From Myxococcus dinghuensis (GTDB lineage Bacteria > Myxococcota > Myxococcia > Myxococcales > Myxococcaceae), in NCBI RefSeq assembly GCF_024198235.1, contig NZ_JAKCFB010000023.1:62001-126000 (forward strand): a DNA stretch of 64,000 nt, in the 5' to 3' direction. The first letter of the stretch is position 1; each line of letters opens with the position of its first letter. Below are positions 1 through 64,000 of the stretch, piece by piece. The notes below the pieces were generated by a model that searched no databases, was not told where the DNA came from, and worked only from the letters and a program-made list of their open reading frames with translations. A program made the position numbers and the translations under genes.

Positions 1-493
1 CCTCGTTCGGCGACAGGCGCGCCATGGGGCGCGAGAAGCCCTCCGCGTCCTCGAGCTGCCCGGCGTAGTAGCGGAACAGGTCCGCCGCCTCCTCCACGTC
101 ACCCAGCGACTCCAGGCGGCTCTTGCCCACCTCCAGCGTCATGCGGGCCGCCAGCTCCCAGCGGCGCTCGGAGATGAGGTCGGCGGCGCGGCGGAGGATG
201 CGCGCGCGCTCACGCCAGTCCGTGGCGCCCCACCCGCGCTGCGCCTCGCGCGCCACGCGCACCACCCGGTCCAGCTCCGTGGCGGGCGTGCGGTGGAAGG
301 AGGCGAGCAGCTCGTCCGGCCTCGCCGGGTTGCGGCTCTCCAGGAGGACACCGCCGCGGTACGCCTCGCCGGCGATCCACGAGGGCAGCTCCGCGCCCAG
401 GCCCGCGCGCGCGGCGGCGAGGGCTTCGTCGAAGCGGGCGTGCAGCGCGGACAGGTCCGCGTCCAGCACCGAGTAGGTGATGCGGAAGCTCAT
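1..493 (-). CDS. Aldehyde dehydrogenase family protein (N-terminal part)
   Basis: The frame runs from an ATG at 493 off the left edge of the window, so only the first ~164 residues are visible. They include SWIAGEAYRGG, NPARPDELLASF, an ARILRRAADLI helix and EVGKSRLESLGDVEEAADLF, which are typical of the N-terminal half of NAD(P)-dependent aldehyde dehydrogenases. The long helical lead-in before the first domain is most like 1-pyrroline-5-carboxylate dehydrogenases (the C-terminal domain of PutA, or PruA/RocA). The catalytic Cys and Glu lie outside the window. The start overlaps the stop of the upstream aminotransferase by ATGA, so the two are translationally coupled. An aminotransferase followed by an aldehyde dehydrogenase suggests oxidation of an amino acid or amine through a semialdehyde. 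Family assignment is firm; the substrate is not. Confidence 0.85.
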   Translation of the reverse strand, partial: MSFRITYSVLDADLSALHARFDEALAAARAGLGAELPSWIAGEAYRGGVLLESRNPARPDELLASFHRTPATELDRVVRVAREAQRGWGATDWRERARILRRAADLISERRWELAARMTLEVGKSRLESLGDVEEAADLFRYYAGQLEDAEGFSRPMARLSPNE

Positions 494-1854
494 GGTTCCT
501 CCTGGAAGAAGCGGGTGAGTCCAGCGGCGAGCGTGTCCACCAGCTCGTCCACCTCGGGCTGGGTGATGACGAGCGGCGGGCCGACCATCAGCAGGTCGCC
601 ATTCGTCCCGTCCGCGTGTCCGGTGTTGGACCAGAGGACGAGGCCCCGCTCGAACAGCGCGGCGAGCAGGCGCTCCACCACCTTGCGCGAGCGCGGGAAG
701 GGCCGGCGCGTGGCCACGTCCTCCACCAGCTCGATGCCCGCCATCAGTCCCACGCCCTGCACGCAGCCGACGTGCGGCAGCGGCGCGAGCACCTCGCGCA
801 GGCGCCGCTGGAGGTACGCCCCCACGCGCGCGGCGTTCGCCACCACGCCGTGGCGCTCGAAGTAGTCGAGCACCGCGAGCCCCGCGGCCGTCATCGCCGG
901 CGCCTGGAGGTACGTCTGCGCGTGCATGAAGCCGCCGGAGCCCGCGCGCATCTCCTCCAGGTGCGCCTGGCGCACGAGCACCGCGCTCAGCGGCGCGTAG
1001 CCCCCGCTGATGCCCTTGCCGAGCACGAGGAGGTCCGGGGTGAAGTGGTACCGGTCACTGGCGAAGAAGGTGCCCGTGCGTCCGCAGCCACACATCACCT
1101 CGTCGGCGATGGTGAGGATGCCGTACTCGCGGCACAGCGCGTTCACGCGCTCGAAGTAGCCGGGCGGCGGAGGCGAGGCGCCGGCCGAGGAGCCGACGAC
1201 GGGCTCCGCGATGAACGCGGCCACGGTGTCCGGGCCCTCGCGCCGCAGCGTCTCCTCGAGCTGGCGCGCGTAGTGTTCGGCGCCGTCGCGGTCGTAGTCC
1301 GCCAGCCCGGAGCGGTACGGGTACGGCGCGGGCGTGGTGACGACCTCCGCCAGCATGGGGCCGAAGAACGTCTTGTAGTGGGGACGACCGGAGAGCGAGA
1401 GCGCGTACAGCGTGTTGCCGTGGTAGCCGGGCACACGCGCGATGACCTTGGTGCGACGGGGCTGGCCACGCTCGACCCAGAGCTGCCGGGCGAACTTCAC
1501 CGCGGCCTCCACGGCCTCGGAGCCGGAGCCGAGGAAGGCCGCGCGCTCCAATCCCGGGGGCGCGAGCGCGCACAGCCGCGTGGCGAGCAGCTCCGTCACC
1601 TCGGTGGTGAAGTGGGTGCCGTTGACGTACGCGACGCGGCCGAGCTGCTCGGCGATGCGGTCCACCACCTCGCGGTTGCCGTGGCCCACGCTGGCCACGA
1701 GCGCGCCGGCGGAGGCGTCGAGGTAGCGCTTGCCCGTCGTGTCGAAGAGGTAGACGCCCTGCCCGTGGGTCACCACGGGGAAGTCCCGCGCGAGGTTGCG
1801 CAGGAGCACATGTCCCTGAGGGTAGCGAACCGCCTGTCCCGCTTCGTCCCGCAT
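490..1854 (-). CDS. Class III (PLP-dependent) aminotransferase
   Basis: A 454-residue member of the ornithine/GABA/diaminobutyrate-type aminotransferase family (fold type I, cytosolic). Visible motifs are the N-terminal YLFDTTGKRYLDASAG, FLGSGSEAVEAAVKFAR (phosphate-binding turn), the YHGNTLYALSLSG loop, IADEVMCGCGRTG with the cofactor-contacting Asp, and LGKGISGGYAPLSAV with the Schiff-base Lys. The ATG at 1854 is preferred over the upstream in-frame ATG at 1902 because a GGAGGA Shine-Dalgarno lies about 6 nt before it and family homology begins there. The stop overlaps the start of the aldehyde dehydrogenase gene. Together the pair would convert an amine to an aldehyde and then to an acid. 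The amino donor cannot be read from sequence. Confidence 0.92.
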   Translation of the reverse strand: MRDEAGQAVRYPQGHVLLRNLARDFPVVTHGQGVYLFDTTGKRYLDASAGALVASVGHGNREVVDRIAEQLGRVAYVNGTHFTTEVTELLATRLCALAPPGLERAAFLGSGSEAVEAAVKFARQLWVERGQPRRTKVIARVPGYHGNTLYALSLSGRPHYKTFFGPMLAEVVTTPAPYPYRSGLADYDRDGAEHYARQLEETLRREGPDTVAAFIAEPVVGSSAGASPPPPGYFERVNALCREYGILTIADEVMCGCGRTGTFFASDRYHFTPDLLVLGKGISGGYAPLSAVLVRQAHLEEMRAGSGGFMHAQTYLQAPAMTAAGLAVLDYFERHGVVANAARVGAYLQRRLREVLAPLPHVGCVQGVGLMAGIELVEDVATRRPFPRSRKVVERLLAALFERGLVLWSNTGHADGTNGDLLMVGPPLVITQPEVDELVDTLAAGLTRFFQEEP

Positions 1855-2261
1855 CGTCCGTCCTCCACGCAGCGCGGACGACCGGAGTCGCCGCGAGGCC
1901 ACCGCGTGGAAGAAGGGCAGTCACGATGCGAGCGCGAGCACGCACCAGGCTCGACGCGAGCCCACGGACCGACCTTCGCCCCCACGGGCGACTGGAGACA
2001 CGGGGGATGAGGTCGGAAGCCGGGAGCCACGGACGCGAGGACACTCGCGGGGAGCCGGGGCGCTCGGACCTTCCGGCCGTCCCACGCGGCTCCAGGTCGA
2101 AACCGTCCGTGGATTTCTCCCACGAGCGGGTGCGGGCAGGTCTTCGGGCTCGTGAGCGCTCCGGTCCGAGGACCGGCTCCCTACTGCTCGTCGCTTCCCA
2201 GCTCCCAGGGGGAGCCAGTGCCGTTGACGAGGTTCGTTCTCACATACCGCTGCGGGGCAGC

Positions 2262-2318
2262 CCCGGATTCGAACCGGGTTCCCTTTCAAGCCTGGACTGA
2301 CGTCCAGGCACCAGCACG
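2262..2318 (-). other. tRNA-like T-arm plus hairpin, possible truncated tRNA or small RNA
   Basis: Read on the minus strand, 2278-2262 folds as a 5-bp stem CCCGG/CCGGG around the loop TTCGAAT, exactly the T-arm consensus. Upstream in the same transcript is a strong 8-bp hairpin GCCTGGAC-GTCA-GTCCAGGC (2309-2290). A -35/-10 pair lies just before it. I could not find a 5' acceptor strand complementary to the GCTGCCC that follows the T-arm, nor a D-arm or a normal 7-nt anticodon loop. A complete canonical tRNA is therefore not supported. It could be a decayed tRNA, the 3' tRNA fragment left by an integrated element, or an unrelated structured RNA. Confidence 0.35.
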
Positions 2319-2324
2319 GGGCGG

Positions 2325-2354
2325 TTTGTACTGTCCGCCTCTTCGGACTGTCAA
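2325..2354 (-). promoter_or_regulatory. Sigma-70-like promoter in front of the tRNA-like element
   Basis: On the minus strand a perfect TTGACA (2354-2349) is followed after 18 nt by TACAAA (2330-2325, four of six matches to TATAAT). Transcription would start around 2318 and run into the hairpin and the T-arm. Such close matches are rare in this GC-rich sequence, which is why it stands out. Confidence 0.5.
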
Positions 2355-2536
2355 GCAACGCGGCCCGCGCCACGGGTGACACGCGGCGTTGCGCCGTCGC
2401 GTCCGCGACATCCGCGCGAGGACGCCTGGATGTCCGCCGAGCAACACGGTGCGAGACAGCGGTGGCGTCGCGCGGGACACGGCCCCAGCTTCGCGGCTGG
2501 CAGCTTCGTCCACCTACCCGCACAGCGCTTCCACAC

Positions 2537-4267
2537 ATGGCCACGCCCGCCACCTCTCCCGAAGCCGTGACCGCCGCCTTCCCTGCGTTCACCCGCTCGC
2601 AGAAGGTGTTCACGCTGCTGGGCGCGCTGTTGGGGCTGCTGCTCGCGGCGTTGGACCAGACCATCGTGGCCACGGCGGGGCCGTCCATCCAGGCGGACCT
2701 GCACATCCCTCCGTCGCTCTACCCGTGGCTCACCACGGCGTACCTCGTGGCGTCGACGATGATGGTGCCCGTGTGGGGGAAGCTGTCGGACCTGCTGGGC
2801 CGCCGGGCGGTGCTGGCCGCGGGCATCCTCGTGTTCCTCTCGGGCAGCCTCCTGTGCGGCGTGTCGCGGTCGACGGTGACGCTCATCCTCTTCCGCGCGG
2901 TGCAGGGGCTGGGCAGCGCGGCGCTGTTCACCGGCTCGCTGGCGGTGGTGGCGGACCTGTTCCCGCCCCGGGAGCGCGGCAAGTACCAGGGCCTGTTCGG
3001 CGCGGTGTTCGGCCTGTCGAGCGTGGTGGGCCCGTTGGCCGGCGGCTTCATCACGGACCGGTGGGGCTGGCACTGGGTGTTCTTCATCAACCTGCCGGTG
3101 GGCGCCATGGCGATGGCCCTGGTGCTGCTGCGCATGCCGAAGCTGCGGCCCCAGGGCGCGGAGCACGGGAGGCTGGACTGGCCGGGCGCGCTGACGCTGG
3201 CGCTCGCGGTGGTGCCCTTGCTGCTGGGGCTCAGCCTGGGGCGCACGGCGGGACAGGTCCGGGATGGCTTCGGGTGGTCCTGGGGGTCGTGGCAGGTCCT
3301 GGGGATGTTCGCGGTCGCGGCGCTGGGCGCGGCGCTGTTCTTCCACGTCGAGCGGCGCGCGGAGGAGCCGCTCCTCGACCTGCGGCTGTTCCGGCTGAAG
3401 ACCTTCAGCGTGGCGAACCTGGCGGTGTTCATCATCGGCGCGGTGTTCCTGTCGGGCGTGGTGTTCCTGCCGTTGTTCATGGTGAACGTGGTGGGGCTGT
3501 CGGCCACGCACTCCGGGCTGACGCTGACGCCGCTGACGTTGGGCGTGGTCGCGGGCAACGTGTTGAGCGGACAGTTGGTGACGCGGCTGGGGCACTACAA
3601 GCCGTTGATGCTCGGCGCGCAGGTGCTGCTGATGGTGGGCTTCGCGGTGATGGGCTTCACGCTGACGACGCACGCCACGCAAGCCGAGGTGACGGTGAAG
3701 ATGGTGCTGGTGGGGTTGGGTCTGGGTCCCTCGATTCCGCTCTACACGCTGGCCATCCAGAACGCGGTGACGCCGCAGCAGATCGGCGTGGCCACGTCGG
3801 CGGCGACGTTCTTCCGTCAGTTGGGGATGACGCTGGGCGTGGCGCTGCTGGGCACGGTGTTCTCGACGACGCTGGCGCACCAGATGCGCGCGCGCCTGGC
3901 GCAGGCCACGGAGGGACTGCCCCCGACGTTGATGCGCGAGCTGGAATCGGCCGCCCCCGGTGCGAGCGGTGAGGGCGGCCACGCGCAGGCCGCGTTCCGG
4001 GTGGACGACGTGAAGGCGCGCGTCCGTCGGGAGTTCGCGACGGAGCGACGACACACGGGCGATACAGCGAGCGTGGACGCGCGTGAACGTCAGGCGCTGG
4101 AGGCCGTGGACCGGACGGACGAGGCGGTGAAGGCGTCCTTCACGAGCGCCGTGAAGAACGTGTACCGCAGCGCCATCGTCATCGCCCTGCTCGCGTTCCT
4201 CGTGACGCTGCGACTTCCGGAGCAACCCCTGCGCAGGACGATGGGGCGCCAGCCTCCGCCCGAGTGA
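2537..4267 (+). CDS. DHA2-family MFS drug exporter (EmrB/QacA type)
   Basis: A 576-residue proton-coupled exporter in the inner membrane. The first helix carries LDQTIVATAGPSI and motif A appears as GKLSDLLGRR near residues 80-90. The hydrophobic pattern fits the 14-helix DHA2 family. Between the last two hydrophobic segments is a charged ~80-residue insert (roughly residues 455-535), which is long for the family. The ATG at 2537 is chosen because the preceding ~25 codons of the open frame are Arg/Pro-rich and not membrane-protein-like. The neighbouring oxygenase and TetR are transcribed separately, so a functional link is only possible. The likely role is efflux of an amphipathic compound or drug; the substrate is unknown. 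Confidence 0.92.
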   Translation: MATPATSPEAVTAAFPAFTRSQKVFTLLGALLGLLLAALDQTIVATAGPSIQADLHIPPSLYPWLTTAYLVASTMMVPVWGKLSDLLGRRAVLAAGILVFLSGSLLCGVSRSTVTLILFRAVQGLGSAALFTGSLAVVADLFPPRERGKYQGLFGAVFGLSSVVGPLAGGFITDRWGWHWVFFINLPVGAMAMALVLLRMPKLRPQGAEHGRLDWPGALTLALAVVPLLLGLSLGRTAGQVRDGFGWSWGSWQVLGMFAVAALGAALFFHVERRAEEPLLDLRLFRLKTFSVANLAVFIIGAVFLSGVVFLPLFMVNVVGLSATHSGLTLTPLTLGVVAGNVLSGQLVTRLGHYKPLMLGAQVLLMVGFAVMGFTLTTHATQAEVTVKMVLVGLGLGPSIPLYTLAIQNAVTPQQIGVATSAATFFRQLGMTLGVALLGTVFSTTLAHQMRARLAQATEGLPPTLMRELESAAPGASGEGGHAQAAFRVDDVKARVRREFATERRHTGDTASVDARERQALEAVDRTDEAVKASFTSAVKNVYRSAIVIALLAFLVTLRLPEQPLRRTMGRQPPPE

Positions 4268-4286
4268 GCCACCGTGCCCGCCCGCC

Positions 4287-5876
4287 TCACGCCCGCGAGG
4301 ATGAGGAGCCGTGATGCCTGGCGGAGGACACCGCCGCCAAGGCATGGGCGAGCGTATGCCTCGGCTCCTCGGGCAACTCGACCGAGCGCCAGGCGATGTA
4401 GCCATCCGGCCGCACCAACAGCGCGCCTCCCACCCCCAGGCCCAGCAGCTTCCGGAACGCGTCCATGTCCGAGGGCCGCACGTGCCCCCCGATGCGCAGG
4501 CACTCCAGCGCGACCCCGGACGTCCGGGCCACATCCGCCGCCGCCGCGCTCCACGCCTCGCCGTCCGCGAGGAGCACCCAGCCGCGCTGGAACACATCGA
4601 GCGTGGAGACCCTCGCCTCGCCCACGGTCACCCAGGCATGCGGCGCGCGTGTCCCCGGCTGTCCCGCCCACTCCTCGGGTCGCCGCGCGGGAGGCAGCGA
4701 CGCGTCCGCGCCCAGCACCGCCGTGGAGCGGTAGAGCTGCCCGAACTCCATCGCCTCGTCGTCGATGACGGCCACCCCCTTCGACGTCCCCGCCGCGTCC
4801 GCCTTGTAGTCGGCGCGCGCGAAGATCTGGTCGTGCCGCAGCCACGCGATGGGGCGTCGCTCCGCGTCGTACGTGTCGAGCAGCAGCGGGGACGAGGTGC
4901 CCGCGAGGACCGCGGCCAGCTTCCACGCGAGGTTGTGCGCGTCATCGATCCCCGTGTTCGCGCCATACCCACCACGGCTGGGCGGCAGCGTGTGCGCCGC
5001 GTCGCCCGCCAGGAACACCCGCCCGGACGAGAACCGGTCCGCGATGAGCGCGCTCATCTCCCAACGCCCGGTGGTGATGAGCTCCACCGGCAGGTCCGTC
5101 CTGCCCACCGCCCGGTGCACCAGCGCGAGCAGCGTCGCGTCATCGCGCTCGGTGTCGTCGGAGAAGATGAGCACCCAGCGACCATCCCCGTATGTCGTGA
5201 GGAACGCCTCGAACCCGGGCTGGCGCACCTCGAACTGCGTCACGCCCTGGCGCAGGTACTCCTCGAGCGGCGCCCGGAACAACACGCTGCGCACGGTGCG
5301 GATGTGGCCCCGCCCGCTCCGCCCGACGCCCAGCGCATCCCGCACCCGGCTGCGGTGACCGTCCGCCGCGACCATGTACGCCGCCCGCAGGCGCGACTCC
5401 TCGCCCTCCGGACCCCGCAGCCACGCCGTCACCCCGTCCGCGTCCTGCTCGAAGCGCACCAGCTCCGTCCGCAGCCGGATGTCCGCCCCCAGCGCCGCGG
5501 CCCCGTCGCGGAGGATGGGCTCCAGCCGGTCCTGCGCCACCGCGGCCCCCCGGCACGGTGAGTCGTCACGCGGCGCCACCACCTCTTTCGGAGGCGTCCA
5601 GTGGCTCTCCTCGAACCACGCCCCCGCCAGGCTCTCCACCCGGACCCGGCGCAGTTGGAACGACTCCGGCGCCTGCGGCACCCGGTCCCCCAGCCCCACC
5701 GCCCGCAGCAGCTCCATCGTCCGGGGCGTGTAGCCGATGGCCCTCGGATGCGGCGAGCTGCCGGGGTGCCGCTCGACCAGCACCACCGGCACCCCCCTCC
5801 AGGCCAGGAACAACGCCGCCGACAACCCCACCAACCCACCTCCCACCACAAGAACCGACTTGGATTCCGCTGACAT
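4287..5876 (-). CDS. FAD-dependent monooxygenase (PheA/TfdB-type aromatic hydroxylase family)
   Basis: A 529-residue group A flavoprotein monooxygenase. The N-terminal Rossmann motif is VLVVGGGLVGLSAAL. A central MVAADGHRSRVRDALG (DG motif) and a C-terminal FLAGDAAHTLPPSRGGYG (GD motif, ribose and flavin contact) follow. The last ~150 residues form the thioredoxin-like tail usual in phenol hydroxylase/TfdB enzymes. Such enzymes use NAD(P)H and O2 to hydroxylate aromatic or polyketide substrates. The ATG at 5876 is chosen because homology begins within ten residues; the longer frame would add 46 unlikely residues. The gene is divergent from a TetR regulator, and the intergenic DNA carries three CGATACG repeats, so it is probably repressed by that regulator and induced by its substrate. 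Confidence 0.92.
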   Translation of the reverse strand: MSAESKSVLVVGGGLVGLSAALFLAWRGVPVVLVERHPGSSPHPRAIGYTPRTMELLRAVGLGDRVPQAPESFQLRRVRVESLAGAWFEESHWTPPKEVVAPRDDSPCRGAAVAQDRLEPILRDGAAALGADIRLRTELVRFEQDADGVTAWLRGPEGEESRLRAAYMVAADGHRSRVRDALGVGRSGRGHIRTVRSVLFRAPLEEYLRQGVTQFEVRQPGFEAFLTTYGDGRWVLIFSDDTERDDATLLALVHRAVGRTDLPVELITTGRWEMSALIADRFSSGRVFLAGDAAHTLPPSRGGYGANTGIDDAHNLAWKLAAVLAGTSSPLLLDTYDAERRPIAWLRHDQIFARADYKADAAGTSKGVAVIDDEAMEFGQLYRSTAVLGADASLPPARRPEEWAGQPGTRAPHAWVTVGEARVSTLDVFQRGWVLLADGEAWSAAAADVARTSGVALECLRIGGHVRPSDMDAFRKLLGLGVGGALLVRPDGYIAWRSVELPEEPRHTLAHALAAVSSARHHGSSSSRA

Positions 5877-5877
5877 G

Positions 5878-5930
5878 GTATCTCCGATACGCCGAACCGA
5901 CCGATACGGTGTAAAGTACGATACGACGTA
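5878..5930. promoter_or_regulatory. Putative TetR operator array: CGATACG repeats every 17 bp
   Basis: CGATACG occurs three times in the same orientation, starting at 5885, 5902 and 5919, exactly 17 bp apart. The first copy is also half of a perfect inverted repeat, GTATC-TCC-GATAC (5878-5890), ending one base before the monooxygenase start codon. On the minus strand a TTGACA lies at 5953-5948, about one promoter length upstream. Position between divergent monooxygenase and tetR genes makes this the natural binding region of the TetR protein. Confidence 0.6.
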
Positions 5931-5986
5931 ATGACGGCCCCACGTGTTGTCAACGGCGTAGGGGAAGGGGCAAGAGGCCAGGACAC

Positions 5987-6703
5987 ATGAGCGACCGAGA
6001 GAAGCTGGAGGCACGCCTCGTCTGGGAGCGTCCGGAGCCCGCCAGCCGACCCGCGCCGGAGCCGCTGAGCCGGGAGCAGATCGTCCGGGCGGCCATCGCG
6101 CTCGCGGACGCGGACGGGTTGGCCGCGGTGTCGCTGCGCAAGGTGGGCGCCTCGCTGGATGCGGGCCCCATGCGGCTGTACGGCTACCTCTCCAGCAAGG
6201 AAGAGCTGCTGGAGCTGATGGTGGACGCGGTGTACGGCGAGATGGCGTCCGAGGGTCCGCTGACGGGGGACTGGCGACGGGCCCTGAGCGCCATGGCCCA
6301 GCGGACGCGGCGCGCGGCGAAGCGGCACGCCTGGTTCATCGACCTGCTGGGAGGGCGTCCCCACCTGGGGCCCCACGTGCTCGCGCACGTCGAGGCGACC
6401 TTCGCCGCGCTGAGCGGCGCGCCGGGGTTCGAGCACATCGACTCGGTGATGCTCGCGGTGGGCACCGTCGACGCGTACGTGCTCGGCGCCCTGCGCAACG
6501 AGGCCAGCAAGCTCGAGCGCGGCATGAACCAGGCGGAGTGGGAGGCCGTCTCCGGGCCCTACATCCAGCGGATGATCTCCACCGGCCGCTTCCCCATGCT
6601 GGCCCAGGTGGTCCGCGACGCGACCCACCCCTCCGCCGACGTCGTGTTCGAGCGGGGCCTGGACTGCGTGCTCGACGGCATCGCGGCCCGCCTGGGGCGC
6701 TGA
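5987..6703 (+). CDS. TetR/AcrR family transcriptional regulator
   Basis: A 238-residue one-component regulator. After a ~27-residue charged lead, the helix-turn-helix domain spans about residues 27-75 (REQIVRAAIALADADG, SLRKVGASLDAG, MRLYGYLSSKEELL), and the remainder is an all-helical ligand-binding domain of TetR_C type. The N-terminal extension and ALADADG helix are common in regulators of monooxygenases and exporters. It is divergent from the flavin monooxygenase with ~110 bp between the two starts, where the CGATACG repeats lie. It probably represses the monooxygenase and itself. The effector is unknown. Confidence 0.9.
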   Translation: MSDREKLEARLVWERPEPASRPAPEPLSREQIVRAAIALADADGLAAVSLRKVGASLDAGPMRLYGYLSSKEELLELMVDAVYGEMASEGPLTGDWRRALSAMAQRTRRAAKRHAWFIDLLGGRPHLGPHVLAHVEATFAALSGAPGFEHIDSVMLAVGTVDAYVLGALRNEASKLERGMNQAEWEAVSGPYIQRMISTGRFPMLAQVVRDATHPSADVVFERGLDCVLDGIAARLGR

Positions 6704-6719
6704 ACGTTCATGGCCCCTG

Positions 6720-6745
6720 CCCGGCGCGGACCGTCACGCGCCGGG
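6720..6745. terminator. Convergent-gene hairpin (tetR / M28 peptidase)
   Basis: A perfect 9-bp stem, CCCGGCGCG-8 nt-CGCGCCGGG, lies in the 55-bp gap between two genes that end facing each other. There is no T-run on either side, so it would be a stem-only, probably bidirectional, terminator or transcript-end stabiliser. Confidence 0.5.
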
Positions 6746-6758
6746 AACCCGAGCGTCC

Positions 6759-8234
6759 TCAGTGCCCCGCCGCGGACTTCGGCGGCGTGGGCGCGGGGGG
6801 CGCGACGGGGAACGGCGTCGCGGGCGCCTCCGGGCGCACGAGCGTCTGCGGCATCTCCGCCAGCGCGTACGTCACCCACGCCACCGCGGCGGTGCTGCGC
6901 GCCAGGTCCTGCGGGTCCACCTTGTCGAGCGTGTCCGCGTGCGTGTGGTGCACGTCGAAGTAGCGGCTCGCGTCCACCTCCACGCCGAAGAAGGGCACCC
7001 GCGCCGGCAGCAGCGGGCTGATGTCCGCGCCCCCCGCCTCGCGCGTGGAGAAGTTCGCCGCGCCCAGCGCCACCAGCGGCGGCAGCCAGGGCCGCAGCGC
7101 GTCCTGCGCCCCCGTGCCCGCGCGCACGCTCACGCCCACGGGTCGACCGCCGCCGGAGTCCATCTCCATGGCGGCCACGTGCCTGGGCAGCTCGGCGGCG
7201 TGCGCCTGCGCGTACGCGCGGCCACCCGCCAGGCCGTTCTCCTCGTTCATGTAGAGCACCACGCGCACCGTGCGCCGGGGCGCCTGCGGCAGCTTCTTGA
7301 GCAGCCGCGCCGCCTCCATCACCATCACCACGCCCGCGCCGTCGTCGTGCGCGCCCGTGCCCACGTCCCACGAGTCCAGGTGCGCGCCAATCAGCACCAC
7401 CTCGTCCGGCTTCTCCCGGCCGCGAATCTCCGCCACCACGTTGTGCGAGTCCGCGTCCGGCAGCTCCGAGCAGCCCAGCACCATCTTCACGCGCACCGGC
7501 CCGGCCGCCACCAGCCGGTGGAGCAGCTCCGCGTCCTCCGTCGTCACCGACGCGGCGGGGACGGTGGGCCCGCCCTCCTCGAAGCGCGTGCTGCCCGTGT
7601 GCGGCGTGCGCAGCGACGCGGTGGCCAGCGAGCGCACCAGCGCGCCCACCGCGCCCTGCTTCGCCGCCTGCGCCGGGCCCCGACCCCGGATGCCCGCGAA
7701 GCGCCCGTAGTCCGCCGCCACCGCCATGGTGTGGTTGAAGAAGACGATCTTCCCCTTCACCGCGTCACCCAGCGCCGTCAGCGCCTCCAGCGACGACACC
7801 TCCACCACCTCCGCCGTCAGCCCCTCCGGCGCCGTGGGCGGGCTGCCCCCCAGCGCCAGCAGGAACAGCGGGTGCCCGCGCGTGGTGTCCGACGCCAGCA
7901 CCTCGCCGCGCTCCTCGCCGCGCACCCAGTGCGGCACCTTCACCGACTCCGTCCACGCCTTCACCCCGTCCGCCTGGAAGGAGCGCAGCGCCCACTGCAC
8001 CGCCGCCGCCGCGCCCTCCGACCCCGACAGGCGCGGGCCAATCCCATCCGTCAGCTCCGCGAGCCGCGCGTACGCGTGCCCCTCCGTGAGCGCGGGCCCC
8101 ACCAGCTTCTCCGACACGGACAGCGGCACCACCGCCGGCTTCGCCGCCGGAGCGGACTTCGCGGACGCGGGCGCCGCGCCCGACAGGAGCTTCAGCGCGA
8201 GGGACGAGGAGAAGACCAGGGCGGAGACGGACAC
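6759..8234 (-). CDS. Secreted M28-family metallopeptidase (aminopeptidase)
   Basis: About 491 residues. A hydrophobic leader ending near GAAPASA indicates export. The middle carries a protease-associated (PA)-like domain. The C-terminal catalytic domain shows the di-zinc ligands of M28: GAHLDSWD (His, Asp), GAHDDGAG (Asp), MNEENGL (catalytic and metal Glu), MEMDSGG (Asp) and HHTHADTLDKV (His). Family members remove N-terminal residues from peptides or act as carboxypeptidase Q-like enzymes. The start is set at GTG 8234 because GGAGG lies 6 nt upstream; an in-frame ATG at 8303 has no such site, though it would add positive charge to the signal peptide. A Pro/Ala-rich C-terminal tail is present. 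The gene stands alone and may serve extracellular protein digestion. Confidence 0.9.
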   Translation of the reverse strand: MSVSALVFSSSLALKLLSGAAPASAKSAPAAKPAVVPLSVSEKLVGPALTEGHAYARLAELTDGIGPRLSGSEGAAAAVQWALRSFQADGVKAWTESVKVPHWVRGEERGEVLASDTTRGHPLFLLALGGSPPTAPEGLTAEVVEVSSLEALTALGDAVKGKIVFFNHTMAVAADYGRFAGIRGRGPAQAAKQGAVGALVRSLATASLRTPHTGSTRFEEGGPTVPAASVTTEDAELLHRLVAAGPVRVKMVLGCSELPDADSHNVVAEIRGREKPDEVVLIGAHLDSWDVGTGAHDDGAGVVMVMEAARLLKKLPQAPRRTVRVVLYMNEENGLAGGRAYAQAHAAELPRHVAAMEMDSGGGRPVGVSVRAGTGAQDALRPWLPPLVALGAANFSTREAGGADISPLLPARVPFFGVEVDASRYFDVHHTHADTLDKVDPQDLARSTAAVAWVTYALAEMPQTLVRPEAPATPFPVAPPAPTPPKSAAGH

Positions 8235-8477
8235 GGGCAACCTCCAGAAGGGGCGCCCACTCTCCGCCCCACCCCCGCACGTCGCAAGCGCGATGGTCTC
8301 CACGCGAGGTGCGGGGTCGGGACGGCTGCTCGGGTGGCGGGGAGGCGGGGAATCCCAGGGGCCACCGCGCGCCGAGAGGGGGAACGCGGCGCGCGGGGCT
8401 CAACTGGGACTTCATACGGCGGAATCGCTTTTGGGGGAGGCAATACCGCCGCTGCGTCTCACTCTTTGGGAGGAAAC

Positions 8478-8651
8478 GTGCCGGGCATGTTGAAGATCAT
8501 TCGCAAGGCCGTCAAGCCCGGTACCTCACTCAGCGTACAACCGAACAATTTTCCGCTGAAAACGGTTCAATTTTCCGTCCCGACTGAACAATTCGACCCG
8601 GTGCGGGCACTTTGGAATGGGACCTGGGGACGACGCAAAAGACTCTCATGA
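8478..8651 (+). CDS. Candidate small protein, 57 residues, unknown function
   Basis: A short frame starts at GTG 8478 (or ATG 8487) with a very good GGGAGGAAAC ribosome-binding site directly before it, and ends at TGA 8651. The product is basic at both ends (MLKIIRKAVKPG at the start, WGRRKRLS at the end) with a middle containing three similar NNF/VQF/EQF stretches. These come from three near-repeats of (G)AACAATT or GTTCAATT in the DNA. Base composition is clearly less GC-rich than the neighbours. No signal peptide, membrane helix or known domain is visible. It stands alone, divergent from the M28 peptidase. It may be a genuine small protein or a chance frame; the ribosome-binding site and composition favour the first. 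Confidence 0.45.
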   Translation: MPGMLKIIRKAVKPGTSLSVQPNNFPLKTVQFSVPTEQFDPVRALWNGTWGRRKRLS

Positions 8652-9262
8652 CGGCCGGAGCGGCCCGCCTCGCCGCGCCGAACCCCTCCCTCGGGTAGGC
8701 CTCCCGGAGGTGGGGCGCGCCCACGCGAGGCATTGCATGGCCCGGCCGTGGGCTCCACGTCACGCCGCGCGTCCTGGAGTCGGGCCGAGCCAACGGCAGA
8801 CAAACGCCGAAGCCTCTCCTCCACCACGCGGGCGCGCGGTGGATTCGCACCCACCCTTTCGACTCACGCGTGAAGACACCTTCTTCGCGCGAGCGACAAG
8901 ACTTCCTTCGCCGGGGCACGTTGTCAGGACATGGGTGCATGGAGCCTCACCGTGGGAGCGGAGGAGCTGCCCGCCCCCGAGGGAGTGCTCGCTTCACCCG
9001 GCCTCGACACGGGTCCTCGGCGCGAACGTCCGCCAGGGATTGGCCGCGCCTTTCATCAGACATGCACGCCGTGGTTGCCCACCATGCCAGCGAGCACACC
9101 GCCCTCTCGTCACCCGCGGCGGTGCCATTACGGACATGCATTTTTTCCTGAAATGGTGTCTATGTCCGGGAAGGCGAGTTTGTCTCCGTCAAACACCGCT
9201 ACGTGGCATGGCCCGCCCCTCCTGGCCGTGACGACGTGAGCCCCGGGCTTCGAAGGAAAGCA
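8652..9262. other. Intergenic region, ~600 bp, no convincing gene
   Basis: Several frames are open but none has convincing codon-position bias, a plausible ribosome-binding site or recognisable protein features. Near its right end an inverted repeat CGGACAT/ATGTCCG (9131-9137 and 9162-9168) flanks a T-rich stretch and may belong to the promoter of the downstream hybrid kinase. Confidence 0.5.
9131..9168. promoter_or_regulatory. Inverted repeat upstream of hybrid histidine kinase
   Basis: CGGACAT at 9131-9137 and ATGTCCG at 9162-9168 are exact inverted copies, 24 bp apart, with a T-run between them. They sit ~100 bp before the kinase start. The spacing is that of two operator half-sites or a large loop. 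No regulator can be named. Confidence 0.25.
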
Positions 9263-11602
9263 ATGCTGATGGAGCTGTGGGCGCATCGCTTCTTCGAGCT
9301 GTCCACCGAGATGTTCGTCGTGCTGGGCAGCCACGGACGCATCCTGGAGGCGAACCCCGCCTGGGGCGCGACGGTGGGCTGGACACCCGTGGAGCTCAAG
9401 GGCGAGGGCTACCGCTCCTTCATCCACCCCGAGGACCTGGCGACGGTGGACGCGCGGCTGGAGGCGCTGCTGCACGCGCCGGGGAACACGCGCCTGTCGT
9501 TCCGGTGGCGCTGCCGGGACGGCACGTGGGCGTGGCTGGCGTGGAGCGTGGCCGGCTCCGCGGTGGGCGGGCCGCTCTACTGCACGGCGCGGCGGATGGA
9601 GTCCACGCCCGTGCAGGAGAAGCTGCGCACGAACGCGGAGGCCACCGAGTCGCTCGACCCGCCCTGGGCCATGAGCGACAGCCTGCCGCTGGGCCTCTAC
9701 GTGGTGGATGTGCGCACGGGTACGGTGCTCTACGCCAACCGTCGCTTCTGCCAGCTCTGGGGCATCGAGTCGTTGGAGGAGTCGCTGCGGCGGGGCGTGT
9801 TGTCGCACGAGGAGGTGCTGCGGCAGTGCCTGCGCGCCGGCGAGGCGGCCCAGTTCCTCCGGCTCCATCCCCTGACGGGAGACGCGCCGCCGCCGCTGCA
9901 CGGGGACGAGGCGGTGCTGGCCAACGGCCGCACCCTGCGCCGGCTGTCCACGCCCATGGGGACACGGGGCGACGAGTCGCGCTTCCGGCTGTTCGCGTTC
10001 GAGGACGTCACGGAGCGCAAGCGCACGGAGGAGGCGCTGCACCGCTCCGAGCAGAGCTTCCGCAAGCTCATCGAGGCGGCGCCGGAGGTCATCTTCGTCC
10101 ACCGCGACCAGCGCTTCATCTACGTCAACCCCACGCTGCTCAAGGCGCTGCGGTACGACCACGCCAGCGAGCTGATCGGCCGGCCCATCTGGAGCATCGT
10201 CCATCCGGACGACCTGGACATGGTGCGCCAGCGCGTGCACGCGGTGGTGGCGCGGGGTGAGCTGGCCCCGCTGCGCGAGATTCGCTACATGCGCCGCGAC
10301 GGCACCTGGTTCGACGCGGAGAGCGCGGGCCTGCCGGTGGACTTCGACGGCGTGGGCGCGGTGGTGGTGATGGCGCGCGACATCACCGAGCGCAAGCGCA
10401 TGCAGGCGCAGCTGCTCCAGTCGGACCGCATGGTGCTGGCGGGCACGCTCGCGGCGGGCGTGGGGCACGAAATCAACAACCCGTTGACGTACGTGCTGGC
10501 GAACCTCGACTCGGCGATGGAGTCCATCCACCGGCTGGGCGGGGAGCTGGGCCGCACGCTGCCGGACGGGGACATCGCGCCCAACTGGTCCATGTCGCTC
10601 AAGGACACGGTGGACCTGCTGCGCGAGGCGCACGAGGGCGCCACGCGGGTGCGCAACATCGTGAGGGATTTGAAGTACATCTCCCGCCAGGAGGAGGAGC
10701 GGCGCGAGCTGCTCGACGTGCGCGAGTCGCTCGAGTTCTCGCTCAAGCTGGCCTCCAGCGAGATGAAGCCGCGCGCGCAGGTCATCAAGCAGTACGAGTC
10801 CGTGCCACCGGTGTACGCGGACGCGTCGCGGCTGGGGCAGGTGTTCCTCAACCTGGTGGTGAACGCGGCGCAGGCCATCCCCGAGGGGGACCCGGCGCGC
10901 CACCGCGTGACGCTCTGGGTGCGGCCCACGCCCGCGGGGGGCGTGGCGGTGGACGTGAGCGACACGGGCTCCGGCATGCCCCCCAGCGTCATGGCGCGCA
11001 TCTTCGACCCGTTCTTCACCACGAAGGCGGTGGGCGCGGGCACGGGGCTGGGGCTGTCCATCTGCCACGGCATCATCAAGGGGCTGGGCGGCGACATCAC
11101 CGTGAACAGCGAGCCGGGCCAGGGGACGACGTTCACGGTGACGCTGCCGCCCGCGCCGCCGAACGCGCCGGTGCGCGAGGTGCCGGCGGCGCCCCTGCCC
11201 TCGTCCGAGCGCAGCGGGCGGATGCTGGTCATCGACGACGAGCCCGCGGTGGGGCGCTCGCTGGCGCGCATCATCGGCAAGCGGCACCACGTGACGGTGG
11301 TGGGCAGCGGCGAGGAGGCCCTGCTCAAGCTGGCGAGCGGGGCGGAGTTCGACGCCATCTTCTGCGACCTGATGATGCCGGGCATCACCGGCATGGACGT
11401 CTACGAGCGGGTGCGCGAGCGGGAGCCCGGCCTGGGGCTGCGCTTCATCTTCATCACGGGCGGTTCGTACACGGCGCGGGCGCGGCAGTTCCTGGAGCGC
11501 GTGCCCAACCCGCGCATCGAGAAGCCGTTCGACGCGCAGATGATCCAGCAGATCGTCGGAGAGGTGCTGGCGGTGGAGTCCACGGACATGCCGCCGGCGT
11601 GA
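9263..11602 (+). CDS. Hybrid sensor histidine kinase with three PAS domains and receiver domain
   Basis: A 779-residue soluble hybrid kinase. Three PAS-type sensor domains cover roughly residues 8-110, 140-265 and 270-390; two end in FEDVTERKR and ARDITERKR linkers. The dimerisation/phosphoacceptor segment is AAGVGHEINNP with His402. The ATPase domain carries NLVVNAAQAI (N box), DTGSGMP (G1) and TGLGLSICHGI (G2). A receiver domain follows (MLVIDDEPAVG, phosphoacceptor Asp702 in FCDLMMPG, and the conserved Lys in IEKPFD). No membrane helix is visible, so it senses a cytoplasmic signal. The ATG at 9263 has AAGGA 5 nt upstream. The attached receiver suggests a phosphorelay or self-regulation, with no obvious output partner nearby. 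Confidence 0.93.
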   Translation: MLMELWAHRFFELSTEMFVVLGSHGRILEANPAWGATVGWTPVELKGEGYRSFIHPEDLATVDARLEALLHAPGNTRLSFRWRCRDGTWAWLAWSVAGSAVGGPLYCTARRMESTPVQEKLRTNAEATESLDPPWAMSDSLPLGLYVVDVRTGTVLYANRRFCQLWGIESLEESLRRGVLSHEEVLRQCLRAGEAAQFLRLHPLTGDAPPPLHGDEAVLANGRTLRRLSTPMGTRGDESRFRLFAFEDVTERKRTEEALHRSEQSFRKLIEAAPEVIFVHRDQRFIYVNPTLLKALRYDHASELIGRPIWSIVHPDDLDMVRQRVHAVVARGELAPLREIRYMRRDGTWFDAESAGLPVDFDGVGAVVVMARDITERKRMQAQLLQSDRMVLAGTLAAGVGHEINNPLTYVLANLDSAMESIHRLGGELGRTLPDGDIAPNWSMSLKDTVDLLREAHEGATRVRNIVRDLKYISRQEEERRELLDVRESLEFSLKLASSEMKPRAQVIKQYESVPPVYADASRLGQVFLNLVVNAAQAIPEGDPARHRVTLWVRPTPAGGVAVDVSDTGSGMPPSVMARIFDPFFTTKAVGAGTGLGLSICHGIIKGLGGDITVNSEPGQGTTFTVTLPPAPPNAPVREVPAAPLPSSERSGRMLVIDDEPAVGRSLARIIGKRHHVTVVGSGEEALLKLASGAEFDAIFCDLMMPGITGMDVYERVREREPGLGLRFIFITGGSYTARARQFLERVPNPRIEKPFDAQMIQQIVGEVLAVESTDMPPA

Positions 11603-11656
11603 GGCAGTGCATCACCGCGCTGGATGGTCCGGCGCGCACGAAAAGGGAGTCGACTG

Positions 11657-12730
11657 GTGATTGGCGGCGGATTCGTCATCGATGCGGTAACACACGCGTA
11701 CAACCTGCACCCGTCCAACTATCGCGCCGGGAGGTACGCCGAGTCCCTGGCGCAGCTCATCTTCGGGCTGCACTCCGGGCTCTCCGGCGACACGCACCGC
11801 GTGGCCCAGCCCGAGCGCTTCCTGAAGAACTGGTCGGTGGACGAGCTGGCGCACATCCTCTTCGTGGAGAGCGACGTGGACCTGGCGGTCCACCACGTGC
11901 TGCCGTTGCAGACGCTGTACTCGGACGGGCTGTGCTCGTACGAGAAGACGGTCGACATCAAGAAGCGCTATCCGGACCGGTTCCTGGTGTACGCGGGCGT
12001 GGACCCGCTGCGCGGCACGGCGGCGCTGGACGACCTGGACCGGCAGGTGGAGGAGCTCCAGCCCGTGGGGCTGAAGCTCTACCCGGCGGCGTGGCTGGGC
12101 GAGTCCTTCAAGCACACCGGCTGGCGGATGGATGACCCGAGCATCGCGTTCCCGCTGTTCGAGCGGGCGCGCAAGCTGGGCATCCGGAACATCGCGGTGC
12201 ACAAGGGCCTGCCCATGGGGGCGGTGCCGCTGGAGGCGTACAAGGTCGACGACATCGGCGGGGCGGCGGATGCGTTCCCGGACCTGAACTTCGAAATCGT
12301 CCACGGCGGCATGGCGTTCCTGGACGAGACGGGGATGCAGCTCTCGCTGTTCCCCAACGTGTACGTGAACCTGGAGGTCACCGGCGCGCTGCTGGTGAAG
12401 CGCGAGCGCTGGTTCGCGGAGTCGCTGGCCGCGCTGCTCAAGTGGGCGGGCCCGGCGAAGATCATGTGGGGCTCCGGCACGGTGTTCAGCCACCCGCAGC
12501 CGGCCATCCACAAGTTCTGGCACGACTTCCAACTGCCGGACGAGCTGGTGCAGGTGGCCGGCATGCAGGTGACGCCGGAGGTGAAGCGGATGATCCTCTG
12601 CGACAACTACGCGCGCTACGCCGGCATCGACGTGGAGAAGGTCAAGGAGCGCATCGCCGGCGACGCGTTCTCGCGGAAGAAGGCGCTGGGGGGCATCACC
12701 CCGTACAGCTACCAGCCGGAGGCGCGGTGA
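11657..12730 (+). CDS. Amidohydrolase family protein (amidohydrolase-2 / ACMSD-like)
   Basis: A 357-residue TIM-barrel metal hydrolase or decarboxylase of the amidohydrolase-2 group. Seen are the N-terminal DAVTHAYNLHP, a strand-end Lys in PVGLKLYPA, and His residues in NIAVHKG and FEIVHGG. At the position of the usual last-strand Asp (GxDxP-like), the sequence reads IMWGSGTVFSHPQP, so that metal ligand appears to be Gly. Start GTG 11657 has GGGAG about 8 nt upstream; an ATG at 11624 is in frame but lacks a ribosome-binding site. The stop overlaps the next start (TGATG), so it is co-translated with a MIP18/PaaD-like protein. Substrate unknown; the altered metal ligand may mean a shifted site or different chemistry. 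Confidence 0.82.
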   Translation: MIGGGFVIDAVTHAYNLHPSNYRAGRYAESLAQLIFGLHSGLSGDTHRVAQPERFLKNWSVDELAHILFVESDVDLAVHHVLPLQTLYSDGLCSYEKTVDIKKRYPDRFLVYAGVDPLRGTAALDDLDRQVEELQPVGLKLYPAAWLGESFKHTGWRMDDPSIAFPLFERARKLGIRNIAVHKGLPMGAVPLEAYKVDDIGGAADAFPDLNFEIVHGGMAFLDETGMQLSLFPNVYVNLEVTGALLVKRERWFAESLAALLKWAGPAKIMWGSGTVFSHPQPAIHKFWHDFQLPDELVQVAGMQVTPEVKRMILCDNYARYAGIDVEKVKERIAGDAFSRKKALGGITPYSYQPEAR

Positions 12731-13104
12731 TGACCGAGCAGGAGCTGCGCGAGCGCATCCAGTCGATCCCCGACCCGTGCAGCCTGGCGACGGGCGTACC
12801 GCTGGGCATCGGGGAGATGGGCCTCATCGAGTCGCTCACGACGCACGAGGGGAAGGTGACGGTGCGCATGCACATCACCTCGCCCATGTGCATGATGGCC
12901 GCGTACTTCATGCGCGAAATCGAGCAGCGCCTCCAGGGATTGGCGGGCGTCGACGCCGTGCACGTCGAGTTCGACCAGGACTTGAAGTGGACGCCGGGCG
13001 ACATCCACCCGGACGCGCGTGAGCGGCTGGCCGCGCGGCGCATCACCATGCTCGGCGGGCGGCTGCTGCCGCGCGCGGAGGCCCAGGCCCCGAGCGGGTC
13101 CTGA
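12730..13104 (+). CDS. MIP18/PaaD-like (DUF59) iron-sulfur assembly protein
   Basis: A 124-residue single-domain protein. It has the family signature near the N-terminus (ERIQSIPDPCSL, then GIGEMGLIESL) and the TSPMCMMAAYFM segment, whose Cys matches the conserved reactive Cys of MIP18/SufT/PaaD proteins. Members help load Fe-S clusters onto target enzymes or, as PaaD, mature a specific oxygenase. The C-terminal ~25 residues are variable. It overlaps the stop of the amidohydrolase gene by one base, so the two are made together. The pairing suggests that the amidohydrolase, or a cluster-containing partner elsewhere, needs this factor. Confidence 0.78.
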   Translation: MTEQELRERIQSIPDPCSLATGVPLGIGEMGLIESLTTHEGKVTVRMHITSPMCMMAAYFMREIEQRLQGLAGVDAVHVEFDQDLKWTPGDIHPDARERLAARRITMLGGRLLPRAEAQAPSGS

Positions 13105-13214
13105 CGGATTCCGTGAGCCGGTGGCGGGAAGTCCGCGTCACCGGCCCACGGCTGTATCAGCTCGGGCCGCGAGCATCCTGCACGGTGGAGGAGTGGACCT
13201 CCCGGGGGTGGTCG

Positions 13215-13553
13215 ATGCGCGCTGGGGTCGTGCTGCTGGCCGTGGGAGCGCGGTGCGCGGGCTGTGCCTCGGTTCCCGAGTCCAACGGGTTCGCGCGGAC
13301 CGGCACGGGCCGGGGTCGCGTTGGAGGAGGTGCGGGCGACGCGACAGGCGGTCCTCGCCAGCGTGGTGGCGGTCCGCGAGCAGCTCGGTGAGACGGAGCA
13401 GACGCGACGTGGACTCGATCCCCTGACACCCATAAGGAGCGCGCCAAACACGTGTCGCGTGCACTGCGCGCCAATCCACCGCCTCCCGGCTGGCGTCCCC
13501 TCGGCCCGGATGACGAGTTGCTCCGCGCGCTCCTCCCAGACGAGGAGACCTGA
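13215..13553 (+). pseudogene. Small lipoprotein gene broken by two compensating frameshifts
   Basis: Three coding-looking pieces in a row spell one protein. From ATG 13215: a lipoprotein leader MRAGVVLLAVGA with a lipobox-like CAGCASVPES. In the +1 frame from ~13310: a helical ALEEVRATRQAVLASVVAV and REQLGETEQTRRGLDP. Back in the first frame from ~13425: DTHKERAKHVSRALRANP ending DDELLRALLPDEET at TGA 13553. The first frame alone is stopped at 13389-13391. The pattern is a short lipoprotein with a coiled-coil-like body, disrupted by one indel near 13300 and another near 13420. The alternative is sequencing error at two places. No known family recognised. Confidence 0.55.
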
Positions 13554-13577
13554 CACGGTGCTCCCTGTGCCACGGGG

Positions 13578-14633
13578 CTACAGCACCTTGCGCACGAGCT
13601 GCGGGAACACCTTCGACACCTTGCCGAGCAGATAGTCCCCGTACGTCCCCTCGAACGCGTGGACACTCGCCCCGTCCCACCGGCGGGCGCGGTCCTCATC
13701 CACGTCCGTGGAGCGCACGCGCGGCAGCGGGGGCACCTCCGCCGCGAAGTCTGGATCGAAGAACAACGGATACGAGAGCCGATCCCTCCCGCTCACGTTC
13801 TTCACCCGGTGCGGCGTCGAGCGGTACCAGCCTCCCGTCAGCCGGTCCAACATGTCCCCGATGTTGCACACCAACGTCCCCGGAGTGGGCGGCGCCTCCA
13901 CCCAGCCCCCCTGGGACTTCACCTGCAACCCACCGTTCGCGTCCTGCGCGAGCAGCGTCAACAACCCATAGTCCGTGTGCTCCCCCACGCCCCACCGCTC
14001 CTCTCCCTCCTCGGGCTCCGCCGGGTAATGGAAGACACGGAACAGCACCGTGGGGTCCGCCGTGTACGTCTTCGCGAAGTAGTCCGCCTCCAACCCCAGG
14101 CTCAGCGCCACGCCCTCCATCAACGCGTGCCCCGCTCGCGTGACGACGGACAGGTACTCGAGCACCACGTCCCGCAGCTCCGGCACCTCCGCCGGCCAGA
14201 GGTTCGCCCCATGCAACGGCCAACCCTCGCGCACGCGCGGATGCTCGGGCCCCAGCTCCGTGCCCAGGTACAACCCCTCCTTGCGGTCCGGCTTGCCCGA
14301 CGTCAGCTCCCCACCCAACGGGAACCACCCCCGCCACGCCGCGCCGCCCTTCGGCATCGCGATGGCCTCCTTCTCCTCGCGCGACAACGCGAAGAAGCGG
14401 CGGCTCACACGCTCCAGCCTGTCCAGCAACGACTCCGAAACGCCGTGCCCCGACACATAGAAGAACCCCGTGTCCCGACACGCCCGCTCGATTTCACGCG
14501 CGACCCGCTCGCGCGCCTCGGTCCGCTCACGCGCGAAGAGCGAGGACATGTCGATGACAGGCAGGCGTCCACCCGAGAGCGAGGACACGTCCCCGTCGGA
14601 CAAGCTGCCGGACGAGAGGGGGGCTCGGACCAT
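13578..14633 (-). CDS. Isopenicillin N synthase-like 2-oxoglutarate/Fe(II) oxygenase
   Basis: A 351-residue non-heme iron dioxygenase. The N-terminal DIOX_N part has LPVIDMSSL and [14 protein letters not shown]. The jelly-roll core has the iron triad His219-x-Asp221 ([12 protein letters not shown]) and His275 (RSTPHRV), and the 2-oxoglutarate-binding RxS is Arg285-Ser287 ([10 protein letters not shown]). [12 protein letters not shown] is also characteristic. Enzymes of this type hydroxylate, desaturate or cyclise small molecules. The start is placed at the internal ATG 14633, since the longer frame adds only a basic, unrelated leader; the ribosome-binding site is weak. It stands alone, so the substrate is unknown. 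Confidence 0.9.
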
Positions 14634-14827
14634 GCCCCGAGCGTACACCGACACGCGGACCGTCCGTGCGAGCCGCGTCACGCCGCCCGCGCGCCCTCCG
14701 GGTCATGCGCCCAGGTGACGCCATCCAAAAGATGGCTCCATGACCCACGGCAGGCAGGCGTGTCACCTCTCACGCCGGCCTGGACACCTGCCTCACGTCG
14801 AGGGAGAGAGGGCGCCCGAGCCTCATC

Positions 14828-16018
14828 ATGTCGACGCCAGCGCCCTCGCCCTCCCCTCACGCCACACTGAGCTCCGGGCTCGTGTGGCTCATGGCCATCG
14901 CCTGCGGCGCCACCGCCGCGAACCTCTATTACAACCAGCCCCTGCTCGGAGACATCGGCCGCGAGCTGGGCGCGGAGGGCAGCGCGCTCGGCCTCGTGCC
15001 CACGCTCACCCAGGTGGGCTACGCGGTGGGCATGCTGTTCATCGTCCCGCTCGGGGACAGCCTGGAGCGCCGCCGCGTCATCGTCACCATGACCGTGCTG
15101 GTGAGCCTGGCGCTCGTGGGCGCCGCGCTCGCGCCGTCGCTGATGTGGCTCACCCTCGCCAGCTTCCTCATCGGCGTCACCACCGTCGTCCCGCAGCTCA
15201 TCATCCCCTTCGCCGCGCACCTCGCGCCCGACGCCCAACGCGGTCACATCGTCGGCATGGTGATGAGCGGCCTGCTCATCGGCATCCTGCTGTCGCGCAC
15301 CGCGTCCGGCTTCGTCGGCACCCACCTGGGCTGGCGCGCCATGTTCTGGGTCGGCGCCGGGCTGATGCTCGTCCTCGCCCTGGTGCTGCGCTTCACCCTG
15401 CCCTCGCAGCCGGCCGTGGCCTCCATGCCGTACCCGGAGCTGATGCGCTCGCTCGTCCACCTGGTGAAGACCGAACCGGTGCTGCGCCTGCACTCGGTGC
15501 TCGGCGCCCTCACCTTCGGCGCGTTCAGCGTCTTCTGGTCCACGCTCGCGCTCTACCTCCAGAGCCTGCCGCAACACTACGGGCCGCAGGTCGCCGGCCT
15601 CTTCGGCGTGGTGGGCGTCGTCGGCGCGCTCATCGCCCCCATCGTCGGCCGCTACTCGGACGCGAACGGCGGCCGGCGCATGAACATGCTGGCCATGGGC
15701 GTGCTGCTGCTCTCCTTCGTCCTCATGTGGCCGCTCGGCGCGTGGCTGTGGGGCATCGCCCTCGGCGTGGTGCTGCTCGACCTGGGCGCGCAGGGCAACC
15801 ACCTGTCCAACCAGACGCGCGTCTACGCCCTGCGCCCCGAGGCGCGCAGCCGCCTCAACACCCTCTACATGGTGACGTACTTCGCGGGCGGCGCCGCCGG
15901 CTCGTGGCTCGGCACCGCCGCGTGGACCCACGCGGGCTGGACGGGCGTCTGCGCGGCGGGCGCGGCGCTGGCCTTCGCGGGCATCGTCATCCTCGCGCTC
16001 GCGCGCAACCGCCCCTGA
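14828..16018 (+). CDS. MFS transporter (12-helix exporter)
   Basis: A 396-residue inner-membrane permease with twelve predicted hydrophobic segments. It begins in the typical way (LVWLMAIACGATAANLYYNQPLL) and carries motif A-like PLGDSLERRRVI between helices 2 and 3, and GRYSDANGGRR between helices 8 and 9. The NLYYNQPLL signature is shared with a widespread group of bacterial MFS efflux proteins of the YajR/AraJ-like type. An upstream GAGGGAGAGAGG stretch could serve ribosome binding at a distance. It converges on the quinone-oxidoreductase-like gene with only 7 bp between the stops. Substrate unknown. Confidence 0.9.
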   Translation: MSTPAPSPSPHATLSSGLVWLMAIACGATAANLYYNQPLLGDIGRELGAEGSALGLVPTLTQVGYAVGMLFIVPLGDSLERRRVIVTMTVLVSLALVGAALAPSLMWLTLASFLIGVTTVVPQLIIPFAAHLAPDAQRGHIVGMVMSGLLIGILLSRTASGFVGTHLGWRAMFWVGAGLMLVLALVLRFTLPSQPAVASMPYPELMRSLVHLVKTEPVLRLHSVLGALTFGAFSVFWSTLALYLQSLPQHYGPQVAGLFGVVGVVGALIAPIVGRYSDANGGRRMNMLAMGVLLLSFVLMWPLGAWLWGIALGVVLLDLGAQGNHLSNQTRVYALRPEARSRLNTLYMVTYFAGGAAGSWLGTAAWTHAGWTGVCAAGAALAFAGIVILALARNRP

Positions 16019-16025
16019 GCCCCAG

Positions 16026-16979
16026 CTACGGCTTCGACACCGTCAGCACGACCTTGCCACGCCCATGGCCCGAGTCGAGCCGACGGTGCGCGTCCCCCAC
16101 GCGCTCCAGCGGCAACACCTCCGCCACGACGGGGCGCACCTGCCGGCGCTCGAGGAGCACCGACAGCTCCTCCAGCCTGCGCCGCTCCCGGTCGAGGAAG
16201 ACGCCATGCAACGTCTGGTTGCGCGGATACAGCCCGCTCACGTCCCCCACCACGTCGAGGATGGTGGCGAGCCGCCCGTGTCGACGCGTCACGGGGATGC
16301 TGGGGATGATGTTCCTCCCCACCGTGTCGAAGACGGCGTCCACGCCCTGCCCGTCCGTCTCGCGCAGGACGCGCTTCGGCACGTCCTCCTGCTGGTAGTC
16401 GATGGCCACGTCCGCGCCCAGCTTGCGCAGCAACTCCAGGTTCGCCGGCCCCGACGTCGCCAGCACCCGCGCGCCCACCGCCTTGGCGATCTGCACCGCG
16501 AACGTGCCCACGCCTCCCGCGCCACCGTGGATGAGCACCGTCTCGCCCACGCGGACCTGGAGCCTCCGCACCACCGCGTCCCACGCGGTGCCACCCGCGA
16601 GCGGGACGGCGGCGGCCTCCTCGTGCGAGAGGCTCGGCGGCTTGCGCGCGACGATGTCCACCCCCACGACGTTCAGCTCCGCGTACGTGCCCAGCGGGTT
16701 GCCGAAGATCTCCGGCGTGTAGAAGACCTCGTCGCCCGCCTTGAAGTCGGTGACGCCCGGACCCACCTGCTCCACCACGCCCGACGCGTCGTAGCCCAGG
16801 ACGACCGGAGGCTTCAGGCCCGCCCAGGTGCCGTCGTGGCGGAGCTTCGCGTCGACGGGGTTGGTCCCTGAAGTGACGACCCGGACGAGCACCTGTCCGG
16901 GGCCGGGCGAGGGAGCGGGGAGGTCCTGGGCCTGGAACGACTCGGGCCCGCCGAAGCGGGGCAGAACGATGGCGCGCAT
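16026..16979 (-). CDS. Zinc-independent quinone oxidoreductase-like MDR enzyme
   Basis: A 317-residue medium-chain dehydrogenase/reductase. The N-terminal GroES-like domain starts MRAIVLPRFGGPESF and lacks the Cys/His ligands of zinc alcohol dehydrogenases, as expected for the quinone oxidoreductase (QOR) branch. The NADPH-binding motif is HGGAGGVGTFAVQIAKAVGA. Such enzymes reduce quinones or the double bond of alpha,beta-unsaturated ketones and aldehydes. The ATG at 16979 is chosen because homology starts there; upstream codons of the open frame look non-coding and no strong ribosome-binding site is seen. It converges with the MFS gene and lies just downstream of the carboxylase cluster on the same strand, but with a 75-bp gap it may have its own promoter. 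Confidence 0.9.
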   Translation of the reverse strand: MRAIVLPRFGGPESFQAQDLPAPSPGPGQVLVRVVTSGTNPVDAKLRHDGTWAGLKPPVVLGYDASGVVEQVGPGVTDFKAGDEVFYTPEIFGNPLGTYAELNVVGVDIVARKPPSLSHEEAAAVPLAGGTAWDAVVRRLQVRVGETVLIHGGAGGVGTFAVQIAKAVGARVLATSGPANLELLRKLGADVAIDYQQEDVPKRVLRETDGQGVDAVFDTVGRNIIPSIPVTRRHGRLATILDVVGDVSGLYPRNQTLHGVFLDRERRRLEELSVLLERRQVRPVVAEVLPLERVGDAHRRLDSGHGRGKVVLTVSKP

Positions 16980-17054
16980 GCCCGAGGGGCTAATCGACCC
17001 CCCTCGACGCTCGCAAGCCAAGGAGGCCGCGAGCGTCGATGGTCCAACACCCGC

Positions 17055-19064
17055 TCAGCCCTCGGCGCTCTTGGGCTTCGCCTCCGGCTTCAGCTCGACG
17101 AGCAGCTGCTTCGCGGACACCTGCCCGCCGACGGTCGCGTTGACGGCCTCGACCACGCCCGGGATGTCCGCGATGAGCTGGAACTCCATCTTCATCGCCT
17201 CCAGCACGACGAGGACGTCACCCGGCTTCACCGTGGCCCCGGGCTTCGTGTCCACGCGGAGGATGCGGCCGTCCATCGGCGCGAGCAGTCGGCCCGTGCC
17301 CGCCCCGTCCGCGCCCACGGGGGGACGGAACGTCACGTCCGTGAAGTGCCGCGCACCCCCACCCAGGTCCAGCCAGAGCGCGCTGCCCTCGTGGAGACAC
17401 CGCGCCTTCTCGCGCGTCCCCGCCACGGTGTAGTCGAGCACGCCCTCCGCCATGCCCAGCACGGCCAGGTCGTACGTCTCACCGCCCACGGAGACCTCGT
17501 AGCGCGCGGTCGACACCGGACGCACGGAGACCTTCGACTCGCCCGTCCGGTCCTCGAGCTTCAACTGGACGGCGTGCGCGTGGGCCGTGTTCCAGTTCAC
17601 CCACGAGGCGTCGAGCCCCGCCTCGCGCACCAGCGACTGCGCCTCCGCGTGGTGCAGCGCGGCGCCCGCCAGCGCGCGCTCCTTCGTCGAGGGCTGGTAC
17701 AGCCGCTCCAGCGTCGCCGCGTCCGCGTGCTTGCCGATGAAGCCCGTGTCGTAGGCGCCCGAGCGGAACGCCGCGTTCTCCAGGACGTGCAGCAGCAGGT
17801 CCTTGTTCGTGGTGACGCCGAACACGGTCAGCTCGTGCAGCGACTCCACCAGCCGCCGGCGCGCCAGCTCGCGGTCCGCGCCATACGCAATCACCTTCGC
17901 CTGCATCGAGTCGTAGAAGGGCGGGATGTCCTGCCCCTCGCGCACGCCGTGGTCGATGCGCAGCCCCTCGCGCGACGGCAGTCGCCACGCGGACAGCCGG
18001 CCCGCCTGCGGCGCGTAGTTGTTCGCCGGGTCCTCCGCGCACAGGCGCACCTCGATGGCGTGCCCCGTCCAGGTGATGTCCTTCTGCGCGCGCGGCAGCT
18101 CCTCGCCCGAGGCGACGCGCAACTGCCACTCCACCAGGTCCAGGCCGGTAATCTGCTCGGTGACCGGGTGCTCCACCTGGAGACGCGTGTTCATCTCCAT
18201 GAAGTAGAACGCGCCGTCGGGCGCGAGCAGGAACTCGATGGTGCCCGCGCCCTTGTAGGCGATGGCCTTCGCCGCCGTCACGGCCACCTGGCCCATGCGC
18301 TCGCGCAGCTCCGCGTCCACCGCGGGCGATGGGCTCTCCTCGACGATCTTCTGGTGACGCCGCTGCACGGAGCAGTCGCGCTCGCCCAGGTGGACGGCGT
18401 TGCCGTGCTCGTCCGCGAAGACTTGGATCTCCACGTGCCGCGCGTTGACCACGGCGCGCTCCAGGATGAGCTCGCCGCTGCCGAACGCGTTCGTCGCCTC
18501 CGAGCGCGCAGCGCGCAGCGCCGGGGCGAGCTGCGCGGGCTCGTGGACGAGCCGCATGCCGCGCCCACCACCGCCGGCCGCCGCCTTCACCATCAGCGGG
18601 AAGCCGATGCGCTCACCCTCCTTCGCGAGCGTGGCGTCGTCCGCGTCGGAGGCCTCGTAGCCGGGGATGCAGGGCACCCCCGCGGCAATCATGCGCAGCT
18701 TGGCCTGCCGCTTGTTGCCCATCAGGGTGACGGCCTCCGGGTCCGGGCCGATGAAGACCAGCCCCGCATCCTTGCACGCGCGCGAGAAGGCCGCGTTCTC
18801 CGAGAGGAAGCCGTAGCCCGGGTGGATGGCCTGCGCCCCCACCGACTTCGCCGCCGCGATGAGCTTCTCGATGACGAGGTAGGACTCCTTCGCGGGCGAC
18901 GGGCCGATGGGCACCGCCTCGTCCGCCGCGAGCACGTGCGGGGCCGCGCGGTCCGCCTCGGAGAACACCGCCACCGTCCGGTAGCCCAGCCGCTTGCAGG
19001 TGCGCATCACCCGGACGGCGATCTCACCGCGGTTGGCGACCAGGACCTTGCTGAAACGCTCCAT
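17055..19064 (-). CDS. Acyl-CoA carboxylase alpha subunit: biotin carboxylase + biotin carrier (methylcrotonyl-/geranyl-CoA type)
   Basis: A 669-residue subunit that carboxylates biotin with ATP and bicarbonate. The biotin carboxylase domain (residues 1-450) begins KVLVANRGEIAVRV, has the ATP-grasp glycine loop AAAGGGGRGMRLV, and EMNTRLQVEHPVTE. A linker domain follows, then the biotinyl domain with EAMKMEF, whose Lys625 is the biotin attachment site. Length and layout match MccA/LiuD and AtuF. The ATG at 19064 has GAGGAG ~8 nt upstream. It lies 14 bp after the carboxyltransferase gene, and with the AtuA-like gene forms an operon. Role: leucine (3-methylcrotonyl-CoA) or acyclic terpene (geranyl-CoA) breakdown; the AtuA neighbour favours the latter or a mixed role. 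Confidence 0.9.
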   Translation of the reverse strand: MERFSKVLVANRGEIAVRVMRTCKRLGYRTVAVFSEADRAAPHVLAADEAVPIGPSPAKESYLVIEKLIAAAKSVGAQAIHPGYGFLSENAAFSRACKDAGLVFIGPDPEAVTLMGNKRQAKLRMIAAGVPCIPGYEASDADDATLAKEGERIGFPLMVKAAAGGGGRGMRLVHEPAQLAPALRAARSEATNAFGSGELILERAVVNARHVEIQVFADEHGNAVHLGERDCSVQRRHQKIVEESPSPAVDAELRERMGQVAVTAAKAIAYKGAGTIEFLLAPDGAFYFMEMNTRLQVEHPVTEQITGLDLVEWQLRVASGEELPRAQKDITWTGHAIEVRLCAEDPANNYAPQAGRLSAWRLPSREGLRIDHGVREGQDIPPFYDSMQAKVIAYGADRELARRRLVESLHELTVFGVTTNKDLLLHVLENAAFRSGAYDTGFIGKHADAATLERLYQPSTKERALAGAALHHAEAQSLVREAGLDASWVNWNTAHAHAVQLKLEDRTGESKVSVRPVSTARYEVSVGGETYDLAVLGMAEGVLDYTVAGTREKARCLHEGSALWLDLGGGARHFTDVTFRPPVGADGAGTGRLLAPMDGRILRVDTKPGATVKPGDVLVVLEAMKMEFQLIADIPGVVEAVNATVGGQVSAKQLLVELKPEAKPKSAEG

Positions 19065-19078
19065 CCCGTCCGCTCCTC

Positions 19079-20695
19079 TCACAGGCGTGCCACGCCGAAG
19101 GTGTTGGGGTTGACCTGCCGACGCCCCGCCTCGCGACAGATGGAGAACGCGAACCCGAGCACCCGCCGCGTGTCGCGCGGGTCGATGATGCCGTCGTCGA
19201 ACAGGCGCGCGGACGCGTTGAACGGGTGCGACTCCTTGTCGAACTGCTCGACGATGGGCTGGGTGAAGGCGCGGATGGCCTCCTCGTCCACCGTCTCCCC
19301 GCCGCGCGCCAGCTTCTCCCCGAAGACGATGGCCATCACCTTCGCCGCCTGCTCGCCGCCCATGACCGCCGTGCGCGCGTTGGGCCACGCGAAGATGAAG
19401 CGCGGGTGGAACGGCCGGCCGCACATGCCATACGTGCCCGCGCCGAACGAGCCGCCCACCAGCAGCGTCACCTGCGGCACCGTGGCGTTGGCCACCGCCT
19501 GAATCATCTTCGAGCCGTGCTTGACGATGCCGCCCTGCTCCGGCTGCGAGCCCACCAGGTAGCCCGTGGTGTTCTGCAGGTACAGGATGGGCGTGCCCGA
19601 CTGGCAGCACAACTGGATGAACTGCGCCGCCTTCGTCGCGCCGCGAGGACTGATGGGGCCGTTGTTCCCGATGATGCCGATGGGCCCGCCATAGAGGCTC
19701 GCCCACCCGCAGACGGTGTGCGCGTCATAGGCGTCCTTGAAGCCCGTGAAGTCCGAGCCGTCGACGATGCGCGCGATGATTTCGCGGCAGTCGTACGGCT
19801 TGCGGTAGTCCGGCGGGATGGCGCCGGCCAGCTCGTCCGGTGAGTAGAGCGGCTCCGCGTAGGGCGCCTTCGCGTCGGCCGCGAGCCGCTCGTTCCAGCC
19901 GAGCTTGCCCACGATTTCACGCGCCATGCGGATGGCGTCCGCGTCGTCCTCCGCGAGGTAGTCCGCCGTGCCCGCGACGGTGGCGTGCATCTCCGCGCCG
20001 CCCAGCTCCTCGTCGGTGGCGACCTCCCCCGTCGCCGCCTTGAGCAGCGGCGGACCGGCGAGGAACACCTTCGCCTTCTTCTTCACCATGACGACGTAGT
20101 CGGACAGGCCCGGCAGGTACGCGCCACCCGCCGTGCTGGAGCCGTGCACCACCGTGATTTGGGGGATGCCCGCCGCGGACATCCGCGCCTGGTTGTAGAA
20201 GGTCTCTCCGCCCGGGATGAAGATCTCCTGCTGGTACATCAGGTTGGCGCCGCCGCTCTCCACCAGCGACACCATGGGCAGCTTGTTCTGGAGCGCGATG
20301 GCCTGGCCGCGCAGCGCCTTCTGCACGCCCCACGGTGACGCCGTGCCACCCTTGATGGCGGAGTTGTTCACGAAGACGAAGCAGCGCACGCCGGACACGT
20401 AGCCGATGCCCGCGATGCTGTTGCCGCCCGCCAGCGAGCCGTCGTTGTCGTCGTGGTAGCCGTACCCGCACAGGGTGGACAGCTCCAGGAACGGCGAGCC
20501 CCGGTCGAGCAGCAGCATCAGCCGCTCACGCGGGAGCAGCTGGCCCCGCTTGTGGAACTTCTCGCGCGCCTTCTCCTCCGTCGCGCGCACCTTCGCCTCC
20601 ACGTTCCGCAGCTCGCCCAGCCGCGCGAGCATGTCCGCGCGCTGCGCCTGGAAGGCCTCGGAGCCCGTGTTGACCCGCGATGTGATTCTCGCCAT
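19079..20695 (-). CDS. Acyl-CoA carboxylase beta subunit (carboxyltransferase; methylcrotonyl-/geranyl-CoA type)
   Basis: A 538-residue carboxyltransferase that moves CO2 from biotin to the acyl-CoA. It carries the usual crotonase-fold landmarks: an N-terminal LLPRERLMLLLDRGSPFLE, GGTASPWGVQKALR, VESGGANLMYQQEIF, HGSSTAGGAYLPGLSDY, and in the C-half YLQNTTGYLVGSQ and GGSFGAGTYGMCGRPF (oxyanion-hole glycines). Length and the SSTAGGAY segment match MccB/LiuB/AtuC rather than propionyl-CoA carboxylase. The ATG at 20695 follows a GGTGAGGT site. It is 5 bp downstream of the AtuA-like gene and 14 bp before the alpha subunit, so the three are one operon and the two subunits should form the holoenzyme. 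Confidence 0.92.
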   Translation of the reverse strand: MARITSRVNTGSEAFQAQRADMLARLGELRNVEAKVRATEEKAREKFHKRGQLLPRERLMLLLDRGSPFLELSTLCGYGYHDDNDGSLAGGNSIAGIGYVSGVRCFVFVNNSAIKGGTASPWGVQKALRGQAIALQNKLPMVSLVESGGANLMYQQEIFIPGGETFYNQARMSAAGIPQITVVHGSSTAGGAYLPGLSDYVVMVKKKAKVFLAGPPLLKAATGEVATDEELGGAEMHATVAGTADYLAEDDADAIRMAREIVGKLGWNERLAADAKAPYAEPLYSPDELAGAIPPDYRKPYDCREIIARIVDGSDFTGFKDAYDAHTVCGWASLYGGPIGIIGNNGPISPRGATKAAQFIQLCCQSGTPILYLQNTTGYLVGSQPEQGGIVKHGSKMIQAVANATVPQVTLLVGGSFGAGTYGMCGRPFHPRFIFAWPNARTAVMGGEQAAKVMAIVFGEKLARGGETVDEEAIRAFTQPIVEQFDKESHPFNASARLFDDGIIDPRDTRRVLGFAFSICREAGRRQVNPNTFGVARL

Positions 20696-20700
20696 GGACC

Positions 20701-22410
20701 TCACCCCTCTCCTTCGCGCAGCAACGCCTCGGGAACGTCGATGTGGCGCGAGCGCAGCCACTCGCCCAGCGCCTTGCCCTGCGGGTCGAACCGCGTGGAC
20801 GACGACACGCCTTCACCCAGGATGCCGTCGATGACGAAGTTCAGCCCCCGCAGCTTCGGGAACACGTGTCGCTCGACGGGGAACGCCGCCGCCTCCGGCA
20901 GCAGCTCCTTCACCTTCTCCGCCGTGAGCGTGCGCACCAGCCAGCGCCACGCCTCGTCCGTGCGCGCCCACACGCCGATGTTCGCCATGCCGCCCTTGTC
21001 ACCGCTGCGCGCCGCGACGACGCGCCCCAGCGGCACCCGTCGCGTGGGGCCCTCCACCGGCGTCTCCGGCAGCGCGGGGGCCTCCACCGGCGCCAACGCC
21101 AGGGATTGCCCGGTGGGCGCGATGTCGACGCGCGTCTCGTCCGGCAGCACCGCGACGTGCGGCACGCGCTTCGCGTCCACGTAGGCCGGCGTGTAGACGC
21201 CATAGGGCGCGCCGTCCGACGGGGGCGCCGTCATGGTGAAGCCCGGGTAGCTGCCCAGCGCCAGCTCCACCGCGGCGCCGCTGAACGAGCGGCCCACCAG
21301 CTTCGGGTCCGGGTCCTTCACCACCACGCGCAGGAAGGCGGCGGCCTGCTCCTCCGTGGCCGCGTCCTCGCGGTCCGTGCGGACCAGCGTCCAGTGCGCC
21401 TCCTTCGGCTTGCGGGTGAGCGCCACCTCCAACTGCTCGCGGATGAGGCGCGCCTTCTCCTCGATGTCGAGGCCCACGAGGATGAACGTCGCCTCGTTCT
21501 TGTAGCCGCCCAGGTTGTTGAGACAGACCTTCACCGTGGGCGGCGGCGGCTCGCCCTTCACGCCGGTGATTCGCACGCGGTCCTTCCCGTCCGGCGAGAG
21601 CTGGATGGAGTCGAAGCGCGCCGTCGCGTCCGGCCCGGCGTACCGGGCCCCGGTGATTTCATAGACGAGCTGCGCGAGCACCGTGTCCACCGTCACCGCG
21701 CCGCCCGTGCCCTCGTGCTTGGAGATGACGGACGAGCCGTCCGCGAAGAGGTCCGCCAGCGGGAAGCCGGGGCGGCGCACGTCCACCTCCTTGAAGAAGG
21801 AGTAGTTGCCGCCCGTCGCCTGCGTGCCGCACTCCAGGACGTGGCCGGCCACCATGGCGCCCGCGAGCTGGTCCCAGTCGTCCCGCTTCCAGCCGAAGTG
21901 CGCCGCGGCCGGGCCCACCACGAGCGAGGCGTCCGTCACGCGGCCGGTGACGACCACGTCCGCGCCCGCGCGCAGACACTCGGCGATGCCCCAGCCGCCC
22001 AGGTACGCGTTCGCGGTGAGCGGCGCGCCCAGGCCCAGCTCGTCCGTGCTGCCGGAGAGGTCATCCCCCTCGACGTGCGCGATGCGCGCCTTCAACCCGA
22101 GCTTGCCGTTGAGCTCCCTCAGCGCCGTGGCGAGGCCCGCGGGGTTGAGGCCGCCCGCGTTGACGACGACCTTCACCTTCTTGTCGAGCGCCAACCCGAG
22201 GCATTGCTCCATCTGCTTCAGGAACGTCTTCGCGTAGCCGGTGTTCGGGTCCTTCATCCGGTCGCGGCCGAGAATCAACATCGTCAGCTCGGCCAGGTAG
22301 TCGCCGGTGAGGACATCCAGCCGACCACCTTCCAACATCTCCCGGACGGCCGAGAACCGGTCGCCGTAGAAGCCCGACGCGTTGCCGATTCGGAGGGGGG
22401 ACTCGCTCAT
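20701..22410 (-). CDS. AtuA-like (DUF1446) acyclic terpene utilisation protein
   Basis: A 569-residue protein. The N-terminal ~440 residues match the DUF1446/AtuA family: LRIGNASGFYGDRF, YLAELTMLILGRDRM, NAGGLNPAGLATALRELN, GADVVVTGRVTDASLV. The last ~110 residues (GRVVAARSGDKGGMANIG onward) are the AtuA-associated C-terminal domain, here fused. In Pseudomonas AtuA is needed for growth on citronellol and geraniol, but its biochemical role is not settled. Here it is the first gene of an operon with both carboxylase subunits, reading away from a TetR gene and a 26-bp palindrome. This placement suggests repression by the TetR and induction by an acyl-CoA intermediate. Confidence 0.88.
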   Translation of the reverse strand: MSESPLRIGNASGFYGDRFSAVREMLEGGRLDVLTGDYLAELTMLILGRDRMKDPNTGYAKTFLKQMEQCLGLALDKKVKVVVNAGGLNPAGLATALRELNGKLGLKARIAHVEGDDLSGSTDELGLGAPLTANAYLGGWGIAECLRAGADVVVTGRVTDASLVVGPAAAHFGWKRDDWDQLAGAMVAGHVLECGTQATGGNYSFFKEVDVRRPGFPLADLFADGSSVISKHEGTGGAVTVDTVLAQLVYEITGARYAGPDATARFDSIQLSPDGKDRVRITGVKGEPPPPTVKVCLNNLGGYKNEATFILVGLDIEEKARLIREQLEVALTRKPKEAHWTLVRTDREDAATEEQAAAFLRVVVKDPDPKLVGRSFSGAAVELALGSYPGFTMTAPPSDGAPYGVYTPAYVDAKRVPHVAVLPDETRVDIAPTGQSLALAPVEAPALPETPVEGPTRRVPLGRVVAARSGDKGGMANIGVWARTDEAWRWLVRTLTAEKVKELLPEAAAFPVERHVFPKLRGLNFVIDGILGEGVSSSTRFDPQGKALGEWLRSRHIDVPEALLREGEG

Positions 22411-22500
22411 GCGCTCTCCACTCGGCCAGGACGCTCGCTCCCTCGGAGCATGGGAGCCCCAGGTCCGGCCTGAATGCGGGGAGTCTGGGAGGCAGGTCCA

Positions 22501-22526
22501 AAAAAAGCAAGCGCGCTTGCTTTTTT
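22501..22526. promoter_or_regulatory. 26-bp perfect palindrome, likely TetR operator
   Basis: Six A, then GCAAGCGCGCTTGC, then six T: every base pairs in the two halves. It lies between the divergent AtuA-like gene (start 22410) and the TetR gene (start GTG 22552). The GCAAGC-GCGCTTGC core is the form expected for a TetR-dimer operator of fatty-acid/acyl-CoA type regulators. Although A6/T6 flanks make it look like a bidirectional terminator, no gene ends nearby, so an operator is the better reading. Confidence 0.75.
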
Positions 22527-22551
22527 CCAGGCTGCCTCACAAGCTGGGTCC

Positions 22552-23178
22552 GTGAGCGAGGCCACGGGGAGGCAGGAGCAGGAGCGCAGCCGCATCACCC
22601 GTCAGCGGTTGATGGAGGCGGCCATCAGCGCCCTGTCCGAGCTGGGCTGGACGGGGGCGACGATGTCCGTCATCGCCGAGCGAGCGGGCGTGTCCCGAGG
22701 TGCGTGTCAGCACCACTTCCCCACCCGCAGCGACCTGGTGGCGGCGGCCGTGGAGTACTTCGGCCACCAGCAGGTGGAGGAGCTGCGTCGCCGGGCCGCC
22801 CAGCTACCGGCCGGCGGAGGGCGGACGGAGACCATCCTCCACATGCTCGCGGACTTCTATACCCAGCGGACCTTCGTGGTGGCCGCGCAGCTGTGGACGG
22901 CGGCGAAGACGGACAAGGAGCTGCACGCGCAGCTGTTGCCGGTGGAGACGCGGGTGGGCCGGGAGATGCACCGGCTCGCCGTGGGGTTGCTCGGGGTGGA
23001 CGACCGGGAGCCGGGCGTGCGCGAGCTGGTGCAGGCGACGCTGGATTTGATTCGGGGGCTCGGGCTGGCGAACCTGCTCAGGGACGACAGCGCGCGCCGG
23101 AAGAAGATCCTCCACCGCTGGGCGGAGACGCTGGAGGACGCGCTGCGTCCGCGGCGGGGCCGCAGGGCGGGGGACTGA
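22552..23178 (+). CDS. TetR family regulator of the carboxylase/SDR cluster
   Basis: A 208-residue repressor. The helix-turn-helix is at about residues 15-62 (RQRLMEAAISALSELGW, MSVIAERAGVSRGACQHHF, TRSDLVAAAVEYF). The C-terminal helical domain ends in a basic tail RPRRGRRAGD. The start is set at GTG 22552; the longer open frame would begin before the palindrome and translate through the operator, which is unlikely. It is followed after 41 bp by the SDR gene on the same strand and faces the AtuA-like operon. It probably controls both units through the palindrome at 22501-22526. Confidence 0.88.
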   Translation: MSEATGRQEQERSRITRQRLMEAAISALSELGWTGATMSVIAERAGVSRGACQHHFPTRSDLVAAAVEYFGHQQVEELRRRAAQLPAGGGRTETILHMLADFYTQRTFVVAAQLWTAAKTDKELHAQLLPVETRVGREMHRLAVGLLGVDDREPGVRELVQATLDLIRGLGLANLLRDDSARRKKILHRWAETLEDALRPRRGRRAGD

Positions 23179-23219
23179 ACAGCACGGCCCCGGGTGACGG
23201 GGTCTCATCGGGAGAGGGC

Positions 23220-24092
23220 ATGGGCTACCGCTCTGTATTCGCGCCGGGGAGTTTCAAGGGTCGCAACGTCATCGTGACGGGGGGCGGCAGTGGCATCGGC
23301 CGCTGCACGGCGCACGAGCTGGCGTCGCTCGGGGCGCACGTCATCCTGGTGGGCCGCAAGCCGGACAAGCTGGAGAAGGTGGCGGCGGAGCTTCGCGAGG
23401 ACGGCGGGGAGTGCTCGTTGGAGGCGGTGGACATCCGCGACGAGGAGGGCGTGAAGGCGACGGTGGCGCGCATCGTGGCGGCGCGCGGGCGCATCCACGG
23501 CCTGGTGAACAACGCGGGTGGACAGTTCCCGTCGCCGCTGTCGGCCATCTCGAAGAAGGGCTTCGAGGCGGTAGTGGCCACCAACCTGACGGGCGGCTTC
23601 CTGATGGCGCGCGAGGTGTACACCCAGTCGATGAGCACGCACGGTGGCTCCATCGTGAACATGCTGGCGGACGCGTGGGGTGGCATGCCGGGGATGGGGC
23701 ACTCGGGCGCGGCGCGGATGGGCATGCTCAACCTGACGCAGACGGCGGCGGTGGAGTGGGCCGCGTCGGGTGTGCGCGTCAACGCGGTGGCGCCGGGCTG
23801 GGTGGCGTCGAGCGGCATGGACAGCTACCAGGACGAGGGCGTCAAGGCGCTGATTCCGCTGCTCAAGAAGGAGGTGCCGCTCCAGCGGCTGGCCACGGAG
23901 GCGGAGGTGAGCGGCGCCATCGTGTTCCTGCTGTCGGACGTGGCGGCGTTCATCACCGGCGACGTCATCAAGATCGACGGCGGCGCGTCGTGCAACACGA
24001 AGATCTTCCCCCTGGACGAGTCCACCGCGTCGCAGCCCTACGAGGGCTTCCACCGCGCGGCCGCCCCCCGCATCCTGGGAGGTGAGGGATAG
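23220..24092 (+). CDS. Short-chain dehydrogenase/reductase (PECR/citronellol-dehydrogenase-like)
   Basis: A 290-residue Rossmann-fold oxidoreductase. It has the cofactor motif VTGGGSGIGRCTAHEL, LVNNAGGQFPSPL, and GVRVNAVAPGWVASSG. At the catalytic YxxxK position it reads GHSGAARMGML, with no Tyr. That is the pattern of the peroxisomal trans-2-enoyl-CoA reductase / 2,4-dienoyl-CoA reductase branch and of the SDRs in acyclic terpene clusters. It likely acts on an unsaturated acyl-CoA or a terpene alcohol/aldehyde with NADP(H). A ~25-residue C-terminal extension follows the conserved core. It is downstream of the TetR gene and probably co-regulated with the divergent carboxylase operon. Confidence 0.88.
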   Translation: MGYRSVFAPGSFKGRNVIVTGGGSGIGRCTAHELASLGAHVILVGRKPDKLEKVAAELREDGGECSLEAVDIRDEEGVKATVARIVAARGRIHGLVNNAGGQFPSPLSAISKKGFEAVVATNLTGGFLMAREVYTQSMSTHGGSIVNMLADAWGGMPGMGHSGAARMGMLNLTQTAAVEWAASGVRVNAVAPGWVASSGMDSYQDEGVKALIPLLKKEVPLQRLATEAEVSGAIVFLLSDVAAFITGDVIKIDGGASCNTKIFPLDESTASQPYEGFHRAAAPRILGGEG

Positions 24093-24187
24093 GGGTGGCG
24101 CGCGGGCGCTCGGAAGACTGACCGCTGGAGGGCACCGCTCCCATCAGGGAGGATGCAGCGAAGGCCGAGCCGCCCTAGAGTGGAATC

Positions 24188-24394
24188 ATGGACATGCGGG
24201 AGCAACTGCGACAGGCCTTTCCCAGCTACGGCCCTCACTGGGACGCCGCCATCGACGCGGGCGTCGACGTGTCGCTGCTCCTGCACAACCTCGAGCTCAC
24301 CCCCACCGAACGCATCGAGCAGTTGCAGCGGATGACGGAGTTGTACGAGGCCCTGCGCCCCAAGGACGCGGCCGGTGATGCAACGAACCCCTGA
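24188..24394 (+). CDS. Small helical protein paired with nucleotidyltransferase (antitoxin-like?)
   Basis: A 68-residue acidic protein (MDMREQLRQAFPSYG start, ELTPTERIEQLQRMTELYEA helix near the end). It overlaps the start of the following nucleotidyltransferase gene by ~20 bp, so the two were translationally coupled. Short helical proteins directly before a minimal nucleotidyltransferase are common in toxin-antitoxin-like pairs of the MNT/HEPN or AbiEii kinds, but this one is not a recognisable HEPN protein (no RxxxxH). The partner gene here is broken, so this protein may now be an orphan. Confidence 0.65.
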   Translation: MDMREQLRQAFPSYGPHWDAAIDAGVDVSLLLHNLELTPTERIEQLQRMTELYEALRPKDAAGDATNP

Positions 24395-24760
24395 GCTCCT
24401 GCGCCTGCTCCTCGAGGCAGGCGTCCAGTTCGTCGTCATCGGCGGTGTCGCGGCGGTCGCGCATGGCTCCGCGACCTTCACGCTCGACCTGGACATCGTC
24501 GCGCCGTTCACCGAGGACAACCTCGCGAAGCTGTTGGGAGCACTTGCTCCGTACCAACCGCGTTATGCGCTGGCGGTCCCCAAACGGCCTGTCACGGAGT
24601 CTGCCTCGGAACTGGCGACGTACCGGAACCTCTACCTGCTGACCGACCTGGGACGTCTCGACATCCTGTCCACGGTGGCCCCCATCGGGGACCATGGGAC
24701 CGGGTCGTCGAGCGCGAATTGCTGGCACTCAGGGAGCGCCAGACAGCCACGAAGTCCTAG
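24375..24760 (+). pseudogene. Nucleotidyltransferase gene with internal deletion and frameshift
   Basis: The first ~105 codons are a normal nucleotidyltransferase-fold N-terminus: LLLEAGVQFVVIGGVAAVAHG (GG motif), FTLDLDIVAPF with the metal-binding Asp pair, then LYLLTDLGRLDILSTVAPIGD. After 24692 the frame turns into unrelated sequence. In another frame, from 24698, the expected C-terminal helix appears: DRVVERELLALRERQ, ending at TAG 24760. The part between, about 40-50 codons in intact relatives as I recall them, is missing. An internal deletion with loss of frame explains it. The catalytic Asp pair is kept in the fragment. The gene overlaps the preceding 68-aa gene. Confidence 0.7.
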
Positions 24761-24801
24761 CATCGAATTCCAAACACCCTATTCCCATTCCATTGTCAGT
24801 C

Positions 24802-26075
24802 ATGCGAGAAGCCGCGCACGCCAATACCAAAGGTGTGGTGGGGGTTGTTGGGTCTGGTGTTGTCCACGGGCTGTGCGGGGACGCGAGCGCTGTGTCCCAA
24901 GGAGGGGGACGGGTCTGGTCGGAGGTCCGGAGCGAGCACTTCCGCCTCCACACGGACCTGTCGCCGGACGTCGCCGCGAAGTCCGCCGTCGAGTTGGAGA
25001 AGCTCCGCCGCGCGCTGCTGCTGGCCTGGGGCACGGACTTCAATCCGGAAGGCTCCGTCGACGTCATCCTCCTGCGCAACACGAGCGAGATGGCCGAGTT
25101 CACCCAGGGGCGCTACGTCGGCTTCGTGTCCACCACGGAGCGTGGCCCGCTGCTCGTCATGTCCGGCGAAGGCTACGTCCTGGACAACGGCCCGGAGCAG
25201 CGCCTCCAGACGCATGAGCTGGCCCACCAGCTCAGCCAGCACGTCCTCCTGCGCCAGCCCCGCTGGCTCGCGGAGGGACTCGCCCAGTACCTGGAGACCA
25301 CCCACATCAAACCCAGCACCGGCGAGGCCGTGCTCGGCCGGGTGAACACCAACAGCCGCGACTACGTGACGCGCCGGGGCTGGCTCGACCTCGACGAGCT
25401 GTGGGAGTGGGACCAGAAGGACTCGCTGAGCGAGGCCGAGGGCCAGCGCTGGACAGCGCCGAGGTCCACGCCAACCGCGGCTTCCTCTTCATGCGCGCCC
25501 CAGGCGAGCTGACGAAGGAGCAGCGCCTGCAGAAGGCCCGCGCGGAGCTGGACCAGGCCCTCGTCGAGGACCCGACCAACGTCAGCGCCGCCGTCCTCGC
25601 CTCGCAGCTGTCCACCCATCGCGAGGAGCACCTCACCCGCGCCCGCGCCCTCGTGAAGGCGCATCCCGACGACGGCCGTGGCTGGGACCTGCTGGCGGAG
25701 ATGCTGACCGACGAGAACGAGCCCGAGGCCCTCCAGCAAGCCCGCGAGTCCGCCGCGCGGCTGATGCCCCACGACGTGCGCATGCTGACCAGCCTCGTCC
25801 AGCACTACGGGATGACCTTCCAGCCGGAGAAGGGCCTGCCCGTGGCGAAGCGCGCCGTGGAGCTCTCCCCGGGCGACCCGTACGGCCTCGCCATCCAGGC
25901 CGCCCTGCTCTTCCAGGTCAACCGCTGCCCGGAGGCCGTCGGCTTCCAGCGCCGCGCCGTGGACATGCTGCACGAGTCGTACGCGCCCGCCTTCCGCCAG
26001 CAGTTGCGCGAGCGCCTCCAGATTTTCGAGGCGAAGTGCGGCACCAACGCCGCGGTCTCCAAGCCGACGCCGTGA
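24802..26075 (+). pseudogene. Lipoprotein with HExxH peptidase-MA-like domain and TPR-like tail, frameshifted
   Basis: Pieces of one gene lie in different frames. A lipoprotein leader (WWGLLGLVLSTGCAGTR, lipobox before Cys) is read from GTG 24833. From ~24910 another frame gives WSEVRSEHFRLHTDL and the zinc-peptidase signature THELAHQLSQHV followed by RWLAEGLAQYL (HExxH plus downstream Glu), up to GQRW near 25454. There the frame changes again, and LDSAEVHANRGFLFM opens a ~210-residue helical repeat region with TPR-like units (KRAVELSPGDPYGLAIQA) to the stop at 26075. Intact relatives have more peptidase domain at the second junction, so a deletion there is inferred. Probably non-functional as a whole, though 25401-26075 could still be translated. 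Confidence 0.65.
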
Positions 26076-26093
26076 CGTCGTCCCCGTGAAGCG

Positions 26094-26123
26094 CGGGCGC
26101 CAGCGACGACGTGCTGGCGCCCG
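26094..26123. terminator. Strong hairpin between convergent genes
   Basis: A perfect 11-bp stem, CGGGCGCCAGC-8 nt-GCTGGCGCCCG, fills the gap between the frameshifted peptidase gene (ends 26075) and the lipoprotein gene reading the other way (ends 26131). No T-run on either side; likely a bidirectional stem-type terminator. Confidence 0.55.
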
Positions 26124-26130
26124 AGTCGAT

Positions 26131-26700
26131 TCAGCGCGGCGCGGGCCCCGCGTCCGTGCCGCCGTCCCTCCACCACGAGGGCACCGGGCTGACCGGCTCG
26201 CCCCAGGTGGTGTCGCCCACCGGCAGCGAGGACGCGTCCGACGAAGGCTCCACCGTCCCCGCGTCGGACGCGGGCGTCGCCGCGTCCGGCTCTCCGTCGA
26301 ACAGCCGCCGCAGGATGCGCCCGTCCCTGCCGATGGCGTAGCGCGCGCCCCCATCCAGCATGCGCGGCTCCGCGCCACACGCCGCCGGGTCCGCGGCGAT
26401 GCCCACGAAGGACACGTCGCCTTCCCGCAGCACGCGGTAGCGATAGGACTCCTGCCGGTTCCAGCACGAGCGCCCGCGCGCGTCCGGCGGGAGGAAGTCG
26501 TCCGCCGCGACGGACAACGCCCGCAGCGTCTCCCCGTCCATCACCGCGGGCTGCCCCTGCGCCGGGAGCGGAGTGCCCTGCTCCCCGAGCGCCGCCGGGA
26601 AGGTGACGGACAGGTCCTCCTGGGGCGGCTCGGAGCGCGCACCCGCGTGGTGCACGCAGCTCGACGCCAGCGCCAACACGGGCAGGAGCGAGAGTCTCAT
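26131..26700 (-). CDS. Lipoprotein of unknown function, partner of JAMM-like lipoprotein
   Basis: A 189-residue protein with a lipoprotein signal (MRLSLLPVLALASSCVHH; Cys15). The mature part contains a compact region with conserved-looking Cys/aromatic positions (RGRSCWNRQESYRYRVL, IGRDGRILRRL) and a Ser/Asp/Pro-rich tail. No known domain was recognised. Its ATG overlaps the stop of the upstream gene (ATGA), so it is co-translated with the JAMM-like lipoprotein. Both are predicted to be anchored in the cell envelope and may work together. An in-frame ATG 21 bp upstream exists but lies before the signal sequence. Confidence 0.75.
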   Translation of the reverse strand: MRLSLLPVLALASSCVHHAGARSEPPQEDLSVTFPAALGEQGTPLPAQGQPAVMDGETLRALSVAADDFLPPDARGRSCWNRQESYRYRVLREGDVSFVGIAADPAACGAEPRMLDGGARYAIGRDGRILRRLFDGEPDAATPASDAGTVEPSSDASSLPVGDTTWGEPVSPVPSWWRDGGTDAGPAPR

Positions 26701-27461
26701 GGTGTCCTGCTCCTGTCGCACGGGCGGCTCGCCTTCTGGACGGTGAAGCGGCGCTCCTCGCCGTCCGACCAGCTCACCGCACCGGTCTGCTCACACCGCC
26801 AGTCGTCGCCCGCGCGCGTCCACTTCAACAACTGGCCCGTCAGGGGGATGTACTGATGGAAGCCGTCGCACGACGGCTCCGACACGTTCCGCGAGAAGAA
26901 GGCGACGATGGAGAGCCTCAGCCGTCCGTCCTTCGTCTCGCTCTCGAAGCCGTGGGCCACGCCCTCCGAGACGATGAACTGGATGTCGTTCTCCGTCAGG
27001 CTGCTGCCGTACGGATGGTTGTGGAGCGCGTAGATGTACCGGATGGCGTCCGCCGGATAGCGGGGGTCATCCACCCACGACGGGAGCAGGCAGCTCTTGC
27101 TGCGCTGGAGCGGATCCACCCGCGACTGGTCGGTCAGCTTGCTCACCACGTAGTGCTGATCCGGCGTGTAGTACATCCAGGCGCAGTACTCACTCGAGAC
27201 CCGCCACCGGACGCCGAAGTCCGGGTGGTCCCGCCCACCCGCGCTCGCATGGGGCTTGGTGAGGATCTTCCCGCACGCCGCGAGCAACGCACTCGACGGA
27301 GAGTCGAACGGCCCCAGCAGGGGCCCCGGCAGCTTGTCCAGGAACGGCGCCCCGGGCGCGGGACGCACGATGTCCGGGTCCGCCACCGGGGACGAGGCGC
27401 AGCCTCCCAGCCACAACAGGAGGACCAGGGCCTCGTGATGCCGACGCGCCTCCGCCCTCAT
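26697..27461 (-). CDS. Lipoprotein with JAMM-like (JAB) metalloprotease motif
   Basis: A 254-residue predicted lipoprotein (leader ALVLLLWLGGC; Cys21). The stretch IYALHNHPYGSSLTENDI (His147, His149, Ser153-154, Asp159) matches the JAMM signature H-x-H-P-x-G-S-x(5-7)-D of zinc isopeptidases and JAB-family enzymes, and Glu91 in SSEYCAWMYY is a candidate for the upstream catalytic Glu. Before it the DPRYPADAIRYIYA strand fits the fold. JAMM enzymes are usually cytoplasmic or nuclear deubiquitinases, sulfur-carrier proteases or DNA-repair-associated proteins, so a lipid-anchored version is unusual. It is coupled to a second lipoprotein by a 4-bp overlap. Function inferred from motif only. Confidence 0.65.
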   Translation of the reverse strand: MRAEARRHHEALVLLLWLGGCASSPVADPDIVRPAPGAPFLDKLPGPLLGPFDSPSSALLAACGKILTKPHASAGGRDHPDFGVRWRVSSEYCAWMYYTPDQHYVVSKLTDQSRVDPLQRSKSCLLPSWVDDPRYPADAIRYIYALHNHPYGSSLTENDIQFIVSEGVAHGFESETKDGRLRLSIVAFFSRNVSEPSCDGFHQYIPLTGQLLKWTRAGDDWRCEQTGAVSWSDGEERRFTVQKASRPCDRSRTP

Positions 27462-27634
27462 CCTCCGCGTCCTCCTCGTGGCAACGCGCCTTCCACGCGC
27501 GACACCAGCCTAGCGAGGGCGCTTCCCGGCCCTCAAGCCAAATCTAGCTAAACACGACTAGTTGGAAAATATCGGCGCCAGCCACCCCCACCTACCCCGG
27601 TCCGGTACGCACGCGGCCCGCGCTCCACTTGAAC

Positions 27635-27676
27635 TTGACCGCTCGTCCAACAACCATTACTTGAACGCTCGTCCAA
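27635..27676. promoter_or_regulatory. Two TetR operator-like repeats upstream of tetR-doxX
   Basis: TTGACCGCTCGTCCAA (27635-27650) and TTGAACGCTCGTCCAA (27661-27676) differ at one base and start 26 bp apart. Each is a near-palindrome (TTGRACG..CGTCCAA), the form typical for a TetR dimer. They lie 30-70 bp upstream of the TetR start at 27706, in a locally less GC-rich stretch, so autoregulation is likely. Confidence 0.65.
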
Positions 27677-27705
27677 AAATCACATGGACCACGAGGGCTG
27701 TGCGC

Positions 27706-28293
27706 ATGGGTCGACCGAAGTCATTCGATGAGGACGCGGTGCTGGACCGCGCCATCGAGCAGTTCTGGGCGACGGGCTACCACGCCGTCTCGGTCCGGGA
27801 CCTGGAGGCCAGCACGGGGGTATTGAAGGGGAGCCTGTACGCGGCCTTCGGCGACAAGCGGGCCCTCTTCATCGCCGCGCTGCTGCGCTACGCCAGCCAG
27901 AGCGCGGACCAGATTCGCGAGCTGCTGGCCCACGGGGAGACACCTCGGGACGGGTTGGAGCACTACCTGCGCGTGCGGGGGAGGGACTGCACCGGTCCCC
28001 ACCGGACGCGGGGGTGCCTGCTCGCCAACACGGCGGCGGAGGTCGCGCCGCACGACGCGGAGATTCGCGCCGTCGTGGGGCAGTCCTTCGAGAAGCTCGC
28101 CGACGCCCTCGTCCCCGCCATCCGCGCCGCGCAGGCCCAGCGGCTCATCAACCGGCGCCACGAGGCGAAGGAGCTCGCCGCGCACCTCGTGGTGCTCGTG
28201 CAGGGCATGAGCGTGGTGGGGAAGACGGAGCCGGACTCCTCCCTCATCCGCTCCTCCCTGCGCTTCGCCCTCACCCTGTTGAACCCCGACTGA
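27706..28293 (+). CDS. TetR family regulator
   Basis: A 195-residue regulator starting MGRPKSFDEDAVLDRAIEQF, with the DNA-binding helices in VRDLEASTGVLKGSLYAAFG (about residues 28-48). The C-terminal half (HRTRGCLLANTAAEVAPHD) is the ligand-binding domain seen in the group that recognises TTGGACG-type operators and reacts to electrophiles or oxidants; the Cys in GCLLANT is conserved in that group. The ATG at 27706 is preferred, as the ~48 upstream codons run through the operator repeats. It is followed after 14 bp by a DoxX gene, so it probably controls that gene and itself. Confidence 0.9.
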   Translation: MGRPKSFDEDAVLDRAIEQFWATGYHAVSVRDLEASTGVLKGSLYAAFGDKRALFIAALLRYASQSADQIRELLAHGETPRDGLEHYLRVRGRDCTGPHRTRGCLLANTAAEVAPHDAEIRAVVGQSFEKLADALVPAIRAAQAQRLINRRHEAKELAAHLVVLVQGMSVVGKTEPDSSLIRSSLRFALTLLNPD

Positions 28294-28307
28294 CCCCAGG
28301 ACCTCCC

Positions 28308-28850
28308 ATGTCACCCAAGCTGTCCCACTTCCTCGTCGACCCCCGCGACGCGTCGTCCTCCCTCTCCACGGGCCTGCTGGTGCTCCGCGTCCTCACGGGC
28401 GGCCTGATGGCCCTGCACGGCGCCGGGAAGATGCTCACCCCCTTCACCTGGATGGGCGAGGGCGCCCCCGTCCCCGGGTTCCTCCAGTTCCTCGGCGCCG
28501 CGGCCGAGTTCTTCGGTGGCCTCGCGTGGATGGTCGGGCTGGCCACGCCGCTGGCGACGCTGGGCATCGCCGTGACGATGCTGGTGGGCATCCTCATCGC
28601 CCACATCCCGCTGGGCGACCCGTTCATCCGCCTGAGCGTCATGGGCGCCACCACCGGCCCGGGCGAGCCGTTCGGCGTGCTGCCCACCTGGCTGGTGCGC
28701 GCCGGCGGACGCAGCGCGGGCGGCTCCGGCTCCTCCGAGCTGGCCACCCTGTACATCGCCGTCTCCGCGATGCTCCTCGCCGCAGGCCCCGGGCGCTTCT
28801 CGCTCGACGCCTTCGTGTCCCGACGGTTCGCCGCGCGCGCCACGGCCTGA
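28308..28850 (+). CDS. DoxX family integral membrane protein
   Basis: A 180-residue protein with four predicted membrane helices: TGLLVLRVLTGGLMALHGAG (with the characteristic HGAGK after helix 1), a second in FLGAAAEFFGGLAWMVGL, a third in LGIAVTMLVGILIAHIPL, and a fourth in LATLYIAVSAMLLAAGPG ending in GRFSLD. This matches the DoxX/SURF4 family, implicated in redox and thiol stress in some bacteria. It follows the TetR gene closely and is probably its target; such TetR-DoxX pairs are common. Between helices 3 and 4 is a ~40-residue Gly/Ser-rich loop. Confidence 0.88.
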   Translation: MSPKLSHFLVDPRDASSSLSTGLLVLRVLTGGLMALHGAGKMLTPFTWMGEGAPVPGFLQFLGAAAEFFGGLAWMVGLATPLATLGIAVTMLVGILIAHIPLGDPFIRLSVMGATTGPGEPFGVLPTWLVRAGGRSAGGSGSSELATLYIAVSAMLLAAGPGRFSLDAFVSRRFAARATA

Positions 28851-28863
28851 ACGGACTGCCCTG

Positions 28864-28903
28864 AAAAGGCACGGGCCCGGGACCCCTGTCGGCCCCGAGC
28901 CCG
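28864..28903 (-). terminator. Intrinsic terminator for the propeller-amidohydrolase gene
   Basis: Reading leftwards from the stop at 28925, a 10-bp stem with one mismatch (CGGGCTCGGG / CCCGGGCCCG, 28903-28872) is followed after four bases by TTTT (28867-28864). Moderate match to a Rho-independent terminator; it may also act on the convergent doxX transcript. Confidence 0.5.
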
Positions 28904-28924
28904 CGTCACCTCACGACACCGCGC

Positions 28925-31900
28925 TCAGTCGCACTCGTGCGTGTGCGTGTGCGCGGTGGCCTTGGGGCTCCAGCCCTCGTTGCCGTCCTTCTCGAAGAAG
29001 AACTTCGCGCGCTGCTTCTGGCGCGTGCCCACCTCGTTCAGCGTGGCCGCGTCGAACAGCCGTCCGTTCACCATGGTGAGGCGCACCGTGCGGCTGTTCA
29101 TCAGGTCCTCCAGCGGGTTCTTGTCCAGGACGATGAGGTCCGCGAGCTTGCCCGCCTCCAGCGAGCCCAGCTCCCCGTCCATGCCCAGGTACTTCGCCCC
29201 ACCGAGCGTCCCCGCGCGCAGCGCCTGGAGCGGCTTCATCCCGCCCTGGCCGAACATCGACAGCTCCCAGTGCGCCGCCAGCCCCTCGCGCTGGCCGTGC
29301 GCGCCCAGTTGCACGTTCACGCCCGCGTCGTTCAGCTCGTGCGCCACCCGGGCCGCGGAGAAGTGGTTCATCTCGTCGTCCGGCACCATCATCCGCCGCC
29401 GGCTGCGCGAGTCCACCACGCGCCGGGGAACGAAGGAGAGCAGCCGCTCGTCCTCCCAGACGTTCGTCTTCTGGTACCAGTAGTTCTCGCCCCAGTTGCC
29501 GCCGTACGCCACGCCCAGCGTCGGCGTGTAGCCCGTGCCGCTCTGGCCCCACAGCTGCTTGACGTCCGCGTAGATGCGCGCCACCGGAATCGCGTGCTCC
29601 ACGCCCGTGTGCCCGTCCACCACCATGGTCAGGTTGTGCTGGAGCAGCGAGCCACCCTCGGGCACCACCAGCATGTCCAGCTCACGCGCCGCCTGGAGCA
29701 CCTTCTGCCGCTGGTCGCGCCGGGGCTGGTTGTAGCTCTTCACGCTGAAGGCCCCCATGGCCTTCATCCGCCGCAGGTGCGCCCGCGCGTCGTCCAGCGT
29801 GTCGATGGGCGCGCGGTAGCCCGCCCCCGACGCGCCATACAGGATGGTGCCCGTGGAGAAGATGCGCGGCGCCAGCAGCGCCCCCGCCTTCCCCAGCTCG
29901 CTCGCGGCGAACACCTCCTCCGACGAGTTGGACGGGTCGTGCAGCGTCGTCACGCCGAAGGCCAGCGACGCGGCATGCACCCAGCTCTGCTCGGGCATCA
30001 TCCCGTCCATGCCCATGGCGCCGTGCCAGTGCACGTCGACGAGCCCGGGCATCACCGTCTTGCCCTTCACGTCCACCACCTTCGCGCCCGCGGGCACCTG
30101 CACCTGGCCCACCGGCCCCACCGCGACGATGCGGTTGCCCTTCACCACCACCACGCCCTGCTCGAGGACCTCGTCGCCCTTCATGGTGATGACGCGGCCA
30201 CCCACCAGCGCCACCGTGCCCTCGGGCACGTCCGCCTTCACCACGAAGCCCAGGTCCACGCCCTTCGCCGCCGGCTCCGGCAGCTTCTCCGGCGCGCCCT
30301 CCAGGAAGGAGAAGGACTGCTTCAGCTCCCGCGTGAACAGCTCCGGCCCCAGCGACCAGTGCAGGCGCGCGCTGTCACCCGACCAGTGCAGGTACTCGCC
30401 CGCGTCGCGGCTCACCTTCGCCAGCGGCAGCGCCTTCGAGTCCGGCCCCACCACCACCGCCTTCGCGCCCCGCGCGAACGGGACGATGAAGGCGTTGAAG
30501 TTCTCCCGGAACGCCACCCACTTCTCGTCCGGAGACACCCGCGCCTCCACCGCCTCCGCGCTCGTCAGGTGCGTGCGCTCCTGGCCCCCCTCGACGCCGA
30601 TGCTCTTCAGCGAGCGCACGTCCTCCTTCTCCTTGTGCTCCGCGTGCAGGAAGAAGACGCGGTCCGAGCCCGCCCCGAAGTGCGGCTGCTCGCCGTCGCG
30701 CGCCAGCCGCTTGGGCGTGCCACCCGCCGCCGGCATCACGAACAGGCCCGTCTCCCGGCTCCACTGGCCCGGCATCAGGTAGCCATCCCCCGACGCGCGG
30801 TACGCGAGCCACTTCCCATCCGGGCTGAGCGCGGGCTCCACGTAGTAGCCCGGCTTCGACGTGACGACCTTGCCCTCGCCGCCCGTCGCGGACACCACGC
30901 GGATGGCGCCCAGCTTCTCGTCGTCCCACGTGGTGTAGACGATGGAGCGCCCGTCGCGGGAGAACGACGGATAGAACTCCAGGTGGTCCTCCTGCTTCGT
31001 CAGCCGCCTGGGCGTGCCGCCCGGCAGCTCCTTCACGTAGAGCTTGCCCAGCGCCTGGTACACCACGCGGTCCCCCTTCGGGGACACCTGCACCCAGCGC
31101 AGCATCTTCGTGGCGAAGCGCTCCGGCGCCACCGCCTGCGGCGAGCGCACCACCTCCGCGAGGGTCCGCGTCCCCTTCACGTGGAAGGGGATGGGCGTCA
31201 CCTGCTTCGTCGCCACGTCGATGCGCTGGAGCTTGCCGCCCGCCCAGAAGACGAGCGCCTTGTCGTCCCGCGTCCACGCCAGCGTCGGGTACACGCCGTG
31301 GATGGCCCACGTCTCCTGCATGTCCCGGTCGAGCCCGTCGTACAGCGGGCGCTCCGCGCCGGAGTCCACGTCCGTGACGTACAGCACGCTCTTCGTCCGC
31401 ACGCGGCGGATGAACGCCAGGCGCTTGCCGTCGCGCGACGGCGTGGGGCGGATGGAGCCACCCGGCCCGGTGACGAAGGGGTCGATCTCCTTCGTCTCCA
31501 GGTCCAGCCGCTGGATGGCGTAGATCTCCCCGTTCGGGTCCTTGTTGTACTCGAACGTCTTGCCCGGGGTGACGTCCTGGCTGAAGAAGACGTAGCGCCC
31601 GTCCGGGGAGAACGCGGGCTCGCCCAGGTCCTTCTGGTCGTTGGCGCGCTCGGTGAGCTGCACGCCCTCGCCGCCGGAGCGGTGGTACATCCACAGCTCG
31701 CCCGCGCCCAGCGAGCGGCGCGCCGTGAAGTGCTTGCGCGCGACGATGAACTGGCCGTCCGGGCTCCACGTGGGGCTGTTGAGCAGGCGGAACTTCTCCT
31801 GCGTCACGGCCTTCACGTCGCCGCCTTCGCGGTTCATCACCCAGACGTTGTCGCCACCGCCCCGGTCACTGGTGAAGACGATGGACCTGCCGTCCGGGCT

Positions 31901-32314
31901 GAAGCGCGGCTGCATGTCCCACGCGACGCCGGACGTCAGCGCGCGCGCCTCGCCGCCCTTCAGCGGCAGCACGTAGATGTCGCCCAGCAGGTCGAAGACG
32001 AGCTCGTCGCCGGTCGGGCTCACGTCGACGTTCATCCACGTGCCCTCCGTGACGTCGATGGTCACCTGCCGCGAGGGGAAGCCCGGCGAGTCCACGCTCC
32101 AGGCGTCCTTCTTGTCCTTCGCGCCCTCCGCCGGGGGCGCCTTCCCGTCCCCCTCCACCTCCACGGCGCGGCCCGCCTCGCGCGCGGCGTCGTCCTTCTT
32201 CTGCGGAGCGGGAGGTTGTTGCTGGGCGGGCGGCGGCGCCGCCGCGGGCTGGGCGGCAGCCAACGCCGCGGGTGCGAGCAGCGCGACGCAGAGAGCGGAA
32301 GTCAGTCGTTTCAC
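28925..32314 (-). CDS. Secreted beta-propeller amidohydrolase (TolB/PD40 repeats + amidohydrolase)
   Basis: A 1129-residue exported enzyme. GTG 32314 gives a good signal peptide (MKRLTSALCVALLAPAALAA) and has AGGA close upstream. A Pro/Ala/Gln-rich segment follows, then two long stretches of PD40/WD40-like repeats (FSPDGRSIVFTSDRGG, FSPDGRYVFFSQD, LSPDGKWLAYRAS) to about residue 680. The C-terminal ~400 residues are a metal-dependent amidohydrolase (GKTVMPGLVDVHWHGAMG, His762-x-His764; later ANSSEEVF-like loops, GTLGGAKYLGMDGELGSLEAGKLADLIV). Such propeller-amidohydrolase fusions are widespread and annotated as imidazolonepropionase-like; the substrate is not established. Likely acts outside the cytoplasm. 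Confidence 0.88.
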   Translation of the reverse strand: MKRLTSALCVALLAPAALAAAQPAAAPPPAQQQPPAPQKKDDAAREAGRAVEVEGDGKAPPAEGAKDKKDAWSVDSPGFPSRQVTIDVTEGTWMNVDVSPTGDELVFDLLGDIYVLPLKGGEARALTSGVAWDMQPRFSPDGRSIVFTSDRGGGDNVWVMNREGGDVKAVTQEKFRLLNSPTWSPDGQFIVARKHFTARRSLGAGELWMYHRSGGEGVQLTERANDQKDLGEPAFSPDGRYVFFSQDVTPGKTFEYNKDPNGEIYAIQRLDLETKEIDPFVTGPGGSIRPTPSRDGKRLAFIRRVRTKSVLYVTDVDSGAERPLYDGLDRDMQETWAIHGVYPTLAWTRDDKALVFWAGGKLQRIDVATKQVTPIPFHVKGTRTLAEVVRSPQAVAPERFATKMLRWVQVSPKGDRVVYQALGKLYVKELPGGTPRRLTKQEDHLEFYPSFSRDGRSIVYTTWDDEKLGAIRVVSATGGEGKVVTSKPGYYVEPALSPDGKWLAYRASGDGYLMPGQWSRETGLFVMPAAGGTPKRLARDGEQPHFGAGSDRVFFLHAEHKEKEDVRSLKSIGVEGGQERTHLTSAEAVEARVSPDEKWVAFRENFNAFIVPFARGAKAVVVGPDSKALPLAKVSRDAGEYLHWSGDSARLHWSLGPELFTRELKQSFSFLEGAPEKLPEPAAKGVDLGFVVKADVPEGTVALVGGRVITMKGDEVLEQGVVVVKGNRIVAVGPVGQVQVPAGAKVVDVKGKTVMPGLVDVHWHGAMGMDGMMPEQSWVHAASLAFGVTTLHDPSNSSEEVFAASELGKAGALLAPRIFSTGTILYGASGAGYRAPIDTLDDARAHLRRMKAMGAFSVKSYNQPRRDQRQKVLQAARELDMLVVPEGGSLLQHNLTMVVDGHTGVEHAIPVARIYADVKQLWGQSGTGYTPTLGVAYGGNWGENYWYQKTNVWEDERLLSFVPRRVVDSRSRRRMMVPDDEMNHFSAARVAHELNDAGVNVQLGAHGQREGLAAHWELSMFGQGGMKPLQALRAGTLGGAKYLGMDGELGSLEAGKLADLIVLDKNPLEDLMNSRTVRLTMVNGRLFDAATLNEVGTRQKQRAKFFFEKDGNEGWSPKATAHTHTHECD

Positions 32315-32505
32315 CGGAGGTCCTCGTGAAGGAGGGGGCAGCGAGACAGGCCGTATCGGGGGACGGAGCCTAACCAACCCGGGGGATGGATTCGGCGGCG
32401 CGTGAACAGGGGATGGGCCAGGGCTGTTCCTGGGCGGCGCCCAGGCGAGCGGGTGGAGGCAAACGCGGCGCGCCATCCCGGCCCGATTCTGCTATCCGCC
32501 AGGGC

Positions 32506-32955
32506 ATGTCGGACTTCCATCTCCCCGAAGACAAAGCCGGACGGCTGGAGCGCTGCTCCCTGTTCTACACGGACGTGGTGCCCCACAACCACGCGCTGGG
32601 CCTGACGCTGGTGGATGTGGGCGCGGCCGAGGCCACCGTCGTGCTGCCCTACGCGGACTTCCTCGTGGGAAACCCGGAGACGGGGGTCATCGCCGGCGGC
32701 CCGGTGACGACGCTCATCGACGCGGCGTGCGGCACGTCCATCTTCCTCAAGCTCGGACGCTTCCTGCCCATCGTCACGCTGGACCTGCGCATCGACTACC
32801 TGCGCCCCGCGCGGCCCGGCATCGCGCTCACCGCCGTGGCGGAGTGCTACCGCACCACGCGCCAGGTGGCCTTCGTGCGCGCGCTCGTCCACCAGGGGGA
32901 CAAGGACAACCCGGTGGCCTCCGCGCAGGGCACCTTCATGCGGACGGAGGAGTGA
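32506..32955 (+). CDS. PaaI-family hotdog thioesterase (first of a pair)
   Basis: A 149-residue hotdog-fold protein. The active-site region NPETGVIAGGPVTTLIDAACG has the Gly-Gly and Asp typical of PaaI/YbgC-like acyl-CoA thioesterases, followed by LRIDYLRPARPG on the central strand. It probably hydrolyses a medium or aromatic acyl-CoA. The ATG at 32506 begins the conserved region; upstream codons of the frame are non-coding. It is followed after 5 bp by a second hotdog gene of similar size, so the two probably form a heteromer or serve related substrates. Confidence 0.85.
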   Translation: MSDFHLPEDKAGRLERCSLFYTDVVPHNHALGLTLVDVGAAEATVVLPYADFLVGNPETGVIAGGPVTTLIDAACGTSIFLKLGRFLPIVTLDLRIDYLRPARPGIALTAVAECYRTTRQVAFVRALVHQGDKDNPVASAQGTFMRTEE

Positions 32956-32960
32956 CGACC

Positions 32961-33419
32961 ATGAGTGACACCAACGCCCCCGCCACCCTCGCCTCGCTGG
33001 TCCGCGAGGTGCGCAAGACGCGCGAGTACCGCCGCCTCACGGACGCCATCCCCTACACGCGCTTCATGGGCATCGGCGTGGAGAACCTGGCCGGCGAGAT
33101 GCTCTGCCGCATGACGTACGCGCCCAAGCTCATCGGCAACAGCTTCCTCCAGGCGCTGCACGGCGGCACGCTGGGCGCGCTGCTGGAGTCCGCCGCCATC
33201 TTCGAGCTGCTGCTCCAGACGGACACCGAGCGCGTGCCCAAGGTCATCTCGCTCACCGTGGACTTCCTGCGCTCCGGCAAGCCGCAGGACACCTTCGCGC
33301 GCGCCTTCATCACCCGCCAGGGCCGCCGCGTGGCCAACGTCCGCGTCGAGGCCTGGCAGGACGACCGCACCCGCCCCATCGCCAGCGCCCACGCGCTGTT
33401 CCTGCTCGCGGAGCCGTAG
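32961..33419 (+). CDS. PaaI-family hotdog thioesterase (second of a pair)
   Basis: A 152-residue hotdog-fold protein, divergent from its upstream neighbour. It carries GNSFLQALHGGTLGALLESAA, where HGG-T and Glu are in the active-site position, and LTVDFLRSGKPQDTFARAF in the central strand. The N-terminal ~35 residues are an extra helix (LVREVRKTREYRRLTDAI). The ATG lies 5 bp after the previous stop, so the two are co-translated. The differing active sites (GGP..D versus HGGT..E) suggest division of labour rather than redundancy. Substrate unknown. Confidence 0.83.
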   Translation: MSDTNAPATLASLVREVRKTREYRRLTDAIPYTRFMGIGVENLAGEMLCRMTYAPKLIGNSFLQALHGGTLGALLESAAIFELLLQTDTERVPKVISLTVDFLRSGKPQDTFARAFITRQGRRVANVRVEAWQDDRTRPIASAHALFLLAEP

Positions 33420-33569
33420 GCCCGCGTGCGCGGGAGGACAGGCGCCTCCGTCTCCCCGCGCGGGCCGACGACGGAGGAACCGCCTCCCCCGCCGCCTGCC
33501 CGCCCCTGGCGGCGAGCCCCCCGCCATCGCCACCTTCGGGCCTGGGATTCACGACCCGGGAGACATGCC

Positions 33570-34331
33570 ATGAGGCGATGGAGCGGTTGGATGCTGGTGG
33601 GTTCGCTGCTGGTGGGTGGCACGGCGGTGGCGCAACAGAAGCAGGGCTCCACGCAGGGCGCCCAGAACAACGGGACCGGCAACAGCCAGGGCATGATCCG
33701 CGCGGGCGAGCCCGAGGCCATCGACCACGGCGAGGACGTCCAGAAGGACCCGGACGCGCTCCCCGGCACGGGTGGGGCGGGCGCAGACGCCCAGGCCTCC
33801 GCCCTGATGAAGCAGGGCATGTTGCCCGTGCCCGCCGACGAGAAGGCCTTCCTGGAGGTGCTGCACCACACCAACCAGATGGAAGTGAAGATGGGCCAGC
33901 TCGCGCAGCAGAACGGCTCCTCCCAGGGCGTGAAGGACTACGGCCAGCGCATGGAGAAGGACCACGGGCAGGCCGACCAGAAGCTCATGGCCTACGCGAA
34001 GTCGAAGCAGCTCACGCTCGGCGAGCCGAAGGCGGACACGCCCCTGGCCCAGGCGATGAGCGACTCGAACATGGCCACGGACAAGAAGCTCCAGGCCCTC
34101 CAGGGCCCCGTCTTCGACCGCGCCTACCTCACCACCATGGTGGAGGGCCACGACGTCGCCATCGCCCAGGTGATGGCCGCGCAGCAGCAGTTCAAGAGCA
34201 ACACGCAGCTCACCGCGATGCTCGACGACCTGCTGCCCCAGCTCCAGCAGCACCGCCAGAGCGCGTACCGGCTGCTCGGCCAGGAGGCGCCACGGCAGGC
34301 CCGGCGCGGGCCGCAGCCGAGCGGACGCTGA
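33570..34331 (+). CDS. DUF4142-like exported protein
   Basis: A 253-residue protein with a signal peptide (MRRWSGWMLVGSLLVGGTAVA). Residues ~95-235 are helical and ferritin-like: EKAFLEVLHHTNQMEVKMGQ, YGQRMEKDHGQADQKLM, FDRAYLTTMVEGHDVAIAQV. These match the DUF4142 family of periplasmic or outer-membrane helical proteins. Gln/Gly/Asn-rich linker residues precede the domain. The family is common in stress-related loci of Proteobacteria and myxobacteria; function is not known. The ATG at 33570 is used because the signal peptide starts there. It is a single gene ahead of the convergent kinase gene. Confidence 0.85.
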   Translation: MRRWSGWMLVGSLLVGGTAVAQQKQGSTQGAQNNGTGNSQGMIRAGEPEAIDHGEDVQKDPDALPGTGGAGADAQASALMKQGMLPVPADEKAFLEVLHHTNQMEVKMGQLAQQNGSSQGVKDYGQRMEKDHGQADQKLMAYAKSKQLTLGEPKADTPLAQAMSDSNMATDKKLQALQGPVFDRAYLTTMVEGHDVAIAQVMAAQQQFKSNTQLTAMLDDLLPQLQQHRQSAYRLLGQEAPRQARRGPQPSGR

Positions 34332-34349
34332 GCGCTTCGCGCCCGGAGC

Positions 34350-35792
34350 TCAGGGCGGCGCGGTGATGGTGAGCCGGTAGACGTCCGGCTCACCGTCGCG
34401 CGTCGACCAGACGAGCAACTGCGTCTCCCCGGGAGCGCGCCCCGTGAGCTGGACGCCGTCCTCCACGAGGGCGACCTCCACCAGGCTGGGTTCTCCCACC
34501 GCGAGACGGAACAGCCCCGGCGCCGGGAGCACCTTGGTCGCGCCCAGGCCCAGCGTGATGGCCTCGTGCTGGAACGGCGACCCCTGGCCGCTGGCGGTGT
34601 CGCGCCTGGCCACGGCGTACCCCACCGACACGAGGACCGACACGGCCAGGACGCCACCCACCCAGCGGCCTCGTCGACGAGGCGCGGTGGCGAGCGCCCG
34701 CAGCAACCCCTCCATCGACGGGTAGCGCGCGTCCGGCGTGGGTGACAACCCTCGCGTCAGCGCTTCACGGACGTGCCGTGGCAGCCGAGGACGCTTCGCC
34801 GTGGGAGGGCGCGGCGACGTGGTCCCGGGCCGCTCGCCGTGGAGGGCCTCGTACAGCGCGACGCAGAAGCTGTACTGGTCGCTGCGCGCGTCCACCGGCA
34901 ATCCCCGCCGCTGCTCGGGAGACATATAGGCGGGCGTGCCCGGTGACATGCCCTCGCGCGTGAGCGCGGTCTGCTCCGCGTCCCACGCGGCGTCCCCGGA
35001 CGAGGCGCCGGTGTCGTGGGCACCTGGCGGTGACGACTCCCAGCGCGCGATGCCGAAGTCCGTGACGCGGGCCCGTCCGTCCCGGCCCACCAGCACGTTG
35101 GAGGGCTTGAAGTCGCGGTGGACCAGCCCCTGACGATGCGCGGCGGCCAGCCCCTCTCCGGCTTCCAGGAAGAGCGCCAGCACCTCGCGCCAGGGACGCT
35201 CCCGCTCGCGCAGCCAGCCCGCGAGCGTCGTCCCCTCCACCCACTCCATGGCCAGGAAGTCGCGCCCGTCCGACGAGCCCAGGTCGAAGAGCGGCAGCAC
35301 GTTGGGGTGGGACAGGCGCGCCATGGCCTTGGCCTCGCGCAGCAGCCGTTCGCGCCGCTCCTGCTGGGAGCCACCTCGCGCCGGGCGCAGCAGCTTCAGC
35401 GCGACGCGGCGGCCCAACCGGGGGTCCTCCGCCGCGTACACCACGCCCATGCCGCCCATCCCCAGCAGCTCCCGCAGCACATACGGCCCCAGGCGCGTGC
35501 CCGGAGGCAGCACCTTCGGATCCGCGCCGGGCTCGAGCAGCGTGGACGCGCCCGTCTCCAGTCGGGTGGGTGCTTCCGCGTCCGGCGAGGCCCCCGCGTC
35601 CGCCACGGAGGCCTCCGCCGCCACCGCGCCCACCAGCGCGCGGCAGTCCGCGCAACCATCCAGGTGCGCCTCCAGCCTCGCGACGTCCGGCGCGGGGAGC
35701 GCGCCGCCGACGAAGCCCACGAGCACGTTCTCGTCCGGGCACGCGCCGGGCAGCGGGAGGGAGGGGCTCATCTGGGGGACCGTGCGCAACAT
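34350..35792 (-). CDS. Ser/Thr protein kinase with N-terminal zinc finger and exported C-terminal domain
   Basis: A 480-residue membrane kinase. Residues 17-55 look like a zf-HC2/anti-sigma zinc finger (CPDENVLVGFVGGALP, then His43-x3-Cys47-x2-Cys50). The kinase domain spans ~104-370 with LGMGGMGVVY, Lys133, HRDFKPSN (225-232) and DFG (245-247), so it should be active. One membrane helix lies at ~377-395. The external tail (~411-478: LGLGATKVLPAPGLFRLAVG, then GRAPGETQLLVW) resembles the pilus-assembly N-terminal domain of secretin-type proteins, and two neighbouring secreted proteins. The ATG at 35792 has GGAGG 8 nt upstream. It likely reads a signal outside and phosphorylates targets inside; the zinc finger may hold the sigma factor encoded upstream. 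Confidence 0.9.
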   Translation of the reverse strand: MLRTVPQMSPSLPLPGACPDENVLVGFVGGALPAPDVARLEAHLDGCADCRALVGAVAAEASVADAGASPDAEAPTRLETGASTLLEPGADPKVLPPGTRLGPYVLRELLGMGGMGVVYAAEDPRLGRRVALKLLRPARGGSQQERRERLLREAKAMARLSHPNVLPLFDLGSSDGRDFLAMEWVEGTTLAGWLRERERPWREVLALFLEAGEGLAAAHRQGLVHRDFKPSNVLVGRDGRARVTDFGIARWESSPPGAHDTGASSGDAAWDAEQTALTREGMSPGTPAYMSPEQRRGLPVDARSDQYSFCVALYEALHGERPGTTSPRPPTAKRPRLPRHVREALTRGLSPTPDARYPSMEGLLRALATAPRRRGRWVGGVLAVSVLVSVGYAVARRDTASGQGSPFQHEAITLGLGATKVLPAPGLFRLAVGEPSLVEVALVEDGVQLTGRAPGETQLLVWSTRDGEPDVYRLTITAPP

Positions 35793-35864
35793 CCTCGCAG
35801 CCTCCTGGACGGGGAGGAAGACAGGGGCCCCACGGACACCGCGGGCCCCTGTTGAACGTCCGCG

Positions 35865-36179
35865 CTAGTTCGCGGGCGTCGCGGCCTTCGACCCGGTGTC
35901 CTGGGACACCACGATGTCGAAGGCCCGGAGGCTGTCGTTCTCGTCCCAGGTGATGAGCTTCGTCGTGCCAGCCTCGCGGCCGGTCAGCGACACCTGGCCG
36001 GCCTCGCTCCCCATCTTCACCTGGGCCACCTCCGGGTCGCCGATGGCCAGCCGCTTGAGCTTCTTCACCGTGAGGACCTTGGTCTGTCCCACGTCGAGTT
36101 GGATGCGCTCGTCGGCGCCCGCCACGGTGCCCACCAGCGTCAGCGCCATCATCGCGATGCCCATCAGTCCGTTCCGCAT
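35865..36179 (-). CDS. Small secreted protein, pilus-assembly-N-like domain (copy A)
   Basis: A 104-residue exported protein. Signal peptide MRNGLMGIAMMALTLVG ending near AGA. The mature part (ERIQLDVGQTKVLTVKKL, LAIGDPEVAQVK, GREAGTTKLITW) is a single beta-rich domain like the N-terminal domain of CpaC/RcpA-type secretins. The tail ends SKAATPAN. The same domain forms the external end of the kinase encoded 72 bp downstream and the secreted copy at 37240-37521. The ATG at 36179 is set by the signal peptide; GGAGACACGAC lies before it. Likely a periplasmic ligand, adaptor or competitor for the kinase tail. Confidence 0.82.
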   Translation of the reverse strand: MRNGLMGIAMMALTLVGTVAGADERIQLDVGQTKVLTVKKLKRLAIGDPEVAQVKMGSEAGQVSLTGREAGTTKLITWDENDSLRAFDIVVSQDTGSKAATPAN

Positions 36180-36190
36180 GTCGTGTCTCC
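36102..36190. repeat. 89-bp repeat, copy A (start region of secreted protein)
   Basis: It aligns without gaps to 37444-37532, with about eight differences. The block covers the first ~25 codons (signal peptide) and ~11 bp upstream, while the mature domains are much more divergent. This points to recent duplication, or exchange limited to the signal peptide. Confidence 0.8.
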
Positions 36191-36260
36191 GGGAAAAGGG
36201 GAGTACCGCCGCCTTCAATCCGGTGACACCGGCCACTCCGCGGTGTTGCACGCCCCCGCG

Positions 36261-36290
36261 AAAAAACCGGGCGGCGACCGGCTACCCCGG
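36261..36290 (-). terminator. Terminator-like hairpin and T-run after the sigma factor gene
   Basis: Leftwards, CCGGG-14 nt-CCCGG (36290-36267) is followed at once by six T (36266-36261). The stem overlaps the sigma-gene stop (36284-36282). It may attenuate read-through from the sigma gene into the secreted protein and kinase genes. Confidence 0.4.
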
Positions 36291-37175
36291 CTCCCGGAGC
36301 ATCGCCGGCAGGCTCAGGTCCAGCTGGCTGCGCACCGCGCGCATCAGGCTGTACAGCTCCTCCGAGGAGAGCTGGAGGCGCTCCGCCAACCGCTCCCGCG
36401 CCCCGGTGAGGAGCGCCTCCCGCGCGTGCGCCACCCAACGCGACACCGTGGACTTGTGCGTCTGGTACATCGCGCCGATGCGCTCCAGGCTCAGCCCCTC
36501 CACCACGTGCAGCCGCAACACGGTGCGCTCACGCGAGGAGAGCGCGGCGAGCGCGTCCGCCAGCACGGCCCGGAAGTCCTCGCGGTGTCTCCGGCGCAGG
36601 TAGTCCAGCTCCACGTCCAAGCCGCCGCCCGTGAGCACCCCCACCTCCGCGTCCTCCTCCACGCGCGCGCGTCGTCCCTCCGAGCGCTGGAGGTTGAGCG
36701 CGGTGCGCACCGCCGCCGCGCGCAGCCACGCGACCAGCGTGCCCGCGCCCTGGTACTCCGCGATGCGCGGCAACGCCCCCTCCTCCGCGTCGGGGACCAG
36801 CAACCGCTGACGCAGGTGCTGCAACACCTCCGCCGTGTCCACGCCTCCACCGCGGATGCGCGCCACGGCCGGGGCCACCCGGGGCAGGACGTCCCGCTCC
36901 AGCGCGGCGTGCGCGGAGGCGAGGCCTCGCGCGCAGGCACACGCGAGGTAGAGGTCCGCCGCCGGCAGCGTGGCCAGGTCCACGCCCGACGCCAGCCGCT
37001 CCGCGACGTGCCGCAGGAAGTCCTCGTCGGACAGCGCGACCTCCGGCCACGCCGCGCGACCCGCGGCCAACCACGAGTCCAGCAAGGACTCCATCTCCAC
37101 CGCGTCCGCCAACGACCGGGCGGCCGGAGACAACGACTCGACGAATACGCGCACCCGGTGCTCGTGGCCGGTCAT
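36282..37175 (-). CDS. Sigma-70-like factor (Myxococcales-type)
   Basis: A 297-residue sigma-70 family protein. Region 2 is diverged (VAWLRAAAVRTALNLQR, ~residues 140-160). Region 4 is clear (ALAALSSRERTVLRLHVVEG, then LSLERIGAMYQTHKSTVSRW, the helix-turn-helix) near residues 210-260. The long N-terminal ~125-residue extension and the C-terminal EELYSLMRAVRSQLDLSL match my memory of a lineage-specific group of Myxococcales sigma-70 paralogs. The ATG at 37175 has GGAGG 5 nt upstream. It lies between the two secreted proteins and upstream of the zinc-finger kinase, which makes that kinase its likely regulator. Confidence 0.85.
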   Translation of the reverse strand: MTGHEHRVRVFVESLSPAARSLADAVEMESLLDSWLAAGRAAWPEVALSDEDFLRHVAERLASGVDLATLPAADLYLACACARGLASAHAALERDVLPRVAPAVARIRGGGVDTAEVLQHLRQRLLVPDAEEGALPRIAEYQGAGTLVAWLRAAAVRTALNLQRSEGRRARVEEDAEVGVLTGGGLDVELDYLRRRHREDFRAVLADALAALSSRERTVLRLHVVEGLSLERIGAMYQTHKSTVSRWVAHAREALLTGARERLAERLQLSSEELYSLMRAVRSQLDLSLPAMLREPG

Positions 37176-37239
37176 GCATCCCTCCACGAAGCATGCTCGC
37201 CCGGAATCCCCCGCCCCACCAACTGGCGGGCGGCGCGCG

Positions 37240-37521
37240 CTACTCCGTCACCACCACCGTGTACTCCTTGCGGTCCTCCTTCTTCTTGCCCCACGTCAGC
37301 AGCAGCGTGGTGCCCGGCGCCTTGCCGACGATTTCAATCTGCGACCGGCCCTTCGTCCGGGCCTCCGCCTTCTCGGTGTCACCGACCGCCACCCGCGACA
37401 GGCCCTCCACGGTGATGACCCGCTTCTGGCCCACCTCCAGGTCGATGCGCTCCTCGGCGCCCGCCGCCGTTCCCACCAGCGTCAGCGCCATCATCGCGAT
37501 GCCCAGCAGCCCGTTCCGCAT
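37240..37521 (-). CDS. Small secreted protein, pilus-assembly-N-like domain (copy B)
   Basis: A 93-residue exported protein with a signal peptide almost identical to copy A (MRNGLLGIAMMALTLVG). The mature domain (ERIDLEVGQKRVITVEGL, RVAVGDTEKAEAR, GKAPGTTLLLTW) has the same fold signature but is quite different in residues and ends KEYTVVVTE. It is the first gene of the likely operon, 64 bp before the sigma gene. The signal-peptide DNA is nearly the same as copy A. With the kinase tail, it makes three versions of this domain in 3.2 kb. Confidence 0.82.
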   Translation of the reverse strand: MRNGLLGIAMMALTLVGTAAGAEERIDLEVGQKRVITVEGLSRVAVGDTEKAEARTKGRSQIEIVGKAPGTTLLLTWGKKKEDRKEYTVVVTE

Positions 37522-37532
37522 GACGCGTCTCC
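37444..37532. repeat. 89-bp repeat, copy B (start region of secreted protein)
   Basis: Second copy of the repeat at 36102-36190. About eight substitutions in 89 bp, no indels, covering the signal-peptide codons and the bases before the start. Confidence 0.8.
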
Positions 37533-37879
37533 AAGGAACGAGTCGTTGCAACATCCACCACATGACAACAGTTATTGAGTGGATTTTCACGTCTTCCATG
37601 GACGCAAGGGAAGTCGCGATGTGGGGAGGAGACGGCGCACGTCGTGAAAGACTTTCGTTGTTACAGCGCGGTCGTCCATTTCTACAGGGTTCATCATACG
37701 CCAAGAGTCGAGAAAGGCCGTGGGAGGGGCGCGTTCTTCACCCTCCTGGCGGAGGTGGATGACACGCGCCGCACAGCGCCCCCGCCTCGTGGGCGACAGG
37801 GTTGCCGGACAGCGAACGCCCGCGTCGCGCGGCATGCCGCCTGCTTCCCCGCAGGTCATCCGTTCGGGGGGCTTGGCTT
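37522..37879. other. Intergenic region between divergent secreted-protein/sigma operon and TPR gene
   Basis: About 360 bp, locally less GC-rich (especially 37540-37700). It must hold the promoters of both the minus-strand operon and the plus-strand TPR gene. No gene, clear palindrome or strong -35/-10 pair was identified by eye. Confidence 0.5.
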
Positions 37880-39013
37880 ATGAACGAGCGTGAGCAGGTG
37901 AGGTTGAAGGAGCTGAAGGACGCCGCACAAACCCTGTTCAACCAGGGCCGGTACGCGCAATGCGCGGAGCTCTACGCGACCCTGCTCCGGCTGACACCCA
38001 AGGACCCGAACCTCCACATGCGGCACGCGGAGAGCTGTCGTCGCGCGGGACAGGCCGGCGCCTCCATCGTGTCGTATCGCGCCGCCGCGCGGCTGCTGGT
38101 CGCGCTGGGACACGGTTCGCGTGCCCGCGCCGCGCTGCGCGCCGCGCTCGCCGTGGCACCCGACGACCCCACGCTGCTGGCGGAGTTCGAGCAGTTGGGA
38201 CACGTGGCGGTTCCGCCGTCGACCGCGCTCGAGGACGAGCGGCTCTACAGCCACGCGGCGGGGTTCTTCGCGCTCACCCAGGGAGATGGGTCGCACGGGC
38301 GCCGCGACACGCCGCCGCCTCCGCCGCCCGCCTTCGTGCTGCGCGCCGCCGAGGAGACACACCCCCACGGGTCGCTGCCAAAGGTGCCGACGATTCCGCC
38401 CGTCGACCTGGCCCTGCTGCGACAGCGCAACGCCTCGCCCACGCGGGCACCCGTGCCTCCGGACAGCGCGACACCGAGCGTCACGCCTCCGCCGCCTCGC
38501 GCCTCTCCTCCCTCGATGAGCTCCATCCCGGTGGTGATGGGCGTGGAGCTTCCCCGCGCGGCCGAACCCGTGGTGACGAACACGCCCCTGCCCACGTCCG
38601 TGAAGCGGCGCGAGGAGCCACCGCCGCGTCGGCCTCCCACGTTGCTGCCCGTGCCCATGGACTTCCAGGCGCCCGAGCCTCCGCCGCTGGAGGAGCTGCC
38701 TCCGCTGCCGGAGCCCGCGGAGCCATCCCGCGCGGAGGCCTCACTCCGGCCCCAGGTCCAGGTGGCCATCCCCGTGAGCGCGTGGCCGCAGCAGGCCTCG
38801 CTGACGCTGCCGCCCACGACGGCGGTCCGCCCCGAGCTGCGGAGACTCGGCCCCAACGTCGTGGCCATCCGCGTGTCGCCCCAGTCCCGCTGGGTCATCT
38901 TCCGCTCGGACAGCCCGCTCGAGGTGCTGCGCTCGGAGTCCCTGCCCGGAGCCCCGCGCGAGGAGCCTCGGAGCCAGCGCTCCACGATGGGCGAAGACGT
39001 GTGGCCCAACTAG
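37880..39013 (+). CDS. TPR protein with Pro-rich linker
   Basis: A 377-residue protein. Residues 1-110 contain about three TPR-like helical hairpins (AAQTLFNQGRYAQCAELYAT, LHMRHAESCRRAGQAGASI, RARAALRAALAVAPDDPTLL). From ~140 to ~300 the sequence is low-complexity Pro/Glu-rich with repeated PPPP and PEPPPLEELPPLPEP. The last ~60 residues (RLGPNVVAIRVSPQSRWVIF) are ordered and acid/Ser-rich at the end. No signal peptide. The ATG at 37880 is set by the first TPR helix. Likely a cytoplasmic scaffold or adaptor. It is divergent from the sigma/kinase operon, so it could share regulation. Confidence 0.8.
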   Translation: MNEREQVRLKELKDAAQTLFNQGRYAQCAELYATLLRLTPKDPNLHMRHAESCRRAGQAGASIVSYRAAARLLVALGHGSRARAALRAALAVAPDDPTLLAEFEQLGHVAVPPSTALEDERLYSHAAGFFALTQGDGSHGRRDTPPPPPPAFVLRAAEETHPHGSLPKVPTIPPVDLALLRQRNASPTRAPVPPDSATPSVTPPPPRASPPSMSSIPVVMGVELPRAAEPVVTNTPLPTSVKRREEPPPRRPPTLLPVPMDFQAPEPPPLEELPPLPEPAEPSRAEASLRPQVQVAIPVSAWPQQASLTLPPTTAVRPELRRLGPNVVAIRVSPQSRWVIFRSDSPLEVLRSESLPGAPREEPRSQRSTMGEDVWPN

Positions 39014-39175
39014 GGTCGGCGCGGGTGTGGGGTTCGCGGAGCGTCGAGGGGCTCCACGCTCGCGGGGGAGCCTCCCGACACCGCGACCCGCGGAGGTGCG
39101 CCGAGGCGACGGCTTGCTCGCGGCGCGCCCCGTGGGGCCGCGCACCAGCGCCGGAGCCCGCGGGCCCGCATGGGC

Positions 39176-39514
39176 CTACATGGGCACGGACTTCTTCGGA
39201 TCGAAGGTCTTCTTCTCCGGCTCCGGCGCGGGAGCCGGGGTCGCCTTGGCGGGGGCCTCGGTGCTCTCGGGTGTCCGCGTGCGCGTCCGCGACGCCTCGT
39301 CCTTCGCGTCCGACACCTGCGCCTTCACCGGCGCCTCGCAGTGCTCGCCCTTGCGGTTCGGGTGGCAGTGCCGGATGCCGTAGACATGGTGGCATCCGCA
39401 GGCGTCCACGCGCTTCTTCGCGCACACCGACGGATTGAAGACTGGCCCCGCCACCGTATCCGCAGGCACCGCCTGCAACGCCACCGCCAGGAAAACCCCA
39501 CCGAGGAAACCCAT
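39176..39514 (-). CDS. Small secreted Cys/His-rich protein
   Basis: A 112-residue protein with a signal peptide (MGFLGGVFLAVALQAVPAD). The mature N-terminal half holds five Cys (31, 39, 41, 50, 59) and five His in a compact CGCHHVYGIRHCHPNRKG region, suggesting a metal-binding or disulfide-stabilised core. The C-terminal half is low-complexity Pro/Ala/Lys/Thr-rich. No family recognised. It stands between the TPR gene (convergent) and the RtcB gene (divergent). The odd number of Cys fits metal binding or a free thiol. Confidence 0.65.
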   Translation of the reverse strand: MGFLGGVFLAVALQAVPADTVAGPVFNPSVCAKKRVDACGCHHVYGIRHCHPNRKGEHCEAPVKAQVSDAKDEASRTRTRTPESTEAPAKATPAPAPEPEKKTFDPKKSVPM

Positions 39515-39921
39515 CGCCCAACCCCCTACCTGGATCTGGTGGAATGGATGGACCTGATGCGGGAATGTCGCAAGCCCCGTGGCGATCCGAATCGCGCGCT
39601 TCGCACGCGACCTGACTCTCGCTCGACCGTCCGCGCGCGGCGGGACGCACCCTCGAGGACATCACGATGGGTCCGGGACGTCCTCGCGGCAACAACACCC
39701 GCCCCTTCCGCTCGTCCCCAGGTCCGGGGCGAGCGCCACCCCCTCGGGGCGCCGTGAACCGCGGGGCGGCGCGAACTTCGAGGTGAACCCCGTGAAATCG
39801 CTCGCCTTCTCGGCCGCCTCGCCCTCATCCTCGGTGGAGGCGGCGCGGTCCTCCGCGAAGCGTCAGCTAATTCCGAACGTTTCGTCCCTGCCGCGTGTTC
39901 ACCCCTGACAGGGAGCGGGTC
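39515..39921. other. Intergenic region before rtcB
   Basis: About 400 bp with no convincing gene. The open frames are short and lack ribosome-binding sites. It should contain the divergent promoters for the Cys/His-rich protein and rtcB; none is obvious by eye. No RtcR activator gene or sigma-54 promoter motif was noticed. Confidence 0.45.
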
Positions 39922-41274
39922 ATGAGCTGGAAACAACGTCTGGAGAAGGCCGCCGAGGGCCACTACGTCCTGCCGAAGACCAAGACGATGAAGGTCGACG
40001 CGGACCTGTTCCTCTCCGACAAGCTCCTGTGGGGTGAGGGGCCGGAGCTGCCGGGCCTGGAGGACACCGTCTTCGACCAGGTGGTCAACGCCGCGTCGTT
40101 CCCCGGCGTCACCCGCGTCGCCGTCACGCCCGACTGTCACGTGGGCTACGGCGTGCCCATCGGCACCGTGGTGGAGACGGACGGCATCCTGCTGCCCACC
40201 GCCGCGGGCTACGACATCGGCTGCGGGATGGTGCAGTTGCAGACGACGCTGACCGCGGAGGACGTGGCGGACCCCGCCAAGCGCCGGGAGTGGATCAACG
40301 AGGTGACCCGCCGCATCGCCGTGGGCGTGGGGGCCAGCCGCGTGCAGAAGCAGCGCCGGGTGTCCGACAAGGCCTTCGCGGACGTGGTGCGCCACGGCGC
40401 CAAGGCCCTGGGCCGGGGCTCCGCCGTCACCGAGCGCGACTTCGTGCCCGTCGAGGACGACCGGGTGGACATCCCGGACAGGGCCTACGAGAAGCGCGGC
40501 CAGCTGGGCAGCCTGGGCGGTGGCAACCACTTCACGGAGATGCAGGTCGACGAGGACGACCGCGTGTGGGTGATGCTGCACACCGGCAGCCGCGGCTTCG
40601 GGTGGAACATCGCCAAGCACTTCTTCGTCGCGGGCGCCGCCCAGCTGGGCCTCAAGAGCCGCAGCGAGGACTTCGTCTGGCTCGACGCCGACAGCCCCAT
40701 GGGGCGGCAGTACTGGAACCTGCACAACATGGCCGCCAACTTCGCGGTGGCCAACCGGCTCATCATCGGCGAGGCCGTGTGCGCCGCGCTCGAGGAGGTG
40801 TTCGGCGGGACCGCCAGCATCTACTACGAGATTTCGCACAACCTCATCCAGAAGGAGGCCGGGAAGTTCGTCGCCCGCAAGGGCGCCACGCGCGCGTTCC
40901 CCGCGGGCCACCCCGCGCTGAAGCGCACGCCGTGGGAGGACTCCGGCCACCCCATCCTGATTCCGGGCTCCATGGAGACCGGCAGCGCCATCCTCTTCGC
41001 GGAGGAGGGCGCGGCGAAGTCCATCTATTCGGTGAACCACGGCTCCGGCCGCCGCCTGTCGCGCGGCGAGGCGCGGCGCGTGCTGCAGCAGGGCCCCACG
41101 GACGAGCGCATGGCCCAGGCGGGCATCCTGCTCAACACCCGCCACACGCCCCTGGACGAGTCCGGCCCCTGCTACAAGAACCTGGACGACGTGCTGGAGA
41201 CGGTGGAGATGGCGAAGCTCGCCCGGGTGGCCCGCCGGCTCAAGCCGGTGGCCTGCATCAAGGGAGCGGACTGA
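39922..41274 (+). CDS. rtcB: RtcB RNA ligase family protein
   Basis: A 450-residue 3'-phosphate/5'-OH RNA ligase. Motifs present are PDCHVGYGVPIGTV (Mn ligand Cys/His), GYDIGCGM, LGGGNHFTEM, HTGSRGFG and SVNHGSGRRLSR, with His373 as the probable GMP-accepting nucleophile; all key residues appear intact. RtcB joins 2',3'-cyclic-phosphate ends to 5'-OH ends using GTP and works in RNA repair. The ATG at 39922 follows GGGAGCGGG; an in-frame ATG at 39895 is possible. Unlike the E. coli rtcBA-rtcR arrangement, no cyclase or RtcR is next to it. Confidence 0.93.
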   Translation: MSWKQRLEKAAEGHYVLPKTKTMKVDADLFLSDKLLWGEGPELPGLEDTVFDQVVNAASFPGVTRVAVTPDCHVGYGVPIGTVVETDGILLPTAAGYDIGCGMVQLQTTLTAEDVADPAKRREWINEVTRRIAVGVGASRVQKQRRVSDKAFADVVRHGAKALGRGSAVTERDFVPVEDDRVDIPDRAYEKRGQLGSLGGGNHFTEMQVDEDDRVWVMLHTGSRGFGWNIAKHFFVAGAAQLGLKSRSEDFVWLDADSPMGRQYWNLHNMAANFAVANRLIIGEAVCAALEEVFGGTASIYYEISHNLIQKEAGKFVARKGATRAFPAGHPALKRTPWEDSGHPILIPGSMETGSAILFAEEGAAKSIYSVNHGSGRRLSRGEARRVLQQGPTDERMAQAGILLNTRHTPLDESGPCYKNLDDVLETVEMAKLARVARRLKPVACIKGAD

Positions 41275-41344
41275 CGGCGGCGGCGCGTCGCCGTGGACTT
41301 CCCCGGGAGCCTGATAGAGTGGCCGCCCTCTGGAGTCCCCAAGA

Positions 41345-42265
41345 ATGACCTCGCCGTCCCCGTCCGCCCGCGCGTCCGCTCCGGGCTCCCGTGAGGCCGA
41401 GCTGGCTCGCGCCGAGAGCGAGCTGGCCGCCCAGGAGGCCCGCCTCGCGGAGCAGGTGAGCCGCGCCCTCGCGGAGGCCACCACGCTCTCCACCCGCCTC
41501 GACACCACCCGCGCCGCCCTGGCCCGCGCCCACCGCGAGCCGGACGCCGGCCCCGACGTGGGGGAGCAGGCGTCCAGGCTCCAGGCCGCCACCCTCCCCA
41601 CGCTCGACGTGGAGGGCGCGCGGACCCGGGCGCTGGAGGCCCGCGAGAAGGCGTTGGAGGCGCGGCGCCACGCGGGCCTGGAGGCCCAGGCGGCCCTGCG
41701 CACCCACCAGGAGCAGCTCGCGAAGCTGGCGCGCGCCGTGACGGACGCGGAGGCCGCGCTCGCGCGCCAGGGCGAGGCCAGCGCCGCGAAGGCCCGCGCG
41801 AAGGAGGACGCCGCGCGCGCGCGTCAGGCGGAGCTGGCCCGGGCGGCGGCCGCGGCGAAGGCCCAGGGCCAGACGCTGCCCGGCGCGCCCACGGTCCGGC
41901 CCGCCGTCTCGCCGGATGGCTCGGAGGCGCGGCGCAACGGCCGCGTGCGCATGCACACCGCCATCGACATGCGCAGCGACTCCAACTTCTTCACCGGCTT
42001 CTCCATGGACATCAGCGAGGGCGGCGTCTTCATCGCCACGGTGGACGCGCCCCCGCGCGGTACACAGGTGGAGCTGGACTTCACCCTGCCCGGCGGCCGG
42101 CCCATGAAGGTGACGGGCGTGGTGCGCTGGGTGCGCGAGGCCAACCCCAAGACGCCGGAGCTGATGCCAGGCGTGGGCGTGCAGTTCACCGGCCTGCCCC
42201 ACGAGGTGGCCTCCGCCATCGGCTCCTTCGTCACCACGCGCGAGCCCCTGTTCTATCCGGACTGA
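41345..42265 (+). CDS. PilZ domain protein with N-terminal coiled coil
   Basis: A 306-residue protein. Residues ~15-180 are a long Ala/Glu/Arg coiled coil. Residues ~195-300 form a PilZ-type domain: RRNGRVRMHTAIDMRSDS (RxxxR-like), GFSMDISEGGVFIAT (D/NxSxxG) and VVRWVREANP. It resembles the Myxococcus paralogous PilZ group I recall as TIGR02266. Classical PilZ proteins bind cyclic-di-GMP; whether this one does depends on the spacing between RRNGR and DISEGG, which is plausible but not certain. The coiled coil could give oligomerisation. It stands alone after rtcB. Confidence 0.83.
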   Translation: MTSPSPSARASAPGSREAELARAESELAAQEARLAEQVSRALAEATTLSTRLDTTRAALARAHREPDAGPDVGEQASRLQAATLPTLDVEGARTRALEAREKALEARRHAGLEAQAALRTHQEQLAKLARAVTDAEAALARQGEASAAKARAKEDAARARQAELARAAAAAKAQGQTLPGAPTVRPAVSPDGSEARRNGRVRMHTAIDMRSDSNFFTGFSMDISEGGVFIATVDAPPRGTQVELDFTLPGGRPMKVTGVVRWVREANPKTPELMPGVGVQFTGLPHEVASAIGSFVTTREPLFYPD

Positions 42266-42414
42266 GCCCGCGCGGCGGGGTGAGCGTCGGATACCCGACC
42301 CACGGTGGGACGTGCCGTCGGCGGGCGGCACTCGTGGCACGTCACGACAGACAGCGGCGGAGTCCTGGTGCATCGTAGCGACGGAGACCGTGACCCGAGA
42401 GGAGACTCCACGGA

Positions 42415-42906
42415 ATGAGCGCACCCACCCGCAGCCCCAACGCCGCCGCAGCCCGCCCTCCCCGCTGGGACCAGGGCAAGCGGTGCGACAACGAAGCCGA
42501 GCCCCCTTCGGACGGCGGCCCCGGCGCAGGCCCGGAGACACCGGTGGTGGACAAGGTCAACCTCGCCCAGAAGCTGGCCCTCTTCTCCGAGCACTGGTCG
42601 CCCCGCGTCGTGGGGGAGCTGAACGGCCAGCACGTGCGGCTGGCGAAGCTGCTGGGGCCCTTCACCTGGCACCACCACGAAGCAGAGGACGAGCTGTTCC
42701 TGGTGCTCCACGGCCGGCTGCGCATGGAGCTGCGCGAGCGCGTGGTGGACGTGGAGCCCGGCGAGTTCATCATCATCCCCCGAGGCGTGGAGCACCGCCC
42801 GGTGGCGGACGAGGAGGTCCACGTCCTGCTGTTCGAGCCGGCCTCCACGCTCAACACCGGCAACGTCCGCGAGGAGCGCACGGTCGAGGCCCCGTCCCGC
42901 CTCTGA
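42415..42906 (+). CDS. Single-domain cupin protein
   Basis: A 163-residue small beta-barrel protein. The first ~50 residues are variable and probably disordered. The cupin motif 1 is HHHEAEDELFLVLHGRLRME (His, His and Glu metal ligands) and motif 2 is EPGEFIIIPRGVEHRP (His ligand). Such proteins bind a metal and a small ligand; many are isomerases, dioxygenases or sensors. There is no DNA-binding domain, so it is a plain cupin. The neighbouring genes give no pathway clue. Confidence 0.88.
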   Translation: MSAPTRSPNAAAARPPRWDQGKRCDNEAEPPSDGGPGAGPETPVVDKVNLAQKLALFSEHWSPRVVGELNGQHVRLAKLLGPFTWHHHEAEDELFLVLHGRLRMELRERVVDVEPGEFIIIPRGVEHRPVADEEVHVLLFEPASTLNTGNVREERTVEAPSRL

Positions 42907-42976
42907 CCCGCCGAGGCGCCGCGGCTGGAACGGGAAGAGAGGGAGCGGACTCCCTCCCTTCCCAGGACTTCGACGA

Positions 42977-44488
42977 CTACGGGCTGAACGTGCCGGTGAG
43001 CACGCTGGCGCGGGCGCGAGGCAGCGCGCGCTTGAACGGGCTCGTCGCGAGGTTCGAGCCAGGCTGGTACCAGCTCTGGATTTCCGCGAAGTAGGTCTGG
43101 CCCGCCTGCAGCACGGACGGGGGCAGGTACACGCTCTGGAGGTCCGTGTGCAGCGCCGCCACGCGCGTCACGGTGGTGGCGCCGTTGCTCACGCCGAGCC
43201 GGTAGATGTTCACCACGTAGTTCGTGGCCGTGCCGACCAGCGGCTTCGACCAGCGCAGCGAGGCGTCTGCCCCCACGCCCGTGAGGTTCTGGAACGCGCC
43301 GCGCGTGTTCACCAGGGGCGCAGCCACCGGCCCGACGAGGGGCTCCACGGGCGCGGCGGTGAACGCGCTCTCCTCCTGCTCCACTCGGATGTCCACGTTC
43401 ATCGTGTAGGGCGTCGCGGTCCCCAGCGCGTAGCTCTTCGTGAAGCCCGCGGTGGCGGTCGCCACCTTCTGCCACGCCGCCGGGAGCGGGTTGTTGTAGG
43501 TCATGCCCCCCGTGACGATGTCCGTCCGCTGCGAGTCAGGATTGAGCTGCACGAGGAGCGGCGGCCCGCTGATGGCCGCGCCCGCCGAGCTCAGCGCGGC
43601 CGGCCGGGAGGACATCCAGATCTCGTTGTACGTGCTGACCGCGGCGGGGTTCACCTGGGTGCGCAGGGCTTCGAAGGCCGAGCGCCTCCAGTCCACCGAG
43701 AAGGTGCCGGTCGCGGCGGGCTGGGTGAAGGTTCCGCTGATGGAGTTGGGCTGCCCCTCCACCTGCGTCACGCTCGAGAGGAACACCTTGTGCATCGCGC
43801 GGTAGGGCACGCCATTCGCGCTCGTCTGAAACCGCATCTGGGCCAGGGAGAGCAAGTCCCCACGGCTGCTATCGAGCAGGACGGGGTTGGTCAGTCTGGC
43901 GTAATCGAAACTCAATCCCGAGAGCGACGTGGCGCCCGTCAGGGGGCGTCCCGTGGCGATGGAGCCCGCGTAGCCGAACGCGCCCGCATTCAACGAATAC
44001 ACGTCCAGATAATCCTCCGGCTGCCAGGGAGACATGCCGGTGGCGGAAACCGTCAGTTGCGTGGGCTGCGAGACGAAGGTGCCATCACGGCCCCACGCCG
44101 TGGAGCCCAGGTCGAACGTGCGGTCGGTGCTCACCAGGTAGCGCGAGTCCAGCTTCAGGTAGATGCGGCCGGAGGGGACGTTGGGCACGGAGATGGTGCC
44201 GTCCGCGGAGCCCGTGCCCGGGTAGGCCGTGAACGCTCCGGTGGTCGAGTCCCGCGTGTAGGCCACCACCGACGTGGCGGATTGATTGTATGGCTTCGTC
44301 TCGTTGCCAGACATGGCGACGAAGGTGACCGGGCTGGTACCGGTGACTTGAGTGTTCAGCCCCTGGGCGACCTGGGAGGTCGTGTCCTCCAACACGGAGG
44401 AGTCCACCGCCTCGGCCTCATCCGGACCCGCGCAACCGACACCCGTCATCCCGACCAGAATCCCGAGCGAAATCAATGATTTCTTCAT
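42977..44488 (-). CDS. Large lipoprotein with fibronectin-type-III-like end
   Basis: A 503-residue protein with a lipoprotein signal (MKKSLISLGILVGMTGVGCAG, Cys19). The mature part is long and beta-rich (Thr/Ser/Asn/Gly-heavy, few Cys). It has a propeller- or sandwich-like middle and a C-terminal fibronectin-III-like region near residues 395-490 (ASLRWSKPLVGTATNYVVNIYRL, YFAEIQSW). No catalytic motif is apparent. Such proteins are common in the outer surface of myxobacteria. Codon use in the first ~30 codons is less GC-rich than the rest. It lies 253 bp downstream of the histidine kinase on the same strand. Confidence 0.78.
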   Translation of the reverse strand: MKKSLISLGILVGMTGVGCAGPDEAEAVDSSVLEDTTSQVAQGLNTQVTGTSPVTFVAMSGNETKPYNQSATSVVAYTRDSTTGAFTAYPGTGSADGTISVPNVPSGRIYLKLDSRYLVSTDRTFDLGSTAWGRDGTFVSQPTQLTVSATGMSPWQPEDYLDVYSLNAGAFGYAGSIATGRPLTGATSLSGLSFDYARLTNPVLLDSSRGDLLSLAQMRFQTSANGVPYRAMHKVFLSSVTQVEGQPNSISGTFTQPAATGTFSVDWRRSAFEALRTQVNPAAVSTYNEIWMSSRPAALSSAGAAISGPPLLVQLNPDSQRTDIVTGGMTYNNPLPAAWQKVATATAGFTKSYALGTATPYTMNVDIRVEQEESAFTAAPVEPLVGPVAAPLVNTRGAFQNLTGVGADASLRWSKPLVGTATNYVVNIYRLGVSNGATTVTRVAALHTDLQSVYLPPSVLQAGQTYFAEIQSWYQPGSNLATSPFKRALPRARASVLTGTFSP

Positions 44489-44741
44489 TGTGGAAGCTGC
44501 CCTTTCGGCGACACCCAGGATGGCGTCGCGCAGGGAGATTCATACCGTGCCGGTCTGACATTTCCGGGGGTGCCACGACCCCCCATTCCTTGCTCGGGGC
44601 CGTGAAGACAGACACGCGTTTCGTCAGACGCGGCTGATACATTCCTCCGCAATGACTGGCACCCTCCACGACCAGCCTGGAGTGCGTTTCACGGCGACGG
44701 CCGGGTGGGCGCGTCGCCGGGCCCCGGCCACGCGCGCGGCG

Positions 44742-47012
44742 TCAGGTGGAGGGCACGGGCGCGGGCGTCGTGCCCACCCGGGTGCCCAGCGGCAGGAGCG
44801 GCAGCTCCACGGTGAACGTGGAGCCCTCGCCGGGCATGCTCTCCACGTGGATGGTGCCGCCGTGCGCGTCCACCAACTGCCGCACGATGTAGAGCCCCAG
44901 TCCGAAGCCCGCGTGCCGTCCGGCGGAGGGCACCTGTTCGAAGCGCTCGAAGATGCGCCGCTGCGACTCCGGGGCGATGCCCGGCCCGAAGTCCCGCACC
45001 ACCACGCGCGCGCCCGCGGGACCGGAGCGCTCCGCGCGCACCTCCACCGGATGGCCCCGGCCGAACTTCAGCGCGTTGGAGAGCAGGTTCGTCACCACGC
45101 GGTCCAGGCGCAGCCGGTCCCACTGGCCCACCAGCCCCAGCTCCGCGTCGAGCACGAGCTTGCAGCCGTTCTCGTGGGCCTGCTCGGAGAAGCGCTCCAC
45201 CACCTCGTGCACCAGGTCCGCGAGGTCCACGGGCGACACGTCCAGCACCAGCCGCTCCGACGACAGCCACGACACGTCCAGCAGGTTGAGCAGCAACTGC
45301 CCCAGCCGCTGCGTCTGCTTCATCGCGAGCGACAGCCCCTCGCGCACCTTCTCCGGTGTCGCGTCCTCGCGCCGCAGCCTGCGCAGCAGCAGGTGGAGCG
45401 TGTTGAGCGGGTTGCCCAGGTCGTGCGCCGCCACGCCGATGAGCTCCACCGCGTCGCGCGCCTCGCGCACCAGCCGCGCGTTGTCCAGGGCCAGCGCCGC
45501 GCGCCCCGCCAGCTCCTCCACGAAGACCTGGTCCGCCAGGGTCAGCCGCCGCCGGGGGGACGACATCAACAGCACCAGCACCCCCTGGGCGCGAGGCCCC
45601 ACCTGGAGCGGCACCGCGAGATAGGAGGACACGCCCACGCGCTCCATCTGCTTGCGGTGCGTGGTGTCCTCGATGTCCCGCGCCAGCATCTGCGGCGACA
45701 CATCCTCCGTCCACTCGGAGCGCCCGGTGCGCAGCACCTGCCAGATGCCCTGCGGTGTGTCCGGCGGGGCGTAGTCCCGCACCGCGTCCCACAGCCAGAC
45801 CTGCTTCTGGGGCACCGCGTGCTTCACCACCCGGGGCCGCAGCTCGCCGGAGGGCGTCATCACGTACAGGATGCACGCGTCCGCCACCTCCGGGACCATC
45901 ATCCGCGCCAGCTCCGCCACCGTCTGCTCCGGCTCCAGCAGTTGCTGGAACAGGCGGCCGGCCTCCGCCAGCAGCCGCTGGGTGCGCTCGACGCGCTGGC
46001 GCTCGGTGATGTCGCGCGTCACCTCCGCGAAGCCCCGCACGCGCCCCTCGTCGTCGAGCAGCGTGTTGATGAGGGCCTCCGCGAAGAAGAGGGTGCCGTC
46101 CTTTCGCGCGCGCCACCCCTCCGTGCGCAGCCGCCCGTCGCGCCGCGCCCGCTCCAGCTCCTGCTCCGGCACCCCCCGGGCCACCGCCTCCGGCGGATAG
46201 AAGCGCTCCAGCGGCGCGCCCAGGGCCTCCTCCTCCTGGTAGCCGGTGATGCGGGTGGCCCCCGGGTTCCAGCTCGCCACCCGCCCCTGTTCGTCCAGCA
46301 GCAGCAGCGCGTAGTCCCGCACGCCCTCCACCAGCAGTTGGAAGCGGCGGGTGCTGTCCGCCGCCTTCGCGTGCAGCGGCGCCAGCCGTCGCAAGAGCAC
46401 CCACGCCAGCGTGCCCGCCAGCCCCAGGCCCAGCCCGGACGTCACGAGCGTCAGCACCAGCACGCGCTGGTCGGCGTCCACCGCCGACTGGACACCCACG
46501 GCCAGGCGCGCCTCGGCGGTCGCCGACAGCTGCTGGAGCGCGGTGAAGGTCCGCAGCCGCGTGACGTCCACGCGCTCCTCGGCGAGCGCCTCCTTCCGGT
46601 CCCGGGGCAGGCCGTCCGAACGGAACACCAGGAGCTGCCGCACGGCCTGCTCGTGGTCCTGCTCCGCGCGCGCGGCGTCGCGCAGCTGGGAGGCCTCCGG
46701 CTCCACGGCCAGGCGCGGCGTCAGCCGCTCGCGGGTGGCGATGAAGTCCTCGCGCGAGGCGGCCATCTCCCGGGAGAAGCGCGGGTCCCTCGACAGCGCG
46801 TAGCCCCGGCCGCTGCCCACCTTGTCGCTGAAGGCCCGGCGCAGCCGCTCCACCTCCAGCAGGTCGCGCGACAGCTCGAGCAGGTTCTCCTTGTGGCTGG
46901 AGCGGATCAACCCCAACACCACCGCCGACGCGGCCGTCAGCCCCAGCGCCACGAGCAGGGACGCGACGAAGCCGGCCACCATGCGCCGCGCGAACGTCCA
47001 CCGACGCCCCAC
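44742..47012 (-). CDS. Membrane sensor histidine kinase (CHASE3-like, PAS, GAF)
   Basis: About 756 residues. Two membrane helices, near residues 11-34 (VAGFVASLLVALGLTAASAV) and ~190-210 (LTLVTSGLGLGLAGTLAWVL), bound a periplasmic helical domain of CHASE3 type. A PAS domain follows (FQLLVEGVRDYALLLLD, to VTRDITERQR), then a GAF domain (~360-500). The dimerisation/His domain is GVAAHDLGNPLNTLHLL with His530, and the ATPase domain has LLSNALKFG (N), DFGPGIAP (G1) and GFGLGLYIVRQLV (G2). No receiver domain. The start is taken as GTG 47012. An ATG further in (MVAGFV) or the upstream ATG at 47075 are alternatives. Cognate regulator not adjacent. Confidence 0.88.
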   Translation of the reverse strand: MGRRWTFARRMVAGFVASLLVALGLTAASAVVLGLIRSSHKENLLELSRDLLEVERLRRAFSDKVGSGRGYALSRDPRFSREMAASREDFIATRERLTPRLAVEPEASQLRDAARAEQDHEQAVRQLLVFRSDGLPRDRKEALAEERVDVTRLRTFTALQQLSATAEARLAVGVQSAVDADQRVLVLTLVTSGLGLGLAGTLAWVLLRRLAPLHAKAADSTRRFQLLVEGVRDYALLLLDEQGRVASWNPGATRITGYQEEEALGAPLERFYPPEAVARGVPEQELERARRDGRLRTEGWRARKDGTLFFAEALINTLLDDEGRVRGFAEVTRDITERQRVERTQRLLAEAGRLFQQLLEPEQTVAELARMMVPEVADACILYVMTPSGELRPRVVKHAVPQKQVWLWDAVRDYAPPDTPQGIWQVLRTGRSEWTEDVSPQMLARDIEDTTHRKQMERVGVSSYLAVPLQVGPRAQGVLVLLMSSPRRRLTLADQVFVEELAGRAALALDNARLVREARDAVELIGVAAHDLGNPLNTLHLLLRRLRREDATPEKVREGLSLAMKQTQRLGQLLLNLLDVSWLSSERLVLDVSPVDLADLVHEVVERFSEQAHENGCKLVLDAELGLVGQWDRLRLDRVVTNLLSNALKFGRGHPVEVRAERSGPAGARVVVRDFGPGIAPESQRRIFERFEQVPSAGRHAGFGLGLYIVRQLVDAHGGTIHVESMPGEGSTFTVELPLLPLGTRVGTTPAPVPST

Positions 47013-47133
47013 TCCGCCATCCCCCCTCCTCCGGCCCCGCCGGCACCGCCCCGCGCACAATGTGGGTCCACCCACCGCGCGTCAGCAGCCCCGGCCGCGA
47101 GGCCCCTTCCCGTCCACCACCCGTCAGCGGGGG

Positions 47134-47655
47134 CTAGCGGGAGCCGGCCGTGGACGACGGGGAGGCCGCCGGGGGAGCGCCGCCCGGGGCATCGAAGGTG
47201 CCCTGCTCGGGATCCACCGACCAGGCGGAGTACTTCTGCATCTTCACGTCCCGCAGCTTCCCGCTCTCGTAGCAGACGGCGTAGACGAGGAAGAACTCCT
47301 TCTCCATGGAGGGCTGGCCGTAGCGGTAGCAGTCCGCGCCGCCCGCGTCGCGCTCGCGCGTCATGGGCTTGCCCAGCAGCGCCACCACCTGCTCCGTCGT
47401 CATGCCCCCGTGGACGGACTTGATGCCGTGCGGCGTGAGCACGCGGAAGGTCGTGGAGTCCTCGCGGATCAACGTCCACACCCCCACGCCGAGCACCACC
47501 GGGAACAGCGCCGTCACCAGGGCCAGGGTCCACCGGCCCCGGGGCAGGCGGCTCCCCCCCGCCTGGAAGGCGGTGAAGAGGTTGCGCGGGTCGGACGGGT
47601 CGGCGGCCGGGGGGGCGCCCGGGAGGTTCTCTGTCTGGCTCACGTCGACTGACAT
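47134..47655 (-). CDS. Membrane-anchored BamE/SmpA-like protein
   Basis: A 173-residue protein. It has a cytoplasmic N-terminal ~50 residues, one membrane helix (TLALVTALFPVVLGVGVWTL), and an external domain. That domain contains GIKSVHGGMTTEQVVALLG and YAVCYESGKLRDVKM, a beta-alpha-beta pattern like the BamE/SmpA/OmlA fold, with two Cys that could pair. A disordered Ser/Pro/Ala tail follows. The true BamE is a lipoprotein; here the domain is attached to an inner-membrane helix, so a chaperone or inhibitor-binding role is possible. The ATG at 47655 is chosen over one 48 bp upstream. Confidence 0.65.
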   Translation of the reverse strand: MSVDVSQTENLPGAPPAADPSDPRNLFTAFQAGGSRLPRGRWTLALVTALFPVVLGVGVWTLIREDSTTFRVLTPHGIKSVHGGMTTEQVVALLGKPMTRERDAGGADCYRYGQPSMEKEFFLVYAVCYESGKLRDVKMQKYSAWSVDPEQGTFDAPGGAPPAASPSSTAGSR

Positions 47656-47838
47656 GCCGTTCCAACAGCGCGGATGCAAGAAACTCCACGCATGCCCCCA
47701 CATCCCGCCTGCCCGGCGCCTCCACAGGACTTAGATGGGCGGCTGCCCGGCTTGCTTTCGTGACATGCGAGTTCACAAACGCACGAAAGCCAGCCTGCTA
47801 CATCCCCCTCCGGGGTAGGCAACCAGGAGTCGTGCAAG

Positions 47839-49998
47839 ATGGCGAAGCGAGGCGCCGCGGGACGCAGCGTCACCCAGAAGCCCTTGGAGCGAGATGTCCT
47901 GCCGGCGGGGGTGGAGATGGATGAAGGCCTCTTCTTCAACCGCGAGCTGTCCTGGCTGGCGTTCAACGACCGGGTCCTCCAACTGGCCGAATCCCCGGAC
48001 GAGCCGCTGCTCGAGCGGCTGAAGTTCGTGGCCATCTACGCGCGCAACCTGGACGAGTTCTTCATGATTCGGGTGGCGCGCCTGCACGAGCAGGTGCGGG
48101 GTGGGGTGGCGCGGCTGGTGCCGGACGGGGCCTCCCCCAGCGCGACGCTCGACAAGCTGCACGAGGGCATCTTCGAGCAGAGCAATCGCCACAGCGCCAT
48201 CTTCGAGAAGCTGCTGCGCCCGGCGCTCGCGGAGAAGGGCCTGCGCATCCTCACCGCGAAGGAGCTGGACCCCGAGCAGCGCGCCCAGGTGGACCAGCGC
48301 TTCCGCGAGCAGATCTTCCCCGTGCTCACGCCGCTGGCCATCGGCCTGGGCCGGCACTTCCCGTACATCTCCAACCTGTCGCTCAGCCTGGCGGTGCTCC
48401 TGAAGGACCCGGAGGCGGGCGAGGAGAGCGTGGCGCGGGTGAAGGTGCCCAAGGAGCTGTTGCCGCGCTTCCTGCCGCTCAAGGGCAACGTCTTCGTGCC
48501 GCTGGAGGAGGTCATCGCGCAGCACCTGGGCGACCTGTTCCCGGGCATGGAGGTGCTGAGCTGGAGCCTGTTCCGCGTCACCCGCGACGCGGACTTCACC
48601 GTGTCCGAGGACGCGGAGGACCTGCTCAAGGCGGTGGAGACGGAGCTGCGCCAGCGCCGCTTCGGCGACGTCATCCGCCTGGAGGTGCAGGCGGGGATGA
48701 GCCCCAAGCTGCTCGAGCCGCTGGTGGAGGCGCTGGGGCTGGAGCCGCGGCAGGTGTACGAGGAGCAGGGCCTGCTGGGCCTGGGGGACGTGCAGGCCAT
48801 CGCCTTCGCGCCGGGCTTCCCGGAGCTGAAGGACCCGCCGTGGACACCCGTCACCCAGCCCCGGCTGCGCCCGGAGACGGACTCGCCGGACGGGGGCACG
48901 GTGATGGCGGCGATGCGGCGCGGGGATTTGCTCGTCCACCACCCCTACGAGTCCTTCGCCACGTCCGTGGAGCGCTTCGTCACGGAGGCCGTGGCGGACC
49001 CGGACGTGCTCGCCATCAAGCAGACCGTCTACCGCACGTCCGACAGCTCGCCCCTGGTGCCCGCGCTCATCACCGCCACGGAGAACGGCAAGCAGGCGGT
49101 GTGCATGGTGGAGCTCAAGGCGCGCTTCGACGAGCGCACCAACATCAAGTGGGCCAACGCGCTGGAAGAGGCGGGCGTGCACGTCGTGTACGGCATCCCG
49201 TCGCTGAAGACCCACGCCAAGGCCATCCTCATCGTCCGGCGCGAGGGCGAGCGGGTGCGGCACTACGTGCACATCGGCACGGGCAACTACAACCCGAAGA
49301 CGGCGCGCCTCTACACGGACATGGGCCTGTTCACCACGGACCCGGACATCGGCGCGGACGTGGCGGACCTGTTCAACTACCTCACCGGGTTCGGCCGGCC
49401 GAAGTCGTTCCGCAAGCTGCTGGTGGCGCCGCTCACCATGCGCGAGGGGTTGCTGGAGCACATCAAGCGCACCGTCGTCGCGCACACGCTGGAGCGCCCC
49501 GCGCGCATCCAGATGAAGATGAACGCGCTGGTGGACCCGGGCATCATCCGCGCCCTCTACGACGCGTCCCGCGCGGGCGTGAAGGTGGAGCTCAACGTCC
49601 GGGGCATCTGCTGCCTGCGCCCGGGCGTCCCCGGCGTGTCGGAGAACATCCGCGTCGTGTCCACGCTGGGCCGCTTCCTGGAGCACGCGCGCGTCTACAT
49701 CTTCGAGCGCGGCACGGAGCTGCGTTGCTACATCGGGTCCGCGGACCTGATGCCGCGCAACCTGGACCACCGCGTGGAGATCCTCGCCCCGGTGGAGGAC
49801 CCCGCCCTGGCCACGCAGGTGCGCGACGCGCTGGAGCGCAGCCTGGCGGACAACACCCACGCGTGGGAGCTGCAGGCCGACGGCACCTGGCGCCGCCTGA
49901 CGCCCGCCTCGGGAGCGGAGAAGCGCTGGGCCCAGGGCGAGCTGATGGAGCGCAGCACCCGCCTCGCCCAGTTCCCGGGGACACGCCCGCTCCCTTGA
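47839..49998 (+). CDS. ppk1: Polyphosphate kinase 1
   Basis: A 719-residue enzyme that reversibly makes polyphosphate from ATP. All four family domains are visible: N-terminal FFNRELSWLAFNDRVLQLA, FVAIYARNLDEFFMIRV, and the two phospholipase-D-like catalytic domains with SLKTHAKAILIVRREG (phosphoaccepting His459), HIGTGNYNPKTARLY and the second catalytic His in RNLDHRVEI. Arg/Lys residues binding ATP (YRTSDSSP, KARFDERTNI) are intact. The ATG at 47839 has AGGAG ~9 nt upstream. It is followed by two glycosyltransferase genes in the same direction but with a 138-bp gap, so co-transcription is uncertain. In myxobacteria polyphosphate is linked to starvation and development. Confidence 0.97.
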   Translation: MAKRGAAGRSVTQKPLERDVLPAGVEMDEGLFFNRELSWLAFNDRVLQLAESPDEPLLERLKFVAIYARNLDEFFMIRVARLHEQVRGGVARLVPDGASPSATLDKLHEGIFEQSNRHSAIFEKLLRPALAEKGLRILTAKELDPEQRAQVDQRFREQIFPVLTPLAIGLGRHFPYISNLSLSLAVLLKDPEAGEESVARVKVPKELLPRFLPLKGNVFVPLEEVIAQHLGDLFPGMEVLSWSLFRVTRDADFTVSEDAEDLLKAVETELRQRRFGDVIRLEVQAGMSPKLLEPLVEALGLEPRQVYEEQGLLGLGDVQAIAFAPGFPELKDPPWTPVTQPRLRPETDSPDGGTVMAAMRRGDLLVHHPYESFATSVERFVTEAVADPDVLAIKQTVYRTSDSSPLVPALITATENGKQAVCMVELKARFDERTNIKWANALEEAGVHVVYGIPSLKTHAKAILIVRREGERVRHYVHIGTGNYNPKTARLYTDMGLFTTDPDIGADVADLFNYLTGFGRPKSFRKLLVAPLTMREGLLEHIKRTVVAHTLERPARIQMKMNALVDPGIIRALYDASRAGVKVELNVRGICCLRPGVPGVSENIRVVSTLGRFLEHARVYIFERGTELRCYIGSADLMPRNLDHRVEILAPVEDPALATQVRDALERSLADNTHAWELQADGTWRRLTPASGAEKRWAQGELMERSTRLAQFPGTRPLP

Positions 49999-50136
49999 GG
50001 GGCGGGCAACACGACTACCCAGAACGCCCAGATTGGTTTGGGATTCAAGCGGGCACGAGCGAAGGCCGCGGCCGGCGGCGCGGCCAGCGCGGCTTGCGGA
50101 CTTCGAACGGGGTGAGGTAACAGCGTCGCTCCTCCG

Positions 50137-52830
50137 ATGCCGGCCTCGCCACCCTGCTTCAGCGTCGTCGTGTCCTGCTTCGACCAGGGCACCTTCCTCG
50201 CCGCGTGCCTGCGCAGCCTCCGCGCCCAGACGCTGAAGCCCCTGGAGGTCCTCGTCGTCGACGACGGCTCCACCGACGCGTTCACCCTGCGCGCGCTGGA
50301 GGAGCAGTGCGTGGACGGCGTGCGCCTGCTGCGACAGGAGCACCGGGGCCTCGCGGGCGCGCGCGACGCGGGCCTCCTCGCGCCCGGAGGCGAGTGGGTG
50401 GTGACGCTGTCCACGCTGGACCTGCTCCCACCGGACGCGCTGGAGCGCTACGCCCACGCCATCGACGGCGCGCCCGACGTGGACGTGTGGCTGGCGGACG
50501 CGGAGTTCCTGGGCCTGGAGATGGGTCCGCGGCGACGCCCTCGCTTCAACCCGTGGCGGCTGTTGTGGGAGCCCCCGGAGCACGACGGCGCCGCGGTGCG
50601 CCGCGCCGTGTTCGAGGCGGGCCTGGGCGGGGCCTGGGAGCCGCTCATCCGCGCGTGCGTGGCGCACGGCTTCACGGTGAGGGACCTGGAGGCCACCGCC
50701 CTGTGCCACCGCGTGTGGGGCCATGACCGGCACGACGCCCGGCGGGCCCGCGCGGCGCTGGCGGAGACGCTCCAACGCGAGCACCCCGTCTTCCAGGACG
50801 CGGAGGCCCTGACCCGCCTGAAGCGCCAGCACGCGCCCTACCTGGGCGTGGCGACGCGGACCCAGGACCTGGCGCACGCGCTGGAGGACCAGCGCTTCCA
50901 GGACTTCCGCGTGGTGGACGACGCGGGACGGGCCCTGGGCGAGGAGGGCCTGTCCGTGTTCCACGACGTGCCCTGCGCCCGGGTGCTGGTGAGCCTGGAC
51001 GACGCGGCGCTGGCGCGGGCGGCCCGCGAGGATGGCTTCCTGCTGGAGAAGCTGGCGCGCACGCTCCACCACCATCCGGCGGCGCTGGTCTGGCTGGTGA
51101 CGACGTCCGACCCGGCGTGGCCCGGCGCGCGGCTCACCGGCGACGCGGCGCTCGCGCGGTCCGTGCGCTGCGTGGGCGTCTGCGTGTCCCCCCAGGTCCT
51201 GGCGTCCGCGCCCACCCTCCCCCGCCACGCAGACCAGCCGCTCGCGGACCTGGTGCGGCACGTGGAGCGGCTGGCGCCACGGGCCACCCTCACGCGGGTG
51301 GTGGGCACCCACGCCCCGACTCCGGACGACGACGTGGACCTGCTCCCGTCCGAGCCCTTCCCGCGGCCGACGGCGACGACGTCCGCCGCCGCGGCCTCCT
51401 CGAACGCCGAGCGTCAGGCGCACCTGCTGCTGGGCATGCGGCTGTTGGGCAAGAGCGCGGCGCGGCTGACCCAGGCCACGCTGAGCCCCGACATCCACTC
51501 GAGGCTGCGACACTCGCGCCTGGGCGACGCGCTGCGCGAGCGGCTGGCGGAAGGCACGCGCCCCGCACCGCTGCGCTCCCCTTCCGAACAGGGCCCCTCC
51601 TGGCCGGGGCCCCTCTCCGAGGAGGAGCTGGAGGAGCCGCGCGCCGAGGAGCTGCGCCGGTGGGCATTCCAGCAGCCCCCGCGCTTCGCGCCCGCGCTCC
51701 CGCCGGAGGCCGACGCGGTGCTCGTCATCCTCCCGTCGCTGGCGAGCGACCCCGTGGGCCGGTCCCGCGCGCGGCTCGTGCGAGCGCTGGCGCGGACGGA
51801 GCCACGCAGGCGGCTGCACGTGCTCGTCACCCGCGAGGAGGGCGAGGGCGACGCGCTGGCGCCGGAGCTGCTGCCGCACGTGGCGAGCGCCTGGTGCCTG
51901 CCGTCGCTCACCGCCCACCCCACGCCGGACGACGTGGCCCGGCTGGCCTCGCTGCTGGGCGTGGGCGCGGTGCTCATCGCCGACAGCCGCATCGGCTACG
52001 ACGCGATTCCCGCCCTGCGCAAGCTGCCGCGCCGGCTGCGGCTCGTCGCGCAGTCGCACGGCCTCCAGGACCCCCGGACACGAGGCGGCCCCGTGTCGCC
52101 GTGCGCGCACGCGGCCGGGCACTTCAACAACCTGCTGGACGCGTACGCCGTCACCACGCGGCTCACCGCCGAGCAGTTGGCGCGCGACTTCTACGTGTCC
52201 GAGTCCAAGCTCCACGTGGTGCCCCCCGTGGTGGAGGCCCCGCGCGTGGGCATCCGGCGCGCCGCGGCGTCGGGCTCGGCGCCGCGCCTGCTCTGGTACA
52301 CGCCGACGGTCGACGACGGCGCGCTCGCGCTCCTCCAGGAGCTGCTGCGGCTGTGGCACCACCGCCACCCGGACGAGGGCCCGCGCTTCACCCTCGTCAC
52401 GCCCGAGGAGGAGCGGAGCGGGGTGCTCCCCGCGCCCGGGTCGAAGCGGATGGTGGAGCGGGTGTCGTGGCGGACGGAGAGCCCGGAGGCGTGGGCGTCG
52501 CTCCTGCGGGACACGGACGGCCTCGTCCTCCCCACGCCCCCGCCGGAGCAGGGGCTGCTGGTGCTGGAGGCGCTGGCCCGGGGCGTGCCCGTCATCGCCT
52601 CGTCCCAGGGGCCGGGCATGTCGCCGGAGCTGACGGCCCGGCTGGCCTGGGTGCTGGAGAACCCCGCCCGCGCCGTCGACTACGTCCGGGCGCTGGAGTA
52701 CCTGATGGATGTCCGGGAGACCCCGCGCGTGGAGGCCGAGGGGGCACGCGCGCCCTCCACGGAATGGGCGCCCGCGACGCGTCAACTGCTGGACCTGTTG
52801 ACGCCGACGACCCTCCAATCGATGCGCTAG
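50137..52830 (+). CDS. Two-domain glycosyltransferase homolog, catalytically degenerate paralog
   Basis: An 897-residue protein: N-terminal GT-A (family 2-like) and C-terminal GT-B (family 4-like) domains joined by a ~400-residue middle. It is a full-length paralog of the next gene, but catalytic motifs have changed. The GT2 Asp motif is LSTLD (91-95) where the paralog has LDADD, and the catalytic ED of YEDWEF reads AWEPLI here. In the GT-B half the donor-binding LGRLAEEKDP is replaced by WYTPTVDDGAL. The nucleotide-binding VVDDGSTDAF near the N-terminus is kept. It may be a pseudoenzyme acting as scaffold, or acts with altered chemistry. It is 36 bp upstream of the intact paralog. Confidence 0.88.
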   Translation: MPASPPCFSVVVSCFDQGTFLAACLRSLRAQTLKPLEVLVVDDGSTDAFTLRALEEQCVDGVRLLRQEHRGLAGARDAGLLAPGGEWVVTLSTLDLLPPDALERYAHAIDGAPDVDVWLADAEFLGLEMGPRRRPRFNPWRLLWEPPEHDGAAVRRAVFEAGLGGAWEPLIRACVAHGFTVRDLEATALCHRVWGHDRHDARRARAALAETLQREHPVFQDAEALTRLKRQHAPYLGVATRTQDLAHALEDQRFQDFRVVDDAGRALGEEGLSVFHDVPCARVLVSLDDAALARAAREDGFLLEKLARTLHHHPAALVWLVTTSDPAWPGARLTGDAALARSVRCVGVCVSPQVLASAPTLPRHADQPLADLVRHVERLAPRATLTRVVGTHAPTPDDDVDLLPSEPFPRPTATTSAAAASSNAERQAHLLLGMRLLGKSAARLTQATLSPDIHSRLRHSRLGDALRERLAEGTRPAPLRSPSEQGPSWPGPLSEEELEEPRAEELRRWAFQQPPRFAPALPPEADAVLVILPSLASDPVGRSRARLVRALARTEPRRRLHVLVTREEGEGDALAPELLPHVASAWCLPSLTAHPTPDDVARLASLLGVGAVLIADSRIGYDAIPALRKLPRRLRLVAQSHGLQDPRTRGGPVSPCAHAAGHFNNLLDAYAVTTRLTAEQLARDFYVSESKLHVVPPVVEAPRVGIRRAAASGSAPRLLWYTPTVDDGALALLQELLRLWHHRHPDEGPRFTLVTPEEERSGVLPAPGSKRMVERVSWRTESPEAWASLLRDTDGLVLPTPPPEQGLLVLEALARGVPVIASSQGPGMSPELTARLAWVLENPARAVDYVRALEYLMDVRETPRVEAEGARAPSTEWAPATRQLLDLLTPTTLQSMR

Positions 52831-52866
52831 CGCGCCGTCTCCCTCGAGCGGAAAGCCACACGAGTC

Positions 52867-55689
52867 ATGACCGTGAAACCCATCCAGGACGCCCCCCAGG
52901 GTCCGGGGGGCCGTGAAGGGCCCGCCGCCGCGGCGCCCCGCATCAGCGTCGTCATCCCCTGCTTCAACCAGGGCGCCTTCCTGGCCGAGTGCCTGTCGAG
53001 CCTGCGCGCCCAGACGCTCGCCCCGCACGAAGTCATCGTCGTGGACGACGGCTCCACGGACGCGTTCTCCGTGCGGCGGATGCAGGAGCTGTGCGTGGAC
53101 GGGGTGCGGCTCATCCGCCAGGAGAACCGCGGCCTGTCCGGCGCGCGCAACACCGGCATCCGCGCCGCCACCGGCGACTGGCTCCTCCCGCTGGACGCGG
53201 ACGACATGCTGATGCCGGAGGCGGTGGCCACCTATACGCGGGCCATCCTCGGCTCGCCGGAGGTGGATGTCTGGTACCCGGACCTCACCCACTTCGGCCA
53301 CGAGGACCTGCTCTGGGAGCCCCCGCCCTTCAACCCGTGGCGGATGCTCTGGGGCAACGACCTCATCTGCAGCTCCGCCATCCGGCGGACCGTCTTCGAC
53401 GGGGGCGTCTTCTACAACGAGCGGATGCGGCAGGGGTACGAGGACTGGGAGTTCTTCCTGCACGCGTGCGTGGAGCGGGGACACGTGGCGCGCCCCCTGG
53501 AGCGCGTCGTCTTCCGCTACCGCCGCTGGGGCCACAGCATGGTGGCGGAGTCGAACGCCCGGCGCGCGCAAATCATCGAGCAGCTCCACCACGAGCGCGC
53601 CGCCCTCTACGACGACGCGGAGCGGCTCACCCAGCTCAAGCGCCGCCACGACCCCTACCTGGCCATCGCCGCCACCAGCCCGCGGCTGCGCCCGGCGCTG
53701 GAGCGGCAGACGCTGCGCGACTTCCAGGTGGTGGACGAGTCCGACCGCGTCTGTCGCGAGGGAGGCTTCGCCGCCTTCCAGCGTCCGGGCCCGGACTTCG
53801 CGCGGATGCTGGTGAGCGTGGACGACGAGGCGCTCGGCGCGGCGCTCGGTGCGGACGTCTTCCTGCTGGAGAAGCTGGCGCGGGTGCTGGAGGACGGGCG
53901 CCCGCCGCTCGTGTGGCTGCTCACCGCGGACGCCGGCGAGGCGTACCCGGGCTTCCTCGCCAGGGAGCACGAGGTCCGCGACACGGGCATGCGCTGCGTG
54001 GGCTTCGCGGTGGATCCGCTGCGCCTGCTGGAGGGCCCGCCCCTGTCGCGCACCGACGACGGGTTGCTCGAGGACCTGGATTGGGCCCTGCGCCAGCAGG
54101 CCCCCGGCGGCATCCGCTACCTGGTGGTGGGCCCCACCCGCGAGGTGGGCGAGGGCGAGCCTTGTCCCCTGCCGCCGGAGCCGGTCCACGGGCGCGCGCA
54201 CGGCGCCCCCGCGCTCACCGAGCGCAAGCGCATGCTGCGCGAGAGCTTCTCGCTGATGGGCCGGGGCGCCAGCAAGCTCCTGCGCGGGGCCATCGGCGTG
54301 GACGCGCACGACAAGCTGCTGTCGTCCTCCTCCGCGCGGCGGCTGCGCGCCCAGTGGCTGGGAGAGGCCGCGCCGCCCTCCGCCTCCGCGTGGAGACGGT
54401 CCCCCCTGGATTCGCGGGGCACGCGCGAGGGCCCCTTCGCCCCCTGGCGCCTGCGGGTCTCGCGGCACCGCAACTCCCTCTACCGCGGGCTCCACCAGGG
54501 GCCCCGCTTCGAGGAGACCCCGCTGGCGGGGACGAACGCGCCCGCGCTGCTCATCCTGGTGTCGTGGCTCATCCACGGCGGCGTCGAGCGCGCGGTGGTG
54601 GACCTGCTCCAGGGGCTGCGCCGCATCGCGCCCCGGCAGCGGCGCTACGTCGTCGCCACCATCAGCGACGCGCGCTCCGTGCCCATGGCGTGGGCGAACG
54701 AGGTGCTCGCGTGCGTGGACGGCGTGTTCAGCGTGGACGGCCGGCCCCCGCGCGACGCGAGCGGCTTCGTCTCGGAGCTGGTGGAGCGGCTGGACGTGGG
54801 CGCCATCCTGGTGGCCAACAGCAAGGAGGGCTTCGACGCGATGCCGCTCCTGCGCGAGCGGCACCCGGCGCTGCGCCTCATCTCCCAGGCCCACACCTTC
54901 CCGTGGGACCCCATCAAGGGCGAGTGGTTCGGCCACTGCCCCTACTCCGCGCAGCGCTACGACGACTTCATCGACGCCTACGCCTGCATCAGCCGGGAGA
55001 CGATGACGCGCTTCACCGAGGAGGTCTTCGTCTCCCCCACCAAGCTGCGGCTCGTGCCGCTGGGCGTGGACACGGAGCGCTTCGGCGCCGCCCACCGCCC
55101 CCGGTTCACTCCCGGCGCGCGCCCGCGGGTGCTGTGGCTGGGACGGCTGGCGGAGGAGAAGGACCCGCTCATGTGCCTGCGCGTGGCCCGGCTCTGGAAG
55201 GAGCGGCACGGCGCGGACACGCTGGGCTTCCACCTGGTGGGCAGCGGCCCGGAGGAGCCCGCGCTGCGCGCCTTCATCGCCGAACACCAGCTCGCCAACG
55301 TGGTGACGCTCCAGGCGGCGGTGAACGACCCGGTGCCCCAGTACCGGGCCGCCGACTGCTTGATGATGACGTCGCGCTACGAGGGCATCCCGCTCGTCGT
55401 CTACGAGGCCATGGCCGCGGGCCTCCCCGTGGTGGCCTCCGTCCCGAACACGTCCATCCCCGACGTGCTGCCCGCGGAGCTGGGCTGGCACATCCACCGG
55501 CAGTCCGAGGCCGCCGACTACGTGGCCGCGCTGGAGCAGATGCTCGCCGACCCCGAGCAGGTCCGCGTCCGCGCCGACCGGATGCGCCAGGCCAGCACCT
55601 ACTACGGCCGCGAGCGCTACGCCCGCGAGACGCTGGAGCTGCTCTTCCCGGAGCCCCAGCGCCAGCCGCTGCGCCGCGCGGCGCCCTGA
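52867..55689 (+). CDS. Bifunctional glycosyltransferase (GT2 + GT4)
   Basis: A 940-residue protein. N-terminal GT2: SVVIPCFNQGAFLAECL, VVDDGSTDAF, the metal-binding LDADD at 109-113, and YEDWEFFLHACVERG with the likely catalytic base. The C-terminal GT4 domain (~570-930) begins LILVSWLIHGGVERAVVDLL and has LWLGRLAEEKDPLMCLRVA (nucleotide-sugar binding Arg/Lys) and SRYEGIPLVVYEAMAAGLPVVAS (E-x7-E). All key motifs appear intact, so it could add two sugars in succession to a surface glycan, capsule or O-antigen. It follows the degenerate paralog closely and they were probably duplicated together. Confidence 0.93.
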   Translation: MTVKPIQDAPQGPGGREGPAAAAPRISVVIPCFNQGAFLAECLSSLRAQTLAPHEVIVVDDGSTDAFSVRRMQELCVDGVRLIRQENRGLSGARNTGIRAATGDWLLPLDADDMLMPEAVATYTRAILGSPEVDVWYPDLTHFGHEDLLWEPPPFNPWRMLWGNDLICSSAIRRTVFDGGVFYNERMRQGYEDWEFFLHACVERGHVARPLERVVFRYRRWGHSMVAESNARRAQIIEQLHHERAALYDDAERLTQLKRRHDPYLAIAATSPRLRPALERQTLRDFQVVDESDRVCREGGFAAFQRPGPDFARMLVSVDDEALGAALGADVFLLEKLARVLEDGRPPLVWLLTADAGEAYPGFLAREHEVRDTGMRCVGFAVDPLRLLEGPPLSRTDDGLLEDLDWALRQQAPGGIRYLVVGPTREVGEGEPCPLPPEPVHGRAHGAPALTERKRMLRESFSLMGRGASKLLRGAIGVDAHDKLLSSSSARRLRAQWLGEAAPPSASAWRRSPLDSRGTREGPFAPWRLRVSRHRNSLYRGLHQGPRFEETPLAGTNAPALLILVSWLIHGGVERAVVDLLQGLRRIAPRQRRYVVATISDARSVPMAWANEVLACVDGVFSVDGRPPRDASGFVSELVERLDVGAILVANSKEGFDAMPLLRERHPALRLISQAHTFPWDPIKGEWFGHCPYSAQRYDDFIDAYACISRETMTRFTEEVFVSPTKLRLVPLGVDTERFGAAHRPRFTPGARPRVLWLGRLAEEKDPLMCLRVARLWKERHGADTLGFHLVGSGPEEPALRAFIAEHQLANVVTLQAAVNDPVPQYRAADCLMMTSRYEGIPLVVYEAMAAGLPVVASVPNTSIPDVLPAELGWHIHRQSEAADYVAALEQMLADPEQVRVRADRMRQASTYYGRERYARETLELLFPEPQRQPLRRAAP

Positions 55690-56026
55690 GCGCCCCCGCG
55701 CCTCAACGGACCGACGAGGGCCTCACCGTCCACAGGCTCAACCCCCGGGGATGGAGCCGGCGGAGGCCGGACCGCCGCCGCGCCCGCACCGGGCACCACA
55801 TCGACGACGACCTCCGCGCCCGACGACCCGCGCGCGCCCAGCGCCAGCGCGGGGAGCGCCCACAGAATCCAATGCACCAGGGGGCCACGTGCCACTCGCT
55901 TCCTTCAGGGGGGTGTGGAAACAGGGACAACCAGTGAATCGGGCGCGCCTGTGCCACAACTGAAGGCCTGGATTCAAGCCCGGTCGTGATTTTTCCGTAC
56001 TGGCCGAATTGGTTGTTTACAATTCC
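55690..56026. other. Intergenic region between convergent genes
   Basis: About 340 bp between the ends of the glycosyltransferase and App1-like genes. No convincing gene. The right end (55985-56030) is unusually AT-rich for this sequence, near the stop of the App1-like gene. No intrinsic terminator with T-run was found. Confidence 0.5.
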
Positions 56027-57166
56027 CTACTCGGCGTCGGGTCCCCGGGGAGGGAGGTCTTCGCGGCGGTGGGCCTCCACTTCGAGGACCTCCTTCCATT
56101 GGATCCACCCGGAGCGGGCGGCGTGGCGGGCGGCGCTGGTCGTGTCGTCCACGGCGAGCAGCTGGCTGCCGGCGGCGCGGATGTCCTCGGCGATGAGGGC
56201 CAGCTCGCGGGCGCGGCGGGGGTGGCCGGGGACGTTGCGGATGTAGACGCACAGCACGCGGCCGGGGAACTCGCGGACGATGGTGCGGTAGTGCTCGGCG
56301 TCCTCCTGTCCGCTGTCGCCGATGAGGATGAAGGGCAGGTGCTCCAGGTTGGTGAGCAGCCCGCGCATCTTCTCCAGCTTGTGGCCGTGGCCGCCGCCGG
56401 GCGCGAAGCCCTGGCTGGACAGGCCCCAGTCGCGCAGCAGCAGGGGCCCGGTGGGAATCTTGTGCAGGGCGAGGAACTCGTCGAGGTGCTCGTAGAGGTT
56501 CCACGGGCTGCTGGACACGTAGAAGATGGGGTTGTCCGCGCCGCCGCCGCTGCCGGCCTGGAGCGCCGCGTAGAAGGCGTCCACGCCCGGGAAGGGCAGG
56601 CGCACGCGGTGCTCGGTGAGGAACAGGGCCCAGGCGCGCTGGAGCAGGTCCGTCACGCCGGTGACGATGACGGTGTCGTCGATGTCGCTGATGACGCCGT
56701 ACTCCGCGTTGGGTCCGGCCACCCGCACCGGGGCCGCCACGCGCGGCACGCCCTCCGGCTCCGGGGACAGCAGCTCCAGCTCCACCATGTGCCAGCCGGA
56801 GCGCACCCCCTCCGGCGGCGCCACCCACAGCTCCAGGAAGCCCTCCTCGTCGGTGGTGCCCTCCCAGCGCTTGTCCCCCCAGCGCACGGCGACGTGGGCG
56901 CCGGGGACTTCACGCGTCATGTACCGCTTGTAGGAGGCGACGGCGCTGCTCAGCAGCGTGTGGCGCCGCTGCTGCGGGAGGATGTTCCGGTCCTCCAGCA
57001 CGCGCGCCTTGATGACGGCCTGCGTGGCCGTGCCATAGCCCCGGTAGGGGAGGATGCGCAGCGGAGGCGCGATGCCCAGCGACCGACGCAACCGCCGGCT
57101 CATCGCGTCGTAGGTGGCGTCGACGCGGACAGCCAGTCGGTAGAAGGAAGGTCGGAGGTCGGACAT
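56027..57166 (-). CDS. App1-like phosphatidate phosphatase (HAD-like)
   Basis: A 379-residue protein. The first ~150 residues are the App1 N-terminal region (RILPYRGYGTATQAVIKARV, VELELLSPEPEG). The catalytic DxDxT motif is EYGVISDIDDTVIVTGVTDL, and the downstream HAD motifs follow: FYVSSSPWNLYEHLDEFL (Ser), GGGHGHKLEKM (Lys) and ILIGDSGQEDAEHY (Asp). In yeast App1 dephosphorylates phosphatidate; in bacteria the substrate is not known. No signal peptide or membrane helix. The ATG at 57166 lacks a strong ribosome-binding site but starts the family homology. It is divergent from the small secreted protein gene. Confidence 0.88.
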   Translation of the reverse strand: MSDLRPSFYRLAVRVDATYDAMSRRLRRSLGIAPPLRILPYRGYGTATQAVIKARVLEDRNILPQQRRHTLLSSAVASYKRYMTREVPGAHVAVRWGDKRWEGTTDEEGFLELWVAPPEGVRSGWHMVELELLSPEPEGVPRVAAPVRVAGPNAEYGVISDIDDTVIVTGVTDLLQRAWALFLTEHRVRLPFPGVDAFYAALQAGSGGGADNPIFYVSSSPWNLYEHLDEFLALHKIPTGPLLLRDWGLSSQGFAPGGGHGHKLEKMRGLLTNLEHLPFILIGDSGQEDAEHYRTIVREFPGRVLCVYIRNVPGHPRRARELALIAEDIRAAGSQLLAVDDTTSAARHAARSGWIQWKEVLEVEAHRREDLPPRGPDAE

Positions 57167-57314
57167 GGCGCGGAGCGTAAGGAGTGGGGGGAAGCGACTG
57201 TAGAAGACTCCAGGCCGTCTGGCGGGGCAAAGCCGCGTGAAAGGCGGCCACGGCCCGCGCAGGCTCGTCTCCCCGTATCCCAGGTGTCGTTCCCTCTCGA
57301 CCCGGAGTCCCGCC

Positions 57315-57749
57315 GTGTCCCGTCGCCATGTCCGCTGGTTGCTGTCCGCCGTCGCGCTGCTCACCGCCTCCGTGGCGGTGTCGCAGGCCACCCCCAGCCT
57401 CACGTTCCAGGGTCCATCCCAGGGCTGGAACGTCTTCGCGTCGTCCAACCCCCTGCCCCATGGGGCCACCGCGAGCGTGGTGTACGACGTGAATCGCCTC
57501 ACGCAGTGCCGGGGCGACATCAACGCCACCACGCCGGGGTGGACGGTGACGGGCCACTACCAGTTCAACGACGGCCCGGTGCAGAGCTTCTGGGTGGCGG
57601 GCTTCTCCTCCACGCCCAACCCGCCCGCGCCCTCGATTCCGCTCACCACGCGCGGTGACCTGGCCGTCTGGTTCGAGAACACCAGCCGCTGGGGATGCCA
57701 GGCGTGGGACTCGAACTTCGGCAACAACTTCCACTTCGACGTGCAGTGA
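57315..57749 (+). CDS. Small secreted protein of unknown function (DUF6209-like?)
   Basis: A 144-residue exported protein. Signal peptide MSRRHVRWLLSAVALLTASVAVSQA from GTG 57315, which has GGAG 7 nt upstream. The mature domain is beta-rich with two Cys (NRLTQCRGDINATTPGWTV; WGCQAWDSNFGNNFHFDVQ at the end) that could form a disulfide, and a long GHYQFNDGPVQSFWVAGF strand. It recalls a family of small myxobacterial secreted proteins that I associate with DUF6209, but this needs a search. Function unknown. It is divergent from the App1-like gene. Confidence 0.75.
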   Translation: MSRRHVRWLLSAVALLTASVAVSQATPSLTFQGPSQGWNVFASSNPLPHGATASVVYDVNRLTQCRGDINATTPGWTVTGHYQFNDGPVQSFWVAGFSSTPNPPAPSIPLTTRGDLAVWFENTSRWGCQAWDSNFGNNFHFDVQ

Positions 57750-57800
57750 CGGAAGGCCGCCGGGGGACATGGCGCGAGGTCCATGCCCTCCCGGCGCTGG

Positions 57801-58316
57801 TCACCGCCGTCCCACCAGCTCCCCACGACCCACGGGGCTGATGCCCCGGGCGAGCAGGTCCCGCGCGGCGAGGACGGACTCGCGACCCTCCGTGCCGTGG
57901 AGGTCGCCGTAGAAGGTGAGCAGCGTGGACGGCTCCACCACGCGCACGCCCTGGACCTCCACGGCAGGCACGCGGCGCACGAACACGTCGAGGAGGACCT
58001 TGCCGTCCGCGTCGTGGCGCGCGTACCGGTGGAAGTGGGTGGACGTGGCGTCGAAGCGCGTCCAGACGCGGTGGAAGCCGCGCGCGATGAGCACCGGGAC
58101 GAGCTCCGGGAAGCGCGGGGGCTCCACGAAGAGGTCCACGTCCTTGTGGTCGTGGAAGCGCTTCAGCTCGACATGGGGTGGGGCCATGAAGTGCCAGGCC
58201 CAGCCTCCGGACACCGTCACCCACGGCGCGAGCGCGCGCACCTCCGCCTCGCCGACGAAGAGGCGCCGCGGGTTCCAGGGCTCGTCGGCCCGCTTCGGGT
58301 TGCGTGGATCTCCCAT
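57801..58316 (-). CDS. Nucleotidyltransferase-fold protein
   Basis: A 171-residue protein. VTVSGGWAWHFMAPPHVELK and HKDVDLFVEPPRFPEL form the GG...DxDL-type signature of minimal nucleotidyltransferases (MNT/AbiEii/aminoglycoside nucleotidyltransferase-like), with Asp residues for metal binding. The C-terminal part has LLDVFVRRVPAVEVQGVRVV, giving the third carboxylate, and GRESVLAARDLLARG. There is no partner gene next to it. The ATG at 58316 starts MGDPRNPKRADEPW; the longer frame adds 43 Arg-rich residues without support. It may modify a nucleic acid or small molecule, or act as a toxin-like enzyme. Confidence 0.75.
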   Translation of the reverse strand: MGDPRNPKRADEPWNPRRLFVGEAEVRALAPWVTVSGGWAWHFMAPPHVELKRFHDHKDVDLFVEPPRFPELVPVLIARGFHRVWTRFDATSTHFHRYARHDADGKVLLDVFVRRVPAVEVQGVRVVEPSTLLTFYGDLHGTEGRESVLAARDLLARGISPVGRGELVGRR

Positions 58317-58461
58317 GACCGTGTCCTCCCGTGCGCGCCCCCGGACGCGGGCGCCGCGAGGGGACTGACAGGCTGGAGAAGGACGGCTTTTCGACACAGG
58401 ACCGTGGACCGGCACTCCTGAAACCATGGCCAGCGAGCGCGCCAATCCCTAGGGTCCCCCC

Positions 58462-60498
58462 ATGACGACCTGGACCGCTCGCGCCTTCTCCCAGGGGCTG
58501 GCCACATTGGCCGCCTTCGCTGAATCAAGCCCCGAGGAGGACCGCCAGGCCCGTGACGACTTCCCGGAGGACTGGGACCCCCACCGCTTCCCGTGGCTGG
58601 ACGCGTCGCTGCTCGCCTGGCGATTGCACGGACGGGAGGACGCGGAAGGGCTCACGGCCGCGGCCCGGCGGCTGCGGCAGCAAGGCAAGCACCTGTCGCG
58701 CGCGGAGCGGCTCATGCTCCAGGCCCTGGCGGACTCCTGGTGCTCGGTGTTCGAAATCCTGGAGGTGCGGCTGAACCAGGGGCTGCGCTTGAGGGACCTG
58801 CTCCTCGACGAGGTGCTCGAGGTCCGCGAGCGCAGCCTGACCACCCAGGTGGAGCCCGGCGACGTGATGCTGACCTGGGCCATGCCGGTGGAGGACCACC
58901 TGGAGTTGACCGGAGGCACGGTCCCCGTTCTCCCATCGCACCTCCGGCCCCTGCTCGACGTGGCTCGACGCGAGCTGGGCACGCGGCCACCCTCTGCCGA
59001 GCCCTCCGAGCGACGCCGTCGACTGCGCCGGCTCGCGCCCTTGCTCTTCCGCGAGCGGATGGCGCTGTCCGAAGGTCCGCCGCTCCCTTCCTCTCTCGAG
59101 GAGCTGCTCGACACCCTCCCCGAGGAGCTGCTCGAGGCCCCTCGGCGCCGGGCCTTCCAGGACGCGGCGCTCAAGCGCCCCCGCAAGACGTCCCGGTCCA
59201 ACGCGGAGCTGGAGCCCGGCGCGGCGTATGTGTTCAAGCTGGGGCCCATCGACACGCGGCAGGACGGTCGCTTCTCCTTCTACATGGGCGTACCCGCGGA
59301 GGGGCCCATCCCTCCTCCCGCGACGGCGAAGCGGGACGCGGAGGGCGTGGCGGCCGTGGCGCGCGAGCTGAAAGGGCTCACGCTGTACGGAGAGAGCCGG
59401 CTTGCGCGCGCGGGCCAGGGCGTGGGGCTCGTGGCACGTCCCATGCCCGCCTCGGTGTCCAGCATCCGCGCGGCGCTCGCCCTCCATCTGCACTGGGGAG
59501 CGATGGCTCCGAAGAACATCCCGCCGGAGGCCATCCACGCGTTGCTGATGGCCATCACCGGACTCATCCGCGCCGCGCCCTGGGACCTGTGGAACAACGA
59601 GGAGGTGTTCCCCCTCTCCCTCTCCGGAGCGCTCCAGGGAACACGCGAGGTGTCCGTGCTCGGCGGAGGGGGACAGGAGGTGGGCTTCGTCGTCTTCGAC
59701 CGCGCCGGCGCGATGGAGCGCATGGCGGGACTGGTGGACCTCCCCTCCCATGTGGACAAGCTCATCCCCGACTCCCTGGGCCTGACACTGGAGGATGAAC
59801 CCGCCTGGGTGGCGAAGTGCGTCCAGGACGTCACCGGACTGGCCTTCGTCCCCGACCTGCTGCGCATGCACCGCAACGCCCCGCGCCCCGCGACCTCGGA
59901 GGAGGTGCTGCTGACCACCGCGGTCGCCCTCGCCCTCGCCAAGGCGCGCCCGGAGGAGAAGGACGTGGAGCTGCTCGAGCAAGGAGCACGCGTCCACGCG
60001 GAGATTCCGCTGCCCCTGCTCACCGGCCACTACGTCGGCAAGGTGCCGCTCGAGGACGTGGTCGAGGCGATTCCGCTGCGCCTGGGCAAGGTGAAGAAGA
60101 AGCTGCCCCCTGGCAAGGTGTCGGAGACGCTGCTCGACTTCGCCAAGGGCCTCACCGAGCAGGTCCATTTCTCACCCGACCCGCAGGAGGAGCTGTTCAC
60201 CATCCTGGCGCTGGCGCTCAGCGCGTGGAACGCCGTGGTCCAGGACACGTGGGAGCCGCACAAGGGCTGGGTGGAGCGGGCGCGCGCCACCCTTCGGAGG
60301 CTCCCGGAGGCGGACCGCGAGCCGATGACCCGCGACTTCGAGATGCTCGTGGCGCGCAAGCGGCGCCACTTCGCGGACGACCCGCGCCTGCTCACCCGGC
60401 TCGACGTGGTGGTGCGCCGCGGGGGCGAGCTGGGCGTGCAGGTGGTCGGCCTGCTGGCGCCGGGGGCGTGGTCCGAGTACCTCGGCGCCGGGCCCTAA
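58462..60498 (+). CDS. Unrecognised 678-residue cytoplasmic protein
   Basis: No known family was recognised. The protein is mostly helical, without signal peptide or membrane segments. Residues 1-230 are charged and helical ([39 protein letters not shown]). Residues ~250-420 are more beta-rich ([40 protein letters not shown]) and may form a compact domain. The rest is helical, with a Lys-rich stretch [12 protein letters not shown]. It starts at ATG 58462, 145 bp from the divergent nucleotidyltransferase gene, and its stop overlaps the stop of the convergent GH15 gene by 3 bp. It may be a lineage-specific protein. Confidence 0.75.
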
Positions 60499-62351
60499 TC
60501 CCTGCGGCCCAGCGTGCGGTCCAGGTTGTACGCGGAGCTGATGAGCGACAGGTGCGTGAGGGCCTGCGGGAAGTTGCCCAGGGCCTCGCCGGACATGCCG
60601 GTCTGCTCCGCGTAAAGGCCCACGTGGTTGGCGTAGCCGAGCATGCGCTCGAAGGTGAGCCGCGCCTCCTCGAGCAGGTCCGGCCGCGCGCTGTTGGCGC
60701 GGGTCATCGCCTCCACCAGCCAGAAGCTGCAGAGGTTGAAGGTGCCCTCGCTGCCGGCGATGCCGTCCAGCGTCGCCTCCACGTCGTAGCGGAAGACGAG
60801 CCCGTCCGACGTCAGGCCTCCCCTCGACGGAGGCTGGCGCATGTGGTCCAGCGTGGAGAGCATGCGCGGGTCCACCGGCGACAGGAAGAACACCAGCGGC
60901 ATCAGGAGGTTCGCCGCGTCCAGCGTGTCCTTGCCGTAGGCCTGGATGAAGCTGCCGCGCTTCTCGCTCCAGCCCTTGGACATGATGTCCTCGAAGATGG
61001 CGTCGCGCACCGCCAGCCACCGGGGCCGGTCCGCCGGGAAGCTGCGCTTGTCCGCCAGCCGGATGGCCCGGTCCACCGCCACCCAGCACATCAGCTTCGA
61101 GTACACGAAGTGCCGCCGCCCGCCGCGCACCTCCCAGATGCCCTCGTCCGCCTCGTTCCAGTGCTCGCACACCCAATCCACCAGCCGCCGCAGGTGCCGC
61201 CAGAAGTCGAAGGAGATGGGCGCGGCGTACTTGTTGGACAGGTACACGGAGTCCATCAGCTCGCCGTAGATGTCGAGCTGGAGCTGGTCCGCCGCCCCGT
61301 TGCCGATGCGCACCGGCCGCGCGCCGCCGTAGCCACACAGGTGCGTCAGCTCCACCTCGTCCGGCACGCGGCTGCCGTCCAGCGAGAACATCAACGGCAG
61401 CGGCCCGTCACCGTTCTCCGCGCACCGCGCCTCCACCCAGCGCATGAAGGCCGCCGCCTCCTTCTTGAAGCCGATGCGCAGGAACGCGTAGACGGTGAAG
61501 GCCGCGTCGCGCAGCCAGCAGAAGCGGTAGTCCCAGTTGCGCGTGCCGCCGGGCGACTCCGGCAGGCTGCACGTGGGCGCGGCGACGATGGCGCCCGTGG
61601 GCGAGAAGGTCATCAGCTTCAGCGCCAGCGCGGAGCGCTGCACCGTCTCCCGCCACCGCCCCGTGTACTGGCAGTTGGACAGCCAGTGGCGCCAGTAGTC
61701 CACCGTGTCGCGGAAGAGCACCTCCGCGGACTCGTGGCTGTGCACCAGGTCCTCGCACGACAGGCGCCGCCCCTCGCGCAGGCTGAAGATGGCGGACTCG
61801 TTCTCCTTCAACACGAAGCGCGCGACGACGCCCCGCTCCACCCGCTCCAGCTTCACGGAGGACGACAGCGTCATCTGCAGCGCCTTCGACTCGAAGGCCG
61901 CGCCCCCGGCGATGAGGTGCGTGGTGTGCGGCTGCCGGGCGTAGTCGAAGGCGGGCAGGCACTCCATCTCGAAGGGCAGCTCGCCGCGCACCACGCGCAC
62001 GCGGCGCAGCACCTCGCGCACGTCCTTCTCGCTCCGCCGCTCCATGGGCATGAAGTCGATGAGCTCGCCCACGCCGTCCGGCGTGTAGAAGCGCGTCACC
62101 AGCACGTTGGTGTCCGGCCAGTAGAACTGCTTGCGGGAGACACCGTCATGCAGCGGGTGGATGCGCCAGTGCCCCCCCTTGTCCGGGTCCAGCAACGCGG
62201 CGAACACGCTGGGACTGTCGAAGTACGGGAAGCACATCCAGTCGATGGTGCCCTCGTTGCCCACCAACGCCACCGTGCGCAGGTCGCCGATGACGCCATG
62301 GTCCTCGATGGGCACCGAGCGCCCCGCCGCCGCCTGTCGTCCTGACACCAT
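60495..62351 (-). CDS. Glycoside hydrolase family 15 protein (glucoamylase/trehalase-like)
   Basis: A 618-residue intracellular enzyme. The N-terminal beta-sandwich has [20 protein letters not shown] and [20 protein letters not shown], the start typical of bacterial GH15 proteins. The (alpha/alpha)6 barrel carries [19 protein letters not shown], the likely acid Glu in [20 protein letters not shown], and the base Glu in [14 protein letters not shown]. Such enzymes release glucose from maltose, isomaltose, dextrins or trehalose. It has no signal peptide. It is followed by a probable glucose dehydrogenase gene upstream on the same strand (12 bp between), so they form an operon. Its stop overlaps the convergent hypothetical gene. 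Confidence 0.94.
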
Positions 62352-62363
62352 GGAGACCTCGCC

Positions 62364-63452
62364 TCACGAGAAGGAGATGATGTTCTTGATGGGACCGCCC
62401 GCCTTGCCCGTCACCACGTCGAGGAAGGCCTCCGGCGGATGGCGGCCGGTGATGAGGCGCTCCAGGCCCCCCGGCCAGCGCGCGCGGAAGCGGGCCAGGT
62501 CCTCCAGCGCCGCCTCGAAGTCCGTGTCCGCCGCGTTCACCGTGCCCAGCACCACCTGGTTGCGCAGCACCAGCTGCTTGAGCAGCGCGGCGCCGTCCAT
62601 CGACACGGGCTCCGCATGCGACGGCACGCCGGTGAGCACGAGGAGGCCGTTGTCCCCCAGCGCCCCCAGCGCCCCGAGCGCCGCGGACGCGGAGCCCGCG
62701 GATTCGTAGAGCACGTCCGCCGTGCCCACCCGCCGCACCAGCTCCTCCGCGGAGAGGTCCTGGGTGGAGAAGTAGGGCGCGCCCACCGCCTCGAGCGCGT
62801 CCGCCTTCGGGTTGGGCTTGCGCGAGCGCGAGTAGACGGACGTCGCGTAGCCCCGCCGCATCAGCGCGAGCGCCCCCAACTGCCCCACCGGCCCCGCCCC
62901 CAGCACCACCGCGCGCCCCGCCTCCATCTTCCACGGCAGCCGCTCCTGGATGCGCTCCACCTGGCGCAGGCCCTTCTGCGCGATGGTGAGCGGCTCGGTG
63001 AGCACCGCCACGGCGCGCAGCTCGTCCGCGGCGCGGTGCAGGTAGGCCACGTCCTCCACGAAGAACTGCGAGGCGAAGCCGTGCGCCTCCTTGATGCCCC
63101 GCTCCGTGTAGTCCCCGGTGATGCAGAAGTCCGGGTGGCCGTGGCGACAGGCCGGACACACCGCGTGCGGACAGGGGCGGCGCACGCGCGGCACCACCCA
63201 GTCCCCCTTCTTCAGGCCGCGCACCGCGGAGCCGACCTCCACGACCTGCCCCAGGCACTCGTGGCCGAGGATGAGGTAGTCCGAGCCGGGCGGCGGTGTG
63301 CCGTAGGTGAACTGGACGATGTCCTTGTCCGTCCCGCACACGCCCACCTCGTGCGTGCGGACCTTCACCTGGGTGGGGGACTGGAGCTGGGGCTCGGGCG
63401 CGTCGATGACTCGCACCTGGCGCTTGCCCGGAAAGACGGCGACGGCCTTCAT
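62364..63452 (-). CDS. Glucose 1-dehydrogenase-like zinc-dependent dehydrogenase
   Basis: A 362-residue medium-chain dehydrogenase. Catalytic zinc ligands are in GVCGTDKDIVQ (Cys) and LGHECLGQVVEVG (His, Glu). The structural-zinc region CPHAVCPACRHGHPDFC is present. The NADP-binding motif is VLGAGPVGQLGALAL, followed by SRSRKPNPKADALEA (the Arg-rich site that can bind the NADP phosphate). The order of domains and TEPLTIAQKGL match the glucose dehydrogenase branch (archaeal/haloarchaeal type). It oxidises glucose to gluconolactone. The ATG at 63452 has AGGAG 6 nt upstream. It is 12 bp upstream of the GH15 gene, so glucose released by that enzyme could be its substrate. Confidence 0.9.
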   Translation of the reverse strand: MKAVAVFPGKRQVRVIDAPEPQLQSPTQVKVRTHEVGVCGTDKDIVQFTYGTPPPGSDYLILGHECLGQVVEVGSAVRGLKKGDWVVPRVRRPCPHAVCPACRHGHPDFCITGDYTERGIKEAHGFASQFFVEDVAYLHRAADELRAVAVLTEPLTIAQKGLRQVERIQERLPWKMEAGRAVVLGAGPVGQLGALALMRRGYATSVYSRSRKPNPKADALEAVGAPYFSTQDLSAEELVRRVGTADVLYESAGSASAALGALGALGDNGLLVLTGVPSHAEPVSMDGAALLKQLVLRNQVVLGTVNAADTDFEAALEDLARFRARWPGGLERLITGRHPPEAFLDVVTGKAGGPIKNIISFS

Positions 63453-63636
63453 GTGCGGCTCCTGCGCGGGAAGGAAACAGATGGGTCCAGGCTGAGGTGT
63501 CCACCCCGCGCGCGAGGCACCAGGGGCTGGGGGTGGAGGGCACGTGGCGCCTGCCCGCCCGGCCCCCGGGGACGAGCGGCGGGTGCGACACGAAACCGCT
63601 GCCAGCCAGGGGCGCGGAGGTCTATGAGGAGACTCC

Positions 63637-64000
63637 GTGAGCGAGCCCACCCCTCCCGAGTCCACCGACGACGCCCCGCCCCGCGCCAGCCGCTCCACCG
63701 CCATTGGCGCGGTGGCCTTCCTCCTCCTGGCGCTGCCCTTCCTGGTGCTGGGCCTGTGGCTCTTGGACGTGAAGTCCCGGATGGACCTGCGCTGCGAGCC
63801 GGGCGGGCCCTGCACGCTGACGCGCTCCGGGTGGTTCACGCGCGAGGAGGTGGCGCGGCTGCCGGTGTCGGACATCGACGCGGTGAAGGTGGAGCGCAGC
63901 CGCAGCGCGCGGCGCAGCCCGGTGCCCATCTTCCGTCCGGAGCTGCACACGAAGTCGAACGGGAAGCTGGCGCTCTTCGCGCAGTGGGCCACCACGGAGT
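63637..64000 (+). CDS. Membrane protein (N-terminal part, cut by window end)
   Basis: From GTG 63637, with GAGGAG 5 nt upstream, an open frame continues past the window end (at least 121 residues visible). A disordered Ser/Pro/Asp-rich lead is followed by a strong membrane helix (AFLLLALPFLVLGLWLLDV), then an external segment with two Cys (MDLRCEPGGPCTLTRSGWF) and a basic stretch VERSRSARRSP. No family recognised from the part visible. It is divergent from the glucose dehydrogenase gene. Confidence 0.7.
   Translation, partial: MSEPTPPESTDDAPPRASRSTAIGAVAFLLLALPFLVLGLWLLDVKSRMDLRCEPGGPCTLTRSGWFTREEVARLPVSDIDAVKVERSRSARRSPVPIFRPELHTKSNGKLALFAQWATTE

Follow-up and report, generated by a model that had tools for sequence, protein, structure and literature searches.

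Four genes are arranged on the minus strand of the window, the 64,000-nucleotide stretch of Myxococcus dinghuensis DNA analyzed here, in the order copy B, sigma factor, copy A and kinase (Table 1). The existence of this same-strand set, with the domains and motifs ascribed to it in the original prediction, is confirmed by the gene order and by the Pfam and TIGR03001 scores. That earlier picture covered positions 34350-37521 and is extended here by two further elements, P1 and P2, of which P1 lies outside that range.

Table 1. Features of the locus, in window coordinates.
Feature	Position	Strand	Length	Score	Remarks
P1 conserved element	37658..37687	-			CTGTAGAAA-N12-CTGTAACAA; upstream of copy B; may serve divergent TPR gene
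Copy B	37240..37521	-	93 aa	49.6 bits	Predicted secreted; single PF13629 (Ig-like) domain; recent duplicate
Sigma factor, ECF-type, TIGR03001 (Sig-70_gmx1)	36282..37175	-	297 aa	284.1 bits	
P2 promoter-like element	36225..36250	-			TGCAAC-N15-GTGTC; 45 bp before copy A ATG
Copy A	35865..36179	-	104 aa	58.2 bits	Predicted secreted; single PF13629 (Ig-like) domain
Kinase	34350..35792	-	480 aa		zf-HC2, Ser-Thr kinase, one membrane helix, PF13629 tail
Zinc-finger region of kinase	35591..35771	-		zf-HC2 28.8 bits	C18, H43, C47, C50; PDB match 3hug_B; H, C, C invariant
External PF13629 tail of kinase	34353..34568	-		41.4 bits scanned alone	Fast-evolving

The profile search upheld the proposed membership of the sigma factor in TIGR03001, the score lying above the cut-off of 154.6 bits, which was also exceeded by all seven rescanned sigmas from outside the genus (a separate sigma profile of our own lacked one paralogue, L027, owing to a frame slip). 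An acidic residue occupies the last position of the sigma2.2 motif in 27 of 27 rows, comprising 26 module sigmas and that of L032, and the first position in 24 of them; loss of the sigma2.2 acidic residues, of the type seen in ECF43, was not found in these 27 rows.

Copies A and B carry near-identical signal-peptide-like leaders, as read by eye, and little else beyond the PF13629 domain. The AlphaFold2 model of copy A is a 7-strand sandwich (pLDDT 92.5). Homology of these domains with the external tail of the kinase, as originally claimed, was recovered by comparison of the tail profile with the secreted profile (probability 99.7%, E 3.2e-26), and all of them pass the PF13629 cut-off of 23 bits, the kinase tail with 37.7. 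In addition, PF13629 was matched at E 0.01 or better by all 16 tail domains. PF13629 is shared with secretins of the Tad type and their relatives (RcpA, CpaC type), and PDB sequence matches include 8odn (RcpA) and 8jvb/9wfd. Unlike these secretins, copy A, copy B and the kinase lack the PF00263 secretin domain, which is present in a secretin of the same genome (L028).

The kinase scores 111.7 bits for Pkinase and exceeds the zf-HC2 cut-off of 22.2. Its catalytic motifs had been described as intact, and indeed K133, H225-R226-D227, N232 and D245-F246-G247 are present and invariant in the 21-row orthologue alignment; by its catalytic Lys, HRD, Asn and DFG the protein is assigned to the Hanks-type Ser/Thr kinases. 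The single membrane helix is likewise predicted, at residues 376-395, between the kinase domain and the tail. In the same alignment H43, C47 and C50 of the finger are invariant and C18 nearly so. The only PDB sequence match of the finger is 3hug_B (E 0.003), listed as a 'probable conserved membrane protein', which we take to be the anti-sigma factor RslA.

Resemblance to the class I zinc anti-sigma factors (ChrR, RsiW, RslA) extends to the Hx3Cx2C motif, the predicted helices (21-28, 34-44 and 48-61), an adjoining ECF sigma gene, here on the same strand and two genes upstream, and a membrane helix as in the membrane-bound members. Here, unlike in those proteins, a full protein kinase stands between finger and membrane helix, and no fourth helix, such as class I anti-sigma domains have, is seen in the predicted finger structure, in which residues 60-89 have pLDDT below 50. 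Two of the six finger-bearing kinases in this genome (L101, L102) have no sigma match adjoining, so the finger alone is no proof of a sigma partner. For L097 and L100 the motif is present but Pfam gives no match to it, and the L044 finger scores below the cut-off.

The occurrence of these genes was followed across related genomes. The unit was read in at least 34 different genomes. These comprise 23 from the genus, six from g17, three from g14 and one Myxococcaceae MAG, which together represent four genera of a single family, and one genome from a second family; further modules are possible beyond them. Loci from the same genome (L030 and L063, L096 and L031, L105 and L058) were counted once, and L032, which has a distant sigma without the sigma-secreted-kinase module, is outside the 34. 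Within the genus, 23 of 27 genomes, the present one included, possess the sigma orthologue. The sigma gene is followed by a secreted gene on the same strand in all 23, and the kinase comes next in 22. Among the 22 other genus genomes the kinase is complete within a single stretch in 20, while L058 is completed by the overlapping L105; in L065, the one such case in the 34 genomes, the contig end precedes the kinase. Because the sigma-secreted order is kept in all 22 other genus genomes with a sigma orthologue, the arrangement is not due to chance. The 34 loci are all related, however, and thus represent far fewer independent events, and loss of the sigma amounts to about two or three.

The conserved unit consists of three genes, encoding the sigma factor, the secreted PF13629 protein and the kinase. 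The expected co-occurrence in relatives holds for these three; outside this core stands copy B, a recent duplicate found at its position, among the loci read, only in the window and in its nearest relative (L050). Four genus genomes lack the sigma orthologue; two of them (L038, L039) retain a lone secreted gene at the matching place. In the genomes G097 and G104, also without the orthologue, the PF13629-type matches are restricted to frames of secretin length and to divergent genes (L119, L120, L123), which were left out of the count of lone loci. In total, lone secreted genes with neither sigma nor kinase adjoining were recorded at nine loci.

In all 34 sigma-bearing loci the sigma gene is followed by the P2 element, of the form [TC]GCAA[CG]-N15-GTGTC, always with a spacer of 15. 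With that spacer, 35 matches were detected in 967,602 bases (59 loci), versus 0-3 for each of the other spacers from 10 to 20. It is absent at all nine loci with a lone secreted gene, in two of which the P2 core is one base off (TGCGAC). A stricter version has one exact match in the M. dinghuensis genome, and in L095 the element ends 11 bases before the ATG of the kinase. P2 is a promoter-like element, tied by its distribution to the sigma factor and new here. A wider P2 regulon was considered and rejected: the core pattern gave three matches in this genome versus seven for the reversed control. Of the two additional core matches, one falls within a called gene (L103); the other is 45 bp ahead of a called start and some 160 bp ahead of the first ATG in a small gene that is followed by grpE (L104). 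Both were treated as chance. P1 was considered as a possible promoter of the sigma factor, but among 59 loci its TGTAGAAA form is confined to those that have the divergent TPR gene, and it may therefore belong to that gene.

A PF13629-type tail was matched in every first module kinase that could be read to its end, the exceptions being tandem second kinases. The domain numbers of secreted protein and tail agree in L044, with two each, but not at every locus: there are two secreted domains versus one tail domain in L054, L097 and L100, and two secreted proteins versus one tail domain in the window. Pfam assigns four PF13629 domains to the kinase of L095, one of the 34 loci, and our own profile five or six; no separate secreted gene lies within the 13.7 kb of that locus. 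Since that genome gives at least 12 matches to the tail profile, other PF13629 genes do exist in it. The extra domains fused to this kinase are consistent with an association of secreted protein and tail.

Pooled dN/dS reached 0.87 (interval 0.66-1.18) for the tail and 0.55 for the secreted protein, versus 0.25-0.27 for sigma and kinase, in the eight pairs (out of twelve) that share no genome. The tail ratios of the four pairs left out were 0.36, 0.36, 1.92 and 0.15, the last of these (L056/L062) being below the sigma value of the same pair, 0.28. In the twelve-pair set L056/L057 and L056/L062 may compare unlike tandem kinases; the eight-pair set corrects L056/L057. Among the eight pairs, a Fisher p below 0.05 was obtained for the tail only in window/L050 (0.04, uncorrected), and positive selection on the tail is suggestive only. 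Co-evolution of tail and secreted protein beyond their shared history was not supported: the partial correlation of their distances was 0.55 when sigma was controlled for and 0.83 when RtcB was, but 0.04 given kinase distance (genus comparison without L037, L031, L044 and L032). A phylogeny of 67 domains (L030 and domains of fewer than 60 residues left out) was set aside for the deep forks, as these 70-residue domains offer too few columns.

We incline, with confidence a little above even, to the view that the locus is an ECF signalling operon that spans the membrane and contains its own feedback loop. P2 would be recognized by the sigma factor and would drive expression of the kinase and of the Ig-like (PF13629) secreted protein. 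The N-terminal zinc finger of the kinase would act as an anti-sigma domain, binding the sigma factor and holding it at the membrane, and the presumably active kinase domain would adjust the grip of the finger, or phosphorylate the sigma factor or other putative targets. Outside the membrane, the secreted domain would meet the homologous tail, and this contact may convey the condition of the pool of secreted protein, or of a structure assembled from it; the sign of the control is one that we infer. The scheme builds on features established at the sequence level, i.e., gene order, domains, catalytic residues, zinc ligands, the tie between P2 and sigma, the L095 fusion and the persistence of the secreted gene where no kinase adjoins. 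A more specific version, tentative and on balance doubtful, would be a self-sensing loop, whereby the only recognizable promoter of the sigma factor makes its own anti-sigma kinase together with a secreted copy of the kinase sensor. Through contacts between like Ig domains, which change rapidly, the cell would then gauge its own secreted product, and the signal could be one of inventory, of crowding or of a kin type.

Alternatively, the secreted protein could simply be what the pathway produces, a building block of the envelope or of a pilus-like structure, with the tail sensing something else and the shared fold reflecting domain reuse without contact. PF13629 is the N-terminal domain of secretins, and the lone secreted genes show dN/dS of 0.21-0.58 in four pairs; their persistence at the nine loci indicates that the secreted protein is useful in its own right. 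The several PF13629 domains on the L095 kinase itself, and the consistent presence of the tail in first module kinases, argue against a building block that never meets the kinase, and we regard this explanation as unlikely. The lone genes also bear on the model of the original prediction, in which the secreted copies are decoys, competing with the tail for an outside ligand or capping it against that ligand, and so tuning sensitivity. A common fold, the recent duplication of copy B and the fast-changing faces of tail and secreted protein all fit such a role, but a pure decoy would not persist where no kinase adjoins, and the model appears distinctly unlikely.

Equally improbable, in our estimate, is that the sigma factor is switched on by phosphorylation, as in the ECF43 pairs EcfP-PknT and EcfK-PknS, the finger merely docking it. 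In those systems, as here, the gene of a membrane Ser/Thr kinase with a sensing domain outside the inner membrane adjoins that of an ECF sigma, and the catalytic residues of the present kinase are invariant. They differ in that the kinase described here has a zinc finger, the sigma factor has sigma2.2 acidic residues and a tail-homologous secreted protein is encoded between the two. According to PMC8999054 and PMC13147305, ECF43 sigmas typically lack the acidic residues that are kept in the sigmas of this module. EcfK nevertheless retains a single acidic residue, and phosphorylation, some of it in the linker, still regulates this sigma (PMC13147305), which speaks for the phosphorylation route.

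The feedback operon that we favor would elaborate a known theme. Five of the six TIGR03001 sigmas in this genome adjoin a kinase with the HxxxCxxC motif, and the combination of sigma factor and finger-bearing kinase is therefore not unique to the locus. Three such pairs (L023, L024, L025) share the sigma family and the finger-kinase N-terminus, and their sigma and kinase gene ends overlap by four bases, in the order kinase-sigma in L023 and L024 and sigma-kinase in L025. They differ from the present locus in that the kinases end in TPR repeats, no PF13629 gene is near and no P2 core match was found. The claim that no comparable system had been described thus has to be narrowed with respect to the pairing, which recurs; it stands for the full sigma/secreted/kinase arrangement, of which no description was found in the open literature searched, an earlier listing in the main ECF classification being possible. 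The architecture looks new in form.

If this interpretation is true, two known modes of regulation, the anti-sigma finger and the Ser/Thr kinase, would be joined in one receptor, which would further gain a secreted partner of the same fold and a promoter short enough for direct testing. PF13629, known from secretins, would gain a role in signalling, and the cell may control its own signalling receptor through a secreted protein. The module is also present in Myxococcus xanthus (L030), and the loop is therefore testable in a tractable laboratory species.

The original prediction of four genes on one strand (the minus strand), encoding two secreted proteins (copies A and B), a sigma factor and a kinase, was borne out at the level of protein families. 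PF13629 exceeded the Pfam cut-off in both copies and in the external domain (tail) of the kinase, zf-HC2 (its N-terminal zinc finger) and Pkinase exceeded theirs in the kinase, and the sigma factor exceeded the NCBIfam cut-off for TIGR03001.

Genes of the locus, with their positions in the window
Feature	Positions	Strand	Order of transcription
Copy B, secreted PF13629 protein	37240-37521	minus	first
Sigma factor, TIGR03001	36282-37175	minus	second
Copy A, secreted PF13629 protein	35865-36179	minus	third
Kinase, 480 residues, zf-HC2 + Pkinase + PF13629 tail	34350-35792	minus	fourth
Divergent TPR gene	37880-39013		

The homology proposed between the external domains was upheld by profile-profile comparison, in which the tail (16 rows) and secreted (21 rows) profiles aligned over 74 columns with a probability of 99.7. 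The AlphaFold2 model of the copy A domain is a seven-strand sandwich (pLDDT 92.5), which Ig-like domains of the PDB match with modest scores (best E 9.1e-04); PF13629 is tabulated among the Ig-like fold families in PMC8877628. The solved sequence relatives of the domain are secretins, including RcpA; the module proteins are not themselves secretins. In the kinase model, the N-terminal part forms three helices and is followed by the kinase domain, a helix spanning residues 376-395 and a beta-rich tail (mean pLDDT 73.7, with low-confidence linkers).

With the sigma protein as query, 27 genomes of the genus, that of the window included, yielded 23 orthologues scoring at least 324 bits, clearly separated from the next matches (at most 192.1 bits). 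The other 22 loci were fetched and read in six frames. All contained the sigma gene followed on the same strand by that of a secreted PF13629 protein, as expected if these genes co-occur in relatives, and in 20 of the 22 a finger kinase with a PF13629 tail came next in the same stretch; the kinase end of L058 was found in an overlapping stretch (L105), and in L065 the contig ends before the kinase. The gap between the sigma and secreted genes reached 4.8 kb in L057 and about 9.4 kb in L058, where an insert of about 9 kb (8483-17833) contains a repeated, transposon-like pair of ORFs (104 and 579 amino acids) in opposite orientation. M. xanthus AM003 (L030) carries the module, which was also detected outside the genus, in genera g17 (L037, L092-L094, L117 and L118, the finger motifs of the last two being checked separately) and g14 (L095, L097 and L100), in a Myxococcaceae MAG (L031, the same genome as G148 of genus g3) and in another family of the order (L044). 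In total, the loci read with the module represent 34 distinct genomes.

Thus defined, the recurrent unit consists of sigma factor, secreted protein and kinase; the fourth predicted member, copy B ahead of the sigma gene, was restricted among the loci read to the window and L050, its closest relative. The numbers of secreted and tail domains were one and one in most loci, two and one in L054, L097 and L100, and two and two in L044. The 13.7 kb of L095 examined revealed no separate secreted gene, and the L095 kinase (5916-10238) carries fused PF13629 domains, four according to Pfam and five or six with a custom profile; the tail profile matches 12 times across this genome, which therefore contains PF13629 genes elsewhere. 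The L095 sigma gene begins within the final part of a gene for a T2SSE-family ATPase (PilT-like by reading), a possible tie to pilus motors. In L056, L057, L062 and L105 there are two kinases in tandem, and the tail of the second gives a weaker PF13629 match or none.

Of the 26 loci examined first, 25 have a promoter-like element (P2), TGCAAC-N15-GTGTC, before the secreted gene, and the remaining one (L044) has TGCAAG-N15-GTGTC there. P2 was also found in L092-L095, L117 and L118, and as CGCAAG-N15-GTGTC in L097 and L100, so that all 34 module loci possess it; the L095 copy is situated ahead of the kinase gene, with only 11 bases between its end and the ATG. When [TC]GCAA[CG]-N-GTGTC was scanned on both strands of 59 loci (967,602 bases, window left out), spacer 15 gave 35 matches, and every other spacer between 10 and 20 gave 0-3. 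The 35 comprised 31 module sites, two elsewhere in the L031 and L044 module regions and two presumed chance matches in the M. dinghuensis genome. One such P2-like site, in stretch L104 (6346-6371) and probably due to chance, is located upstream of a small gene that precedes grpE. P2 was absent from all nine loci in which a secreted gene lacks an adjacent sigma gene (L038-L042, L099 and L108-L110, of which L108-L110 were covered for just 3.2 kb). Two of them, L038 and L039, have a core with one changed base (TGCGAC), and their spacer bases beside the -10 half also deviate from the consensus. Since these nine lone loci represent about two or three sigma-loss events, the association of P2 with the sigma factor, although strong in kind, should not be counted as nine independent cases. 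A stricter P2 had one exact match in the M. dinghuensis genome and, at up to three mismatches, fewer matches (68) than its reversed control (89). On these sequence patterns, the simplest reading is that the module sigma factor would read P2 as its main or sole target.

In many loci, a second conserved element, P1 (TGTAGAAA-N-TGTAACA), lies farther upstream, ahead of the sigma gene, copy B or the lone secreted gene, and may act in either direction. It is unique in the M. dinghuensis genome at up to three mismatches, and its matches in the 59-locus scan were confined to loci with a divergent TPR gene. M. xanthus-like loci have no such gene, and a related element with different spacing precedes their sigma gene. 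The searched form of P1 occurred in eight of the nine lone loci, and a variant in L099. A relative of the TPR gene was present at all nine, and its product may thus act as partner to the secreted protein. In L038, the position that the kinase occupies in relatives is taken by a sulfatase gene (6024-8084), flanked by DUF4142 and the lone secreted gene. Divergent PF13629 proteins (frames of 163 and 165 amino acids) were seen in L119 and L120, from two genus genomes without a sigma orthologue, and neither P1 nor P2 was matched near their genes.

Within the genus, median identities were 0.66 for sigma, 0.70 for the kinase, 0.65 for the finger and 0.90 for the flanking RtcB, versus 0.39 for the tail and 0.46 for the secreted protein. 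Pooled over eight pairs with no genome in common, dN/dS was 0.25 for sigma and 0.27 for the kinase, versus 0.87 (interval 0.66-1.18) for the tail and 0.55 (0.40-0.75) for the secreted protein; the outside faces are thus about 2-3 times as free to change as the inside faces, which may reflect relaxed constraint or diversifying selection. Tail and secreted distances correlated at 0.85, but no correlation beyond the history of the kinase was detected (0.04 with kinase distance controlled).

In the proposed mechanism, the kinase finger would inhibit the sigma factor, the kinase domain would modulate this inhibition, and the secreted protein would be both output and signal of the pathway. The lone secreted genes have been retained (dN/dS of 0.21-0.58 in four pairs), which argues that the protein has its own use, and it is therefore read as an output as well as a signal. 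The only PDB match of the finger was 3hug_B, which we take to be the anti-sigma factor RslA. The alternative, activation of sigma by phosphorylation, has a precedent in the ECF43 sigma factors, which typically lack acidic sigma2.2 residues (PMC8999054 and PMC13147305); the module sigma factors have kept these residues, and differ from ECF43 in this respect. Owing to these residues and to the finger match, finger-based inhibition with kinase modulation is favoured over phospho-activation. In class I anti-sigma domains, an Hx3Cx2C motif spans helices 2 and 3, helix 1 binds sigma4 and helix 4 binds sigma2, according to PMC7406223; by sequence, the module finger conforms to such a zinc anti-sigma domain apart from helix 4, and the module also has the sequence features of TIGR03001, PF13629 and Hanks kinases. 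We infer binding, target and sign of control; the module would work like a membrane anti-sigma/kinase receptor. No account of this arrangement was found in the open literature searched, a body that excludes the main ECF classification.

The M. dinghuensis genome encodes six TIGR03001 sigma factors over the cut-off, five of which, including that of the window, adjoin a kinase with an HxxxCxxC motif; sigma-kinase pairing is thus a recurrent theme in this genome, and the distinguishing mark of the window locus is the PF13629 tail together with its secreted homologue. Partners in L023, L024 and L025 are zf-HC2/kinase/TPR proteins (the L025 finger being 0.3 bits under the Pfam cut-off), the L026 kinase is divergently placed, its motif seen by eye and absent from the Pfam matches, and the sixth sigma gene (L027) neighbours an alanine racemase gene. 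By reading of the match lists, zf-HC2 directly precedes a kinase domain in six proteins, one of them (C40) below the cut-off. Two of the six, the finger/kinase/TPR proteins of L101 (9179-12268) and L102 (8836-11739), showed no match to a sigma factor across the stretches examined. In L023, L024 and L025, each sigma gene overlaps the finger/kinase/TPR gene by four bases.
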